Source: Limonium bicolor (lineage: Eukaryota > Streptophyta > Magnoliopsida > Caryophyllales > Plumbaginaceae). From it: a stretch of DNA of 64,000 nt. Under the pieces are notes generated by a model that was given only the letters and a program-made list of their open reading frames with translations, made no database searches and was not told where the DNA came from. This document shows, in pieces, positions 1-64,000 of the stretch (the stretch's first letter is position 1; every line of letters begins with the position of its first letter). Both the position numbers and the translations under genes were made by a program. Location of the stretch: positions 310,001 through 374,000 of the forward strand of contig CM041779.1 of assembly GCA_023374045.1 (NCBI GenBank), given 5' to 3'.

Positions 1-313
1 ATGTGTTTTGAATGGCTAAATGTCCATCATTACTCTTTAATTAATATGTGTACTATATAGTATCACATTTGGAGGTCTATATCAATGGGAAATCAAAAAT
101 TTCACAACAATGTGCCTTGTTTTTGATGAATAGTGAATTATTAAGCTAGTTTATAACATAAGTCTATATAAGTGAGACATTTGCTCAACAAAGACTTAAT
201 TACCCTCATTAATAAAAGGGGGCCGGTTTCTTAGGAGGTGAGTCATCACCCACATGAGTCATTAAGCAAATAAGAGAGCAAATGAGAGTTATAAAGTAAA
301 AACACTATTCACC

Positions 314-328
314 TTTTACATAAATATC
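314..328 (+). promoter_or_regulatory. Candidate TATA-like box of LTR A1
   Basis: The stretch TTTACATAAATATC is followed by a long pyrimidine-rich tract (TTCTTCTCCTCACTTCTTC). The same arrangement occurs in LTR A2 at 13758-13773, and on the minus strand in LTR E (40218-40229) and LTR F (35844-35856), about 600-650 bases from the LTR start in A2 and E and about 800 in F. Conservation of position suggests the core promoter and transcription start of this subfamily. No experimental start is known to me. Confidence 0.4.
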
Positions 329-2017
329 ACTTTATTAGTTCTTCTCCTCACTTCTTCATTCTTCTTTGCTTTCCCACGGTTTGAACTGCTCTCTTTCTCT
401 TCTCCATTCACGTAGAGCTTGACCCCCATGAAAGCTCCATCTTCCCTTGGCCACATCTTGCTCATTTTAGCTCCAAATCCAAAACAAAATACATATTCCT
501 CTTAGTTAGCTCAAGCTCATCCTTTCTATCTTTTCAAAACTTCAAGAGCTTCATTTTGGTGCCAAGTCAAACCACCATTAGAGGAGGAAATTCAAGTTTG
601 GAGACTCCATTGGCATCTCCATTCTCTTAAGGTAAAGAAAGTGTAAGAAAATCTAGGTTTCCACCATTTTCTTCACATGTCCGAAAATATATACTCATGG
701 GACTCCATGTTTATGCCTTGTTCTAGCTTGTTTCTACTCTTCAAAAGGGAGAGGAGGTCCTTCTTGCTTCACATCCAAGTTTGTCTTGAGAAACCAAGGT
801 AAAACAATCACATTATACCTTAAAACATATTTTTTTAAACCTAGGGTTTGTTCCTTAGGGTTAATGTTATCTAGTACTCATTGGAGTCATGGATATTGGT
901 TAGAACATTGGCAAGGAGAATCACATTGGTGACCGAGATTGAATAAAGAAAACCTAAGGAGAAAAGCTTTTAAGCTTGTGAGAAAACAAGGGTAAATTAC
1001 TTACCTTAAGTTGTTTGTTGTTTTAAGGGAATGAGGTATGGGTATAGGATGAGAGTTAGTGTAGAGTTTATATTGGGAAGGTGCTATAAACCTAGGAGAA
1101 ACAATGACTATTCTTGTGAACTTGTGACTAAGGAGCAAATGAGAAAAGAGATAGTTAAGAATATAAAGGTGAAGTACAAGAAGCATTTTATTTCAATGGG
1201 AGCCTTGTTGAGTGTATTCGCAGTTGAAGGCATATATATGTGGAAATTCAGTGGTTAAGATTATTGTCATTTAAGGGCCTAAGTGCCAAGCATTTTAAGT
1301 TTAAGCACTATATGAGATGTGGTGTGGTTTTGGTGTAAATTGGGTGTTAAGTTGTGGTGGTGAGAATTTGGGTGATATTGGTTGTTTGATGGAGAAAAAC
1401 CATGTGTTGGAGGTACTTTATACTAGAGAACCTATGGCAAAAAAAATTAAAGAAGAGTTTAAGTGTTTAAGATATCCTAAGGGAATTTAATGACTAAGAA
1501 AGTACTAGGATGTTCTAGATATTGTCTTGGTGAAGAAGGGTGAAGTTAGGGTGTTTTAATGACTTATAATGACTTAGGTATCACCATGGAGGAGTTACGA
1601 ATCAAGAGAATGTATTTGAGTATTTAGAACTTAGGTAAAAGTTGGTAAGCAACTAGGAAGGAAGTTTAGGTTGTGAAGGAACCTTAAGTAGATGCATAAA
1701 AGAGTTTTAGAAGGAGAAAGATGCTTGGGAGATGATGTTAAGATAAGGAGAAAACATTTTGGGATAAGTTATCATAGGTGAGAAACACCATTTAGAAACC
1801 TAGTACAAAATGTTGCAAGTGTTAAGGAAATTCACAAAGAAATAAGTAAAGGCTTAAGGAATTAGAAAATGAGTTTCATGAATGTTGTATGTGGATATAA
1901 GGGTACCAAATGTTGTTAGGAAGCATTAAGAGCCTTTAGGAGAAGATACTATAAGGGTTGGAGGCTTTGGAGGAGTTTGGTTAAGTGTTTAAAGGCTTAG
2001 AAATTGAGTATAATGGC

Positions 2018-2340
2018 ACGTCCGAACTTCCGTCCGAACTTGGAAGCTCGGACATGCCCTGTTACGCTACAGTTTTCTGGATTTTTGGTAGTGTCCGAAC
2101 TACCGTCCGAATTTGGAAGTTCGGACGTACCTGTTATTTCTTAGGGATTATCCTCGAACTGTGTCCGAACTTTGGAAGTCCGGACACATGTTCGGACGTA
2201 TGGATTTCTGGTTAGGATTTTCCTCGACTCATGTCCGAACTTCCGAAGTCCGGACACAAGTTCGGACATGTGTCTGATTTCTGTCTAAAGTCACGGCTTG
2301 TGTCCGAACTTGGAAGTCCGGACACAAGTTCGGACAGGCC
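2018..2340. repeat. GTCCGAAC palindrome array in LTR A1
   Basis: Five imperfect copies of an inverted repeat, each with GTCCGAACTT on one side and AAGTTCGGAC or AAGTCCGGAC on the other, separated by unrelated AT-rich spacers of about 30-45 bases. Each copy can fold into a hairpin. It stands out by base composition from the surrounding LTR. The array sits about 1.5 kb from the LTR 3' end, the same relative place as differently sequenced arrays in the other LTRs. Confidence 0.85.
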
Positions 2341-3470
2341 ACTGTATGGACCAAAAACCTTGTTTAAGGTTAGGAAATGATGGGGATAATTAAGTATGGA
2401 TGTTATGAGATTGTTAAGGACTTGTTTGGTGGGTGTGATGGTCATTAAGTGGAAGAGTAAGTGTAATAAATAATGAGGAGATGATGTACTTAAGAGTCAA
2501 GTTAAAAACCATAAGGCTTAGTGAAAAGCAATGGGTAAAGGTTGATGTCTAGGAAAGTTAAGTAATTCTATTGAGTTGGATTGATAATAACCTAAAACTG
2601 AATCAATGTTCTAGGCTTTGTAAATTGGGACTTGGAAGGAGAAAAACCAAACGATCGTCGACGGTGAACGGTACAATCCTTTTCGTGACCTGCTTGCTAA
2701 CGAGGTGTCCCTCGGCTTGTGTGCTATCTGTTTATTTGCTATGACTAAAACAAGATAAAGCATGCAACCGGTTATATTGTTCTCGTTGTGATTGTGTTAT
2801 ATTTACACTAACCCGCGAGGCTTGAGATTGTTACTAACCAAGTGTAGTACTTACTGAGTTAAGAATAAGAGTTAAGTTGATGATTGTTGGTTAATGCCCG
2901 ATAAGGCTTAGCTAGCACATGGTGTTTAAAATGTCTACTAACTGGATCTTGAGTGAGGAAACCTGTGACCGATCTCCGGTCATGCATGCTAAGGAAAAAG
3001 GGGGACGGTATCTGAATCAGATCCGCCCTCCGCTTAAGGACTTGTCTTCGGACTTGTAGCCTAGGGCCGGTTGCCGGCTCAGCTACGCTGGACTCCCGTC
3101 CAGAGTAGGTGGCATTAAGATGGTGCGGTGGGATCACCTAAATCCCAGGTTCGAATTAAGCTACAACCAATCCCTTCCAGGAAAGGTTTGTATACTGAGA
3201 TTAAGATTGAGACTGAGATTAAGGTTAAGGTAAGGTAAGGAAGTGAGATTAAGGAAATGAGGACTAAGGAGGGGGTTACTAACCCACTTGTTAAGGGAAC
3301 GCTTGAGTCGTTCATTGCTTGTGAACTATATATGTTCATTTGTGGTTATTGTTAATGCACTTCATATTATGCTTGTGTATGTAATCAATTTCCATGCTAT
3401 CGACAATTAGTCGTCGTAGCCCCGTTAGCTTGGGGGCCATGAGGGTGTACCAGCATTCGTGCTGACCCCC

Positions 3471-3497
3471 TCGGGGGCTATTTTTACACTTGCAGGT
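3471..3497 (+). other. Conserved GC stem-loop plus T-run near the LTR 3' end
   Basis: GCTGACCCCC-TC-GGGGGCTATTTTTA forms a short strong hairpin followed by a T-run and then CACTTGCAGGTAAG, which reads like a splice acceptor directly joined to a donor. Equivalent hairpins lie in A2 (16910-16946), G (60388-60421), and on the minus strand in E (29991-30007), F (32537-32555), C (9019-9036) and H (46511-46526, 56001-56017). Conservation across subfamilies implies a function in the transcript, such as 3'-end formation or leader structure, but this is not proven. Confidence 0.5.
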
Positions 3498-3837
3498 AAG
3501 AGGCCCATGAGGACGCACTACGAGAGTAGGAGCGGTTAGACTTAGGAGGGGACATTTATTTTGAATTCGGGTTGCGCCTGTGCACCTGACTGTTTATATT
3601 AAATTGTTGTAAGTTTGAGATTACGTTTGAGATACTAGTACTCGGTTGGTTGTGGGATTGTGTATGTTAATGTTTTGAGTTGGATAAGTATTTTGGTTAA
3701 GTATTGTATATATTAAGCCGGTATATTCTAACGATCAGACCGTGGCAAGGTCCAGGTGTTGTTTATTTCCGCTGCGACGTTTTCGATTAAGTGTTCAGAT
3801 TGCGATAACCACGATAGGCTTTGGATGGGGTGTTACA

Positions 3838-6447
3838 GTTTCACATTTCCGAACAGACCCCATGTCTATTCTTAATTATTTTTCAACCCACCAACTTTCT
3901 ATAATTGCAATTTGACCCAATTTATAACATATAGTTTTATAATATCATTAAAACTATATATTATACATATATCTTATTAAATACTCTTATATTATTCCAA
4001 AAATCACCAAATTCCACCCAAGGGTTATAATTACCATTACTAACCCATATATTCTCGGTTATTACATTTCCACCACATATATTTATCCAAAGTGTCACAA
4101 TGACATAATAACTATATATTATACATATATAGTTTATTTTAATTCCAAAATCAGCCCAATAAATTCCTAAAAATTCCTAATAGCCCATGGGTGTTTATAA
4201 TACCATTATACACCCTTTAGTTTCGGTAATAACATATTTACCACATATGTTATAAAAGTGTTACAATTAAATATTTATCTTATTATAAAACCTTAAATAA
4301 GTTATTTAACTTATCTAATTTGGTCAAAGCCTACCATATGGTCAAGGTTGACCTCCTTAATATTGCCTTGACCATTAATTCCCATATATTACGGTTTGTA
4401 CCCATATTTTTCAAAAATTACCATTTAACCCCAAAACTTTATAAAATCTTATAATTTTTATTTTAAATCCTTTTAACCTCTAATTTTCGGCTTTATTATT
4501 ATATAGCCCCCAAATTTAATTTAATTACACTTTATACCCTAATTCCTTGCGGTAATATATTTTTATTACCTAAACTTAATTAAAACCTTATAAATACATA
4601 AATAAAATGGCCTAAAGTACATGGCCTTATTACAAACATTAGCTTATAAAATAAATTACGCATAAATGCTCAAAAATGCTTTACACTCTCGGCCTCTCCC
4701 ATAAGTTTCCATTAATTACCAATTTTCCACATAATGTCTTAAATTTGACAATTATGTTAATTAATTACTTAGATAAATTTACTAAACCATTCCTTAACCA
4801 CCTAAGGTCAAAATAAGACCTTTTATACCATGTTCACTCACGACAATTGTAATAACATATGTTTAAACGCATATTAATACACCAAGTGAAGGTTTAAGTG
4901 ATTTATACCTTATTTTAGCCAAGATAAGGCCTTTTTGGCCACGGCTTCTTAGAGGAAAATTTTCCACAGCTTGATCAACATGATTTTTCACAGCAAACAA
5001 GACATGATTAAACTCCAAACAAGAGCTAACCATTAGAAGTGTTTAAATGTATATTTTCAAGGTAAAATTTACCTTAGAATACCAAGGCAAGCAAGGTTGG
5101 TCTTCGGCCTATTTTTAAAGAATAAAAAGAGCATCAAAAGAGCTACTAAAACAAGGCTTAAAACCGTAGCAACTCAGTTTAGAAGGTGGCTAATTTTCAC
5201 CTTGATTAAGATGCCAAAATGGTGTTTTTGGCATGGATTTGGCTATTCCTTGAAGCTCTTGATATACCAACTGAATAATCATGTAAAGAAGAAGATAATA
5301 AGCCTAAGGAATGAAGCTTTCCAACCGGAAATGAAGAGAATGAAGAGATATGTGGTTAAAGCACATTTTTATACCTTAAGAACTTCTTAAGCTTTCTTCC
5401 CTTCCTTCTTTGATTTTCAACCTAAACTTCCCTTATCCTTCAAGCATGAACTCGCACAAGATGGCTGGATGGAAATGGGATTGAGTTATACCATTGGAAA
5501 GAGGAGAAGGAGATGAAGAAAATGAGTATAATCATGTACCAAGGGCTTACCTATGATTCAAGGAGTTGATCATTGAAGTGGGAGCTTTCTCACAGTCAAG
5601 AAGGAGCAGAAGAGAGGTTAAAGATGAGTACTTACGGTGGGAAGGAAGGTAATGAGAGGAAAGAGAAAGAAATAAGCTTATAAGGTAAAGTTTGGTTACT
5701 TTATTGAATAGTCTTAGATGACTCATTAGTAGATATTTATTGTTGGCTAATGTATGAGTATGACAGCCTAAAGAGGCGGCAATGGGTGGTCAAATCAATG
5801 GGTGACATTTGACCATGGTTTAAGTTAAGTAATTAAATGTTATTTTGGGTACTATTCACCCAAAATCACCCATTTTGATTTTATTTTTAAACTTTGATTT
5901 AGACTTTATAATAAAGTCTATCATGTCACATTAATGTTATAAAGAATGTAATCTAGTCTTTAAAGTGACAAAAAGTCAATATCTTAGAGCTCATACACAA
6001 AAACGTGCTTTAAGGTGTTTTAGTGCACATTTTGTGTCACAAGGTGTTTATGAGCTTTGTTTTCTTTGAGAACGGTTTCATTGTGTTCCTTACATGATAA
6101 TTGATCTTAGGAATCCAATTGTATATCAATTGGAGGTCATAAGACCTTTAAGGTTTCATAGAGCGTATTTATGCCCTACTTGACCTTTAAGCATGTTAAT
6201 GCTTGTTCTTTGTGTTGGAGTGTTATACAATGATTTTAGTACATTCCTTTATGTGTTAATATTCTTAGGACAAATTTTTAGGTCCTAAGGAGTTCATTTG
6301 GGTATGTATTTACCCTAAACAGTCAAAGGGTGCAATATTTGCTTTGTGTTGACCATTGTTGTTCTCAATTGACTTTTAAGGCATGTTTAGGCCTTAATTA
6401 ATTTTATTATATGTTTAATCCATGTTTTATTAGTTTGGGGTATTTCA
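3838..6447 (-). mobile_element. LTR B fragment (subfamily of LTR D)
   Basis: This minus-oriented LTR part ends on the plus strand with GGGGTATTTCA at 6447, the complement of the LTR start. It is co-linear with LTR D from about 19.9 kb to 23077: both contain the 'ggtcaaggttgacc' block (4340 and 20530), the 'accgaacag' palindrome region and the 'aggtcctaaggagttcat' block near the end. The other part is cut off by LTR A1. It is AT-rich and non-coding; the frame at 5097-5390 has no counterpart in D and no recognisable domain. Confidence 0.75.
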
Positions 6448-8188
6448 CTTATACATTCGGGTCATTTTCTCATACCGGGTCGGATCCTCTTATAGAAGGC
6501 CGACTATCTTTGGAAGGGAGTTTGATGGTCCCTTATATCTCTTTTTACTTCTCGCACGAGTACATAACTTTGAACTATCATTGTTCTCTTAATAGAGGTT
6601 GTTTATATTTTCCACAATTAATTAATTCGTGGATTGTTTTGGTTCATTTCTCTAACCGTTAACAGGAGTTTACTAGTCTCGTATAACTCTTTCACATTGA
6701 GTGAGTTCATAATGTTTGAACTATCGTTGTTCTCTAGTTTATAATTCTTATGTGTTTTCCACGTTCACATTATTTTTGGGACGACTCTTTCTACGAGTCA
6801 CTAACCAACCATTACTCACTTACGAGTCGGTCTACAACTCTAAGTTAGACCACACAATAAATCATGGATGGTTGGCACACACAACAAGCATCAAGATACA
6901 TAACAATACAATAAACATTTTTCATACATTTATCTTGTTAGGTCAGCACACAAGCTAACAGCACACAAGCCGAGAGGACTCGGCAGGACACAAGTTACAA
7001 GAAAACCATACTTGTCACCAAGGATTTACTCTAGCGCGTCATCTCACGCTCCTCAGTTAGTTCTCGAATACTTGATAGCATTTCGAGTGTTTCTATTAAC
7101 ATTAAGGTAATACGGTATGTAAACGACTAATACTCCCATAGTTAACCCCGTTATCCCGTTAATCTTAATTTTGCTCAAGTGTTCTTAAGTTCTCAACTTA
7201 CACATTCAATCTCACATTTGTTCAATCATCCTAATGACCTTCCCATGTCACCAAACAAGGCCTAATCATCATCTACTATCATTACCATTCAATTCCCCAT
7301 CTTAAAATGTCATTTTTCAACATTCTAGAGCATTTTTGGGTTGGTCCGGGTTTGTGTCCTAGTTTGTAAACCCGGACCAACTCGTCGCTCAACTTACTGC
7401 CATGATTTTGTGTTGGTCCAGTTATGTGTACCGAGATATAAACCTGGACCAACACCTGCGGACAACATTCTGCCTTGTTTTTAGGTTGGTCCGGGTTTGT
7501 GTACCGGTTTTTAAACCCGGACCAACCCAGTTCTGTTACATTTGACAGTTTTTAAACCTCTATTTCAACTTCAATCTTTACCCAATCTTTTCCTAATCTT
7601 TCCACATGTATTCTAGCCTGTTTTAGCACCTTAAACCTCCTTTAATCATTGTTCAAACCTATCACTCAATTATTTCTCAATTCTACAATTTTGTTCTCTC
7701 ATTTTCTCATTCTCTGCACACCATGCACATCAGTGCATTCCCAAACAATTCCCATGACAGTTTTCACCCTTCTCTCAACCATTTGACCATCCCACATTCA
7801 TTCCTAGTCTTTTGCTTTTCCAATGCCTAAGTCACTCACCATTCACAAGTACAAACACACTAAGTCTTTTCTAGAGATTCCAAGACACTTCAACAACACA
7901 TTCGTTATAGATTTTTGCACTACTCTTCACAATCCGTCAACTACCATCTTAAGGTGATTAATCCACCCAATTCATCCCTATCAAGTTTCTAGTTAACCAT
8001 AGGTTCTCTAATACCCCCAACATCACCTAAACCTTCTAATTACTACAGAAATTTCGCCATAACTTCCCAACAAATCTAACATGCCCAAATGTATCATTTC
8101 ATCCTCCTAAATCAATTCAACTAACCATATCCTAGTGGATCCTACCAGAAGATAAATATCATCCAAGGTCATTAAACACAATGTAGTG
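6448..8188 (-). mobile_element. LTR I middle fragment (subfamily of LTRs C and H)
   Basis: The segment lies between the end of LTR B and the start of LTR D. It follows the order of LTR C (about 9.7-11.5 kb): the 'ctctaaccgtta' block, the 'ccccgttatcccgtt' block, then three GGTCCGGG palindromes, then C/T-rich AT sequence. It is therefore the interior of an older LTR into which B and D later inserted. No coding potential is visible. Confidence 0.65.
7334..7525. repeat. GGTCCGGG palindrome array in LTR I
   Basis: Three copies, each made of TTGGTCCGGGTTTGTG and its inverted partner AAACCCGGACCAA (one copy degenerate: GGTCCAGTTATGTG with AAACCTGGACCAAC), separated by about 50 bases. It corresponds to the arrays in LTR C (10660-10830) and LTR H. 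Confidence 0.85.
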
Positions 8189-8576
8189 TGTAACACCCCA
8201 CTCGTAATCACGTAATAATCACTCACGTAGCATTAATGACGTCTCACAGCGAAAGCATCACAGTAATAATCTCACTCAGGTGTCACATGCCATTACTCGC
8301 CCATACGAGTAAAGAAGCAGAAATAAATTAAATAAGAAACGACACTAGTAATATATACATAACCGCAGTGATAACAAGATACTAACCTATACATCAATCT
8401 AACCAAAGATAATTTTAATGACAAGTGAGCATCTAGGTATTCCCGACTGTATACAACATTACTAATTCATTAACTAATATTCATCCTATACAATATGAAG
8501 ACGAGCGGTAAATGAAATCCTAACTACCCGGGTCCCACTCTTTGGCTTCAACGGTAGTCATCACCTGCACATATGC

Positions 8577-11500
8577 TGTAACACCCCTACCGGTAATCAT
8601 ACCATCATCCCCTAACCCGTCTCAAATACCAACAACAACACAGCGGTAATTTCAACACAACCGGATGAAACAATGCCGTTAGTCACCCACGTGACTAACT
8701 AGGCCATTCCAACTCAATTACGACACACAAATACAATATCGGTCTGATGGGTCTTATATACCGAGCACTACAAACTATACAATCCATTCGTTGATCAATA
8801 CTCAAAGAAAATACAACTTCAACTCCTTAATACACAAATACAATAACCATTATACACTATACCGAGTTTCTACAATCATCAAGTTGCCGGTAACAATTCG
8901 GCTTACCATTCAACACTTCAATAATTACAACCTTCACTAATTACTACCCATGCTTACTTAGCAACCCCGTCCTACTCTCGAATGGTGATCGGCTTCAGTG
9001 TACTTGGAAAATAAAAATGGGGCCCAAGGGGCTCAGCAAAATTGCTGCATATGACTTCCGTATACCCCGCGTACTAGCGAGGGTACGCCGACTATTTGGT
9101 CGAGAGCATGCGATTCATTTTATTTCAAACAGCATGCATACAACATACATTATATATGTACATTCACACAATCAAGGTTCGGCATTGAACCCAACACTAA
9201 CACACACATCAAGGGGTTAGTTCAATATACTCTAACTGAGGCTTGAAGGTTCCCACCTCACTATGCCTTACTTAATTTCTCATTGTCTTACCCACTCTCT
9301 TGGGTACTCTTACTCATAAGCTCAACAAGTTCTACAATGCTCAACTCTATTCTCCACTCACCTCAAATTCTCAAGTCACAACTCATTTCTCAATACTCAC
9401 ATACTCAATACTCAAGTTCCCAAATCAATACTCAATACTCAAAGGCATCTTTTAAGTCTTAGCCACGACCTCCAGGCAGGGTCATACACAAGACCCACCA
9501 CCGGGCTCACAAATACAAAAGGAGCTATACATTTAGTTCCTCAAGTTCACAAATGTCCAGTTCTCTACCGGACTACTCAAATTCCCAAAACTCCACTCTC
9601 GGAGTCATTTCTCAATCTCAAGATCAGCCTAGAGGTATCTCTCTCGATAACGTCTATTGGCTTAGGGAATTCTCAATGTCTAGTATTCTAAGGTTTAGGG
9701 TTTTACCCGACTTATGGAATACTCTCATGTTCGTGACATTGTTCATTTTAGACGGTTCCTCTCATTGGGGTTCGACTATACTTCTAAGGGGTTTGGTGGT
9801 CCCTTATCTTACTTTACTTTCTCAAGGTTCATATATTGAATAATTATAAATCCTCTAGGTAGAGGTTCCTCAATTACTTCCACTATTAATTATTGTGTGG
9901 GTTAACTCAATCCGGTTCTCTAACCGTTATCGGGAGGTTACCACTCCCATATACTTTCTCACGTTCTAGTGAATTCGTAGGTTTATGTTACCGTGTATTG
10001 GTTCGATAGTTGTAGTGTGTTTCCACCTTTTATTAGTTCGCACTTGACTCTCTACGAGTCTCTACTCAACAAGACTCAACTATGAGTCACACTACCATAC
10101 ACAACACAATCAAGCAACTCATTCACAATTCACATTTCATGAATTATACAAACTTTAGTTAAAAGAATACAATCCAGCAACAACAATACCATACAAACAC
10201 AAGAGAGTACACACAATCTGATTTGTGCATTTAACTTGTTAGATGATCACACAATCAAACAAGCACACAAATCGGGGTAACCAGGTTAGGAAACAGAGCA
10301 TGAGGAAATCATACCTTTCACCGGGGTTATCTTTAACGGGTGTTCTCACGTTCCTCGGGTCACACATGTTCCTCTAGTCTTACCCTTGAACCACTAATAA
10401 CATGTCAAAGGTTTCAATTAATATTAAGGTGTTACGGTACGTACATAAATGCTACTCCCGTACCTACCCCGTTATCCCGTTATCTTGGTTTACTTATGTG
10501 CTCTTAAACTCACAACTTGCTTAATCACTTCCCAAACTTGTCTACACTTCTTAGGACCTTTAAAGGTCACCAAACAACTCCTAAACATCACCTAAAACCA
10601 ATACCAATCACTTCCCCATCATTAGACACCTTAAAAACACATTCTGATGCAATTTTGGCATGGTCCGGGTTTGTGTCCGGGTCTACAAACCCGGACCAAT
10701 CTCTGAAATATGTTTCTGCCACTTTTTCTATGTGGTCCGGGTTTACAAACCCGGACCACCCCCCAGGAAGACTCTCTGCCATGTTTTTGCTATGGTCCAA
10801 GTTTGCGTACCGATTTGCAAACCCGGACCACCCCTGGAACTATCAAAATTCACAGTTTCCCATCAGTTTTCAACCCCTAATTCACCCCTAATCATTTCCC
10901 AATCTTTCCACATGCTTCCTACATGTTTAAACACCCTAAAACATGCTCTAAACCTCATCAAATCATTAGTCAAATCCCTACTCAAATCCTAGCTCAATTT
11001 TCACTAGTTTACATCTTCCGGTTACAGTTTTTGCACGCTTGTGCATTTTCTAACCTCCCTTAGAACTTTGCACTTTGTTCTAACTCCTTTTGGCCATACC
11101 AATTCATTCTTAGACAAGTGCACTAACTAAACCCAAGGACAACCCTTGTTTCCAAAGTCTTGCACACTAACTCATTCCTAGTTTTTCCAATGCATTTCAA
11201 TGCCTATTTGCTACAGATTTTTACCTCCTTCCCTCTAGTTCTCCAAATGCCATTTCAAGGCTATCACTTGACTCTCAACAACACTACAAACACCTAGGTT
11301 CTCCAACACACTAAGTCATCTTAAAACAGTTATTTTTCTACCAAAATTTTTCCATAGTTTCCCTATAAACTTAACATACTCACATTCATCAATTTCCACC
11401 ACTTCCAATCCTAATCTAGCCACACCCATGAATGGTCCTTCCAGAGCATAATATATCCTCAAAATCCCATCAACAACAACATAAGCACCAAACATAAAGT

Positions 11501-12958
11501 GCATGGCTCCAAGGCCTTTAATTCACAATTAACTCACAAATCTACCAATTCTCAACCAAGCACACTATCACACATATTTTTGGTTCATTAATTCATTTAA
11601 CCCATCCCAAATCCTAAAGCATTCAAAATAACATTAGGGTAACTTAATTACCTTATTTCTCCATTCTTTGTTTCCAAGCTTCTCATCTCCTCTTCTTGGT
11701 CAAAATCGGTCAAATGGGTATGGAGTTGCCAAACTCCATCCCAACACCCAAGAAACACTAAAATGCATTTAATTAATCTTCTAACCCTTGTAATCACTCA
11801 AATTCAATGGAGGGGCTTAAAGCTCAAAGTTAGGGTTTTACCTTTGGAGTGTTTTGGATGGTTTTTCAACTCTTGAACCAAGTGGGAAATTTCCACCACC
11901 ATTTAATGCTTGGAGAAGTGCTCAAACAGAGAAAGAACAAGGTATCAACATGGGCAAAATCGGCCAAGGTAAGGAGGAGGGGAAAAATGAATTTTCTTTG
12001 AACTTTCTTACCTTAGATGAGAGAGGGGACTCCAAGCTCCATAAAAATTCCATTTCCTTCACCAATGGGAAATACCCATGGAAATGAACTTCATCATTTT
12101 CGAATTTTAAAAAGAGAGAGAAGTGTAGAGCTTGAGAAGGGGAAGAGGAATATGTATTTTATTTTGCATTTGGAGCTTGTATGTGGCTAGAGCATGAAGG
12201 AGAAGATGGAGTGGCCATGGAGGTTTTCAAAATCGCCAAGCAACCAGAGAGGAGGAGGGAGGAAGTGGCAGAGGAAGAGGAAAGAAGGGGAGCAGTACGT
12301 GGGTGAGGAAAGAAATGAGAGGAGAGAGAGTTTTTCTACCTTTTTCTACTTTTCCTCTTTTCTTTTCTTTCTTTTCTTTTATTTCTAGCTTATTAGTGTG
12401 AGTGGGGGCTGCTCTATTAATTAAAACCGGCCCACTATATCTGTACCAGCTGGGGTGTTTTTTGTCTTTTACAGAAAACGCTTGTTTATTTACCCGGTTT
12501 AGCACTATTCACTAACCGGGCCTGTTTTCCGGAATTTTCTCGTTTCTTTAATTTTAATGGCTATTAAGCTCCCATTAATGTTTATTTAAAGTTATTTGAT
12601 GAAATTTAATTTTTACGGGTTCGTTTGACCACTTAAAGTCACGTTTTTGGGTTTCCTCGAAAAACGTGCGCTAAAGCTTTATTAGCGTTTTAATACATTA
12701 TTTAGATCCGTTTTCTTCGGGAATTGTTCTCATATATTATTTAGGCATTATTAAGCCTCTAAAATCCATCAAATACCCTTTTTAAGGTTGTATTTCTCTT
12801 ACGGTCACATAACGCTCAATTTAGCATTTTCGCTTTTTAAGCGTTTTTCTTGTTTCATTTGGATTTATTCTTTTTACCAAAATTACTTAGGCACTATTAG
12901 GCTCTCAAATATCGTATTAGAGTAATTTAATCAACCTAATTAAGTTCGGGGTATTTCA
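8577..12958 (-). mobile_element. Solo LTR C (4.38 kb)
   Basis: It starts TGTAACACCCCTACCGG at 8577 and ends GGGGTATTTCA at 12958. Flanks TATGC (8572-8576) and TATAC (12959-12963) look like a five-base target duplication with one mismatch. No internal region or second LTR is present, so it is a solo LTR left by LTR-LTR recombination. It belongs to the subfamily of H and G: they share the 'cgaaaaacgtgcgctaaagc' block at 12658 and a similar start. The frame at 11854-12087 is the transcript-leader region and shows no domain. Confidence 0.85.
10660..10830. repeat. GGTCCGGG palindrome array in LTR C
   Basis: Three hairpin units, ATGGTCCGGGTTTG paired with CAAACCCGGACCA, spaced about 60 bases apart, in otherwise AT-rich sequence. 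The open frames here on both strands (10517-10992) are produced by the repeat and lack any domain. Confidence 0.85.
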
Positions 12959-13757
12959 TATACCATAAAGGCTCAGCGATAAACACTAAGTATGCTAGGC
13001 ATGGACCCTATTGGTCACTTAATAGTCATGGTCGCCATTATTAAGTTTGTCACACAACACAATAAGTCAAAACATCAATAAACATGTAGCCGTCAGTAAC
13101 GGTCTGGTTATTTAGTTAATCACATGACCCCCGTGAAATACCCCAAACTTGGATATGGTTTTTAAGTGATAAACTAAGATATAAGGAGGCAAAATAATGC
13201 CTTAGAAACATTAAGAAACCATTTTAACCAAAGAAAACATAAGGAAACACCAAAAGAGCAGTTTAAGCAAAAATGTGCTCTAAGCTTGGAGAGACTTGGG
13301 TGAGTACCAAAATATTGTTCTAAGACCTTAGTAATATCCTAATGGTCATTTTAAATCAATTAACAAAGAAAACCAAGCTTGAAAACAAGTTAAAACACAA
13401 AATGTGCTTTAAGGACTCTTAAAGCACATTTTTGAAAAATTGTCTTGTAAATGGGTTTTGAATGGCTAAATGTCCATCATTACTCTTTAATTAACATGTG
13501 TACTAATTAGTATCACATTAGGAAGTCTAAATCAATGGGAAATCAAAAATTTCACAAATATGTGCCTTGGTTAGTGAATAGTAACTAAATAGTGCTAGTT
13601 TAAGACATTAGTCAAAGTAAGTCAATTTAGTTTATTTAGTTGGTCAAACAAGACCATGACTACTTAAATTAAAAGGGGGTGGCCGTTTTTAGGTGATGAT
13701 CACCACATGAGCCAAATAAGAAAGGAAATTATAAGATAAAGTAAAAACTACTATTGC

Positions 13758-13773
13758 TTTATACATAAATATC
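13758..13773 (+). promoter_or_regulatory. Candidate TATA-like box of LTR A2
   Basis: TTTATACATAAATATC at about 625 bases into the LTR, followed by a CT-rich leader. It is conserved with A1 (314-328). Confidence 0.4.
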
Positions 13774-15545
13774 TCACTTTACTACCTCTCTCCTCACCTC
13801 TTCATTCTCTCTTGTTCCCACCATTTTGAGTTGCTCTCTTCCCTTCTCCATTGACGTGAAGAGCAGCCCATGCTAGCTTCAACTTCCTTTGCACACATCT
13901 TGCTCATTTTAGCTCTAAAATAAAACAATTACATATTCCTTCTTAGTTAGCTCAAGCTCTTTCTTTCTATCTTTTCAAAACTTCAAGAGCTCCCATTTTG
14001 GTGCCAATCCAACCACCATTAGGGAGGAAACTCAAGCTTGGAGACTCCATTGGCTTCTCCATCTCTTAAGGTAAAGAAAGTGTAGAAAATCTAGGTTTCC
14101 ATCACTTTTTCTCATGACCGAAATACATGCTCATGAGGCTTCATTTTAATGCCTTGTTATAGCTTGTTTTATACTCCCAAAGGATGAGGAGGTCCTTCTT
14201 GCTTCATATCCAAGCTTGTCTGAGAAACCAAGGTAAAACAATCACCTTACTACCTTAAGCACATTTTTAACCTAGGGTTTGTTCCTTAGGGTTAATGTAT
14301 TATCTAGTACTCATTGGAGTCATTGGATATTGGTTAGAACATTGGCAAGGAGAGTTTAAGTGGTGACCGAGATTGAGCAAGGAAAAACCTAAGGAGGAAA
14401 GTTTTGAGCTTGTGAAAGAATAAGGTAAATTACTTACCTTAAGGTGTTTTTTATTGTTTGAGGGAATGGGATTTAGATTGTGATGACTTAGTGTAGAGAT
14501 TACATTGGAAAAAGGTGTTATAAAACCTAGGAGAAAGAAGAATGACTATACTTGTGAACTTGTGATTAAGGAGCCAATGAGAAAAGAGATAGTCAAACAA
14601 TGTTGAGATGAATTACAAGAAGCATTTTATTTCAATGGGAGCCTTGTTGTGTGTATTCGCAGGTTAAAGGCAAATATATGTGGAATTCAGTGGTTAAGAT
14701 TGTTGTCATTTAAGGGCCTAAGTGCCAAGCATTTAAGTTTATACACTATGTAATGATGTGGTGTAGTTTTGGTGTAAATTGTGTGTTAAGGTGTTGTGAT
14801 GAGAAGTTGAGTGATATTGGTTGTCTGATGGTGAAAAGCCAAGTTCTTGGGTGCAACAATATACTAGAGAACCCATGGCAAAATTTAGTGAAGAACTTAA
14901 GTGTTTAAGGTGTTCTAAGGAGATTTCATGACTAAGGAAGTACTAGGAAGTTCTAGAGGTTGTCTTGATGAAAAAGGGTGAGATTAAGGTGTTTAAATGA
15001 CTCATAAAGACTTAGGCATCACTATGAGGGATTTATATCAAAAGAATGTACTTGGGTATTTAGGACTTAGGTAAATGTTTGGTAAACAACTAGGAAGGAA
15101 ATAATGTGCTTATGGATGGAAGCATGAGCTATGAAGGAGCCTTAATAAATGCATAAAGAAGTTAGGAAACTTTAGTAAGTTTGATGTGAATGAGTGTGAA
15201 ACTTTGAGATGATTTAGGTAGAAACTAGAGTTTAGAATTTAAGGAAGCCTTGGAAAATGTAATAGGGATGTAAGTGGTGTATATGGTGGTCAAGTTTCTT
15301 AAGGAGGGAACTTTTGGCTAGTAGAAGTTCTAGGTGAAAGGGATGTTGAAATGTAGGAAAGAAATAAGTGTTCAGTGTAGTAGTTGTTGTAAGAATTGAG
15401 TAAAGTATTGGAATGATCTTTGGAGGTTGTTTTAATGAGTTTGGAGGATGGTTTAATGGTTTAAGGGTCTAAATGATGTTAGAACACATTAGGAGGCTTG
15501 GGGAAATTTGGAATTGAAAGAACAACTTAAGAGTAAGGTCTGTAT

Positions 15546-15805
15546 GGTCCGACCCAGGGTCCGACCAGTTCTGGGTCGGACGGACCTCTGTTAGGCCACC
15601 GTAAAGTTTTCTGGAATGGTCCGACCCAGTTGGTTGGGGGTCGGACGGTGGTCGAACGGAAGAGTTTTAAAAACGGGAGAATTTCTGGAATGGTCCGACC
15701 CAGTTGGTTTGGGTCGACATGGGTCGGACAAGTGGAGTTTTTTCAAACCCGAAAGTTACTGGAAGGGTCCGACCCAGTTGGTGGGTCGGACGGTGGGTCG
15801 GACGA
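15546..15805. repeat. GGTCCGACCC palindrome array in LTR A2
   Basis: Four units with GGTCCGACCCAG on one side and TGGGTCGGACGG on the other, each able to form a hairpin, spaced by about 60 bases of AT-rich sequence. It replaces the GTCCGAACTT array of A1 at the same relative position (about 1.5 kb from the LTR 3' end). Confidence 0.85.
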
Positions 15806-18490
15806 CCCTTAACACTTAAAAAAAAAGAAATCTTGAATTCTAATGATGAATTGGTAATAGGTATGCCTTTGGTAGGGTAGTAATGATTAGGACCCTAAGA
15901 ACTTAAGGGATTAAGTTAAGTTAAGTAAAAACCCTAATGTTTAAAGTTAAGTTTATAAGGTTATGTGGCAAGGATCTAAGAGGGTATCGAATGGGAATTT
16001 TTAAGGACTAGGTGAGTTAAGTAAGGTGCAAATAACTAATGGCCTAAAAATGAATCAACGTTTTAGGTTTGTGAGTTGGGACCCCGGAGAAGGTTAAACA
16101 AACGACAGACGACGGTGAACGGTACAATCTTTCTTGTGACCTGCTTGCTAACGAGGTGTCCCTCGGCTTATGTGCTATCTGTTTACTTGCTATGACTAAG
16201 ACAAGATAAAGCATGCAACCGGTTATATTTGTTCTCGTTGTGTAGTGTTTTTCTTTACACTAACCCCGAGACATGAGATTGTTACTAACCGAGTTTAGTA
16301 CTTACTGAGTTAACAATAAGAGTTAAGTATTGGTGATTGTTGGTTAATACCCGTTAAGGTTTAACTAACCCATGGTGTGTAAGATTTCTGCTAACTGGAA
16401 CTTGAGTGAGGAAACCCGGGACTGACTCCGGTCATGCATGCTAAGGGAAGGGGGACGGTATCTGAATCAGATCCGACCTCCACTTAAGGACTTGTCTTTG
16501 GACTTGTAGCCTAGGGCCGGTTGCCGGCTCAGCTACGCTGGACTCCCGTCCAGGGTAGGTGGCATTAAGATGGTGCGGTAGGATCACCTAAATCTTAGGT
16601 TTGAGATTAAGCTACAACTATTCCCTTCTAGGAACGGTTTGTATACTGAGATTAAGTTAAGGTTAAGATTGAGGTAAGATAAGGAACTGAGGTTATGGAA
16701 ATCAGGACTAAGGAGGGGGTTACTAACCCGTTTAATAAGGGAACGCTTGTGTCGTTCATTGTGTGTGAACTATGTGTGTTCATCTGTGGATTGTGTTTTT
16801 ATTGCACTTCATATCATGTTTGTGTACTTAATCAATTTCCATGCTATCGACAATTAGTCGTCGTAGCCCCGTTAGCTTGGGGGCCATGAGAGGGAGTACC
16901 AGCATTCGTGCTGACCCCCTTTGGGGGCTGTTTTTACGCTTGCAGGTAAGAGGCCCATGAAGTCGCACCACGAGAGTAGGAACGGTTAGACTTAGGATGG
17001 GTTGTTCATTTTGAGTACGGGTTGCGCTTGTGCACCCGTCTGTTTATATTGAAACTGATGTAAGTTTGTGATTATGGCTTAGTTACTTGTACTCGGTTGG
17101 TTGGTGGTATTTTGGTTGGTGGTGTTAGGTCGGTTGTTTATTTTGGATAAGTATTGTAATCGATTAGGCCGGTATGTTCTAATGATCAGACCGTGGCAAG
17201 GTCCAGGTGTTTGTTATTTCCGCTGCGACGAATTCGATTAAGTGTTCAGTTTTGCGATAACCACGTTTGGCTTTGGTTGGGGTGTTACACCCCGGGTCCT
17301 CATTACATCACATCACAAATGTCAGTGGGTGTCAAGTTAGGACAACCCGTATTTGTATTTTATTATGGACAGTCGTCCTGGTGGCACCATCGCTAGTGCA
17401 CTGCGGCCAAAGATATAGGATCTCGGGTCTTCCTCTTTGCCTAAAAGGCGTCATTTAGTTTAGGGCCAAAGGCCGAGTACCAATAATGGTACGAACTGAC
17501 CAACGATCTATGTAGGCTCGTGGCATCATTTGAGTCTAATCCCGATCCAGGAAAAATACTCAAGAGATCTCTCTGCGCAGCCAGTTAGTCCGAGACTAAC
17601 CTGGGCTTATTCTCCTCTACCAAAGTTCAATTATATGTTTAATTTGTTAGTCGAATACCGAAGGTGTAGTCTTAGGTTATAAAGAGTTCACTTATCACTT
17701 AGCCGCCCTAAGGGTCTTACGCATGCCTAGATGTCATCTAGGTCATATACATGTTAGTGTTGTGCCCTAGAGACCGACAATGTCGTCTCGTACCTAAGTA
17801 CTTAACTTAGATTATTACATACATAATGGTACAATTAGATAACTCCAATCACAACACTTAGAACGTATATGTACGTTTATATAAGTTGATCTATAGTCGA
17901 CGTAGTATTAGACCCGAAGGACGTTCGCACAGAATTAAATGTTGCAGGAATTTAAACAATTAAACATCACATAACATAATCACAATACATTCATACACAA
18001 ACATACATGCGTCACACACGTTAACCAATACACATATCTGAGCCCGAGGAATCCCTCAGGACATCTCAGATCAGACCCCTTTACATACCGTTCACCAAAG
18101 ACCTAGGTTGCGCAGTAGACCACTAGCTCGTCAAGCACCTTCGTCGGTGACTCGGTCTAAATATCAAACATAACATACGTCAATCCACATGTCCTATCTA
18201 AGCTCGGTAAATCCGAACAGCACAAGTAATCCCGACATTACTTCCCCGGATTTCAACTGTTATTTGTTAAGGTATCGTTATACGAACTCGTCAGTCGTAG
18301 TACGTATTAATTACCAACGCCCGGGTTCATTTTACATGAGTCGGTTATAAAAACGCCTTAGTTGTAGCGTATTCAAATATTAGGATTTATTCTTTTTATT
18401 CACGAGTATGTGAACATATATTCACCTTCATACTTAGGTATTAATTTAACCGTTCCGGTTAGGTGTACGAGTATACATTTATAGTATATA

Positions 18491-18510
18491 GTTGCATGTA
18501 TACATGCAAC
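18491..18510. repeat. Perfect 20-base palindrome in LTR D
   Basis: GTTGCATGTATACATGCAAC is its own reverse complement. A related copy (GTTGCATGTATGCATGCAC) lies at about 18797. Both are in the AT-rich expansion of LTR D that smaller relatives lack. Confidence 0.8.
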
Positions 18511-19539
18511 GTTAATTCGCATCGCATTTTATGCTCGTACACTATGTTGTTTGGCATTATTATTTAACCATTTAATATTGTACCATATATTATACATCAC
18601 ATAATTCATCTTAATAAACTATACTCTGATTTGTAATTATATGACTTATAGTATATATTCATACTAATGTCATTACACTTATCATTTATTATTTCATGAC
18701 ATTAAAACCATATTGTATACACTTATATATATTCGGTTTTTACATATATATATTTATATATGTTGTTTTTATTTGATTTAGTCATATAATATATAGTTGC
18801 ATGTATGCATGCACTATATTATATAGTTCAACTATACCATATAATCCAATATGTATATATCTTTAATATATGCTTACAGATTACATATATATACACTTAT
18901 ATACTTATATTTCATGAATTATACACTTATATTATATGTCACATTGTTATCATCTTATGTAAGATGATTATTTTCATTTGTTGCATTACATTATGCAATT
19001 TATATTAAGAACTTTATCTTAATATTACGTAACATTTCATGACATGTATTATAATTTCCTAAGGTTTATTTAAACACTAACCTTAGTTTATAAATTCTAT
19101 TTCTCCATTAATTGTCACATTATTTCATGTGAATATTATTAATGACAATTGTTTCATTTAATCACATTAATACTATATAATATCTATAGTTTTATATCAT
19201 TGTAATCCATAGTTTAAAAACTTCATTTCTTGCATGTTATACATGCGGTTTTAGTATATAGTTTTATAAACTATGTTTTGACCACATAAAATCATACAAT
19301 GTTACACTTATATCTTATACCATATGATATGATATTTTATATCTCATTTAACATTATAATATATAGTTTTTAAACCATAATTATTTGCCGCAAGGCATAC
19401 ATATTATAAATACGATTTTCATCTATTCCCCACATTTTCCCATTATTACAATATAACCACATATTTATCATAATGTTATACATATTATATGCTATAACAT
19501 TCTGGCTTAGTAATAAACATAACATATAGTTTTATTAAT

Positions 19540-20300
19540 AACTATATATATATATAATATTTCCGAATGGCACATGTTTGTATACTTCATTTTCTTCATA
19601 CTATATATTTTTCATTTATTACAATTTCACCACACATATTATATAATGTAACATATGCTTTATTATCTATCATTTCAACTTTATAATTTGTATAACCTAT
19701 GGTTATATTTCCCCAAAATTACGAACAGCCCCTAGGGCTTTTTCTTAATTGTTTTCCAACACATTAAAACTTCTTATAATTACATTCTCACCTCATATTT
19801 TATAAGATGTCATATACACTATATATTATATCATTTAAAGCTTTATTGTAGGTATAACATATGGTTTATTATTTTCGGAAATTACAATCAGACCATAGGT
19901 CTGTTTTGAATTTTATTTTCCAACACACTATTTCCTTATAATTACTATCTTGCCACATATATTTTATAATGCTATACATACTATATATTATAACATTTTA
20001 TTCCATGAATTCATTATAACATATAGTTTTTATTTTTGCAAATACCGAACAGGCCGTTAGGCTGTTTGTTTATTTTTTTTTCCAGCTGCACAAGTTTCCT
20101 TATTTACATATTTACCACATATATTATCATAAGCTACATATAGGTTATAATACATAGTATTGATGTTTATAATTATTTGTATAACCTATGGTTTGTGTTA
20201 TAATATTTGCGAACAGGCCAAGGACTATTTTAAAATTCCTTTTTTGCCCCTAACTTCCCTTATTTGCACATTTACCCTACTTTATACTATATACTTTCTA
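19540..20300. repeat. Degenerate tandem block array in LTR D
   Basis: Several similar blocks of very roughly 150-180 bases, each containing an 'accacatatattataatg' type stretch, an 'atatagttttat' type stretch, and a short palindrome after 'cgaacag' or similar (CCCCTAGGG near 19730, CAGACCATAGGTCTG near 19889, AGGCCGTTAGGCT near 20050). LTR B carries the last blocks of the same series (3850-4260). It may be this subfamily's counterpart of the GTCCG arrays. Confidence 0.5.
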
Positions 20301-23077
20301 TATGTCACAAAACTATATATTATACACTTTTATCAATATAGTCATTTATATAGCTCCAAAAATTCCCAAACTTTATAATTAAGATAGGAACTATTGTATT
20401 AACGATCCCAACCCCTTATCTTTGGTAATTTGCGCTTGCACCCCTATAGTTTTATAAATGTGTTAATTAATTCATGATTTTAATATAAGGTCACAATTTA
20501 ATCACTTATGCAATTAATTTTGGTCAAGGCACCTTATATGGTCAAGGTTGACCCATTCACTACCGGTTTGACCAAGAGTTTCTTTATTTATGGTTTTGCC
20601 CCAAAATTTCCAAGAATTACATTTTGACCCCAATTTTTGCAAAACTTTATAAAATTTATTTAATGACCTTTAACGTATAGTTTTCGGCCATATTTAATAT
20701 TCAGCCTCCAAAATTCATTACAGTTACAAACTAACCCCAACTCTTATTCGGTAATATTAATCTTTATGTAAATTCATTTTAAACTTAATATAACATAAAA
20801 TTAAATGGCCTAAAGTATGGCCTTATTACAACATTTATCATATAATAAATGTTACACATAAATGTCATAAAAATACTATATTATTATGGCTTACTATATA
20901 GTTTTCTCCTAAGGTTTTCTAAAATCATTTAATTAATTCCTATGTCATTGTATGTCATCTAAACCTTATATTACCAACTAAAAATGGCATAAGACAATAT
21001 ATTACATAGTTTGAGCATTTTAATGCCCATTAACTCACGACTTTTATTTTTAAATAACCAAATGACATAAAAACTAAATATTAAGTAGGTTTAGCATAAT
21101 TACATAGTTTTCAAGGAAATAAAACCCGCCAAAGTCTTCCAAATACTCACGGCTGGGTTATAAAAATCCTTAAGTTGGCTTCCAAGCATAACTATCATAT
21201 AAACTTAGTAATATAGCATTAGTTAGTAGGTTTTTCCTTACTTTGCTAGATTTTCCTTTCAAGCTTGACTTCCACAATTTTGTGCAGAATTTTCCAAAGG
21301 TTGTACAACCTTGCGCCAGCATTTTATGCAAGAAAACAACCTTGTATTAGCCTTATGATATAAGGGTCTTTAAAGCTAGTTTAAGCTTAGTAAAAAGGAT
21401 GACATTTACCTTAATATCATAGCCTTTGGAAGGGCTGTTACCGCCTACATTTTGGAGGTAATATAAATTGTTAAAACACCCTCTTAATCATAGCATATAA
21501 CCGGTAGAACAAGGAAGAGACAAAGCCATCTTTTACCTTGTTTAAATTGCCGATTTTGGTATGTTTGGGCATGAATCTTGCTAGGCCTTAAGGGTATTGA
21601 TATATGGACTGAAAGAACATGTAAAAGACATGGAAATGAGTTGTGGAAATAAGGAATTTAGAACCGGAAATGGGGAAGAAGACTAAGGGGGCTTAATGCA
21701 TAATTTTTACCTTAGAAATGAGTTAGGCTTTGGTTCTTCCTCCTCTTGCTTTTCCAGCCGTGTAAACTTTCAGTAACAAATCAAGCTGGGTTGAAGGATG
21801 GAAATCGGCATTAATTGACAGTAATGGAATGAGGAGAAAATTATGAAGAGAATGAGCACAAAAGTGCACCAAGAGCTTACCTATAGATCATGGAGTTGGT
21901 CCTTGAAGTGGGGCTGGCTCACGGTAATGGAAGCAGCAAAAAGGGAGGGTTTGGAGCTGCTGGTTTCGGCTGAGAGAAGGAAATGAGGGAAAGAAAGAAA
22001 AGATGGGTTTATAAGGGATAATGTCATAAAAGGGGTATAGTAATAGATGAGTCACACTTAGATATTTTATAGGTTTCCTACTAATGAAGGAAAGCTCTAT
22101 GATCTGCCGTAAGAAGGTGCCAAGGTGGAAAAATGAGTAAGTTTGTTTTAGTTAGTTAAATAAGGTGCTTATCTTTAGTTTTAAAAGAAACTTGATGAGT
22201 CATGTTTACCTGTTTGGAGACGGCCACATGCTAAGGGAAGAGCCTTAATTAAATTGCAATGGGTGGCTAAGGTCAAGGAAGAAAAGGTGAACTTGACTTG
22301 TTAAGGTAATAAAGTAAAAAAAATGTTACTTTATATTATAGGTGGTTATGAGCCATATTATATATAAGTATGGTCGGTTACAAGATGAGAGAAAAGCATT
22401 AAGTTGGCGGCAAGGAATATCCAAGGTCAAAAAATTAACATTTATCATGAATGTAATTAAGTACTTAAATGTTATAAAAGTACTATTCATAATCAAGGCA
22501 CATATTTTTGATTTTTTTGAAAAACTTTGAATTAGACATTCTAATGTGGTAAATTATGTCACATTAGTATATTTAAGGGTATTCAAGACCCTAAAGTCAA
22601 ACAAAACTCATTTTGAAGACCATCTCACAAAAATGTGCTTTAAGGAAGCTTAGTGCACATTTTGTGTTAAAACTTGTTTTTGAGCTTGGTTTTCTTTGGT
22701 AATTGATTAATTACATCAATTACATGATTACTAAACTTAGGAATTTGATTTGGAATCAAACAGAGGTCACAAGACCTTTAAAGCTTCTTAGAGCACATTT
22801 TTGTCCTAAGTAACTTTTAAGCATGTTAATGCTTTTTATTTGTGTTGGAGTGTCTTACAATAATGTTATTACGTTAATTAATGTGTTATAATGCTTAGGA
22901 CAAAATTTTAGGTCCTAAGGAGTTCATTTGGGTATATATTTACCCTAAACGGTCAAAAGGTGCACTAATTGCTTTATGTTGACCATTGTTGTTTTTAAAT
23001 TGATTTTAAGGCTTGTTTAGGCCTTAATTTAATTGATTAAATGTTTAATCAATGTTTAATTATTTAGGGGTATTTCA

Positions 23078-26000
23078 GTCTACCCCCTTTAAAAAGACTT
23101 CGGCCCGAAGTCGTCTTTCTTAAATAGGTATGTACTATATATCTACCCATGATTCCCATAATGTACATCTATGTGATGTAGCATTCACGCATATAGTGTT
23201 GTGCTCATATTGCACATAGCCCTCAAGTGTGGCATTAATTCAAATATAAATGGACATATGTGATCCATCAACACCATCGTTTCCTATCAGTTCTAACCAT
23301 CTTGACAACCTCCCCGAGGTGTCCATAACATTCAACATTCACCATTCCATCTCTATTATTCAATCAGTATTTATATGTTCGGTATCTAAGCGATACAACA
23401 TAAACTGAATTCATAAGAGAGTATACACATATACATCATCCAACAAGTTCATACATATATACACAACTGAGTATCTCAAAGGATACTTACATACTTGTAC
23501 ACAAACATACACAGGTGCGCAATGCGCATACAAACAACCGACAAAACAACGTATTCCCCGCATACAAAAACACAAAAAACTAGTGCACATCCAAGAGGCT
23601 CTACCCCCCCCCCCCCCCCCTTAAAAAGGGTTACGCCCCCGTACCCCACAAGTATACAACAGCCGCTAACCAAAGAGCGTTGGATACTTGGGTCTTATGG
23701 AATTCTCATATTGAGAGAGGGGTCGATCTTAGGTGTTCGATTCTAAAAGAGGTTATGAGAAAGGTGAGGCGCGTACATTTCCAGCCAAAGGCATAGAGTA
23801 CTTGGTGCGCTGTCTCAACCATGTTCTATTAGGCCCACTCGCTCCGTATTGGGGTGCAGACCCATAGACATGGGGCTAATACGCCCTTCGTTCTATTGTT
23901 ACCTTATATGGTTTATTGGCAGCAGTTTATTGCTGACGTCATTCAATTATGACGGTGTCGTTCACGGTCTTTGTAACTGGATACAGAGGTATCTCAGTCG
24001 GTGCGGTAACATTAGTTGTATCTACACATGACTGGATGGAAATCGTATTAGGAATATCTCTTAGGATATTGTTATCATCACTCTTTGATATTGTGTTGAG
24101 ATGAAGTATGATATTAATTGTCATTAGTATTCAGTGTCGTTTTGCACTAGTTGTAACAATTTCTTTAAGACATATGGTTAATAATGCACGAGGATGATTC
24201 TTGTAATCCCGTGTCTCCCGGTTATTTGTTCTGGTGTAAAGTATTTAATTGAAATATTTGTTATGTACTTCTCATTGATGTATATTGTGCTTCCTGTGTG
24301 TCGGTTTTGCAACACTTATTGTGTGGTTCGTCCCATTTATTAGGGGAAACCCATTGTTATAGTCACATTTGTGTCCTGCACTGTTTGACATCCCATGTGG
24401 GTATGTTCTCGGCAGTTGAGGTATTTCCTCAGTTATATTTTATATCTTGTATTCACACGCCTTTCATAAGGAATATCATTGTCTATTTGTGAGTTCATAT
24501 TTAAGTTATGGTTTGAACTCAGTATTTATCTAGGAATGGGTCCTTTAACTGTCCAGGCTGTTGCTTAGCCTTTCTTGCATTTTATTTTTCATCACTGTTT
24601 TCTGTGCGAGCTTTGCTCGTCTGTGTTTGGGAAAGTATTAATTCACATAGTAGGTTGTAATGGTCGCTTCCGCACGCACCATCTTTCAGTCAATTAGACG
24701 GTTGTATATTTTTTGTGGTATTTGTTTTAAAGTTCAGGGCAATAATCCGCTAGTGTACTACCTTTGCCTTTACTGTATATTAGACAATAATATACTTGTG
24801 TTCAACCTCTTGTCGGTTAAGAACGTACCGCTGTCCTTAATTTGGACATACATAATTATCATACCATTTAGTGGTATTAAATATATTTGTATTTGGAGAG
24901 TAACTCTCTTTACCCCGTTTACGGGTAATGATTATAATGATTAAATGGTTGTTTCAGAGTATTGCATATTGTTGATTTAAACGGCTATTGAGCATTTTTA
25001 GGTATTATTTTCTCATTCGCCCATTTATTGGGTCTTCTTGCTTGTCATTTAATTTAATATCAATTTTCTCCACTGTCGGGAGGTTTTCCTTTTTGAGTCA
25101 CTGTATGTTAGCCTTTCCCTTGCAGAGTTATGGCTTGGTCACATTATATTCAAGGTTATTGGTTCCATTGGCTTCGTTAGTTTAACTGGAGTTCTATTCG
25201 TTAATTTATTCTAGGTGGTTATTTATACTGGTCTAGTTTTAGATTTCTGACCTTAGTGTAGAGTTGACTATCTCTTGTGTTCCTTTCACCACTTATCTAC
25301 GTGTATGGGGTACTGTACTGATACATTACTACTTACTCGACTAACTCATGAATGAGTCTGTCGAGTCCACAAGCTCACATGGAGTGTGGTCGTCCCATAA
25401 CTCGTTTATAGACTCGTAGCGTCCGTCACACGTTCGTGAGGTATTCAGTTGTCAATTTCCTTTCCTATTAGTATTGGGGGTGTCCCAAGAGAACGTTACC
25501 TGGGTTTCCTGCCCAATGGATATGGGTTCATGTATTTGTATCGGCAGATGATCGTTATTATTATCCTAATGGTAAGGTTCGCACTGTAGTAGTAGGAGAT
25601 GGTTTTTCTTTCATTGTTGTTGAGTAAATTGATGATAACGGTTTGTTTATTTCTTTAAGAGAATCCATAAGTTCTTACATCTGTAAGTTGTTGTTATTTA
25701 TTGATTAGAGACTTCTTTATTGTAGTTACCCATGTACTGGGCGCAGTTGTTGTTAATTAGATTCATGTGCGCTGGTTGGCTCCTATTGATTAATTAGCAC
25801 GTTATTTGTGTTGCTTACGGTATGTACTGTAGCTCTCTCACTTCATTATATTTTCTGGATCAAATCATTTAACGTAGTACCAGACTCCATTTTATGGAAG
25901 TCCTTCTAGTAAGTGTTTCCAACAGTTTTTGTTGGTCGTTATCTTAATTTAGACATTGTCATCTTAGTAATATACCTCAAAAGGTAATTGGAGGCGGTGT

Positions 26001-26280
26001 TCCTGCCCTCCTAGGCTTACGCCCTTTTACTACTACATGAAGTACTTACGCTATTTAGAGTTTAGTTTAGGTGTTTTGTATCATTGGTTACACTGGGATA
26101 TTTGTATTATTGTTTAGGCGATGTGTCGTTGTTTAATTCATATATTCATCATCACAGACAGTCATACTAATAGTAGACGACGTGCCTTTTTACATAAACA
26201 CATAATTATTAGTTTTTTTTTACATGGTGGGACGCCAATGGTGGTAGCCACTCTTTTACTTGGAACTTGTCTAATGATCA
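23078..26280 (-). mobile_element. Internal region of element D (non-coding, LARD-like)
   Basis: It begins with a polypurine-tract complement (GTCTACCCCCTTTAAAAAG) right after LTR D. No gag, protease, reverse transcriptase or integrase frame is visible on either strand. Blocks match the internal region of element H at matching positions: about 25317-25450 resembles 54060-54170 (shared 'actaactca', 'cccacaagctc' type words). The short frames (23495-25185) have no domain and are not conserved. The region is cut at 26281 by the CACTA transposon, and its remainder is beyond the right edge of the window. Confidence 0.6.
23604..23620. repeat. Run of 17 C in the second polypurine-like motif
   Basis: CTA followed by 17 C and then TTAAAAAGG. 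At the equivalent position E (about 41113), F (about 38058) and H (about 51824) have only 6 C. The run therefore looks like an expansion of the conserved motif, or an assembly error in a homopolymer. Confidence 0.85.
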
Positions 26281-26294
26281 CACTAGTGCAGAAA
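26281..26294 (+). repeat. CACTA terminal inverted repeat
   Basis: CACTAGTGCAGAAA; the CACTA pentamer and following GTGCAGAAA fit the ends of plant En/Spm-like elements. The partner (ending TAGTG) is not in the window. Confidence 0.8.
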
Positions 26295-26305
26295 ATGTTT
26301 TTAAC

Positions 26306-26606
26306 CACGGTTATTTTGCCTATATACCACGGTTTGAAACCGTGGTTAATACGCGCGTCGTATATTCGAAAATGACTATAAACCACGGTTTAAAACTGTC
26401 GTTTAAAAGCGAGATTATAAACCACGGTTGTTCTACGACCGTCGTTTAAAGCCGTTTCTGTCGCAGGATCAGACCGATTTTATACCAAGGTTTGGCTTTA
26501 TAACCGTGGTATATAACGCTTTTATACGACGGTTCGGATATATAACCGTGGTATATAACGCTTTTATACGACGGTTTTCTAATAAACCGTGGTTTAAAAC
26601 GTCGTC
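26306..26606. repeat. Subterminal repeats of the CACTA element
   Basis: About ten copies, in both orientations, of a 12-16 base unit built on TATAAACCACGGTTT and its complement AAACCGTGGTTTA, plus variants with ACGACGGTT. Such arrays are the binding sites of the TnpA-type protein in the family. Overlapping short frames here on both strands are produced by the repeat. Confidence 0.85.
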
Positions 26607-26884
26607 CCATTGAGCCTCTACCATGTGTTTTCCAACACAACCCAATTTACAATCACATATACAACCTGTACAGGGCATCCAACTGGTATTGCCCTTTGGT
26701 AACCAACCACACTATATATGACCATAAACCAAGTAGCCAATTTGAATTGCAACATCGAAAACGAATTACAAACAAACCCATTCAAAGTTTCAAAAATAAG
26801 AGAGAGTTGAACTTTACAAACTTTGAGAGTCTACGTTGCTTCAGCACAAACAAAAGTGTATGTCTAACTACACTTGGATAAGAT

Positions 26885-29600
26885 CTAAGGATTGCTCAAG
26901 TAATGTCTACACCAAAACTGCGATAAATGATCTCTTACAAAGTCCAGATCCACTTTGGAATACGTGCCCCGTGCTTTTGTGAAAAAAGAAACGATCTGTC
27001 CACAAAAAGTAACTGGTCATCATTAGTACACATAATTTTATTTAAAATGCAATAACTTTAACTACAACTTTGATTGGTATATATGGGTTACCTTGTCATC
27101 ATCATCAAGCGTGTCAATATTTTGAACAATCTCGTACATGTACCGCATCACATAATAGTTACAGCTCCGTGAATCAAGCTGTCTAGGACACTGTCATCAC
27201 ACCATCCATGGATTACCAACTTTAGACAAATCAAGAAATTAAACGTTTAACTTTAATACAAAAATGCATAAATTAAAATGATTACTTACACGTATGTATT
27301 GGAAGTTCAAGATGGTGAATGGTTTCTTCTCATCACTTAAACCCAGCTTATGGCCCCTGCATAAATACAACATTTTAAAATGAAGCCATTTATTGCCAAT
27401 AATCCAGGACAAGCTTAAAATAAATATAAAATGCATTAAAATTTTAAATACTCACGCCTTCAAATATTTCTCTATAGCGATCTCTCGAAGGTCATCAGCG
27501 CCCAATGGGTCTAGTATCAACAAGCATGAGGCGTCGATACACAACACCATCAACATCCAATGATTGCTACCACAGGTAAAACAAAGAATGTGTTGTAGAA
27601 CAATATTTTAATTATCACATAATATAATTAGGAAGCAAAAAATTCCAGTTATTGTGTACTTACATCTGATGATATGGGATCAGCAAATATTTGCTTCCTC
27701 TTCGCACTGCAGCACAAAATCCCTGCCTCACGTGCTGTGCACATCCTTGATCATCCAATGCGGCCTGACTTGCTGACATCAATTGCGGACACAAGAAAGT
27801 GATGGAACCTAATCTCTTGTTCGATATCAGTCTAGTAGTCAAACACCTAAACAACATTTTTTCAAAAGATATGTTAAATAGCTTAAAAATGAAAGATAAT
27901 TTAATAATTTACAAGATACTTACACACAATAGGCCTGAATCACAGAGATGTTAAGCGGGTCTCCCATCATAAATTCTCTTAGATCGCTCACGGTAATCAT
28001 CAGATCTCTGGGCTCGGGGGAGTGGAAAACATGCTGAGACACTTTCATGTTGAAGTTGGTGACAAACTGCTCCTTCGTCATGAAAAAGTCGTATAACATT
28101 TTTTGGTGAGCTGTCAACTTCTTCAGAAACTTGGGTGTCAGAATGGGGGATCTCCTAGGAGTCATATCGAAAGGTTTTACCACTTTCTTTCTCACACTCT
28201 TACTCTTATTTGATTTCACCACTCCCTTCCCCTTATCCACTTTACTCTTCTTAACCGGTCTTAATTCCTTATCAATCTAATAGTATACAAAATTTAAATA
28301 ATAAACATATCAGTCAACAATCAAGATAAAAAATAAACAGTAAGCATGTAAATAGTTTACCTTGTCACTGACATCAATGAGAGAATATGGCCATGGAACA
28401 ACTGAAGAGTGTGCTTGACTTAATGTACTCCACTGATTCCACTCCAACGGAATCGGAGAGTTCTCATGGCCTCGCACAAGGTCGTCTACCAACACACGAG
28501 CGTGGAGAGGTGGGATGGGCTTGAAATGTACTACAGTGTCCGGTCCGGTCTGTAAAACCCGACCATATGTAACATGCATAGTCCCACCATCCAACACTTG
28601 AAACAGATGGCATGATTTAGCCACCTACATCAACTCACAACAGTAAGCAAGCTAATAAAATTATATTGTTTTAAAAGCAATGTTAAAATAACTAAGGAGG
28701 AAAAAAGAACAAACCGTAAGGTTTTGATAAGGAAATGTGTCTCTGGTAGAAGAAGAAGGTGCAGGATGATCGACCATCGGAGTATCCGCCGTCATGGTAG
28801 GAGCAGACGTCGGTGTAGGATTATCGACCATCGGAGTGTCCGCCGCCGTGGTAGGAGCAGATGTTGGTGTAGCAGTACGTACCGGTATAGGATCGTCGGC
28901 CACTGTCGATGTATCCGCCGTCGCGGTAGGAGCAGACACCGGTGTAGGAGTAGGTGTCGGTGTGGGACCATGCACCTGGCCCAATACTAAAGCCTCAAGT
29001 CTTTGCAGGCGCTCCTCGTAGGCTTTCTTCTCCTCAGCGTGACGTCTTTCCGACTCCTGCAACCGGTCCTGCACCCATTCATCCACCATTCTCTCTATCA
29101 TCTCAGCCTGTGGTACTCTCGATCGAGACGAAGAAAACACGTCTTTTTGGAGAACTTCCCCTCCAAGCCCCCGCACTCGCCTTGGATGATCCTTTTGCCA
29201 AAAGGCCTTATTCAGTGGATCATCTTGAGATGGAGGGACCGGAACCATCTCCCATCGCTCAATAGATCCAGACTATTTTAAATTACAAAAATATTAGAAA
29301 TGAACTTACTAATTAGTAAACAACAACTTTTAAAAATATGTACTTACAATCTTTGAAGCCAACTCAGCCGTCTCGCTCTTCGGGAACACATATACTCCCT
29401 CGTCATTTTTCTTCATGCGACCCAGCATAAATGTCTGCACCCTACTCGCATCGTCAACATTATCAATAACTAACTTAGTGCCGTCTTCATTAGTTATCGT
29501 CAGTAAGCCCTCGCTCTTCCACTTCTCCAAGCGCCCCGTATATCCAGCTCGCCCCATGAAGTGCTTATATATATTCTTCGCCCGGTTACGTCTCACTTGT
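26885..29600 (-). CDS. CACTA TnpA-like/ULP1-like protein gene, multi-exon, 5' end lost to LTR E
   Basis: I can trace nine exons on the minus strand, most bounded by clear GT/AG sites, in transcript order: 29600-29348, 29272-28715, 28624-28361, 28276-27924, 27846-27664, 27566-27456, 27356-27291, 27190-27092 and 26995-26885 (stop TAG). Exons 1-2 encode a segment like plant En/Spm transposase-associated proteins (VRGLGGEVLQKDVF, then a charged coiled-coil-like stretch) and a Pro/Thr-rich repeat. Exon 3 resembles the region found in CACTA-linked proteins (DUF8039-like). Exons 5-9 form a C48 (ULP1/SUMO-protease-like) domain: HW (His) in exon 6, LDPLG (Asp), then PRQLDSRSCNYYVMRY with Gln and Cys, so the catalytic set is present. 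Probable role: transposon accessory or regulatory protein; protease activity is inferred. The first exon is cut by the insertion at 29601, so the copy cannot be whole here. Exon edges are by eye. Confidence 0.75.
28755..28975 (-). repeat. Coding minisatellite in the CACTA gene
   Basis: About four imperfect copies of a roughly 50-60 base unit coding for a Pro/Thr/Ala repeat (TPTSAPT..ADTPMVD.P). The regular pattern also opens long frames on the opposite strand (28724-29021), which are not genes. Confidence 0.75.
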
Positions 29601-31010
29601 TGTAACACCCCTACTACGCACATAACATTACTTGAAATCGCAGCGGAATCTAAACAACTGAAAAATAACTAAACGATTGGTGCTACAACGCCGTCAACCA
29701 CCCATGTGGTTAACAAGGCTGAATAAATACAAGTGTATTGGTCTGATGATCAGACTCCCGAGCATAGAACTAATAACCATATATACATAAACACAATACC
29801 GAGTATTTACTTACATCCTTCAATGTAAACCATCACTGTAAACTGTTCACAACCAAAATATATAACGCCACGGGAGCACAGGCGCATCCCGGGCCCAACA
29901 TCCAAAAGTAATCAAAAGTGATCCTGCATCCTAGAATCTAAAGTCATTCCGCTTCTTCGATCCTCATCCTGCAGTATAAGAAATATGGAGCCCCCGAGGG
30001 GGTCAGCAACCCTTGGCTAGTATGGTTAATGCGCAGCCCATCGGTTACCGGGATGCGCGCAACTAATTGTCATGATGACATGGCATTCATTTTAAAACAC
30101 TCAACATATACATATATCATAACATAGGTATTGTACACAACATCACACATAACACACAAGAACAATTCCATTTAGGAAGTGAACCAATACAATTAGATCC
30201 CATGGAGAGCCTAGAGAACGTTGCCATACTCATGCTAAGCTCGTTACATAACTCGTTACCGTCCTGTTAGATTGAACGGATAACTTAACACAAGGTGCCT
30301 CGGATATAGTCACCCAAGCACCGAAACAACACATAGTATGCCCCTGTGGCCCGACGTGAGTCAGTAAAATAGACTTGGTTAAGCTAAAGGGAAGGTTGGA
30401 AACCAAATTGGAAAACAACCATAACATACAAAGAGAATCGAACCGGTTATGACATCGACTCCCATACTCACACGCGTGGCCGGAACAGACCGGACTCCTC
30501 ACTTCCCCCGTTAGCACTTGTTAGTAGTTCATCATTGAACTCGATAAACAATTCACAATAATAGATCAAGTCTTGTTATAGACACACAAGGGAAGAGAGA
30601 GTCATACTTATCAACATAACAATATTTAACAAGTGTAAACTCTTTACATGGTTTAATCTTACAAAGTCATTAACACACAGAAAAACAAACAACACACAAG
30701 CCGGTGTAAACCGGTAGGCAACAGACTGCAAGAAAACCATACCTTGGTCCTTGCTTCGATTTGTTTCCACCGTGGGTCACCCCTATACATGATTAATAAC
30801 GTCAGTTAATTAAACGTACTTGTTCGTCAGTAGTTTATTACTTTACATTTCTAGTTATTTTACTTTCACACTTGTTATTACTTTTCACCCTTTTAATTGC
30901 CATTATAACTCACCAACTTACCTTAAACAACCTCATACTATCATTACAAGCTAATCACCATTTTTAGACATCGTTTTCTACCTTAAACAAAGTTTTTGGT
31001 CCATCAGTGG

Positions 31011-31262
31011 CCTGTCCGAACTTGTGTCTGGACTTCCCAAGTTCGGACACAAGTCGAGACTCAAAACTGAAGACAGACGCCTGTCCGAACTTGTGTCCGG
31101 ACTTCGGAAGTTCGGACATGGTCGAGATGAAATTGAAAGAAGAAGCAGGTACGTCCGAACTTGTGTCCGGACTTCCCAAGGTCGGACACAGTCGAGACTC
31201 TGAAATTTTTTACGCAACAGGGCCTGTCCGAACGTCCATGTCCGGACGGATGTTCGGACAAG
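31011..31262. repeat. GTCCGAACTT palindrome array in LTR E
   Basis: Four hairpin units, CTGTCCGAACTTGTGTC paired with AGTTCGGACA variants, spaced by about 30-40 bases. The core is the same as in LTR A1, which supports A1 and E being one subfamily. Confidence 0.85.
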
Positions 31263-32158
31263 GCAAAACACTCATTTGCTAAGCCTTTAAATACTAACCA
31301 ATTTCCACCCAAACCTCTAACACTCATAGTATTTTCTCCTTAAGTTTCTAAATGGTGTTTCATGCCTATTGTAGCCATTATACCAAAATATTTCCTCACC
31401 ATTTACAATCACCTCTCAAGCATCTTTTCTTACACCTAAATCCTTATGTCATTCTTGTAGTTCCTCTTACAAGTTTATTCCTTCTCTTTGTTTACCAAAG
31501 TTGCATGAGTCCTAGAACAACTCCAAAATGACTTTGGTGTATTCCTAAACACCCATGTATTCTAAAACCTTCAAGACAATGTCTAAGTCCTTTTTGCCCT
31601 CTAAAACATCTTAATACATAGTTTCTTTCCTAGTAAAATACCTAGCCCTTCCCAAGACTTCCTAGTTCCCAAAATTCTCTTAAACACTTATAACCTCCTA
31701 TACATTACCTAATTTTTGACATGGGTTCTCCTAGAACATTACTAAGCCAAAACACATTGTTTTCTCCATTAAACACACAGAACACCTAAATTCACCAAGA
31801 ACACTCTCACACACAAAGTTTCACCCAAATTACACTACATTACAATATAGTGCATAATTTAAATTGCATGGCACTTAGGCCCTTAAAATGCTTAAACCTT
31901 AAACACTGAATTTCCACAATATATATGCCTTTGACCTACAAATACATACAACAACACATATGTCCTTTTACTAGTCTCCTTGAGAACATTTCACTAAGTC
32001 ATTTACCATTTGCTCTTTAGGTAATTTTAACAAGCATTATAAGCTCATTTCTCCTAAGGCATTAAACTACATTAGGTTAGCATATTTACCTCTTTTCCTC
32101 ACAACTTCTTTCTTGTTTCCTTATAAAACCGGTAAGGATGTTTGGTTGTTTGTCAACT

Positions 32159-35100
32159 TGTAACACCCCATCCAACAACAAACACATAACAACATTCTGC
32201 AGCGGAAAATATACTACTTCACATTACTTAACTCGTTGGTGTTACACGCCGTTAACCACCCACGTGGCTAACAAGGCTATTACATAAATATTGTACCGGT
32301 CTGATGGACTAGATTCCCGAGCGACTACACATTACTATCCCTTTCCATTAACAAACATACACATACCTTCCAACTGTACCAAGTATTTACAAACTGATGC
32401 CGATAACAACTTCGGTCTTACTACACCTACTGTATATATACAACTTACATGATTACCCATGTACAACGACTACCCCGTCCTACTCTCGAACGGCTTCCAG
32501 CTCCTTGTACCTGAAATAGAAAAGGAGAGAAAGGGTGGCCCCCAAGGGGCTCAGCACCTTTGCTGGTATGGTAATCCCGCAGCCCACATGCTACCGGGCC
32601 ACGCACAACTAATTGTAGTCTTAGCATGCGGTTGATTATATTTAAATCATGCATGTAACTTAAAACACACAACACAAATCATTCCGCCTCAATGGGCTCA
32701 ACAAACAGACAACATATCCACACTTGATAAGTCACTCATGGTATTCATTACCCCTAGAGTGTTTCTCCTCTAATGGAGCTACTTCCTTAATAGACGACAA
32801 CTACCCATTAATCGGGTTATCCTTAAACGCCTCTTATCACAAACTAGGATTCATATCCATGATCCACATACTCCACATTTTACAACATATAACGTACACT
32901 ACATAACAACACTTAACAACACTTTTCTCGTTTCAACGTGCACATAATAACATCGCAATAGAAATTGCATTATATCAACAACACATAACATAACGTGAGC
33001 TGTTCTCTTAGGAACCGACCCAAACATTGTTAATTCACTGGTGAGCCTAGAGAATGATGTCACCCCCATGGTAAGCTCGTTATACAACACTCATTACCGT
33101 CCTAATAGTCGGACGAGTAACTTAAGTTAAGATGGTTCGGGTTCTGTGGCCCGAACACACCACACAAACACATGTTCCCCCTAAACCGATCATAAGTCAG
33201 AATAGCTAAGCTTTGGAATAAGCTAATGGGAGATCATAACCCGTGAGGGAAATAACCATAACAGAGAAAAGGGTAAGGCTAAAAAGGATACCCACTCCCA
33301 AACAACGCGCGACCGGCCAAACCGGATTCCTCACCACTGTTAGTACATACTTACTTTTAGATATTAGTTAGAACCCCACTATGGAGTCTATCACATCTAC
33401 AACCATACAGTATTACAACTGGGTTAAACACACGGGAGATCCCTACATTCACATACACATATCACACAATTAACACAGCATAGCCGTGGTTAGAACGTCC
33501 CATGGTTCGGGTCGTTTAATCCGAATACCGAACTCTCTGTGATCCTAGACTCAGTTAACTAAGGTTAACACTTCCGAGGTTAAATGGTATCGGAGTTGAA
33601 ACGCCACATAAAAGAATTACTGTAAACTCATTACATGTTTTATCTTACAACGTGGCCAACATACAGAAAAACACATTGGCATACAAGCCGGTGTAATCCG
33701 GTAGGACACAGGTTGCAAGAAAACCATACCTGTCACCGGAGTCCACTTTATCATGTCCACTTATGTTCCTTGAGCAATTCTCGAACAACTGGTAATATTA
33801 CATGTACTTTTATTAACATCGGGGTAACATGATTGTTTAAAGTCTAATGCTTATAACTTACCCCCGTTAACTTAGTTAAATAACTTCACATTTTAACTTA
33901 TTTTACCTTTACATTTTAATACAACTTTTCCCCCACTAAATTGTCATTATAATTCACTTAACATGTCCTTAACAATCTTATAACATCATTACTTAATAAT
34001 CCCCATCATTACATATCATTTTATAACCTTAACATTTAAATCATCTTACTTAACTTAATCTCTCAAGTCCATATATATTTATCTTTCTAACCATCAATAC
34101 TCTCTTAATGGCATACCACTAATACCACTTAACATTCTAAAAATTAATTTTTTTTAAGGTCCGACCGACCCACCGACCGACCCACCCCCTGGGTAGGTCG
34201 GCTGCAGAGATCATCCAAGTTCACAGTTTCAGCCCGACCGACCCAGACTGGGGTCGGTCCCCTGGGTAGGTCAGCTGCAGAAACTTCCCATACATTGTCA
34301 AACTTTCTCCAAATTTTTCCTCAAAACTCCTAATGTGTTCTAACATCATTTGGCACATCAAACACACCTTTAGCCATGTACTAAACTCTTTAAATCACAC
34401 ACCAAAACCATCTTATCATTCACAAATTCCTTACAAAATTCCTAGCACTTGGAATGTTTTCTCCTTAAGATTTCTAGGTGGTATTTCACCTATAATGACC
34501 ACTATACCAAGGTGTTTCCTCTACACCTTAACATCATCTCTCAAACTTTTTCTTACTAACTAAATCTCCTTTTCACATCTTACCTAAACATCATTTCTTC
34601 CTTGTACATCAACATTCTCAAAAACACACATTGAATTCCTAGAACTTCCAAAATAATACCTAAATCCTTGTATCACGCTAAATCACCTTAGTACATGTTT
34701 TCTTCCCTAGTAAAACATTTGTTCACCTTTAACACTTCCTAGTTCACCAAAACTTATTTAAAACACTTAGAACTTCTTACACATTTTCCAAATTTTGCCA
34801 TAGCTTCTCTTGTATATACTCACATCCAAACACTTAGGTTTTTACCTTATTTCATTCAAGAACACCTAAAATCCAATAAGAACTTTCTCACACACATTAC
34901 TTCACCAAATTTACACTACATCACAATATAGTGCATAAACTTAATTGCTTGGCACTTAGGCCCTTAAATAACATGGCTCTTAGGCCCTTAAATAACATAA
35001 ATCATAAACACTGAATCTCCCACATCAATAATGCCTTTAACCTGCAAATACACCCAATAATACATATGCCCTTAATATACTCCTTGAGAGCATTTTACTA

Positions 35101-36652
35101 GCTCATTTGCCATTGGCTCCTTAGGTATTTTTATCAAGCAAATGAAGCTCATTTTCCTAAGGCATTTAAACTACATTGAGATAGCTTGTTTACCTCTTTT
35201 TCCTCACAAACTTCTTTCTTGTTTCCTTGTAAAACCGGTAAGGATGTTTGGTTGTTTGTCAACTTCTAAAAAATGTACAAATAATAGAATGAGTATTCAA
35301 GCATTTTGCTTCATCTCATTGTAAACCCTAGGCACATATATTGTCTTAAGGTATTAAAATGATTGTTTTACCTTGGAATGGAAAGAGAGCTTGAATGAGT
35401 ATCAAGAGAGGACTCCTCCTAGCCTTTGGAAGATTCAAATGAAGCTAAAACAAGCAAGGTGAAAACACCATTGTGAGGTGAATTTTCGGACAACACAAAA
35501 CATGAAGGAAACATCATTTTTCTTTGAGTCTCCTTACCTTGAAGCAAAGGAGATCAACAAGGCATAAAAATATAAGCTCAAGCTCCTTCCATGGAAGTTC
35601 TCCTTGGCACCGAAATGGTGGTTTTGATGATTTGAAAAGACAATGTTGTAGAGCTTGCTCCAACTAAGAGAACGGTAGTCTCGGAATTAAATTCGGAGCA
35701 TGGAGTTAGGAGTTACAAGTGAAAGGAGTTGGAAATGGTGAGGCTTTGCTGTAGCATAACCGATGGAGCTTGAGAGAATGGAGGAAGGGAACCGTGGGAA
35801 TGAGAGAAATGAAGAAAGGTGAGGTGAGAGGTAAGTTTTAGAAGATATTTTAAGCTTAAAAGCAAATAGTACTTTAATTTACTTGTTTTTCTTTTCTTCC
35901 TTTTATTTATCTAACACATGGTGGTGAGTCACCACTTATAAAATCGGCCCCCTTAGTACATAGGCTGATTTTTGGTCTTTGTTGACCAATTAATTGACTT
36001 ATGTTGACTTATAACTTAAACTTGCACTATTTGGTTACTATTCACTAACCAAGGCACATAATTGTGAAATTTTTGATTTCCCATTGATCTAGACTTCCTA
36101 ATGTGATACTAAGTAGTACACATGTTAATTAAAGAGTAATGATGGACATTTAGCCATTCAAAACCCATTTACAAGACAACTTTTCAAAAATGTGCTTTAA
36201 GATTCCTTAAAGCACATTTTGTGTTTTAACTTGTTTTCAAGCTTGGTTTTCTTTAGTAATTGATTTAATATGTTCATTAACATATAAATAAGGTCTTGGT
36301 AAGCTCATTAAGTCTTAACCAAACTTATCCCAAGCTTAGAGCACATTTTTGCTCTTATTGACTTTAAGGTATTTTCTTGTGTTTTGTTTGGTTTAACTGT
36401 CTACCAAAGTTTCCTAAGGACTTAATTAGCCTTATTAAATCATAATTGAATATTATTAAGTCTTGGTAGGCTCTTTGGGTCCTAACCAAGTTCACTCCTA
36501 GCTTAGAGCATGTTTTTCCTCAAACTGTATCCTAGTGCTTTATTGCATTTTACTATGGTTTAAATTGTTCACTGATGTTTCTAAGGCACTTTTTAGCCTT
36601 TACATACCATAGTTTGACATTTAACCCACATATCAAGGTTTGGGGTATTTCA
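32159..36652 (-). mobile_element. LTR F (4.49 kb), 3' LTR of a truncated coding-free element
   Basis: TGTAACACCCCATCC at 32159 to GGGGTATTTCA at 36652, then the polypurine-tract complement ATCTACCCCCCTTAAAAG. Left flank CAACT is the likely target site inside LTR E; its right-hand copy was deleted. It is of the same subfamily as A2 and E (shared 'gaatggctaaatgtcc' on the minus strand near 36140-36160). The TATA-like box is at 35844-35856. No coding frames of note. Confidence 0.88.
34160..34285. repeat. CCGACCGACCC palindrome array in LTR F
   Basis: Two units. The second is clear: GCCCGACCGACCCAG with CTGGGGTCGGTC; both carry CCCTGGGTAGGTC and GGCTGCAGA or a variant. A similar array is in LTR G at 44985-45105 in the opposite orientation, although G otherwise belongs to another subfamily. 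Confidence 0.8.
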
Positions 36653-39600
36653 ATCTACCCCCCTTAAAAGAACTTTGTCCTCGAAGTTCACACTTCCCAC
36701 ACATCATTAGATTAGAACACAGGAATCACTTGGAAATAAACTTCCATAACCAAACACACTTTACATCACAACCTCGGACTTAATGGTCCGGGTAACACAT
36801 TCACATCCATACATAACATAACATATTCACAAGATAACCTCGGACTCAATGGTCCGGGTATCTTAACAACATTTACACATACATAACAACCCTTAGACTC
36901 TCTGGTCTTGGGTAACATAACAACATTTAGACACATAGGTCTTGATAACATAACAGCCTTTAGACACATAGGTCTATGTAACACAACACATTTAGACTCA
37001 TAGGTCTTGATGACATACACTTTTGGAACTCAAGGTCAAAATAATATTTATTACATATACCACACAACATGTCATAGCATGTATAACAATCAAAAATATC
37101 TTTGATATACACAATGATCCCGCAGAACCCGGTCGCGATGGATGCCTTCTGGTCCCCGTCCCTTTGGGAGATCAAAACAATCACTTAATCTTTAACATAT
37201 ATACTTCTCATGTCACCGGTCCGAAGACAAAGGCTCATGCGTCCTCGGCTCGTGAGCAAGTACTACAAAAATATTCTTTACTAGGTTAAGTATAAGAGAA
37301 TCCTTTATTTCAAAAGTTAACCGACTGTTTTGAAAACACCAACTGAAAATCCTTTTGAAAACACATACAACTCCAAGTCCAACTTCTGCTCTTTGCTTCT
37401 TTTCTTAGCGTGGTTATTTGTGACCACTTAAGGGAGCTTCAAGAATCATCCAACCCTGATGTGATCAGCATAAGTGTTGAACTATCCTTCCACCCCAATT
37501 TGTGTTCGGCTTCCCTTGATTGCATGCAAATCAAGTTCCACTTCCCACTTCACTTTCAAGCATCAAATAAATCACTCATTTGCAATTTTCTATCTTTTTA
37601 ATCATTTTAGTCATGATCATAACATCTCCAAGGGATAGAACTTCATCTCTCAGTTATTTCCATTCACTTTAATGTTGTTACCTAGGGAATCTTATTCTCA
37701 CTAGGTTCTATGTCGGTATCATGCCCTTTCACGGATCACTATATGATATATATATACACATATATTTTATCAAAATACAACACACAGTTTCACATTTATA
37801 CACTGTCGGGGTTTTGTTCCCCGGGAGTTTCTCTACTCCCCACGCTTGTACTATCATACACAACTATTAATAAATCAACACACTTATCACAATGGTATTC
37901 GCATCTTCTGTGCGCAATTACCACAATTAAACCATGAATGAATGCGTATGTTTACGTAACACACACATCAATCATCACAACAAATTATTTGTGCTATGCA
38001 CACCATAAGTCACGTACACTTGTACGGAAATACACACTAAGTGGTTTTGCGCTCTACCCCCCTTAAAAGGGATTATGCCCACGTAATCAATCACTAAACA
38101 TTTGCTTAAAATGTTCTACCGTCGTGAAGTGCTTTAACTTCTACGCGGTCTATTACACAATGGATTCTGATTAGCGGATCTTAACCATATTGGCGGTTTA
38201 GTTCCTAAACCAAGAATTCTCATTGGAGTTTGTTTAAACTCTTAGTTGGTTTCGATTCTGGCCTGTTTGGCTTCTAGGCGTTAATAATTAGCCATTCACT
38301 CATGTTCACCATGTACATTCAACACTTGAATCACTGGCTCACTAGTTTCTGCTGCGAAACTCTAATAACTATAGAGCTTAATTGCCCCATTTGTTATTCT
38401 TACTGTATTGTACATCCCCAATTGTCACCTTCATCTTGGTAACAATGGTTTCTCAACCGACGCGTGGTATCTCTTACCGTTAGCGAATTCGGTGAGTTAT
38501 AAACTTTCTATCAACTTCCATAACAATTTACTATGTATACAGCTATGTACTTCACCATGATCAACTTGTTCCCTTCCGACTTACTGTCGGTTGAGGTTGA
38601 GCTACTACCTAGTGTGTAGTGCTCTCTCAGTTATTTCTCACACCTGAGGTATATTCCATGCCGATATTTGGTATTTAGTGCTGCTGTAGTCACTTACTGT
38701 TAATCATGTCTTCACATTTGGTTTTGTACATGTATTCTTTCATTGGTGCGGCCTTGCATTTCCTATGCATCGGCCATTATAACATTATTCCTCCACAATT
38801 AACATGTTTCCAATTCCTAGCTATCCCACTTGATCATTACTGCGCAAGTGCAATACCAAAACACTCAGTCATACAGAGTGTAGAGGTGTAAACTCCTGAC
38901 AGCAAATCTCTCATGTGATTCGCACGGAATTCACACTGTGTTTCACTGAGATTCTGATCTCGTAATACTGGCTACTGGCTTACTGCCTAGTTTGTTTGGT
39001 ATCACTTACTATGCATCTCCACTGGGTTTAACTCATAACTGGTCTTCTCTGCCACATTATTATTCAACAACACTTATACAACGGTCGCTTGCTGTGCACC
39101 GTGCTCTTACTTATTGTATAACACCAACTTATATGGTATTTACTGTCATATTAACTCCCACATATATACTTACATTATTCACACTATGGTTCATCATTCA
39201 TTTGGATGACTACCGAATGCTCTTTGAGCATTGATCATTCGAGTCAAGCCGGCATTATTCAGCTCGGTGTTTCACTTTATACACACATACTACTAAACTA
39301 ACTGCTCTCTTTCAATAATAATATCATCCATCCTTAACATATTTCTTGAACTTGATACACATAACTATCACTCCTGCGGTCTCACAATATTGAGAGGTAT
39401 CCCCACTCTTAATGCAGTGGTTTGTTCTCCGCTCTATTCACTTATACAACATAAACTTATGCAATCAATCTAATTTATATAACATATCTTGCTTATGGCT
39501 TATAAGCCTTATTTGCCTTGAGCTGCGCTCATTGTAGGCTGTCCACACACATGTACTTCTCTATACAACATTACATGGTTAGAGGTTGTATTAGGCTCCA

Positions 39601-39905
39601 TGACAAGGTCGTTGCATCACGTTTCCTTTCACGGGAAGCCCCTTAGGATTGCCAGTCCGTCTCCTGACAACTTATGTCTAAACTGGGTGTTAATTTCAAC
39701 CCTTGTGTTTCTATCATGTCATTTCGTGCCATTATTGTTGATGTAAACACCCTTCAAGGATTGCTCCTGGGTGTTGTTAAGTTATTCCATCACATCTGGC
39801 TTGCACTTATTGGTATATTCGGTTAGCCACGCCGTTTGCGTTCTTAACTGGCTTATTATCTTCTTCTGTGAAGATCAACACTTCCTGGTAGTGTAGGTAC
39901 TCATT
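36653..39905 (-). mobile_element. Internal region of element F, coding-free, truncated
   Basis: It begins with the polypurine-tract complement after LTR F and contains no retroviral frame on either strand. It shares several blocks with the internal region of H: 37421-37548 with 51070-51198, 38058-38075 (second polypurine-like motif) with 51821, and 38820-38900 with 52500-52580. It ends abruptly near 39905 without PBS or second LTR, where LTR E resumes. About 1.7 kb relative to H is missing. Confidence 0.7.
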
Positions 39906-39906
39906 A

Positions 39907-39989
39907 AATGGTGGAACTCCATGGCAAAGGAGATCAATAATATGTAGAAATATAAGCTCAAGCTCCTTCAATGGTGGAACTCTATGGCA
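39907..39989. repeat. Deletion junction with a 20-base direct repeat
   Basis: AATGGTGGAACTCCATGGCA at 39907-39926 recurs at 39970-39989 with one change. The first copy has no place in the corresponding part of LTR F, so it looks like filler copied from nearby when the F/E deletion was sealed. Confidence 0.55.
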
Positions 39990-40848
39990 CCGAAATGGTG
40001 GTCTTGAAGTTTTGAGAAGATAGGAATGAAGAGCTTGATGAGAGGAAGAGAATGGTGGTGTTTGTTTTTGATTTGGTTAAGTGAGCTAGGAGATAATGAC
40101 AATTGAAGTTGGTGTTGATGGTGGTGCTGTAGCAAAACCGTGAGAGAGCAAGAAGATGAAGTTGGAGACGGTGGGAAATGAAGAGAATGAGAGAATGAAG
40201 ATAAGTGAGTTTTTTTAGATATTTAAGTAAAGTAAATAGTGATTTACTTTATCTATTTTTCTAACTTATCAAATTAACAAGGGGATGAGTCATCCCATAA
40301 GAAAACCGGCCCCCCTTTATTACATAAGGGGTATTTTAGTCTTTATTTGTCAATTTAATTACTTATAATAACCTATGTTACAAACTAACTTATTAAAGTT
40401 ACTATTCATAAAAACAAGGCACATAGAAGTGAAATTTTTGATTTCCCATTGATATAGACTTCCAAATGTGAAACTATATAGTACACATGTTAATTAAAGA
40501 GTAATGATGGACATTTAGCCATTCAAAACTCATTTACAAGACAATTTTTCAAAAATGTGCTTTAAGACTCCTTAAAGCACATTTTGTGTTTTAACTTGTT
40601 TTCAAGCTTGGTTTTCTTTGCTAATTGGTTTAATATGTTCATTAGTATATAAATAAGGTCTTGGTAAGTTCATTAGGTCTTAACAAAGCTTATCTCAATC
40701 TTAGAGCACATTTGGCTCTTATTGACCTTAAAGCACATTTTGTGTTTCCTAAGGTTTAAATTGCTTACTAATACTTCTAAGACTCTTTTTAGTCTTACTA
40801 CACCTTATTTTAGTGTTTAAACAACATTACTAGGTTTGGGGTATTTCA

Positions 40849-40866
40849 ATCTACCCCCCTTAAAAG
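40849..40866 (-). promoter_or_regulatory. Polypurine tract of element E
   Basis: On the minus strand CTTTTAAGGGGGGTAGAT sits directly before the 3' LTR start TGAAATACCCC. It should prime plus-strand DNA synthesis. The same motif borders LTRs F (36653), H (50564) and, with one change, D (23078). Confidence 0.85.
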
Positions 40867-41159
40867 AACTTTGTCCCCAAAGTTCATACTTCCACATATC
40901 CTAAATATTAGAACACGGGAACACATATCAACAATACATCCATAACAACATTTACAACATCTTTACATAACATCGGACACAAGGTCCAAACAACAATACA
41001 TCACAACATCATTCAGACTCAGCGGTCTGTAACATAACAACATAACAATATGACAACACAACACAGACAATGTATCCAAGTACATGTCGTACACACATAA
41101 CCGAAACGGCTCTACCCCCCTTAAATAGGGGTACGCCCCGTACCCTATACATACAAACA
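40867..41159 (-). other. 3' untranslated part of element E, with a second polypurine-like motif
   Basis: Non-coding stretch between the pol stop and the polypurine tract. On the minus strand, TTTAAGGGGGGTAGAGC at 41109-41125 repeats most of the real polypurine tract, about 250 bases upstream of it. The equivalent motif exists in D, F and H at different distances. Confidence 0.55.
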
Positions 41160-42665
41160 CTAAGAAGTAAACAATGACGGGTACTTCGCCTTCATCTTAT
41201 CTTCCAGCTCCCAAGTGGCCTCCTCAACGTCCTGGTTAGACCAGAGGACCTTCACCAGTCTCACGGACTTATGGCGAGTGTCTCGAGTCTTAGTGTCCAG
41301 AATCCGTACGGGAGTCTCCACTGATCGCATGGTCGGCTCTAAGGTTAGCCTTTCCGGCTGAAGTACATAAGACAGATGAGACATATACTTCTTCAGCTGG
41401 GACACATGAAATACATCATGTACCTTGCCCAGCTCAGTAGGTAAATCAAGTCGGTAAGCTACCAGTCCTATCCGCTCCGTCACAACATAAGGCCCCACAT
41501 ATTTTGGGCTCAACTTGCCTTTCTGGCCAAAACGAAATACTCCCCTCATGGGGGATACTCTTAGAAATACCTGATCGCCCACGGTGAACTCCAGGTCATG
41601 TCTGCGCACATCTGCGTACGACTTCTGTCTATCCTGAGCTGCCTTCATGTTAGCCCGGATCTGGCGAACTTCTGCCTGAACTTGTTCCAGATACTCTGGT
41701 CCTATAATGACCGTCTCACTCGACTCATCCCAGCATAATGGTGTGCGGCATGGTCTACCGTACAAGGTCTGGAAGGGAGACATCTTGATCGAAGCATGGT
41801 AACTGTTGTTGTAGCTAAACTCGATCAGATGTAACTTGTCAATCCAGCTGGTCTGAAAGTCAAGTGCACATGCACGTAACATATCCTCAAGTGTTTGGAT
41901 GGTGCGCTCACTCTGACCATCTGTCTGTGGGTGAAACGCCGTACTCAGCTTAAGTTCGGTACCCAGTGCTTCTCGTGTGGATTTCCAATACCTCGATAAG
42001 AATCTGGTATCCCTGTCAGATACAATTGTTTTCGGTACCCCATGATGCCTTACAATCTCTCTGTCGAAGAGTTCTGCAAGCTTAGCCACTTTCCAGGTGT
42101 CCTTCATCGGTATGAAACGAGCCACCTTGCTCAGTCGGTCAACAACAACCCAAATCATATTCAGACCTCCCCTTGTAGGCGGAAGCCCTACTACGAAGTC
42201 CATAGAAACGTCATGGAACTTCCACTCAGGCACTGGCATTGGCTGTACCATACCACTAGGCCGTCGATGCTCAAACTTGACCTTCTGACAAGTGAGACAC
42301 CTCAACACATAGTCATTTACATCCTTTTTCATTCCAGTCCACCAAAAATATCTTTTCACACCCTTATACATCTTTGAAGCTCTGGGGTGAATCGAAGTAG
42401 TAGAACAATGGGATTCACTCAATATGCGCTCCTTCAACTCAGCGCTACTCCTCGGTATACACAGTCGGCCATTAAGCCTAATCAGGTCATCATCGTGGAG
42501 TCTGAAGTCGTACTTCTGACCCTCGAATGTGCCATCAATAAGCTTCTGTCTAATCTCCATCATATACTGATCCGTCATCTGAGCACTCCGCACCTCTTCA
42601 ACCAAGCTAGAATGAGAGACTAGCGAATGGAGAGAGTGTGCTCGGCGACTCAGTGCGTCAGCTAC
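41160..42665 (-). CDS. pol: Pol polyprotein, 3' part: end of RNase H, integrase, chromodomain (element E)
   Basis: The open frame runs from the insertion point of LTR G to a stop at 41160. It opens with ADALSRR, the end of RNase H containing its last catalytic Asp. Integrase follows, numbered from the Met at 42605: an HHCC zinc site (H66, H73, C103, C106), then the catalytic D136, D197 and E233 with exactly 35 residues between the last two. A GPY/F-type segment (KYVGPYVV) lies near residue 373. The last 60 residues are a chromodomain (PVRILD..., VLWSN...EEATWELE...YPSLF), which in this group directs insertion to heterochromatin. No stop or frameshift is seen. The upstream half of the same protein is at 60858-62747; the split is due only to the nested insertion. 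Confidence 0.93.
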   Translation of the reverse strand, partial: VADALSRRAHSLHSLVSHSSLVEEVRSAQMTDQYMMEIRQKLIDGTFEGQKYDFRLHDDDLIRLNGRLCIPRSSAELKERILSESHCSTTSIHPRASKMYKGVKRYFWWTGMKKDVNDYVLRCLTCQKVKFEHRRPSGMVQPMPVPEWKFHDVSMDFVVGLPPTRGGLNMIWVVVDRLSKVARFIPMKDTWKVAKLAELFDREIVRHHGVPKTIVSDRDTRFLSRYWKSTREALGTELKLSTAFHPQTDGQSERTIQTLEDMLRACALDFQTSWIDKLHLIEFSYNNSYHASIKMSPFQTLYGRPCRTPLCWDESSETVIIGPEYLEQVQAEVRQIRANMKAAQDRQKSYADVRRHDLEFTVGDQVFLRVSPMRGVFRFGQKGKLSPKYVGPYVVTERIGLVAYRLDLPTELGKVHDVFHVSQLKKYMSHLSYVLQPERLTLEPTMRSVETPVRILDTKTRDTRHKSVRLVKVLWSNQDVEEATWELEDKMKAKYPSLFTS

Positions 42666-44984
42666 TGAAATACCCCGAACTTAAATATAGGGATTTAAAA
42701 TTAATCTAATACGTATTTAAGGGCCTAATGGTACCTAATTAATACTGGTAAGGAAAAATAAATCCAAAAGAATAAATAAACGCTTAAAAAGCGGAAAACG
42801 CTAAATAAGCGTTAAATAAACATAGGAGGTATGAGACCTCGGTTAGAGTATTATATGGATCCTAAAGGTTTAATAAGACCTAAATAATATATGGGAATAA
42901 CTTCCGAAGAAAACGGATCTAAATAATATATTAAAACGCTAATAGAGCTTTAACGCACGTTTTTCGAGGAGACCCGAAAACGTGATTTTAAATGATCAAA
43001 CGAACCCGTAAAAATTATAAGTCATTAAATAAATATTATTAAGCATTTATGAAAGCTTAATAACCAATAAAAATAAAGAAACAAGAAAATTCCGGAAAAC
43101 GGGTTCCGGCTAGTAAAAACTGTCAAAAACGGGAAGTTGTGGGGTAGAAACATAAATAACGCAAACTTATGTGTCCACTTTTGAAAATAAAAATGTGAAA
43201 TCTGTGTGTGTGCAGTGGGGGTCCGATTTTTAAGGCCTCTCACACTCTCTCACACACTCACTTACTCATTTACAAAACAACAAAATAATAAAGTAACTCA
43301 CATTACTACTTTACTCTCACACTCTCTCTCCTATCTCTATTCTCTTCTCTCACGTAACAACCCATCCCCCTCACTCTCTCAATTTCTTCTCCTTCTTCCC
43401 AGCGACAACAATGGAGACTTGAGCCCCTCACAAAAAATACTCACTTCTCTTCTCTTGTTACTCCATCAAATCTCCTCCAAAAATCACAAAAAGTATACCG
43501 TTGTGTTCCTCTCATCAAGGAGAACACTAGCCTCTTTTCCAAAATTCGCAAACAAGCATTTTTGTTTTCATGGGTATGGAGCATTTGGAGTTTCAAGACC
43601 ACCATTAGAACCACCTCCTTCTCCTTGTCGTTTTGAGGTAAAAATATTCTTGAAACCTCTTTGTTTTTCTATCCGTATGGGCAAAACGAAATTTGAGCTA
43701 AACCCTTGCTTGCTCCTTGTGTATCTAGCCGATTTTGGCATTGTTGGTGGAGCTGAAATCTTACTCTTGAGCCATTCCAAACACTACCTACACCCTTGCA
43801 AGGTAATGAAATTTCTAAACCCTAAAACCTACATTAAAACTTGAAGAATGGTTAAGGATAGTTTTAGTGTATTAAAATGGTGTATTGAAATGTATATGTG
43901 AATGGGTTGTAGTGTTAGAGGATTTGGTTTGACAAAACCGGTGGGAAGAGGAGGAAAAAGAAGGAAGGAAAAAGAAAGAAGAAGAAAAGGAAAACTAGGA
44001 GAAGAACAAGGTAAATTGCACTATCTGAGTAGCCTTGTAAAATGTATTGTATAACAGATTTTAGTAGCTCTTAATGGTGTATTGAAAATGGTAATGAGTA
44101 GTAGTGTAATGTGTAAGAGAATCCAAATGTTTTAAACCCTTGAAAGACATGTAAAAGCTTACTGAAACCTAGATGGGAATTGAATGTAGTGTGCAGGAAT
44201 TTTTAAGAGTGCTTAATGTTGGTATTAGTGTATGAGAGCTTGTATATTATTGCTGTTTTGAAATAGGTGAAATGGCGTAACAAAATGTGAATACATGATG
44301 TGGTGAGAATGTAAGATTTTAGGGGAGGTTATGTCAAAATTTATCTAGAATTAGAACACTTAAGAAAACTGGAAACAAGGTGAAAGCAAGTCCTTGTAAC
44401 AGATTTTAATGTGAGCTGTTTAGTTTGTAGGAATATGTGCATTTATGGATGACTTGGTGAATGGGAGAACCAAGGTGTGTATTGGAGTTAATAGAGATGA
44501 TTAGTAACTATGGAATGGTAGTAGTAGCATGTGAATAAAAGAGTGTAAAATCTGTAGCAAGAAGTGTTAAAACACATTGGAGAAACTAGGAGGAATTAAG
44601 TGTATTTGGAGAACTTATGGTGAGTAGTTTGATACCTTGAAACAGATTTGGAGAAGAGCTAGGTCATGGGATGGAAGTAGGATGGTAAGATGATGCAATT
44701 ATAATGCTAGGAGTGGCATTGGTAGAGGAAGTATTGGATGGTAGAAGTGGGTTCAAAAATCTGAAGCAAGAGAGCAACAAAAATTGTTGCATGTGTTGAA
44801 GAAGAAAGTGAGAAAAATTGTGTAAGTTGATTTAGAAGTGAAAATGAATTTGATGGATGAACTAAGGTGAATTAGAGGATTTAATAGTGTTTAAACATGT
44901 AAGAAACATGTGGAAATGAGTAGGAAATATTGGGTGAGAATTGAGGTGAATTTGGAGTCCAAAGTAGATAATTAAAAGGGGTTC

Positions 44985-45105
44985 TGCAGCCGACCTACCC
45001 AGGCGACCTACCCGAGACGGGTCGGTCGGGCCGAATTCTGTAACTGGGTACTCTCTGCAGCCGACCCACCCAGGCGACCTACCTAGAGTGGGTCGGTCGG
45101 CCTTT
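44985..45105. repeat. CCGACCYACCC palindrome array in LTR G
   Basis: Two units of CTGCAGCCGACCYACCC AGGCGACCTACC with inverted partner GGGTCGGTCGGSC, about 65 bases apart, followed by an AT microsatellite-like stretch (45130-45220). It lies at the same relative place as the arrays of other LTRs. Confidence 0.82.
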
Positions 45106-46883
45106 GTAAAAAAAAATTAAAAAAATTAAATTTAATTAGATGAATATATATAAATACATATGTACATATATACATATATATATATAACATATATACATAA
45201 TATAACATACATATATATATGCATGAGTAAGACGTTAGTGCTAAAGTAATGAAGGTAAGAAAGTTAAGCACACTTGAGTAAAACTAAAGTTAATGGATAA
45301 CGGGGTTAATTACGGGAGTATTAGTTTTACATACCATAGTATCTTAATATTAATAGAACCACTTGAAATGTTGTCAGTGGTTCGAGAACAACCCGAGGAG
45401 TGTGAGGTGACATGGTAAAGTAAATTCCGGTAAAAAGGTATGATTTCTTCATGCCCTGTATCCTAATCTGGTTACCCCGATTTGTGTGCTTATTTGACCA
45501 CCTAATAAGATAAATGCATGAATCGGATTATATTGCACATACTTGTGCTTGTTTACATTGTTCGATATTTGTCTTGAACAATAGTTTGTATAATTCATGA
45601 AATATATGAATGATGATGATGTGTAATTGTACCTTGTAGTGTACTTGTATATTGTATTGTATTGGTATGGATGTGTATATGAATAATGTATTTGTGTATG
45701 TGGTTGGATGTTGACTTCTACTAATTCCTAACTACCTAACTTCTAACTTAAGTGAGTAAATTGGAATGAGTAGAAGTCCGATATAGCTTCGGCCACGCGT
45801 GAGGATGCGGAGTCACAAGAGGTTGGCTGCAATTCCTGACTCTAAAACTGGTCCGCGGCCCAAATCCCTTAAATGGGTAGCATCCCGGATTGGTGAGTCA
45901 AGTAAATCCCGGAGGTGGGACGGAGTAGTCCCCAGGGCCGGAGGTCCCGACGACTTAACTTGAGTAAGAGTAAGAGTAAGTAAGTATGGATCCGTAAGTA
46001 TGTATGAGTATGAGTATGTATGCGTATGTGTAACACCCCTACCGGTAATCACACCATTATCCTCTGACCTGTCTCATATATCAACTACAACGCAGCGGTA
46101 ATTCCAACTCAAACGGGGGTGAAACAATGCCGTTAGTCACCCACGTGACTAACTAGGCCAATCCAAACTCAATCACAACAATAATTACAATATCGGTCTG
46201 ATGGGTCTTATACCGAGTACACTAACACAAACGCTACTTCCGATACTTAACCAATTCATAAACCAAATACAACCTTCAAATCCAATTTATACAAATACCA
46301 TCTCCATTCAAAACTATACCGAGTATCTACAATTTCCCGAGTGCATCCATGACCTTGCGGGTCTTACATCCCACAATATACAAATACAATTGCTTTAACA
46401 ACTACCCATATCATTAACAACCCCGTCCTACTCTCGAACGGTGTCCGGCTTAGCTGTCGGATCTTACAGTGATCATATTCGCTTCGGGTACCTGCACACT
46501 AAAAACGTTCCCCCTAGGGGGTCAGCTTACGCTGAATATGACTTCCGCATACCCCGCGTACTAGCGAGGGTACGCCGACTAATTGGTCGAGAGCATGCGG
46601 TTCATTTTATTTCAAACAGCATGCAAGACAACAAATATTATATTTGTATGTCAACACAATCACAGTTCAATATTGAACACAAACACTAACACACACAACA
46701 AGAGGTTAGTTTCGTTTGTTTTATGCTTAGGCTTCGAGGTTATACCTCACTATGCCTCAATTCATTCTACATTGTCACCCACTCATTCGGGTTACACTTA
46801 CTCAAATTCTCCTACACTTAGTCTCAAACTCAATAATCAAATTGCAACTCAAGTCTAAACTCAATACTCAATACTCAAGGTCT

Positions 46884-47060
46884 CAATCAATACTCAATGC
46901 ACAAGGGCAACTCAATCAATACTCAATGTACAAGGCAACTCAATCAATACTCAATGCACAAGGCAACTCAATCAATACTCAATGCACAAGGGCAACTCAA
47001 TCAATACTCAATGTACAAGGCAACTCAATCAATACTCAATTCACAAAGGCAACTCAATCC
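46884..47060. repeat. 28-base minisatellite in the 3' LTR of H
   Basis: Six copies of a unit close to CAACTCAATCAATACTCAATG + YACAAGG. The open frames across it result from the unit lacking stops. Confidence 0.9.
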
Positions 47061-48247
47061 AACAAGCGCAAAGTTCACAATCACCAACCAAGGTTCGACC
47101 TCAATCAACTTCACAATGGGTTAGCCCAATCAGCATCCGGGTTAATCGGATGTCATTATCTCAATACTCAAGATCATCAACTCAAACAAGACCAAGTCCT
47201 CCTCAATCAATTTTCCTTCTCTTTCCAATACTCAATGTTAAGTCGGTATGACCTCCGGGCAGGGATAAGGCTATCCCACCACCGGGCTCAAAGTTGGCTC
47301 ACTTAACCAGGTTGCTACCCATTTAAGGGGTTTGGACCGTGGAAAAGATTATAGCCAGGAATCGGTTAACAATCTCTCTTGCAACCTCATCCTCACGCGT
47401 GGCCGAAACTATATCGGACTCCTCAAATTCTCCCAAGTGCTCCAATCCAAATTCTCAAAGTTAGAATGTTAGTTGGTTAGGGAGTTAGTGAGAAGTCAAC
47501 AACAATATTCAAACTTCCACAATCATACAACAATTCAATCAAGGTTACCATAACCAATCAAACCACACTTCACTTACAATCACAACCCTCCAATTCATCC
47601 ACAACTCAACCAAGGCGTCACACTCTCGACTAGTGAGAAGAGCACATTAACGTCTAAGACATCATCCACAAACAAGGAATAATACCTTACACAACATGCA
47701 ACAAGATATGCATACGCCTCATCCTTATCCATTCATTTCATGAATTATACAAACAAATGTTCAAGGCAATATAGCAAGAACAAAATAGAACAAGCACAAG
47801 TAGGTGCATTAGAATCCGATTCGTGCATTTATCTTATTTAGGTGATCAAATAAGCACACAAATCGGGGTAACCAAGTTAGGATACAGGGCATGAAGAAAT
47901 CATACCTTTCACCGGGGTTAACTTTCCTAGATGTTCTTGCGTTCCTCGGTTCACACTCGTTCCTTATGTCTTGCTCTTGAATCACTATTTACATGTCAAA
48001 CGATTCAATTAATATTTAAACACTACGGTAGGTGCATAATTGCTACTCCCGTACTTACCCCGTTATCCCGTTCTTTCGGTTTAACTTAATGTACTTAGAC
48101 TCACAACTATCTCAATCACTTCCAACCTTTGTATATACTTCTTAGGACCTTTAAATATCATCAAACAACTCCTAAACAACTTCTAAAACCAATACCATTC
48201 AAACCCCCATCATTTAAAGCCTTAAAAACACTTCTTGTTGAATTCTG

Positions 48248-48425
48248 GGGGTGGTCCGGGACCTGGTCCGGACCCTAGGTCCCGGACCAATACTGCTGCT
48301 AACTCTCGGCCATATTTTCATAGGTGGTCCTGGACTTAAGTCCCGGACCAATTCCTGCATTTGCTCTCGGCATGTTTTTAAGGGGTGGTCCGGGACTTGG
48401 TGCATATCCTAGGTCCCGGACCCTG
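48248..48425. repeat. GGTCCGGGAC palindrome array in the 3' LTR of H
   Basis: Three units, GTGGTCCGGGAC with AGGTCCCGGACC, in AT-rich surroundings. The twin array at 57737-57920 carries an extra partial unit (TTGGTCCTGGAC), showing that copy number changes quickly. Confidence 0.88.
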
Positions 48426-50563
48426 CTAAAACCTGCTACAAGGGTGATTTTTCACCCCCTAATCAATCCATAAACCACCCTTAATCTTTTCCTAATCTTC
48501 CCACAAGTTTTCTACACATTTTAACACCTCAAAACACTCCTTAAACCACCTCAAATCCTTGGTTAAATTCCTACTTCAATTCTTGTTCAAATCCAACAAT
48601 TCAAGCCCTCACATTTTGCATTTGGCACTCCTTTGCATTTCTAACTTCTCCTTGCTAGTTTTTACATCTTACCAAGCCTACCAAATCCTTCAATGACCAT
48701 ACCAATCCATTCCTAGATATACCCCATTCTAAAACCCAAGTCCAACTCTCATTTCCTAAACCTTGCACACTTGCTCTTTTCTAGTTTTTCCCAAAGCATT
48801 CCAACATTTATTTGCTACAGATTTTTACCTCCTTTCCTCTAGTTCTCCAAATGCCATTTCAAGGCTATCACTCAACTCTAAACAACACTACAAACACCTA
48901 AGTTCTCCAATACACGAAGTCATCTTTAAACACTTGTTTTTCTACCAAAATTTTGCCATAACCTCCCCATAAACCTTACATGTCCAAACATCTCTTTTTC
49001 ACCATTTTCAATCCTAAACTAGCCTCACCCTTGCAAGGGTCCTACCAGCACATAAGCTCAATTCAAAATTCACCAAACAACAATATAAACACAAATCTCA
49101 CAACATTTGGCTCCAAGGCCCTTAATTCACAACTCACCCCACAAATCTACTAATTCTCAACCAAACACACTATCACACATATTTTGGGTTCACTATTTTA
49201 AATTAACCCTTCCCAATTCCTAAAGCAATTACAACAAGGTTTAAGGTAGATTTCTTACCTTAATTTACAAGTCTCTCCTTAATCCTCCTCTTGCTCCTCA
49301 TCTTCTCAAATTTGGTCAAGTGGGGATGGAGTTGCCAAACTCCATCCCAACATTCAAGAAACACCAAAAATGCATTCCATTAATCAACTAAACCCTCAAG
49401 AAATCCTAAATCAATGAAAGGGCTTAAAATACAAAGTTAGGGTTTTTACCTTTGGAATGTTCAAGAGGGGTTTTCACCCATGAATCAAAGGGAAAAAACT
49501 CCACCACCATTGGAGAGTTGAATTGGAGCTCAAAAATCAAGAAGAAAACAAGGCATTACAAGAGGGTAAAAATCGGTCACCAAAGGAGAAGGAAGAAAAA
49601 TGAGTTTTTCTTGAAGATTTTTACCTTAGGAGAGAGAGGAGACTCCAAGCTACCCATTGGTGCTATTTTCTCTTCAAATGGGGAAAACCCATGGAGATGA
49701 ACTTCTTCATTTTTGGATTTTGAAAAGAGAGAAGTGTAGAGGAGGACGAGGGGAGTTCAAATATGTGATTTGTTTTGCATTTGGAGCTTGGAGAAAGCTT
49801 GGGCAAGCAAGGAAATGGCAAGAAGCCATGGGAGAAGAGGAAGAAATCGGCTGGAACCAGAGGGGAAAGAAAAACGGTGAAGGAAGGAGAAAGAGAGGAA
49901 AGAGAAAAGGAAGGGAGAAATGAGGGAGGAGAGAGAGGGAAGTTACTTTTGTAACTTTTCCCCTTTTTGCTTTTCTTCTTCTTTTATTTAATTAGCTAGC
50001 TAGTAATAGAGAGGGCTGCTCACTTAATAAAAACCGGCCCACTTAAATGTTACAAGCTGGAGCGTTTTTCGTCTTTTACAGAAAACGCTCGTTATTTTAC
50101 CCGGTTTAGCACTATTCACTAACCGGGCCCGTTTTCCGGAATTTTCTCGTTTCTTTAATTTTAATGGCTATTAAGCTCCCATTAATGTTTATTTATAGTT
50201 ATTTAATGAACTATAATTTTTTACAGGTTCGTCTGGCCACTTAAGGTCACGTTTTCAGGTTTTCTCGAAAAACGTGCGCTAAAGCTTTATTAGCGTTTTA
50301 ATTCATTATTTGGATCCGTTTTCATCGGGAATTATTCCCATATATTATTTAGGCATTACTAAGCCTTTTAAAAATTTAATACCCTCTCTAAGGTCATTTT
50401 CTTCTTACGGTCGCTTAACGCTCAATTTAGCGTTTTTCGCTTTTTAAGCGTTTTTCTTATTTCTTTTGGATTTATTCGTTTATCAAAATTCCTTAGGCAC
50501 TAATAGGCCATCAATACCGTATTAGAGTAATTTAATCACCCCAATTAAGTCCGGGGTATTTCA

Positions 50564-50579
50564 ATCTACCCCCCTTAAG
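50564..50579 (-). promoter_or_regulatory. Polypurine tract of element H
   Basis: On the minus strand CTTAAGGGGGGTAGAT directly precedes the 3' LTR start. Confidence 0.88.
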
Positions 50580-51069
50580 AACTTTGTCCTCAAAGTTGCT
50601 CAAGGTTATAGGATTACGATACTTGCTCATACATATATGCCTAATACCAAAGTCATACATTCTTCCTCCTCACAAATCCCCAAATCCGTTACTCAAAGTC
50701 TGTACATACCATTCCATACCTATGTACCATAATCACTCACATCCGCATTGCATCCAACAAACTGGTTCCACATCACAAAATTTATACATACATACATACA
50801 CACAAAGCTATCCCCAAAACAATGCAATACACATTACAATCCCGCAGGCACTCCGGTCATATAGACACAGGACTCCTCTATGTCCTGCTGCCCTTGGAAT
50901 AATACAATATGATACACTACCACCGTTCTCCGGCATGAACTTTCAACAGGTTCTCAATCCCCAGTCTAAGGGCAATTCCTTCACAACTACTAATTAGAAA
51001 TCTTTCTAAAAACACACAACCCAGAATTCCAATTTGTATTCCTTACTTCTGTCCTATTGGTGATTCTTG

Positions 51070-51198
51070 TGACCACTTGAGGGGAGCTTCAAGAATCATT
51101 CGACCCTGATGTGATCAGCATCAGTGTTGAACTATCTTTCCACCCCAATTTGTGTTCGGTTTCCCTTGATCTGATCAGGATCAAGTTCGACTTCCCAC
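51070..51198. other. Conserved non-coding block shared by elements F and H
   Basis: About 129 bases with few differences from 37421-37548, much better conserved than the surrounding internal sequence. It includes TGATGTGATCAGCAT and a TGATCTGATCAGGATCA inverted repeat, so RNA from either strand can fold. No reading frame is maintained through both copies. Confidence 0.55.
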
Positions 51199-54100
51199 AT
51201 CCATTTCAAACAATCAAATAACTGATTATGTCCATTTTCTATCTTCTTAATCTTTCTAGTCATACTCATACGACCATACATTACCAATTCCTAAAATTCA
51301 TTTATTCATTACTACTCATACCATCAACTATTGCTCCATTAGCCTTATCATCAATTGTTACTTAATTACTTCCCACTACTTACCTAAGAAGTTCAAAGTT
51401 AGTCTCCAATTAGTTTTCCTATACCCAAATTGTTCACAAATAAAATCAATTTCCATCCTCAATCATTTACAAGAAAATCAAATCAACTCAAGTCACCTAG
51501 GGGACTCAATTCCCACTAGGCTCAACACCAGTTTCATACCAATTTATGCTCATCAAACTCTTCAAACATACTCATTTCCCAAGTCATTACCAATCGGGGT
51601 TCTCATTCCCCATGGAGTTTCTCTACTCCATTCACCTCAAATTTCTCACAATCAATACTTCCTCCCACCTCAAATCTCACAATCAACCTTAATCACATTA
51701 AGAATGGTTACATATGTTTATGTAACATAAGTGCCAATCATCACAACAAATACTTTTGCGCTATGCGCATTGTAGTTTACGCCCTATCACGTAAAACATA
51801 CATTCCGCTGTTTTCGCCCTACCCCCCTTAAAAAGGGATTACGCCCACGTAATCTACCATGTGTCAACATCGGACATAGGTGTAAGGCGTCTAGCCGTCA
51901 CGGAGTGGTTCGACTTCCATGCGGTCTATTATACAATGGTCTTTGGTCAGAGGGTATTAACCATATTATTGGTTAGTCCCTGCACCAAGAATTCTCATCG
52001 GAGTTGTTTAACTTTTAACCAGGTTCGGTTCTAGCCTTAGAGGCATCAAGGCTTTGATAATTATCCATTCATTCGCTAGGTGTATCAAACCTTTAGAATT
52101 TGGGCCCACTAGCTTCTGCTGCGCGACCCTGATAACTTAGAATTTGCCCTTCTCGTTATCCTTAATTTGTTATACATCATCCTTTTATCTCTTTATGTTG
52201 GGAATAAGATTTATCAATCAAGCGTGGTATTCTTCTACCGTACGCGAATTCAATGAGCTTCGGATTCTCTATCCAGCTCTTTAGGAATCTATATACATAC
52301 TGTTGTATATTTTCGTGGTTATGCACTTGATCCCTCTGACTTATTGTCGGTTGAGGTTGAGCCGCTACTTAGTTGTAATGCTTCCTCTAATGTCAGTAGC
52401 TTATGAATTATGACCTTGCATTTTCTATGCTTCGGTCCTTATGACTTCGTACATTTCCTTCTACCTATTGCCAGAATTGTCATCTTCCCAACTTTCTAGC
52501 TATCCCACTCAATCATTACTGTGCAAGTGCAATACCAAAACACTCAGTCCTACAGAGTGCAGAGGCGTAAACCCCTGGGCAGTAAATCTGTTGTGAGATT
52601 GCAATAGGAATGAATATTGCTTCCTTGTTACTCGGTCTGTCTACCATCTTTATTGATCAACTCCATAACATTGTGACTTATTCTCATATATTGGCCGCTT
52701 GCTGCGCACCATGTTCGTATTTATTTACGACATCGGTTTTCATGGCATCCGCTATTACCTTAGCTTCTGCTCATGTATCTCTACCATTTACACAATGGTT
52801 CACCATTTATTTGGTTGGTTATAGCATATGACATTCTTCCCTATTTTTGGGCTCCTTGAGCGTTATTTACTTATACTACATGTTTCCAACCTACTGTGTT
52901 TCTTCTGAACTGGTTACTCCTTGGTTTTCAACAATTGTTATAATAGCTTATTTCCACATTGCTTGGCAATACTGGCATGCTCAAAATTCACTACATTAGT
53001 AGTTCCGAAAGAGATATATTATCAGATATTCACTGATGGTATTCCCTTCTTGGCATCTATGTGTTCACTGCTCTTGCGGTCTCACATTAATGAGGGGTAT
53101 CCCTGCTCGTTGGTTGTTAAACAATCTTACTGGTGCCGTTCTTGGCAACTCTTCGTATGATTCACAATGGGTTTGCAACCGTTCGAATATGTATTGTAGT
53201 AGTTTCATGGCATAGCAGCCTTGTTGCCTAGAGCTCTGCTCATTATAGGCGGTTTACATATGATTACTTTTCCTATACCATTTAAATGGTTGGAGGTAAC
53301 ATTGGGTTCCTTGATAGGATCAGTGCATCACGCTTCCGTCCGTTGGATGCCCTTTATGTGTCTTGGTACTGATTGGTACCTTCCAATAACTCAGGGAATC
53401 CCTTGTGTAAGTGGGATCCCTTCGGTTTTTAACCGAGTCTTTGTTGTAATTCTTGTGTTTTTATCACGACATGTAGTCCTACACCCTTTAAGGATTGCCC
53501 TGGGTGTTGCTAAGTTATGCCATTACCTCTGGCTAACAAAAGAGTATGTTTGGTTTACTCCGCATCGCGGTTCGGATCTCAAATTGTCCCATTAAGGGTT
53601 ACAGCGTCTCCCGTTCTTAGGGTAGAACACTGGTGCTTTTCCTTATGTTTATAACCGGTTTGATGCCTCCTACAATAGTGAACGGTATCCTCCGGTACCT
53701 TAGATGATCACTATGGGTATTTCATTTTGCTCCTTGAACCTTTATATGTTCGTGGTAGGCGTTGCCTTACTGTGTTTAAACCGGGTATCCATTCCGGCTG
53801 TTTCATGCTTTTTGTTTCAAATTCTTGTGACATTTCCAATGTCTTTGGTCAATTACCAGTGCTTCTCGCACATTTTAGCTCTTAATCGTCCTCCTAGAAT
53901 GGATTCTTGACTCCTTTAGCTTGTAAGCTAATCTGGGGTCCTTCGATTATTTGAGGTACTCAACTGTTTCGGTTTGCATTTACCTTATGGTCCGTAGAAC
54001 GGAGCTGACTACTTCCCGTGTTTCGAACACTACATGTATACATACGTGGGGTACCTTATTGGTACGTTACCACTTACCTGACCAACTCACAAAAGGGTCT

Positions 54101-55503
54101 GTCAGGCCCACAAGCTCCTTCGGAGTGCAGTTGTCCCACATCCCGTATTTGGGTACACTCGTAGTGCTCGTCACACGCCTAGGTGAAGTATTCTATTGTC
54201 AACTCCTCTTGTATCACTATATGATACTCACCGTGATCCTTCTGGTTTGGTTTCAAAATATGAGGTTTTAAAAGAAAAGTTTTGTAGTTTTTGAAAGAAA
54301 AATTCCGGGTTTTGAAATAGAAATCTTGAGTCTGACAGAAATCCTTATGGCATTGCCATGTTCGAAGTCTTTGACCAAGTACAGCTTCCTGCTGACTGGT
54401 ATGTTCGTTAATATCATGGTCGGGCCGTTAGGCCTTTCCAAGGTTGATTCTGCAATTCCTTAGGATTAGTGATCCTTCATTTGCTTCCGTTGTCATGGTG
54501 GTACTTAGAAAGTACTTGTTAGTCATCTAGAGGTCTTCCAATTGTTTTGTTGTTGCTGCACTTGCCTTGGCAAGTGCGCGGGTACGTCGGTTTTTAGGTT
54601 AACAAACACCGGTTACGGTGCTGTTTCCATCCAAATTTGGTGATTTTATTGGGCCTTCCTGTGATCTTTTGATCTTGGTGATCAATCTCCTGAGTAGTCT
54701 CTCAATGTTCTTGACAAGGTTGTCGTTAATTCGGGTGCTTCCCGATCCTTGTGGTACTCCATGTACCTTGCTCCATGGCTTGTTCCCACATTTGGCGGTG
54801 GTTACCGAGGTTTGTTTAATCCCTAGGAACTACGTCGTAGTCCTGTTGGTGTGAGTTTCATGAATATCCTCATAGTTGTCTGCACTATGCTATTCGGGTA
54901 TTACCGCTCTTTTGGCGTTGTAGGTTTGGAGTTAATCCAACCTTGACTAATTCCATAGTCGGTTTGTATACCATAGTGGTATTATCAAGCGTTGCAATTC
55001 GTAGACTCTTTGTCTCGGGTTTTGTTACTCCGTCTTTTGCCTTATTGCGTGGCCATGCTTCCCTTCTTGTTGGCTGCACATGGTTCTCGCGACTGCGAAG
55101 CACGTCGCCCCATGGTGCCGCAAATTTCATTGTCCTTTAGTTAGGATTCCTCAATCTGTTGCCGTTTAGTGCGGTTATTATCGTTGAAACGGGAACCGTC
55201 TTCGGGATTTCCAGTTCTTGGGATCTACCGTATGACTGGTCCTTTCTCTTTACAAAGTTTGTTTACAGCTGCCAGATCGGGTTTTCCCGAGTATGAGAGG
55301 TCTTTCCATCTCCCTGGCGTTCTTTCCCCAACTTTAAAACGGGGGTTGCGGAGGGCGGGATTGGCTATGTAGGCATCCAGATCACACTGGAAGTTCCTAA
55401 CTAGCGTACCTCACAGCTAACACTCAACCCTTAGCCCTAAGTCTCTAATTCCTAACTCGGTATTTTCCTAAACTCGGTATTCAGACCATCAGAGCGATAC
55501 TTC

Positions 55504-55515
55504 GCTCTGATACCA
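55504..55515 (-). promoter_or_regulatory. Primer-binding site of element H (initiator tRNA-Met)
   Basis: On the minus strand TGGTATCAGAGC lies five bases after the 5' LTR end. It matches the 3' end of plant initiator tRNA-Met, the usual primer of this group. It overlaps a perfect inverted repeat, ATCAGAGCGA (55488-55497) and TCGCTCTGAT (55502-55511) with a 4-base loop, so most of the PBS can be hidden in a hairpin. Confidence 0.88.
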
Positions 55516-56369
55516 CTTTTTGTAACACCCCTACCGGTAATCACACCATTATCCTCTGACCTGTCTCATATATCAACTACAACGCAGCGGTAATTCCAAC
55601 TCAAACGGGGGTGAAACAATGCCGTTAGTCACCCACGTGACTAACTAGGCCAATCCAAACTCAATCACAACAATAATTACAATATCGGTCTGATGGGTCT
55701 TATACCGAGTACACTAACACAAACGCTACTTCCGATACTTAACCAATTCATAAACCAAATACAACCTTCAAATCCAATTTATACAAATACCATCTCCATT
55801 CAAAACTATACCGAGTATCTACAATTTCCCGAGTGCATCCATGACCTTGCGGGTCTTACATCCCACAATATACAAATACAATTGCTTTAACAACTACCCA
55901 TATCATTAACAACCCCGTCCTACTCTCGAACGGTGTCCGGCTTAGCTGTCGGATCTTACAGTGATCATATTCGCTTCGGGTACCTGCACACTAAAAACGT
56001 TCCCCCTAGGGGGTCAGCTTACGCTGAATATGACTTCCGCATACCCCGCGTACTAGCGAGGGTACGCCGACTAATTGGTCGAGAGCATGCGGTTCATTTT
56101 ATTTCAAACAGCATGCAAGACAACAATATATTATATTTGTATGTCAACACAATCACAGTTCAATATTGAACACAAACACTAAACACACAACAAGAGGTTA
56201 GTTTCGTTTGTTTTATGCTTAGGCTTCGAGGTTATACCTCACTATGCCTCAATTCATTCTACATTGTCACCCACTCATTCGGGTTACACTTACTCAAATT
56301 CTCCTACACTTAGTCTCAAACTCAATAATCAAATTGCAACTCAAGTTCAACTCAATACTCAATACTCAA

Positions 56370-56548
56370 GGTCTCAATCAATACTCAATGCACAAGGCAA
56401 CTCAATCAATACTCAATGTACAAGGCAACTCATCAATACTCAATGCACAAGGCAACTCAATCAATACTCAATGCACAAGGGCAACTCAATCAATACTCAA
56501 TGTACAAGGCAACTCAATCAATACTCAATTCACAAAGGCAACTCAATC
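56370..56548. repeat. 28-base minisatellite in the 5' LTR of H
   Basis: Six copies of the same unit as at 46884-47060, with a one-base deletion in the third copy and a one-base change in spacing. Confidence 0.9.
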
Positions 56549-57736
56549 CAACAAGCGCAAAGTTCACAATCACCAACCAAGGTTCGACCTCAATCAACTT
56601 CACAATGGGTTAGCCCAATCAGCATCCGGGTTAATCGGATGTCATTATCTCAATACTCAAGATCATCAACTCAAACAAGACCAAGTCCTCCTCAATCAAT
56701 TTTCCTTCTCTTTCCAATACTCAATGTTAAGTCGGTATGACCTCCGGGCAGGGATAAGGCTATCCCACCACCGGGCTCAAAGTTGGCTCACTTAACCAGG
56801 TTGCTACCCATTTAAGGGGTTTGGACCGTGGAAAAGATTATAGCCAGGAATCGGTTAACAATCTCTCTTGCAACCTCATCCTCACGCGTGGCCGAAACTA
56901 TATCGGACTCCTCAAATTCTCCCAAGTGCTCCAATCCAAATTCTCAAAGTTAGAATGTTAGTTGGTTAGGGAGTTAGTGAGAAGTCAACAACAATATTCA
57001 AACTTCCACAATCATACAACAATTCCATCAAGGTTACCATAACCAATCAAACCACACTTCACTTACAATCACAACCCTCCAATTCATCCACAACTCAACC
57101 AAGGCGTCACACTCTCGACTAGTGAGAAGAGCACATTAACGTCTAAGACATCATCCACAAACAAGGAATAATACCTTACACAACATGCAACAAGATATGC
57201 ATACGCCTATCCTTATCCATTCATTTCATGAATTATACAAACTAAATGTTCAAGGCAATATAGCAAGAACAAAATAGAACAAGCACAAGTAGGTGCATTA
57301 GAATCCGATTCGTGCATTTATCTTATTTAGGTGATCAAATAAGCACACAAATCGGGGTAACCAAGTTAGGATACAGGGCATGAAGAAATCATACCTTTCA
57401 CCGGGGTTAACTTTCCTAGATGTTCTTGCATTCCTCGGTTCACACTCGTTCCTTATGTCTTGCTCTTGAATCACTATTTACATGTCAAACGATTCAATAA
57501 ATATTTAAACACTACGGTAGGTGCATAATTGCTACTCCCGTACTTACCCCGTTATCCCGTTCTTTCGGTTTAACTTAATGTATTTAGACTCACAACTATC
57601 TCAATCACTTCCAACCTTTGTATATACTTCTTAGGACCTTTAAATATCATCAAACAACTCCTAAACAACTTATAAAACCAATACCATTCAAACCCCCATC
57701 ATTTAAAGCCTTAAAAACACTTCTTGTTGAATTATG

Positions 57737-57920
57737 GGGGTGGTCCGGGACCTGGTCCGGATCCTAGGTCCCGGACCAATACTGCTGCTAACTCTCGGCC
57801 ATATTTTCATAGGTGGTCCTGGACTTGGTCCTGGACTTAGTCCCGGACCAATTCCTGCATTTGCTCTCGGCATGTTTTTAAGGGGTGGTCCGTGACTTGG
57901 TGCATATCCTAGGTCCCCGG
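57737..57920. repeat. GGTCCGGGAC palindrome array in the 5' LTR of H
   Basis: Counterpart of 48248-48425 with one extra half-unit and several point changes. Confidence 0.88.
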
Positions 57921-60387
57921 ACCCTGCTAAAACCTGCTACAAGGTGATTTTTCACCCCTAATCAATCCATAAACCACCCTTAATCTTTTCCTAATCTTCC
58001 CACAAGTTTCTACACATTTTAACACCTCAAAACACTCCTTAAACCACCTCAAATCCTTGGTTAAATTCCTACTTCAATTCTTGTTCAAATCCAACAATTC
58101 AAGCCCTCACATTTTGCATTTGGCACTCCTTTGCATTTCTAACTTCTCCTTGCTAGTTTTTACATCTTACCAAGCCTACCAAATCCTTCAATGACCATAC
58201 CAATCCATTCCTAGATATACCCATTCTAAAACCCAAGTCCAACTCTCATTTCCTAAACCTTGCACACTTGCTCTTTTCTAGTTTTTCCCAAAGCATTCCA
58301 ACATTTATTTGCTACAGATTTTTACCTCCTTTCCTCTAGTTCTCCAAATGCCATTTCAAGGCTATCACTCAACTCTAAACAACACTACAAACACCTAAGT
58401 TCTCCAATACACGAAGTCATCTTTAAACACTTGTTTTTCTACCAAAATTTTTCCATAACCTCCCCCATAAACCTTACATGTCCAAACATCTCTTTTTCAC
58501 CATTTTCAATCCTAAACTAGCCTCACCTTGCAAGGGTCCTACCAGCACATAAGCTCAATTCAAAATTCACCAAACAACAATATAAACACAAATCTCACAA
58601 CATTTGGCTCCAAGGCCCTTAATTCACAACTCACCCCACAAATCTACTAATTCTCAACCAAACACACTATCACACATATTTTGGGTTCACTATTTTAAAT
58701 TAACCCTTCCCAATTCCTAAAGCAATTACAACAAGGTTTAAGGTAGATTTCTTACCTTAATTTACAAGTCTCTCCTTAATCCTCCTCTTGCTCCTCATCT
58801 TCTCAAATTTGGTCAAGTGGAGATGGAGTTGCCAAACTCCATCCCAACATTCAAGAAACACCAAAAATGCATTCCATTAATCAACTAAACCCTCAAGAAA
58901 TCCTAAATCAATGAAAGGGCTTAAAATACAAAGTTAGGGTTTTTACCTTTGGAGTGTTCAAGAGGGGTTTTCACCCATGAATCAAAGGGAAAAAACTCCA
59001 CCACCATTGGATAGTTGAATTGGAGCTCAAAAATCAAGAAGAAAACAAGGCATTACAAGAGGGTAAAAATCGGTCACCAAAGGAGAAGGAAGAAAAATGA
59101 GTTTTTCTTGAAGATTTTTACCTTAGGAGAGAGAGGAGACTCCAAGCTACCCATTGGTGCTATTTTCTCTTCAAATGGGGAAAACCCATGGAGATGAACT
59201 TCTTCATTTTTGGATTTTGAAAAGAGAGAAGTGTAGAGGAGGACGAGGGGAGTTCAAATATGTGATTTGTTTTGCATTTGGAGCTTGGAGAAAGCTTGGG
59301 CAAGCAAGGAAATGGCAAGAAGCCATGGGAGAAGAGGAAGAAATCGGCTGGAACCAGAGGGGAAAGAAAACGGTGAAGGAAGGAGAAAGAGAGGAAAGAG
59401 AAAAGGAAGGGAGAAATGAGGGAGGAGAGAGAGGGAAGTTACTTTTGTAACTTTTCCCCTTTTTGCTTTTCTTCTTCTTTATTTAATTAGCTAGCTAGTA
59501 ATAGAGAGGGCTGCTCACTTAATAAAAACCGGCCCACTTAAATGTTACAAGCTGGAGCGTTTTCGTCTTTTACAGAAAACGCTCGTTATTTTACCCGGTT
59601 TAGCACTATTCACTAACCGGGCCCGTTTTCCGGAATTTTCTCGTTTCTTTAATTTTAATGGCTATTAAGCTCCCATTAATGTTTATTTATAGTTATTTAA
59701 TGAACTATAATTTTTTACAGGTTCGTCTGGCCACTTAAAGTCACGTTTTCGGGTTTTCTCGAAAAACGTGCGCTAAAGCTTTATTAGCGTTTTTAATTCA
59801 TTATTTGGATCCGTTTTCATCGGGAATTATTCCCATATATTATTTAGGCATTACTAAGCCTTTTAAATCAATTTAATACCCTCTCTAAGGTCATTTTCTT
59901 CTTACGGTCGCTTAACGCTCAATTTAGCGTTTTTCGCTTTTTAAGCGTTTTTCTTATTTCTTTTGGATTTATTCTGTTTATCAAAATTCCTTAGGCACTA
60001 ATAGGCCATCAATACCGTATTAGAGTAATTTAATCACCCCAATTAAGTCCGGGGTATTTCAGTATGTATGAAGTAACGAGTAAAAGAGTAATCTCCACCC
60101 GATTAACCCGGGTGGACCAATGAAGCTAACAAGTATTGTATGTTGTGTATGTAATGTGTATGCGTAATTCGGGAAAAGGTAAGTATGTATTGGATGGTTT
60201 ATGTTGTACTTCTTGTATGCAATGAAGTGTATGTATGTGTGTATGCCTTGCGTAATGTATTGTAATATTGTGTATAAGAGCATGTATGCATGTATGTTTG
60301 TATGAAAATGAACTGCATGTATTCGACCAAGTGGTCGGCGTACCCTCACTAGTACGTGGGGTATGCGGTTATCATGCTCGGCGAAAG

Positions 60388-60421
60388 CTGACCCCTTCGG
60401 GGGACATTTTTTAGTGTGCAG
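60388..60421 (+). other. Conserved GC stem-loop plus T-run in LTR G
   Basis: GCTGACCCC-TTC-GGGGGACATTTTTTAG then TGTGCAGGTA. It is the same structure as at 3471-3497 in A1 despite different flanks; the loop has changed but the stem is kept. Confidence 0.5.
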
Positions 60422-60857
60422 GTACCCAAACGAATATGGTCAAGGAAGAGACCGGAGGCACACCCTTGTATTTAGAAGTAAGTAGCGTGTGAGGAACGGG
60501 TAGTAAGTAGCCTCTTAGTGAGAATGTATGCACTTGGAAGAAGCATTGTAATTGTACTGGAACCTAGTAAACTCGGTTATGTACTTTGTATTGTATGGAT
60601 TACGAAGGAGTAAAGTATTGAATGGAATCTTGTAGTATTCATTTGATGAATGGAGTATGTGTCGTGGAAGTGTAGTACTCGGGATTCCGGTCCATCAGAC
60701 CGATGCTGTAAGTAGAAGTAGTAGCCTTGTTAGTCACGTGGGTGACTAACGGCATTGTATCACCCACTGTATGTAAGTATGTATCCGCTGCGTGTATCTG
60801 ATGTGTAAGGAGATTGGACGGTAAGCATTGTATTAATGGTAGGGGTGTTACAGCTAC

Positions 60858-62747
60858 CACATTGGCCTTACCCTCCTTATATTGCAGATTAATGTTGTAG
60901 TCATTTAGAAATTCAACCCACCTTCTTTGTCTCATGTTCAACTCCTTCTGAGTGAACAAGTACTTTAAACTCTTGTGGTCAGAATAAATCGTCACACTTA
61001 CCCCATACAAGTGATGTCGCCATATCTTCAATGCGAAGACTATGGCACCCAATTCTAAGTCGTGGGTAGGGTAGTTCTCTTCATGCTTCTTCAGCTGTCG
61101 GGAGGCGTATGCTACGACCTTCCCGTGTTGCATCAACACACAACCCATACCTCTGCCTGATGCGTCGCAATAGACCTCAAAACCATCTGGACCGTCTGGT
61201 AATGTCAGGACTGGTGCAGATGTCAGAGCATCCTTGAGACTTTGGAAGGAACTCTCACAGTCGACTGTCCACTCGAATGGTGCATCCTTCTTCATCAAGG
61301 AAGTCATCGGCTTCGAGACACTGGAGATGTCCTTCACAAACCTCCTATAATAACCTGCTAGACCAAGGAAGCTCCTGATATCGGTAACTGTCTTCGGCCT
61401 AGGCCAGGTGCGCACTGCATCTATCTTTGCCGGATCAACAGCGATCCCGGCCTCAGAAATCACATGACCAAGAAAGGATACTTGGTTCAACCAAAACTCA
61501 CACTTCGAAAATTTAGCATACAACTGATTCTTTCTCAATGTTTGCAACACACTTCTCAGGTGGCTTTCGTGCTCACCTCTCGATTTCGAGTATACAAGTA
61601 TATTGTCGATGAAGACTACCACTGACTTGTCCAACTGATCTTGGAACAAGCGGTTAATTAAGTCCATGAACTTGGCTGGTGCATTGGATAAACCAAACGG
61701 CATAACCGTAAACTCATAATGTCCATACCTTGTTCTGAATGCTGTCTTCTCAATATCACTATTACGGATGGCAATCTGATGGTATCCGGATCGTAGATCT
61801 ATCTTGGAGAATACTGATGCTCCCCTCAACTGATCAAATAGGTCGTCGATGCGTGGTAAAGGGTAACGGTTCTTTACCGTAACTGCATTCAGTTCTCGAT
61901 AGTCAATACACAAGCGGAGGCTACCGTCCTTTTTCTTCACGAAGAGGACCGGCGCTCCCCATGGTGAAACACTCGGGCGGATAAATCCCTTGTCGAGTAG
62001 GTCTCTCAGCTGCTCCTTGAGCTCTGTCATCTCTGCTGGAGCCATACGATAGGGCGCCTTCGCAATTGGTCCGGTGCCCGAAGCCAAATCAATCTCAAAC
62101 TCCACATCCCGTGTTGGCGGCATGCCCGTCAGTTCCTTAGGAAATACATCAGGAAACTCTAACACTACCGGCACATCAGGACTAAACTCTGGGTCTGTTT
62201 CTATGTCCTGGACATAGCAGAGGTATACATCACTCCCTCGTCGTAGTTCACGACACATAGCCATGGCGGTGATGATCTGAGTCGAAGGCTCCCTGGGCCT
62301 CTGGCGGAAAGATATAGTAACCCCAGATGGACTCCGAAGAAGCAGGCGATGCTCGGCACACAGGATTCTGCCCTTGTACCGCTCCAACCAGTTCATCCCG
62401 ACAATTACATCAAAACCAAGTCCGTCGAACTCTATCAGGTCGATCGGGAACTCTTCATCTCGGATTCTTACAACAACACCTCGGTGGTAGCGGGTACACT
62501 TGATCCGCTCTTTCGACGGGAGAGTGACTAGGAAGTCTGGCATCTCATCACCGTCTAACCCCAGCCTCTTCGCAATGGATAGCGAAATAAAAGTATGTGA
62601 GGCTCCGGAGTCGAACAAGATCGAAGCGTCCACGCCATTGACTGGAAAGGTACCGGTGAGGATTGTGCCGCTCTTGCCGGCTTCTGCCTCATTGCAGACA
62701 CTCAGTATACCTCCCGTTCCGAGAGCACAGCCTAATTCATTGGCAAA
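60858..62747 (-). CDS. pol: Pol polyprotein, 5' part: protease, reverse transcriptase, RNase H (element E)
   Basis: The open frame follows a TAG at 62748-62750 and is uninterrupted for 630 codons until LTR G cuts it after KANVVA. Protease: [11 protein letters not shown], with the catalytic DSG at about residues 46-48. Reverse transcriptase: [42 protein letters not shown]; its active site reads FIDN (61602-61613) instead of FIDD, so the second catalytic Asp has become Asn, and this copy is probably inactive. RNase [17 protein letters not shown] and YSDHKSL supply three acidic residues; the fourth (ADALSRR) is on the far side of LTR G at 42665. There is no Met before the protease, so the frame must be joined to upstream sequence by splicing or recoding. 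The 41160-42665 segment is the continuation. Confidence 0.93.
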
Positions 62748-62909
62748 CTAATAAGTATTGGGTAACAACACGGTTGGTATACTTCAAACAACTCCACTTT
62801 ATTCATTAACACACTCTTTTTACAACATTCGTTGGCTTATACTGTCGCCATAATTAACACTTACAACATTCTTAACATGCACTCAACACATCACATAATT
62901 ATACAAGGC
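62748..62909 (-). other. Spacer between the AlkB-like ORF and pol
   Basis: AT-rich, with stops in all frames. Its 3' end on the minus strand reads TTGTTACCCAATACTTATTAG directly before pol frame residues FANELG, a plausible splice acceptor. That would let a gag-to-pol mRNA skip the AlkB ORF. No matching donor is certain. Confidence 0.4.
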
Positions 62910-63572
62910 TTAAAACGGTCTGAAGGTCAAATTCAAACGTCCGGGTTTCATGTGTGTGGCATTGATCACTGCCGATGGTGCGGTATTCAGTTTGATCTTC
63001 TTGATGCCATGGTATAGCATCCTTGACTGCCCACCCATGATTAACACGTCTCCTGATTTCAACACTAGCTTCTTTGCGAGATCAGCACGCTTCTGCTCGC
63101 CATACACAAACACTGCGGTGTCACCAACGGACCAAGACACCACGGGTACTCCCTTACTTAGAGACTCGGGCGACTCGTCCTTGTCTTGGTGTAACCCTAA
63201 CCGTCCACCATTCTGGTAGAAGTTCACAATACACAGATCTACTTTCACATTGGGAATTGAATTCGTTTCAACTTGTTGAGCAATTTCCACGACGTGGTTA
63301 ACGACCGCAAGGAATTCCTCAGGTATACTTGGTACAGTTGCTCCATCTTCAGCTCGCACTTCTTGATATGTGTTGGTGTAAGGGTTCCAGTCCTTACCCA
63401 TGCACATCATCTTCAATTTCATTCTTGATCCGCTCGGGTATTCTGGTGTGTAGAAACCTCCAGGTGTTGCTCCAAGTTCATTGCATCGTCTGATGATGTG
63501 GATTTGTGCCTCCGGTGTCAGGTATCCATTTAAGAGTATCATACCTGGCTGGATAACCTGACATTGCTCCAT
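62910..63572 (-). CDS. AlkB-family 2-oxoglutarate/Fe(II) dioxygenase, captured by gypsy element E
   Basis: 220 codons, no introns, no stop or frameshift. AlkB enzymes oxidatively remove methyl groups from nucleic-acid bases. The full catalytic set is present: HQD with His128 and Asp130 (LGLHQDKDES), distal His188 (MLYHGIK), and Arg212 and Arg218 in GRLNLTFRPF for 2OG binding. A nucleotide-recognition lid lies before residue 100 (PGGFYTPEY..., KLKMMCMGKDW). Similarity in wording is greatest to plant ALKBH1-type proteins ('PGM.LL..YL', 'CIVNFY..GRLGLHQD', 'SGDVLI.GG.SR'); other AlkB members score less by eye. The frame is open upstream to about 63671, so translation could start earlier or be fused by splicing. 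It lies between gag and protease, in the same frame as pol but separated by stops. Domain call is near certain; substrate (m6A, m1A or DNA 6mA) is unknown. Confidence 0.93.
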   Translation of the reverse strand: MEQCQVIQPGMILLNGYLTPEAQIHIIRRCNELGATPGGFYTPEYPSGSRMKLKMMCMGKDWNPYTNTYQEVRAEDGATVPSIPEEFLAVVNHVVEIAQQVETNSIPNVKVDLCIVNFYQNGGRLGLHQDKDESPESLSKGVPVVSWSVGDTAVFVYGEQKRADLAKKLVLKSGDVLIMGGQSRMLYHGIKKIKLNTAPSAVINATHMKPGRLNLTFRPF

Positions 63573-63783
63573 TGGAAAGTCGGTGATGCCGATGGTAGTT
63601 TCTTCAGGGTTTGGTGTGGGTGGGATTGGATAACATATATTGAAGGTTCCTTTAAGTTTAGAGTTATCTAATTAGGTGACTTTCACACTATACTTTAATT
63701 GTTTACTCACATGGTTGTTTACTTAAACTCACTAACACACATGCATGAAATGCGGCATGCAAACACTTATTTCACTCAACAGT
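63573..63783 (-). other. Spacer between gag and the AlkB-like ORF
   Basis: AT-rich 211 bases. On the minus strand it has GTGAGTAAAC (63710-63701), a consensus-like splice donor, and CTAATTAG (63675-63668), acceptor-like, but they are too close together to form an intron with each other. From 63671 the AlkB frame is open. No CCHC zinc-knuckle coding is seen. Confidence 0.4.
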
Positions 63784-64000
63784 TTAGGCGGTACCGGGTC
63801 TAGAAGAGGGCCCTGGCGCCTCAGACCGGTCCACCACATTCAGGGCGGCCTTGCCGGACCCCGACCCCTTCCCCTTCTGGGAATCTGTGTACCTCTGATC
63901 TGGGGGTGGCTGATTCGCCGCCTTCGGGCCATCGGTGGTCGCAGTGGCCTTACCCTTCCATTGCCCCTTAGGCCTGTAGTTTCTACTGTTCGGGTTCTGC
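63784..64000 (-). CDS. gag: Gag C-terminal part (element E), 5' end outside the window
   Basis: The frame enters from the right edge and ends TAA at 63784-63786. Seventy-one codons of basic, Gly/Ser/Pro-rich sequence (NPNSRNYRPKGQWKGK, KGKGSGSGK, ending PSSRPGTA), the kind of linker that precedes the zinc knuckle in Tekay-type gag proteins. The zinc knuckle itself (CX2CX4HX4C) does not occur before the stop nor anywhere up to the protease. The frame differs from that of AlkB and pol. Identification rests on composition and position, not on a domain. Confidence 0.6.
   Translation of the reverse strand, partial: QNPNSRNYRPKGQWKGKATATTDGPKAANQPPPDQRYTDSQKGKGSGSGKAALNVVDRSEAPGPSSRPGTA

Follow-up and report, generated by a model that had tools for sequence, protein, structure and literature searches.

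An ALKBH1-type AlkB gene under purifying selection between gag and pol of an abundant Ty3/gypsy retrotransposon family in Limonium bicolor

An abundant Ty3/gypsy retrotransposon family in the genome of Limonium bicolor carries a complete AlkB open reading frame, apparently of the ALKBH1 type, between gag and protease, and this frame is under purifying selection. We consider it likely that the encoded enzyme demethylates adenines of the element's RNA or DNA copy and thereby aids escape from host control. In essence, AlkB protein would be made from a transcript of the element, it would strip the methyl marks off adenines of the RNA or of its DNA copy, and the demethylated element would avoid decay, sequestration or silencing.

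The window, by which we mean the whole 64-kb stretch of DNA analysed (C4:310001-374000, within a 2.92-Gb assembly), contains a single AlkB copy. On the minus strand of its right end, a gag tail is followed by the complete AlkB frame and then by the protease, reverse transcriptase and RNase H portion of pol:

63784..64000, minus strand: 3' part of the last gag exon (the tail past the zinc knuckle), identified by translation, with a TAA stop at 63784-63786
62910..63671, minus strand: AlkB ORF, 253 codons from stop to stop, with HxD, distal His and RxxxxxR intact
63572-63570, minus strand: first ATG of AlkB, with 220 codons from there
62798..62803, minus strand: AATAAA in the AlkB-pol spacer, about 107 bases past the AlkB stop, a possible poly(A) signal
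60845..62747, minus strand: first part of pol, comprising protease, reverse transcriptase and RNase H (domains RVP_2, RVT_1, RNase H)

These ORF coordinates and Pfam domains confirm the one-strand order of the original prediction, which read the end of gag, a complete 220-codon AlkB and then protease and reverse transcriptase. The AlkB frame matches Pfam 2OG-FeII_Oxy_2 (PF13532) with an E-value of 8e-49 over residues 43-251, covering the profile completely. The catalytic motifs that the prediction had named are likewise in place: in a 27-row alignment H161, D163, H221, N150 and Y152 are invariant and R245 and R251 nearly so, giving the full complement of Fe and 2OG residues. Chance can be excluded as the origin of the frame on the strength of this E-value, of out-of-frame dN/dS controls, and of recurrence in other copies, both of which are described below. 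The AATAAA of the spacer recurs in all 30 of the copies ranked by AlkB, and is perhaps a remnant of the 3' end of a captured mRNA or else a working poly(A) signal.

The copy in the window is itself a broken one, with the remainder of the element scattered to the left of the AlkB frame:

42666..60844, plus strand: nested insertion breaking pol, with GTAGC repeated on either side
39924..42665, minus strand: remaining pol sequence and the start of the 3' LTR, 94-98% identical to copy A; the LTR starts TGAAATACC at ~40848
~30813-39923: further interruption within the 3' LTR
29600..30812, minus strand: end of the 3' LTR (GGGGTGTTACA), end position approximate

Only the 3' LTR is in view, and homology of gag to two other copies, A and B, stops about 535 bases past the window. 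Because pol is cut at 60845 by the nested insertion, and because its reverse transcriptase has FIDN in place of the FIDD of copies A and B, the sequence makes it very unlikely that this copy is autonomous. Within the nested insertion, two direct repeats of 4.5 kb with 99% identity (46029-50563 and 55521-60061) are probably the LTRs of a young element, judging by sequence.

Better preserved copies elsewhere supply the full architecture of the element, and the first of them is delimited at both ends:

C7:20900773-20914551: copy A, 13,779 bp

Its LTRs measure 3,888 and 3,561 bp, start with TG and finish with CA, and are flanked on both sides by a 5-bp target-site duplication, GCCAG. A primer site, TGGTATCAGAGC, which we take to be of the initiator-Met type, follows the 5' LTR, and a purine tract precedes the 3' LTR; the pair of LTRs asked about in the original prediction is thus present together with the accompanying landmarks. 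Identity between the two LTRs is 96.9% over 3,168 columns, 99.4% over 171 and 97.8% over 228. Copy B displays, in order, Retrotrans_gag (PF03732, 1.4e-18), RVP_2, RVT_1, RT_RNaseH, Integrase_H2C2 and a Tf2-1-like SH3 domain. Gag with the order protease, reverse transcriptase, RNase H and integrase in copy B, and protease, reverse transcriptase and RNase H in the window copy, place the family in Ty3/gypsy. A chromodomain match in copy B (PF00385, E = 2.4e-4) falls at 21.4 bits, under the Pfam cut-off of 25.1, and a zf-CCHC_3 match in its last gag exon (0.0024) is likewise under its cut-off. By its sequence the element looks like a chromovirus, perhaps of the Tekay clade given its sequence features.

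The nature of the AlkB protein was approached through sequence comparison, structure prediction and phylogeny. In sequence it matches rice ALKBH1 at 2.7e-68, E. coli AlkB at 3e-22 and human ALKBH1 at 1.6e-10, and no ALKBH5 entry appeared at E <= 0.001 in the same comparison. An AlphaFold model (pLDDT 89.4) finds its best structural match in rice OsALKBH1 (5xoi), with a TM score of 0.92 by target length and 47% identity (47-48% across 5xeg and 5xoi); E. coli AlkB chains come next in the ranking, with TM 0.81-0.88 by target length, and zebrafish ALKBH5 reaches 0.51 by target length. Sequence and predicted fold thus agree in assigning the protein to the ALKBH1 type, closer to ALKBH1 than to ALKBH5, and the original claim of an ALKBH1-like domain within a Ty3/gypsy element is borne out by the rice matches. 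The predicted fold and catalytic residues are those of plant ALKBH1 proteins (OsALKBH1 and ALKBH1C/1D-like), but the long N-terminus found in many host ALKBH1 proteins is missing. An intron-free capture of AlkB from a host mRNA is plausible from the sequence.

Protein searches with the element AlkB, from which the best 120 of 913 and best 120 of 1,470 matches were examined, placed four unnamed proteins (P0001-P0004) at the top of those listed; they are 59-70% identical and their longest contigs run from 1.2 to 26.6 kb. The listed matches that follow stand at 43-52% identity, and those with names are plant ALKBH1-like proteins. A tree was built from five element AlkBs and 120 listed protein matches, 125 rows in all, and in it the element AlkBs and P0001-P0004 are split from the other 116 rows, host ALKBH1 included, with SH-aLRT 100 on a branch of 1.05 that drew a long-branch warning. 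These four proteins are perhaps derived from related elements in other plants. One Artemisia annua protein, P0241, was considered by score as an element AlkB and rejected, as it carries the domain twice. In IMG/VR two stretches fitted the pattern, and neither was confirmed as a relative.

The original prediction had reckoned with AlkB being confined to one copy, or lying beside different elements, and had asked whether the order gag-AlkB-pol recurs in many copies. A genome search with the AlkB protein returned 53,268 first-look candidates, unverified and hence no exact copy number, from which the best 150 were scored; AlkB identity is 92-100% in every one of them, and the frame is stop-free in 134, a proportion raised by a ranking that favours intact copies. 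Given this bias, loci were also chosen by protease alone: 46,187 first-look candidates, again unverified, yielded 150 scored loci, and the best-scoring 30 were read. AlkB sits directly upstream of the protease in 29 of these 30 loci, in a set that is still tilted to well-kept copies and whose reach ends short of element relatives with a more diverged protease and no AlkB. The exception, L053, has unrelated sequence past the spacer. Among the 29 AlkB-bearing loci the frame is open in 7 and broken in 22. Six loci with 52-71% AlkB identity (L043, L052, L054, L055, L060 and L066) were considered as another type of AlkB and rejected; frameshifts account for the low values, the copies being 91-96% alike at the DNA level. 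As a separate observation on the assembly, 23 matK-like stretches, many with stops and most on large contigs, seem to be plastid DNA moved into the nuclear genome. A matK on contig C1175 shows 95% identity to Limonium carolinianum across 81% of the query, and the top two of at least 120 matches come from Limonium.

Whether the frame has been maintained for its product was addressed at first by dN/dS, which for the 30 best AlkB matches is 0.14 in frame and 1.27 and 1.76 in the other two frames, a first look drawn from a ranking that favours conserved proteins. For that reason a comparison of shared with private variants was used in its place. Shared variants were those in three or more copies, copy B served as the reference, and 28 of the 30 protease-picked loci entered the comparison, leaving aside L053, which is without AlkB, and L041, which is copy B itself. 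Shared variants comprise 30 nonsynonymous to 53 synonymous changes, one of the shared variants being a stop, as opposed to 98:49 among private ones (p = 9e-6, in a test that takes no account of how the copies are related); variants found in two copies (18:14) were set aside. Without selection 2.6:1 would be expected for AlkB, given the transition bias that the calculation assumes. Because the shared variants are mostly synonymous and the private ones are not, AlkB is under purifying selection, and the dN/dS near 1 that the prediction had associated with a passively captured gene finds no counterpart in the shared 30:53.

The AlkB-ranked copies, from which two-copy variants were again left out, tell a similar story, with shared AlkB variants at 20:57 and private ones at 65:54 (p = 1e-4). 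Here pol provides a control, having played no part in the ranking: its shared variants stand at 24:87 and its private ones at 352:134, a ratio of 2.6 where 2.5 is expected without selection. For the last gag exon the corresponding counts are 20:28 and 57:29. Shared ratios of AlkB and pol show no difference in this set (p = 0.49), from which it follows that active lineages have maintained AlkB to about the same degree as pol, and that individual copies decay after insertion. These data also bear on the reading in which the element picked up a host ALKBH1 cDNA and has since carried it without use. The 22 broken frames among 29 are what such passive carriage would leave behind, but the excess of synonymous changes among shared variants and the presence of AlkB in all but one of the protease-picked loci make it very improbable.

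The RNA of the element is spliced within gag, and the spliced RNA is sometimes copied back. This conclusion rests on precise loss of introns in individual copies and on genome-wide matches to a spliced junction. Of the AlkB-ranked copies, 28 can be read at gag intron 1 (TTGCAG/GTAAT...AG/GAGTGC, slashes marking the splice points; about 90-100 nt), L001 and L003 being unreadable; 26 of these 28 contain the intron, whereas L015 and L021 lack it exactly. Intron 2, of about 80 nt, occurs in 28 of 30 copies, with precise loss in L002 and L015. Both introns lie no more than about 1 kb ahead of AlkB and emerged from a comparison of L002, L015 and L021 with L004. With up to 3 mismatches allowed, 504 places in the genome match the spliced junction of intron 1, as opposed to none for a reversed control, and the two junction loci that were read, L071 and L072, are both gag of the AlkB element, complete with intron 2 and the gag donor.

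How AlkB itself comes to be expressed is a less certain matter, and two further sequence features enter the discussion:

63668..63794, minus strand: putative intron of 127 nt between gag and AlkB, phase 1 at both ends
62731..62732, minus strand: putative second acceptor, AATTAG/GC, phase 1, which would link gag in frame to pol and leave AlkB out

The most likely route would be an RNA spliced onto the AlkB acceptor, from the gag donor or from some other. One specific version of that route makes AlkB an alternative exon within a gag-pol intron, such that a single donor could be joined to the AlkB acceptor, giving a Gag-AlkB fusion that enters the particle, or to the pol acceptor, giving Gag-Pol, or could stay unspliced and give Gag. 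The putative donor reads CCAG/GTACC in most other copies and CCCG/GTACC in the window copy, the AlkB acceptor reads CTAATTAG/AT, and its AG is kept in all 30 AlkB-ranked copies; donor and both acceptors share the same phase, so that the fusions are open. The stretch between gag and AlkB is also intron-like in composition and variable in length, with a mean GC of 35.5% compared with 59.6% in the gag exon and 45.7% in AlkB, and a span of 126-130 nt, in the AlkB-ranked copies. Such a scheme draws further support from the proven splicing of gag, from the lack of an ATG near the start of pol, and from Ogre elements, which link gag-pro to pol by partial splicing according to the accessible part of PMC6317226. 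However, a spliced Gag-AlkB junction has no match in 2.92 Gb with up to 3 mismatches allowed, all 26 readable protease-picked copies retain the gag-AlkB stretch, and L012 has lost the AG of the pol acceptor. Since the same tool returned 504 junctions for intron 1, we treat Gag-AlkB splicing as a rival reading and not as established. Either the element does not use this splice, or the resulting RNA stays out of the particle, and the second possibility would hide the junctions from a genome search; as matters stand, we regard the alternative exon as rather unlikely.

Translation of AlkB alone, from the ATG at 63572, is possible though doubtful. In that case a subgenomic RNA, or re-initiation after gag, would yield a 220-residue enzyme. 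The ATG lies just ahead of the conserved domain, the catalytic core begins after it, and every AlkB-ranked copy has an AATAAA downstream, as noted above; pre-ATG shared variants are few (3 nonsynonymous, 3 synonymous) and dN/dS there is 0.31, as against 0.13. Yet homology to plant ALKBH1 begins about 24 codons upstream of the ATG, with FNIC answering to FDIC of the host proteins, and this ALKBH1 homology in the 32 codons before the ATG hints at a start further upstream, as does the lack of gaps in those codons among AlkB-ranked copies, a set whose ranking favours such copies. For the orchid element discussed below, ORF2 is presumed to be expressed separately from Gag-Pol (PMC9289625). A parallel question attaches to function, as AlkB might be a repair enzyme that fixes m1A and m3C alkylation damage in the element's RNA, not an eraser of regulatory marks. 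E. coli AlkB chains being the next structural matches after OsALKBH1, and RNA repair having been proposed for viral AlkBs (PMC9289625), this is conceivable; the nearest relatives among the listed matches are nevertheless plant ALKBH1 proteins, with a proposed 6mA role, and we hold it the less probable account. Returning to the demethylation of adenines as regulatory marks, the substrate we would favour is RNA, with m1A or m6A as the mark and the transcript or the packaged genome as its carrier, over 6mA of DNA, because an RNA genome is what retrotransposons have in common with AlkB-bearing RNA viruses. The DNA 6mA reading stays open because OsALKBH1, the nearest characterised relative, has been proposed as a DNA 6mA demethylase whose loss raises 6mA in rice (PMC7758401, in its accessible part).

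The closest precedent is the Gypsy_Pa_2799 family of Phalaenopsis, described by Alvarado-Marchena et al. in 2022 as Ogre/Tat elements with a 2-ODD/ALKBH5-like ORF2, whose AlkB demethylated m6A in vitro (PMC9289625). A screen of 121 angiosperm genomes in that study found the domain in LTR retrotransposons of two Phalaenopsis species only (PMC9289625). The paper is cited in the accessible parts of PMC12786077 and PMC11963269 and, apart from these two, is the sole report of AlkB in LTR retrotransposons among the best-ranked matches in the open-licence literature. The best-ranked matches in that literature, which excludes bioRxiv and most subscription journals, include no earlier report of a Limonium gag-AlkB-pol family. 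The doubt voiced in the original prediction, that such elements might have been described already, was therefore partly justified: an AlkB-bearing gypsy element has been published from orchids, but with another AlkB subfamily and AlkB position and most likely of another lineage.

Both families are multicopy plant Ty3/gypsy elements with an added AlkB-family ORF and intact Fe/2OG residues. Gypsy_Pa_2799, however, has an ALKBH5-like domain where the Limonium element has an ALKBH1-type one, and places it in a second ORF of 565 aa beside a gag-pol that forms one ORF, whereas in Limonium AlkB lies between gag and protease. The orchid element is also larger, at ~25 kb compared with 13.8 kb for copy A, has a tRNA-Arg primer site in place of TGGTATCAGAGC, and belongs to Tat/Ogre, most likely a different lineage from the chromovirus-like Limonium element, which for its part has gag introns and a host in Caryophyllales as opposed to orchids. 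Given these differences in AlkB subfamily, position, primer site, size, host and most likely lineage, the Limonium AlkB looks like a capture independent of the orchid case.

Other known systems share single features with the Limonium family. Plant RNA viruses of the Alpha-/Betaflexiviridae and Closteroviridae carry AlkB domains (PMC9289625), and in both settings the AlkB is encoded by the mobile RNA genome itself; the element AlkB has plant ALKBH1 proteins as its nearest named matches among those listed. Spliced RNA is known from other plant LTR elements, with an intron between gag-pro and pol in Ogre (PMC6317226) and a spliced Gag RNA in BARE (PMC3735527), as far as the accessible parts of these two papers describe them. 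Compared with what those parts relate, the Limonium introns proved by precise loss sit inside gag, and the putative gag-pol intron would hold AlkB.

At its boldest, the case can be put as one in which a chromovirus captured an ALKBH1-type demethylase independently of orchids, as an exon of its gag-pol intron, and would make Gag, Gag-AlkB and Gag-Pol by choice of acceptor, with the eraser carried in the particle and tens of thousands of candidate copies to show for the payoff. Taken as a whole we judge this picture distinctly unlikely. The significance of the family can be stated in more modest terms. A single AlkB-bearing retrotransposon could be an accident; the second comes from another plant order, another AlkB subfamily and most likely another element lineage. 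Besides AlkB, introns within the gag of a gypsy element, together with copies that have lost them exactly, are new. The family forms a testable system, its natural copies being numerous and the AlkB frame open in some and broken in others. That in a second case AlkB is selected about as tightly as pol, in the single comparison of the two, suggests that methylation of adenines, on RNA or DNA, is a real front between plants and their retrotransposons.
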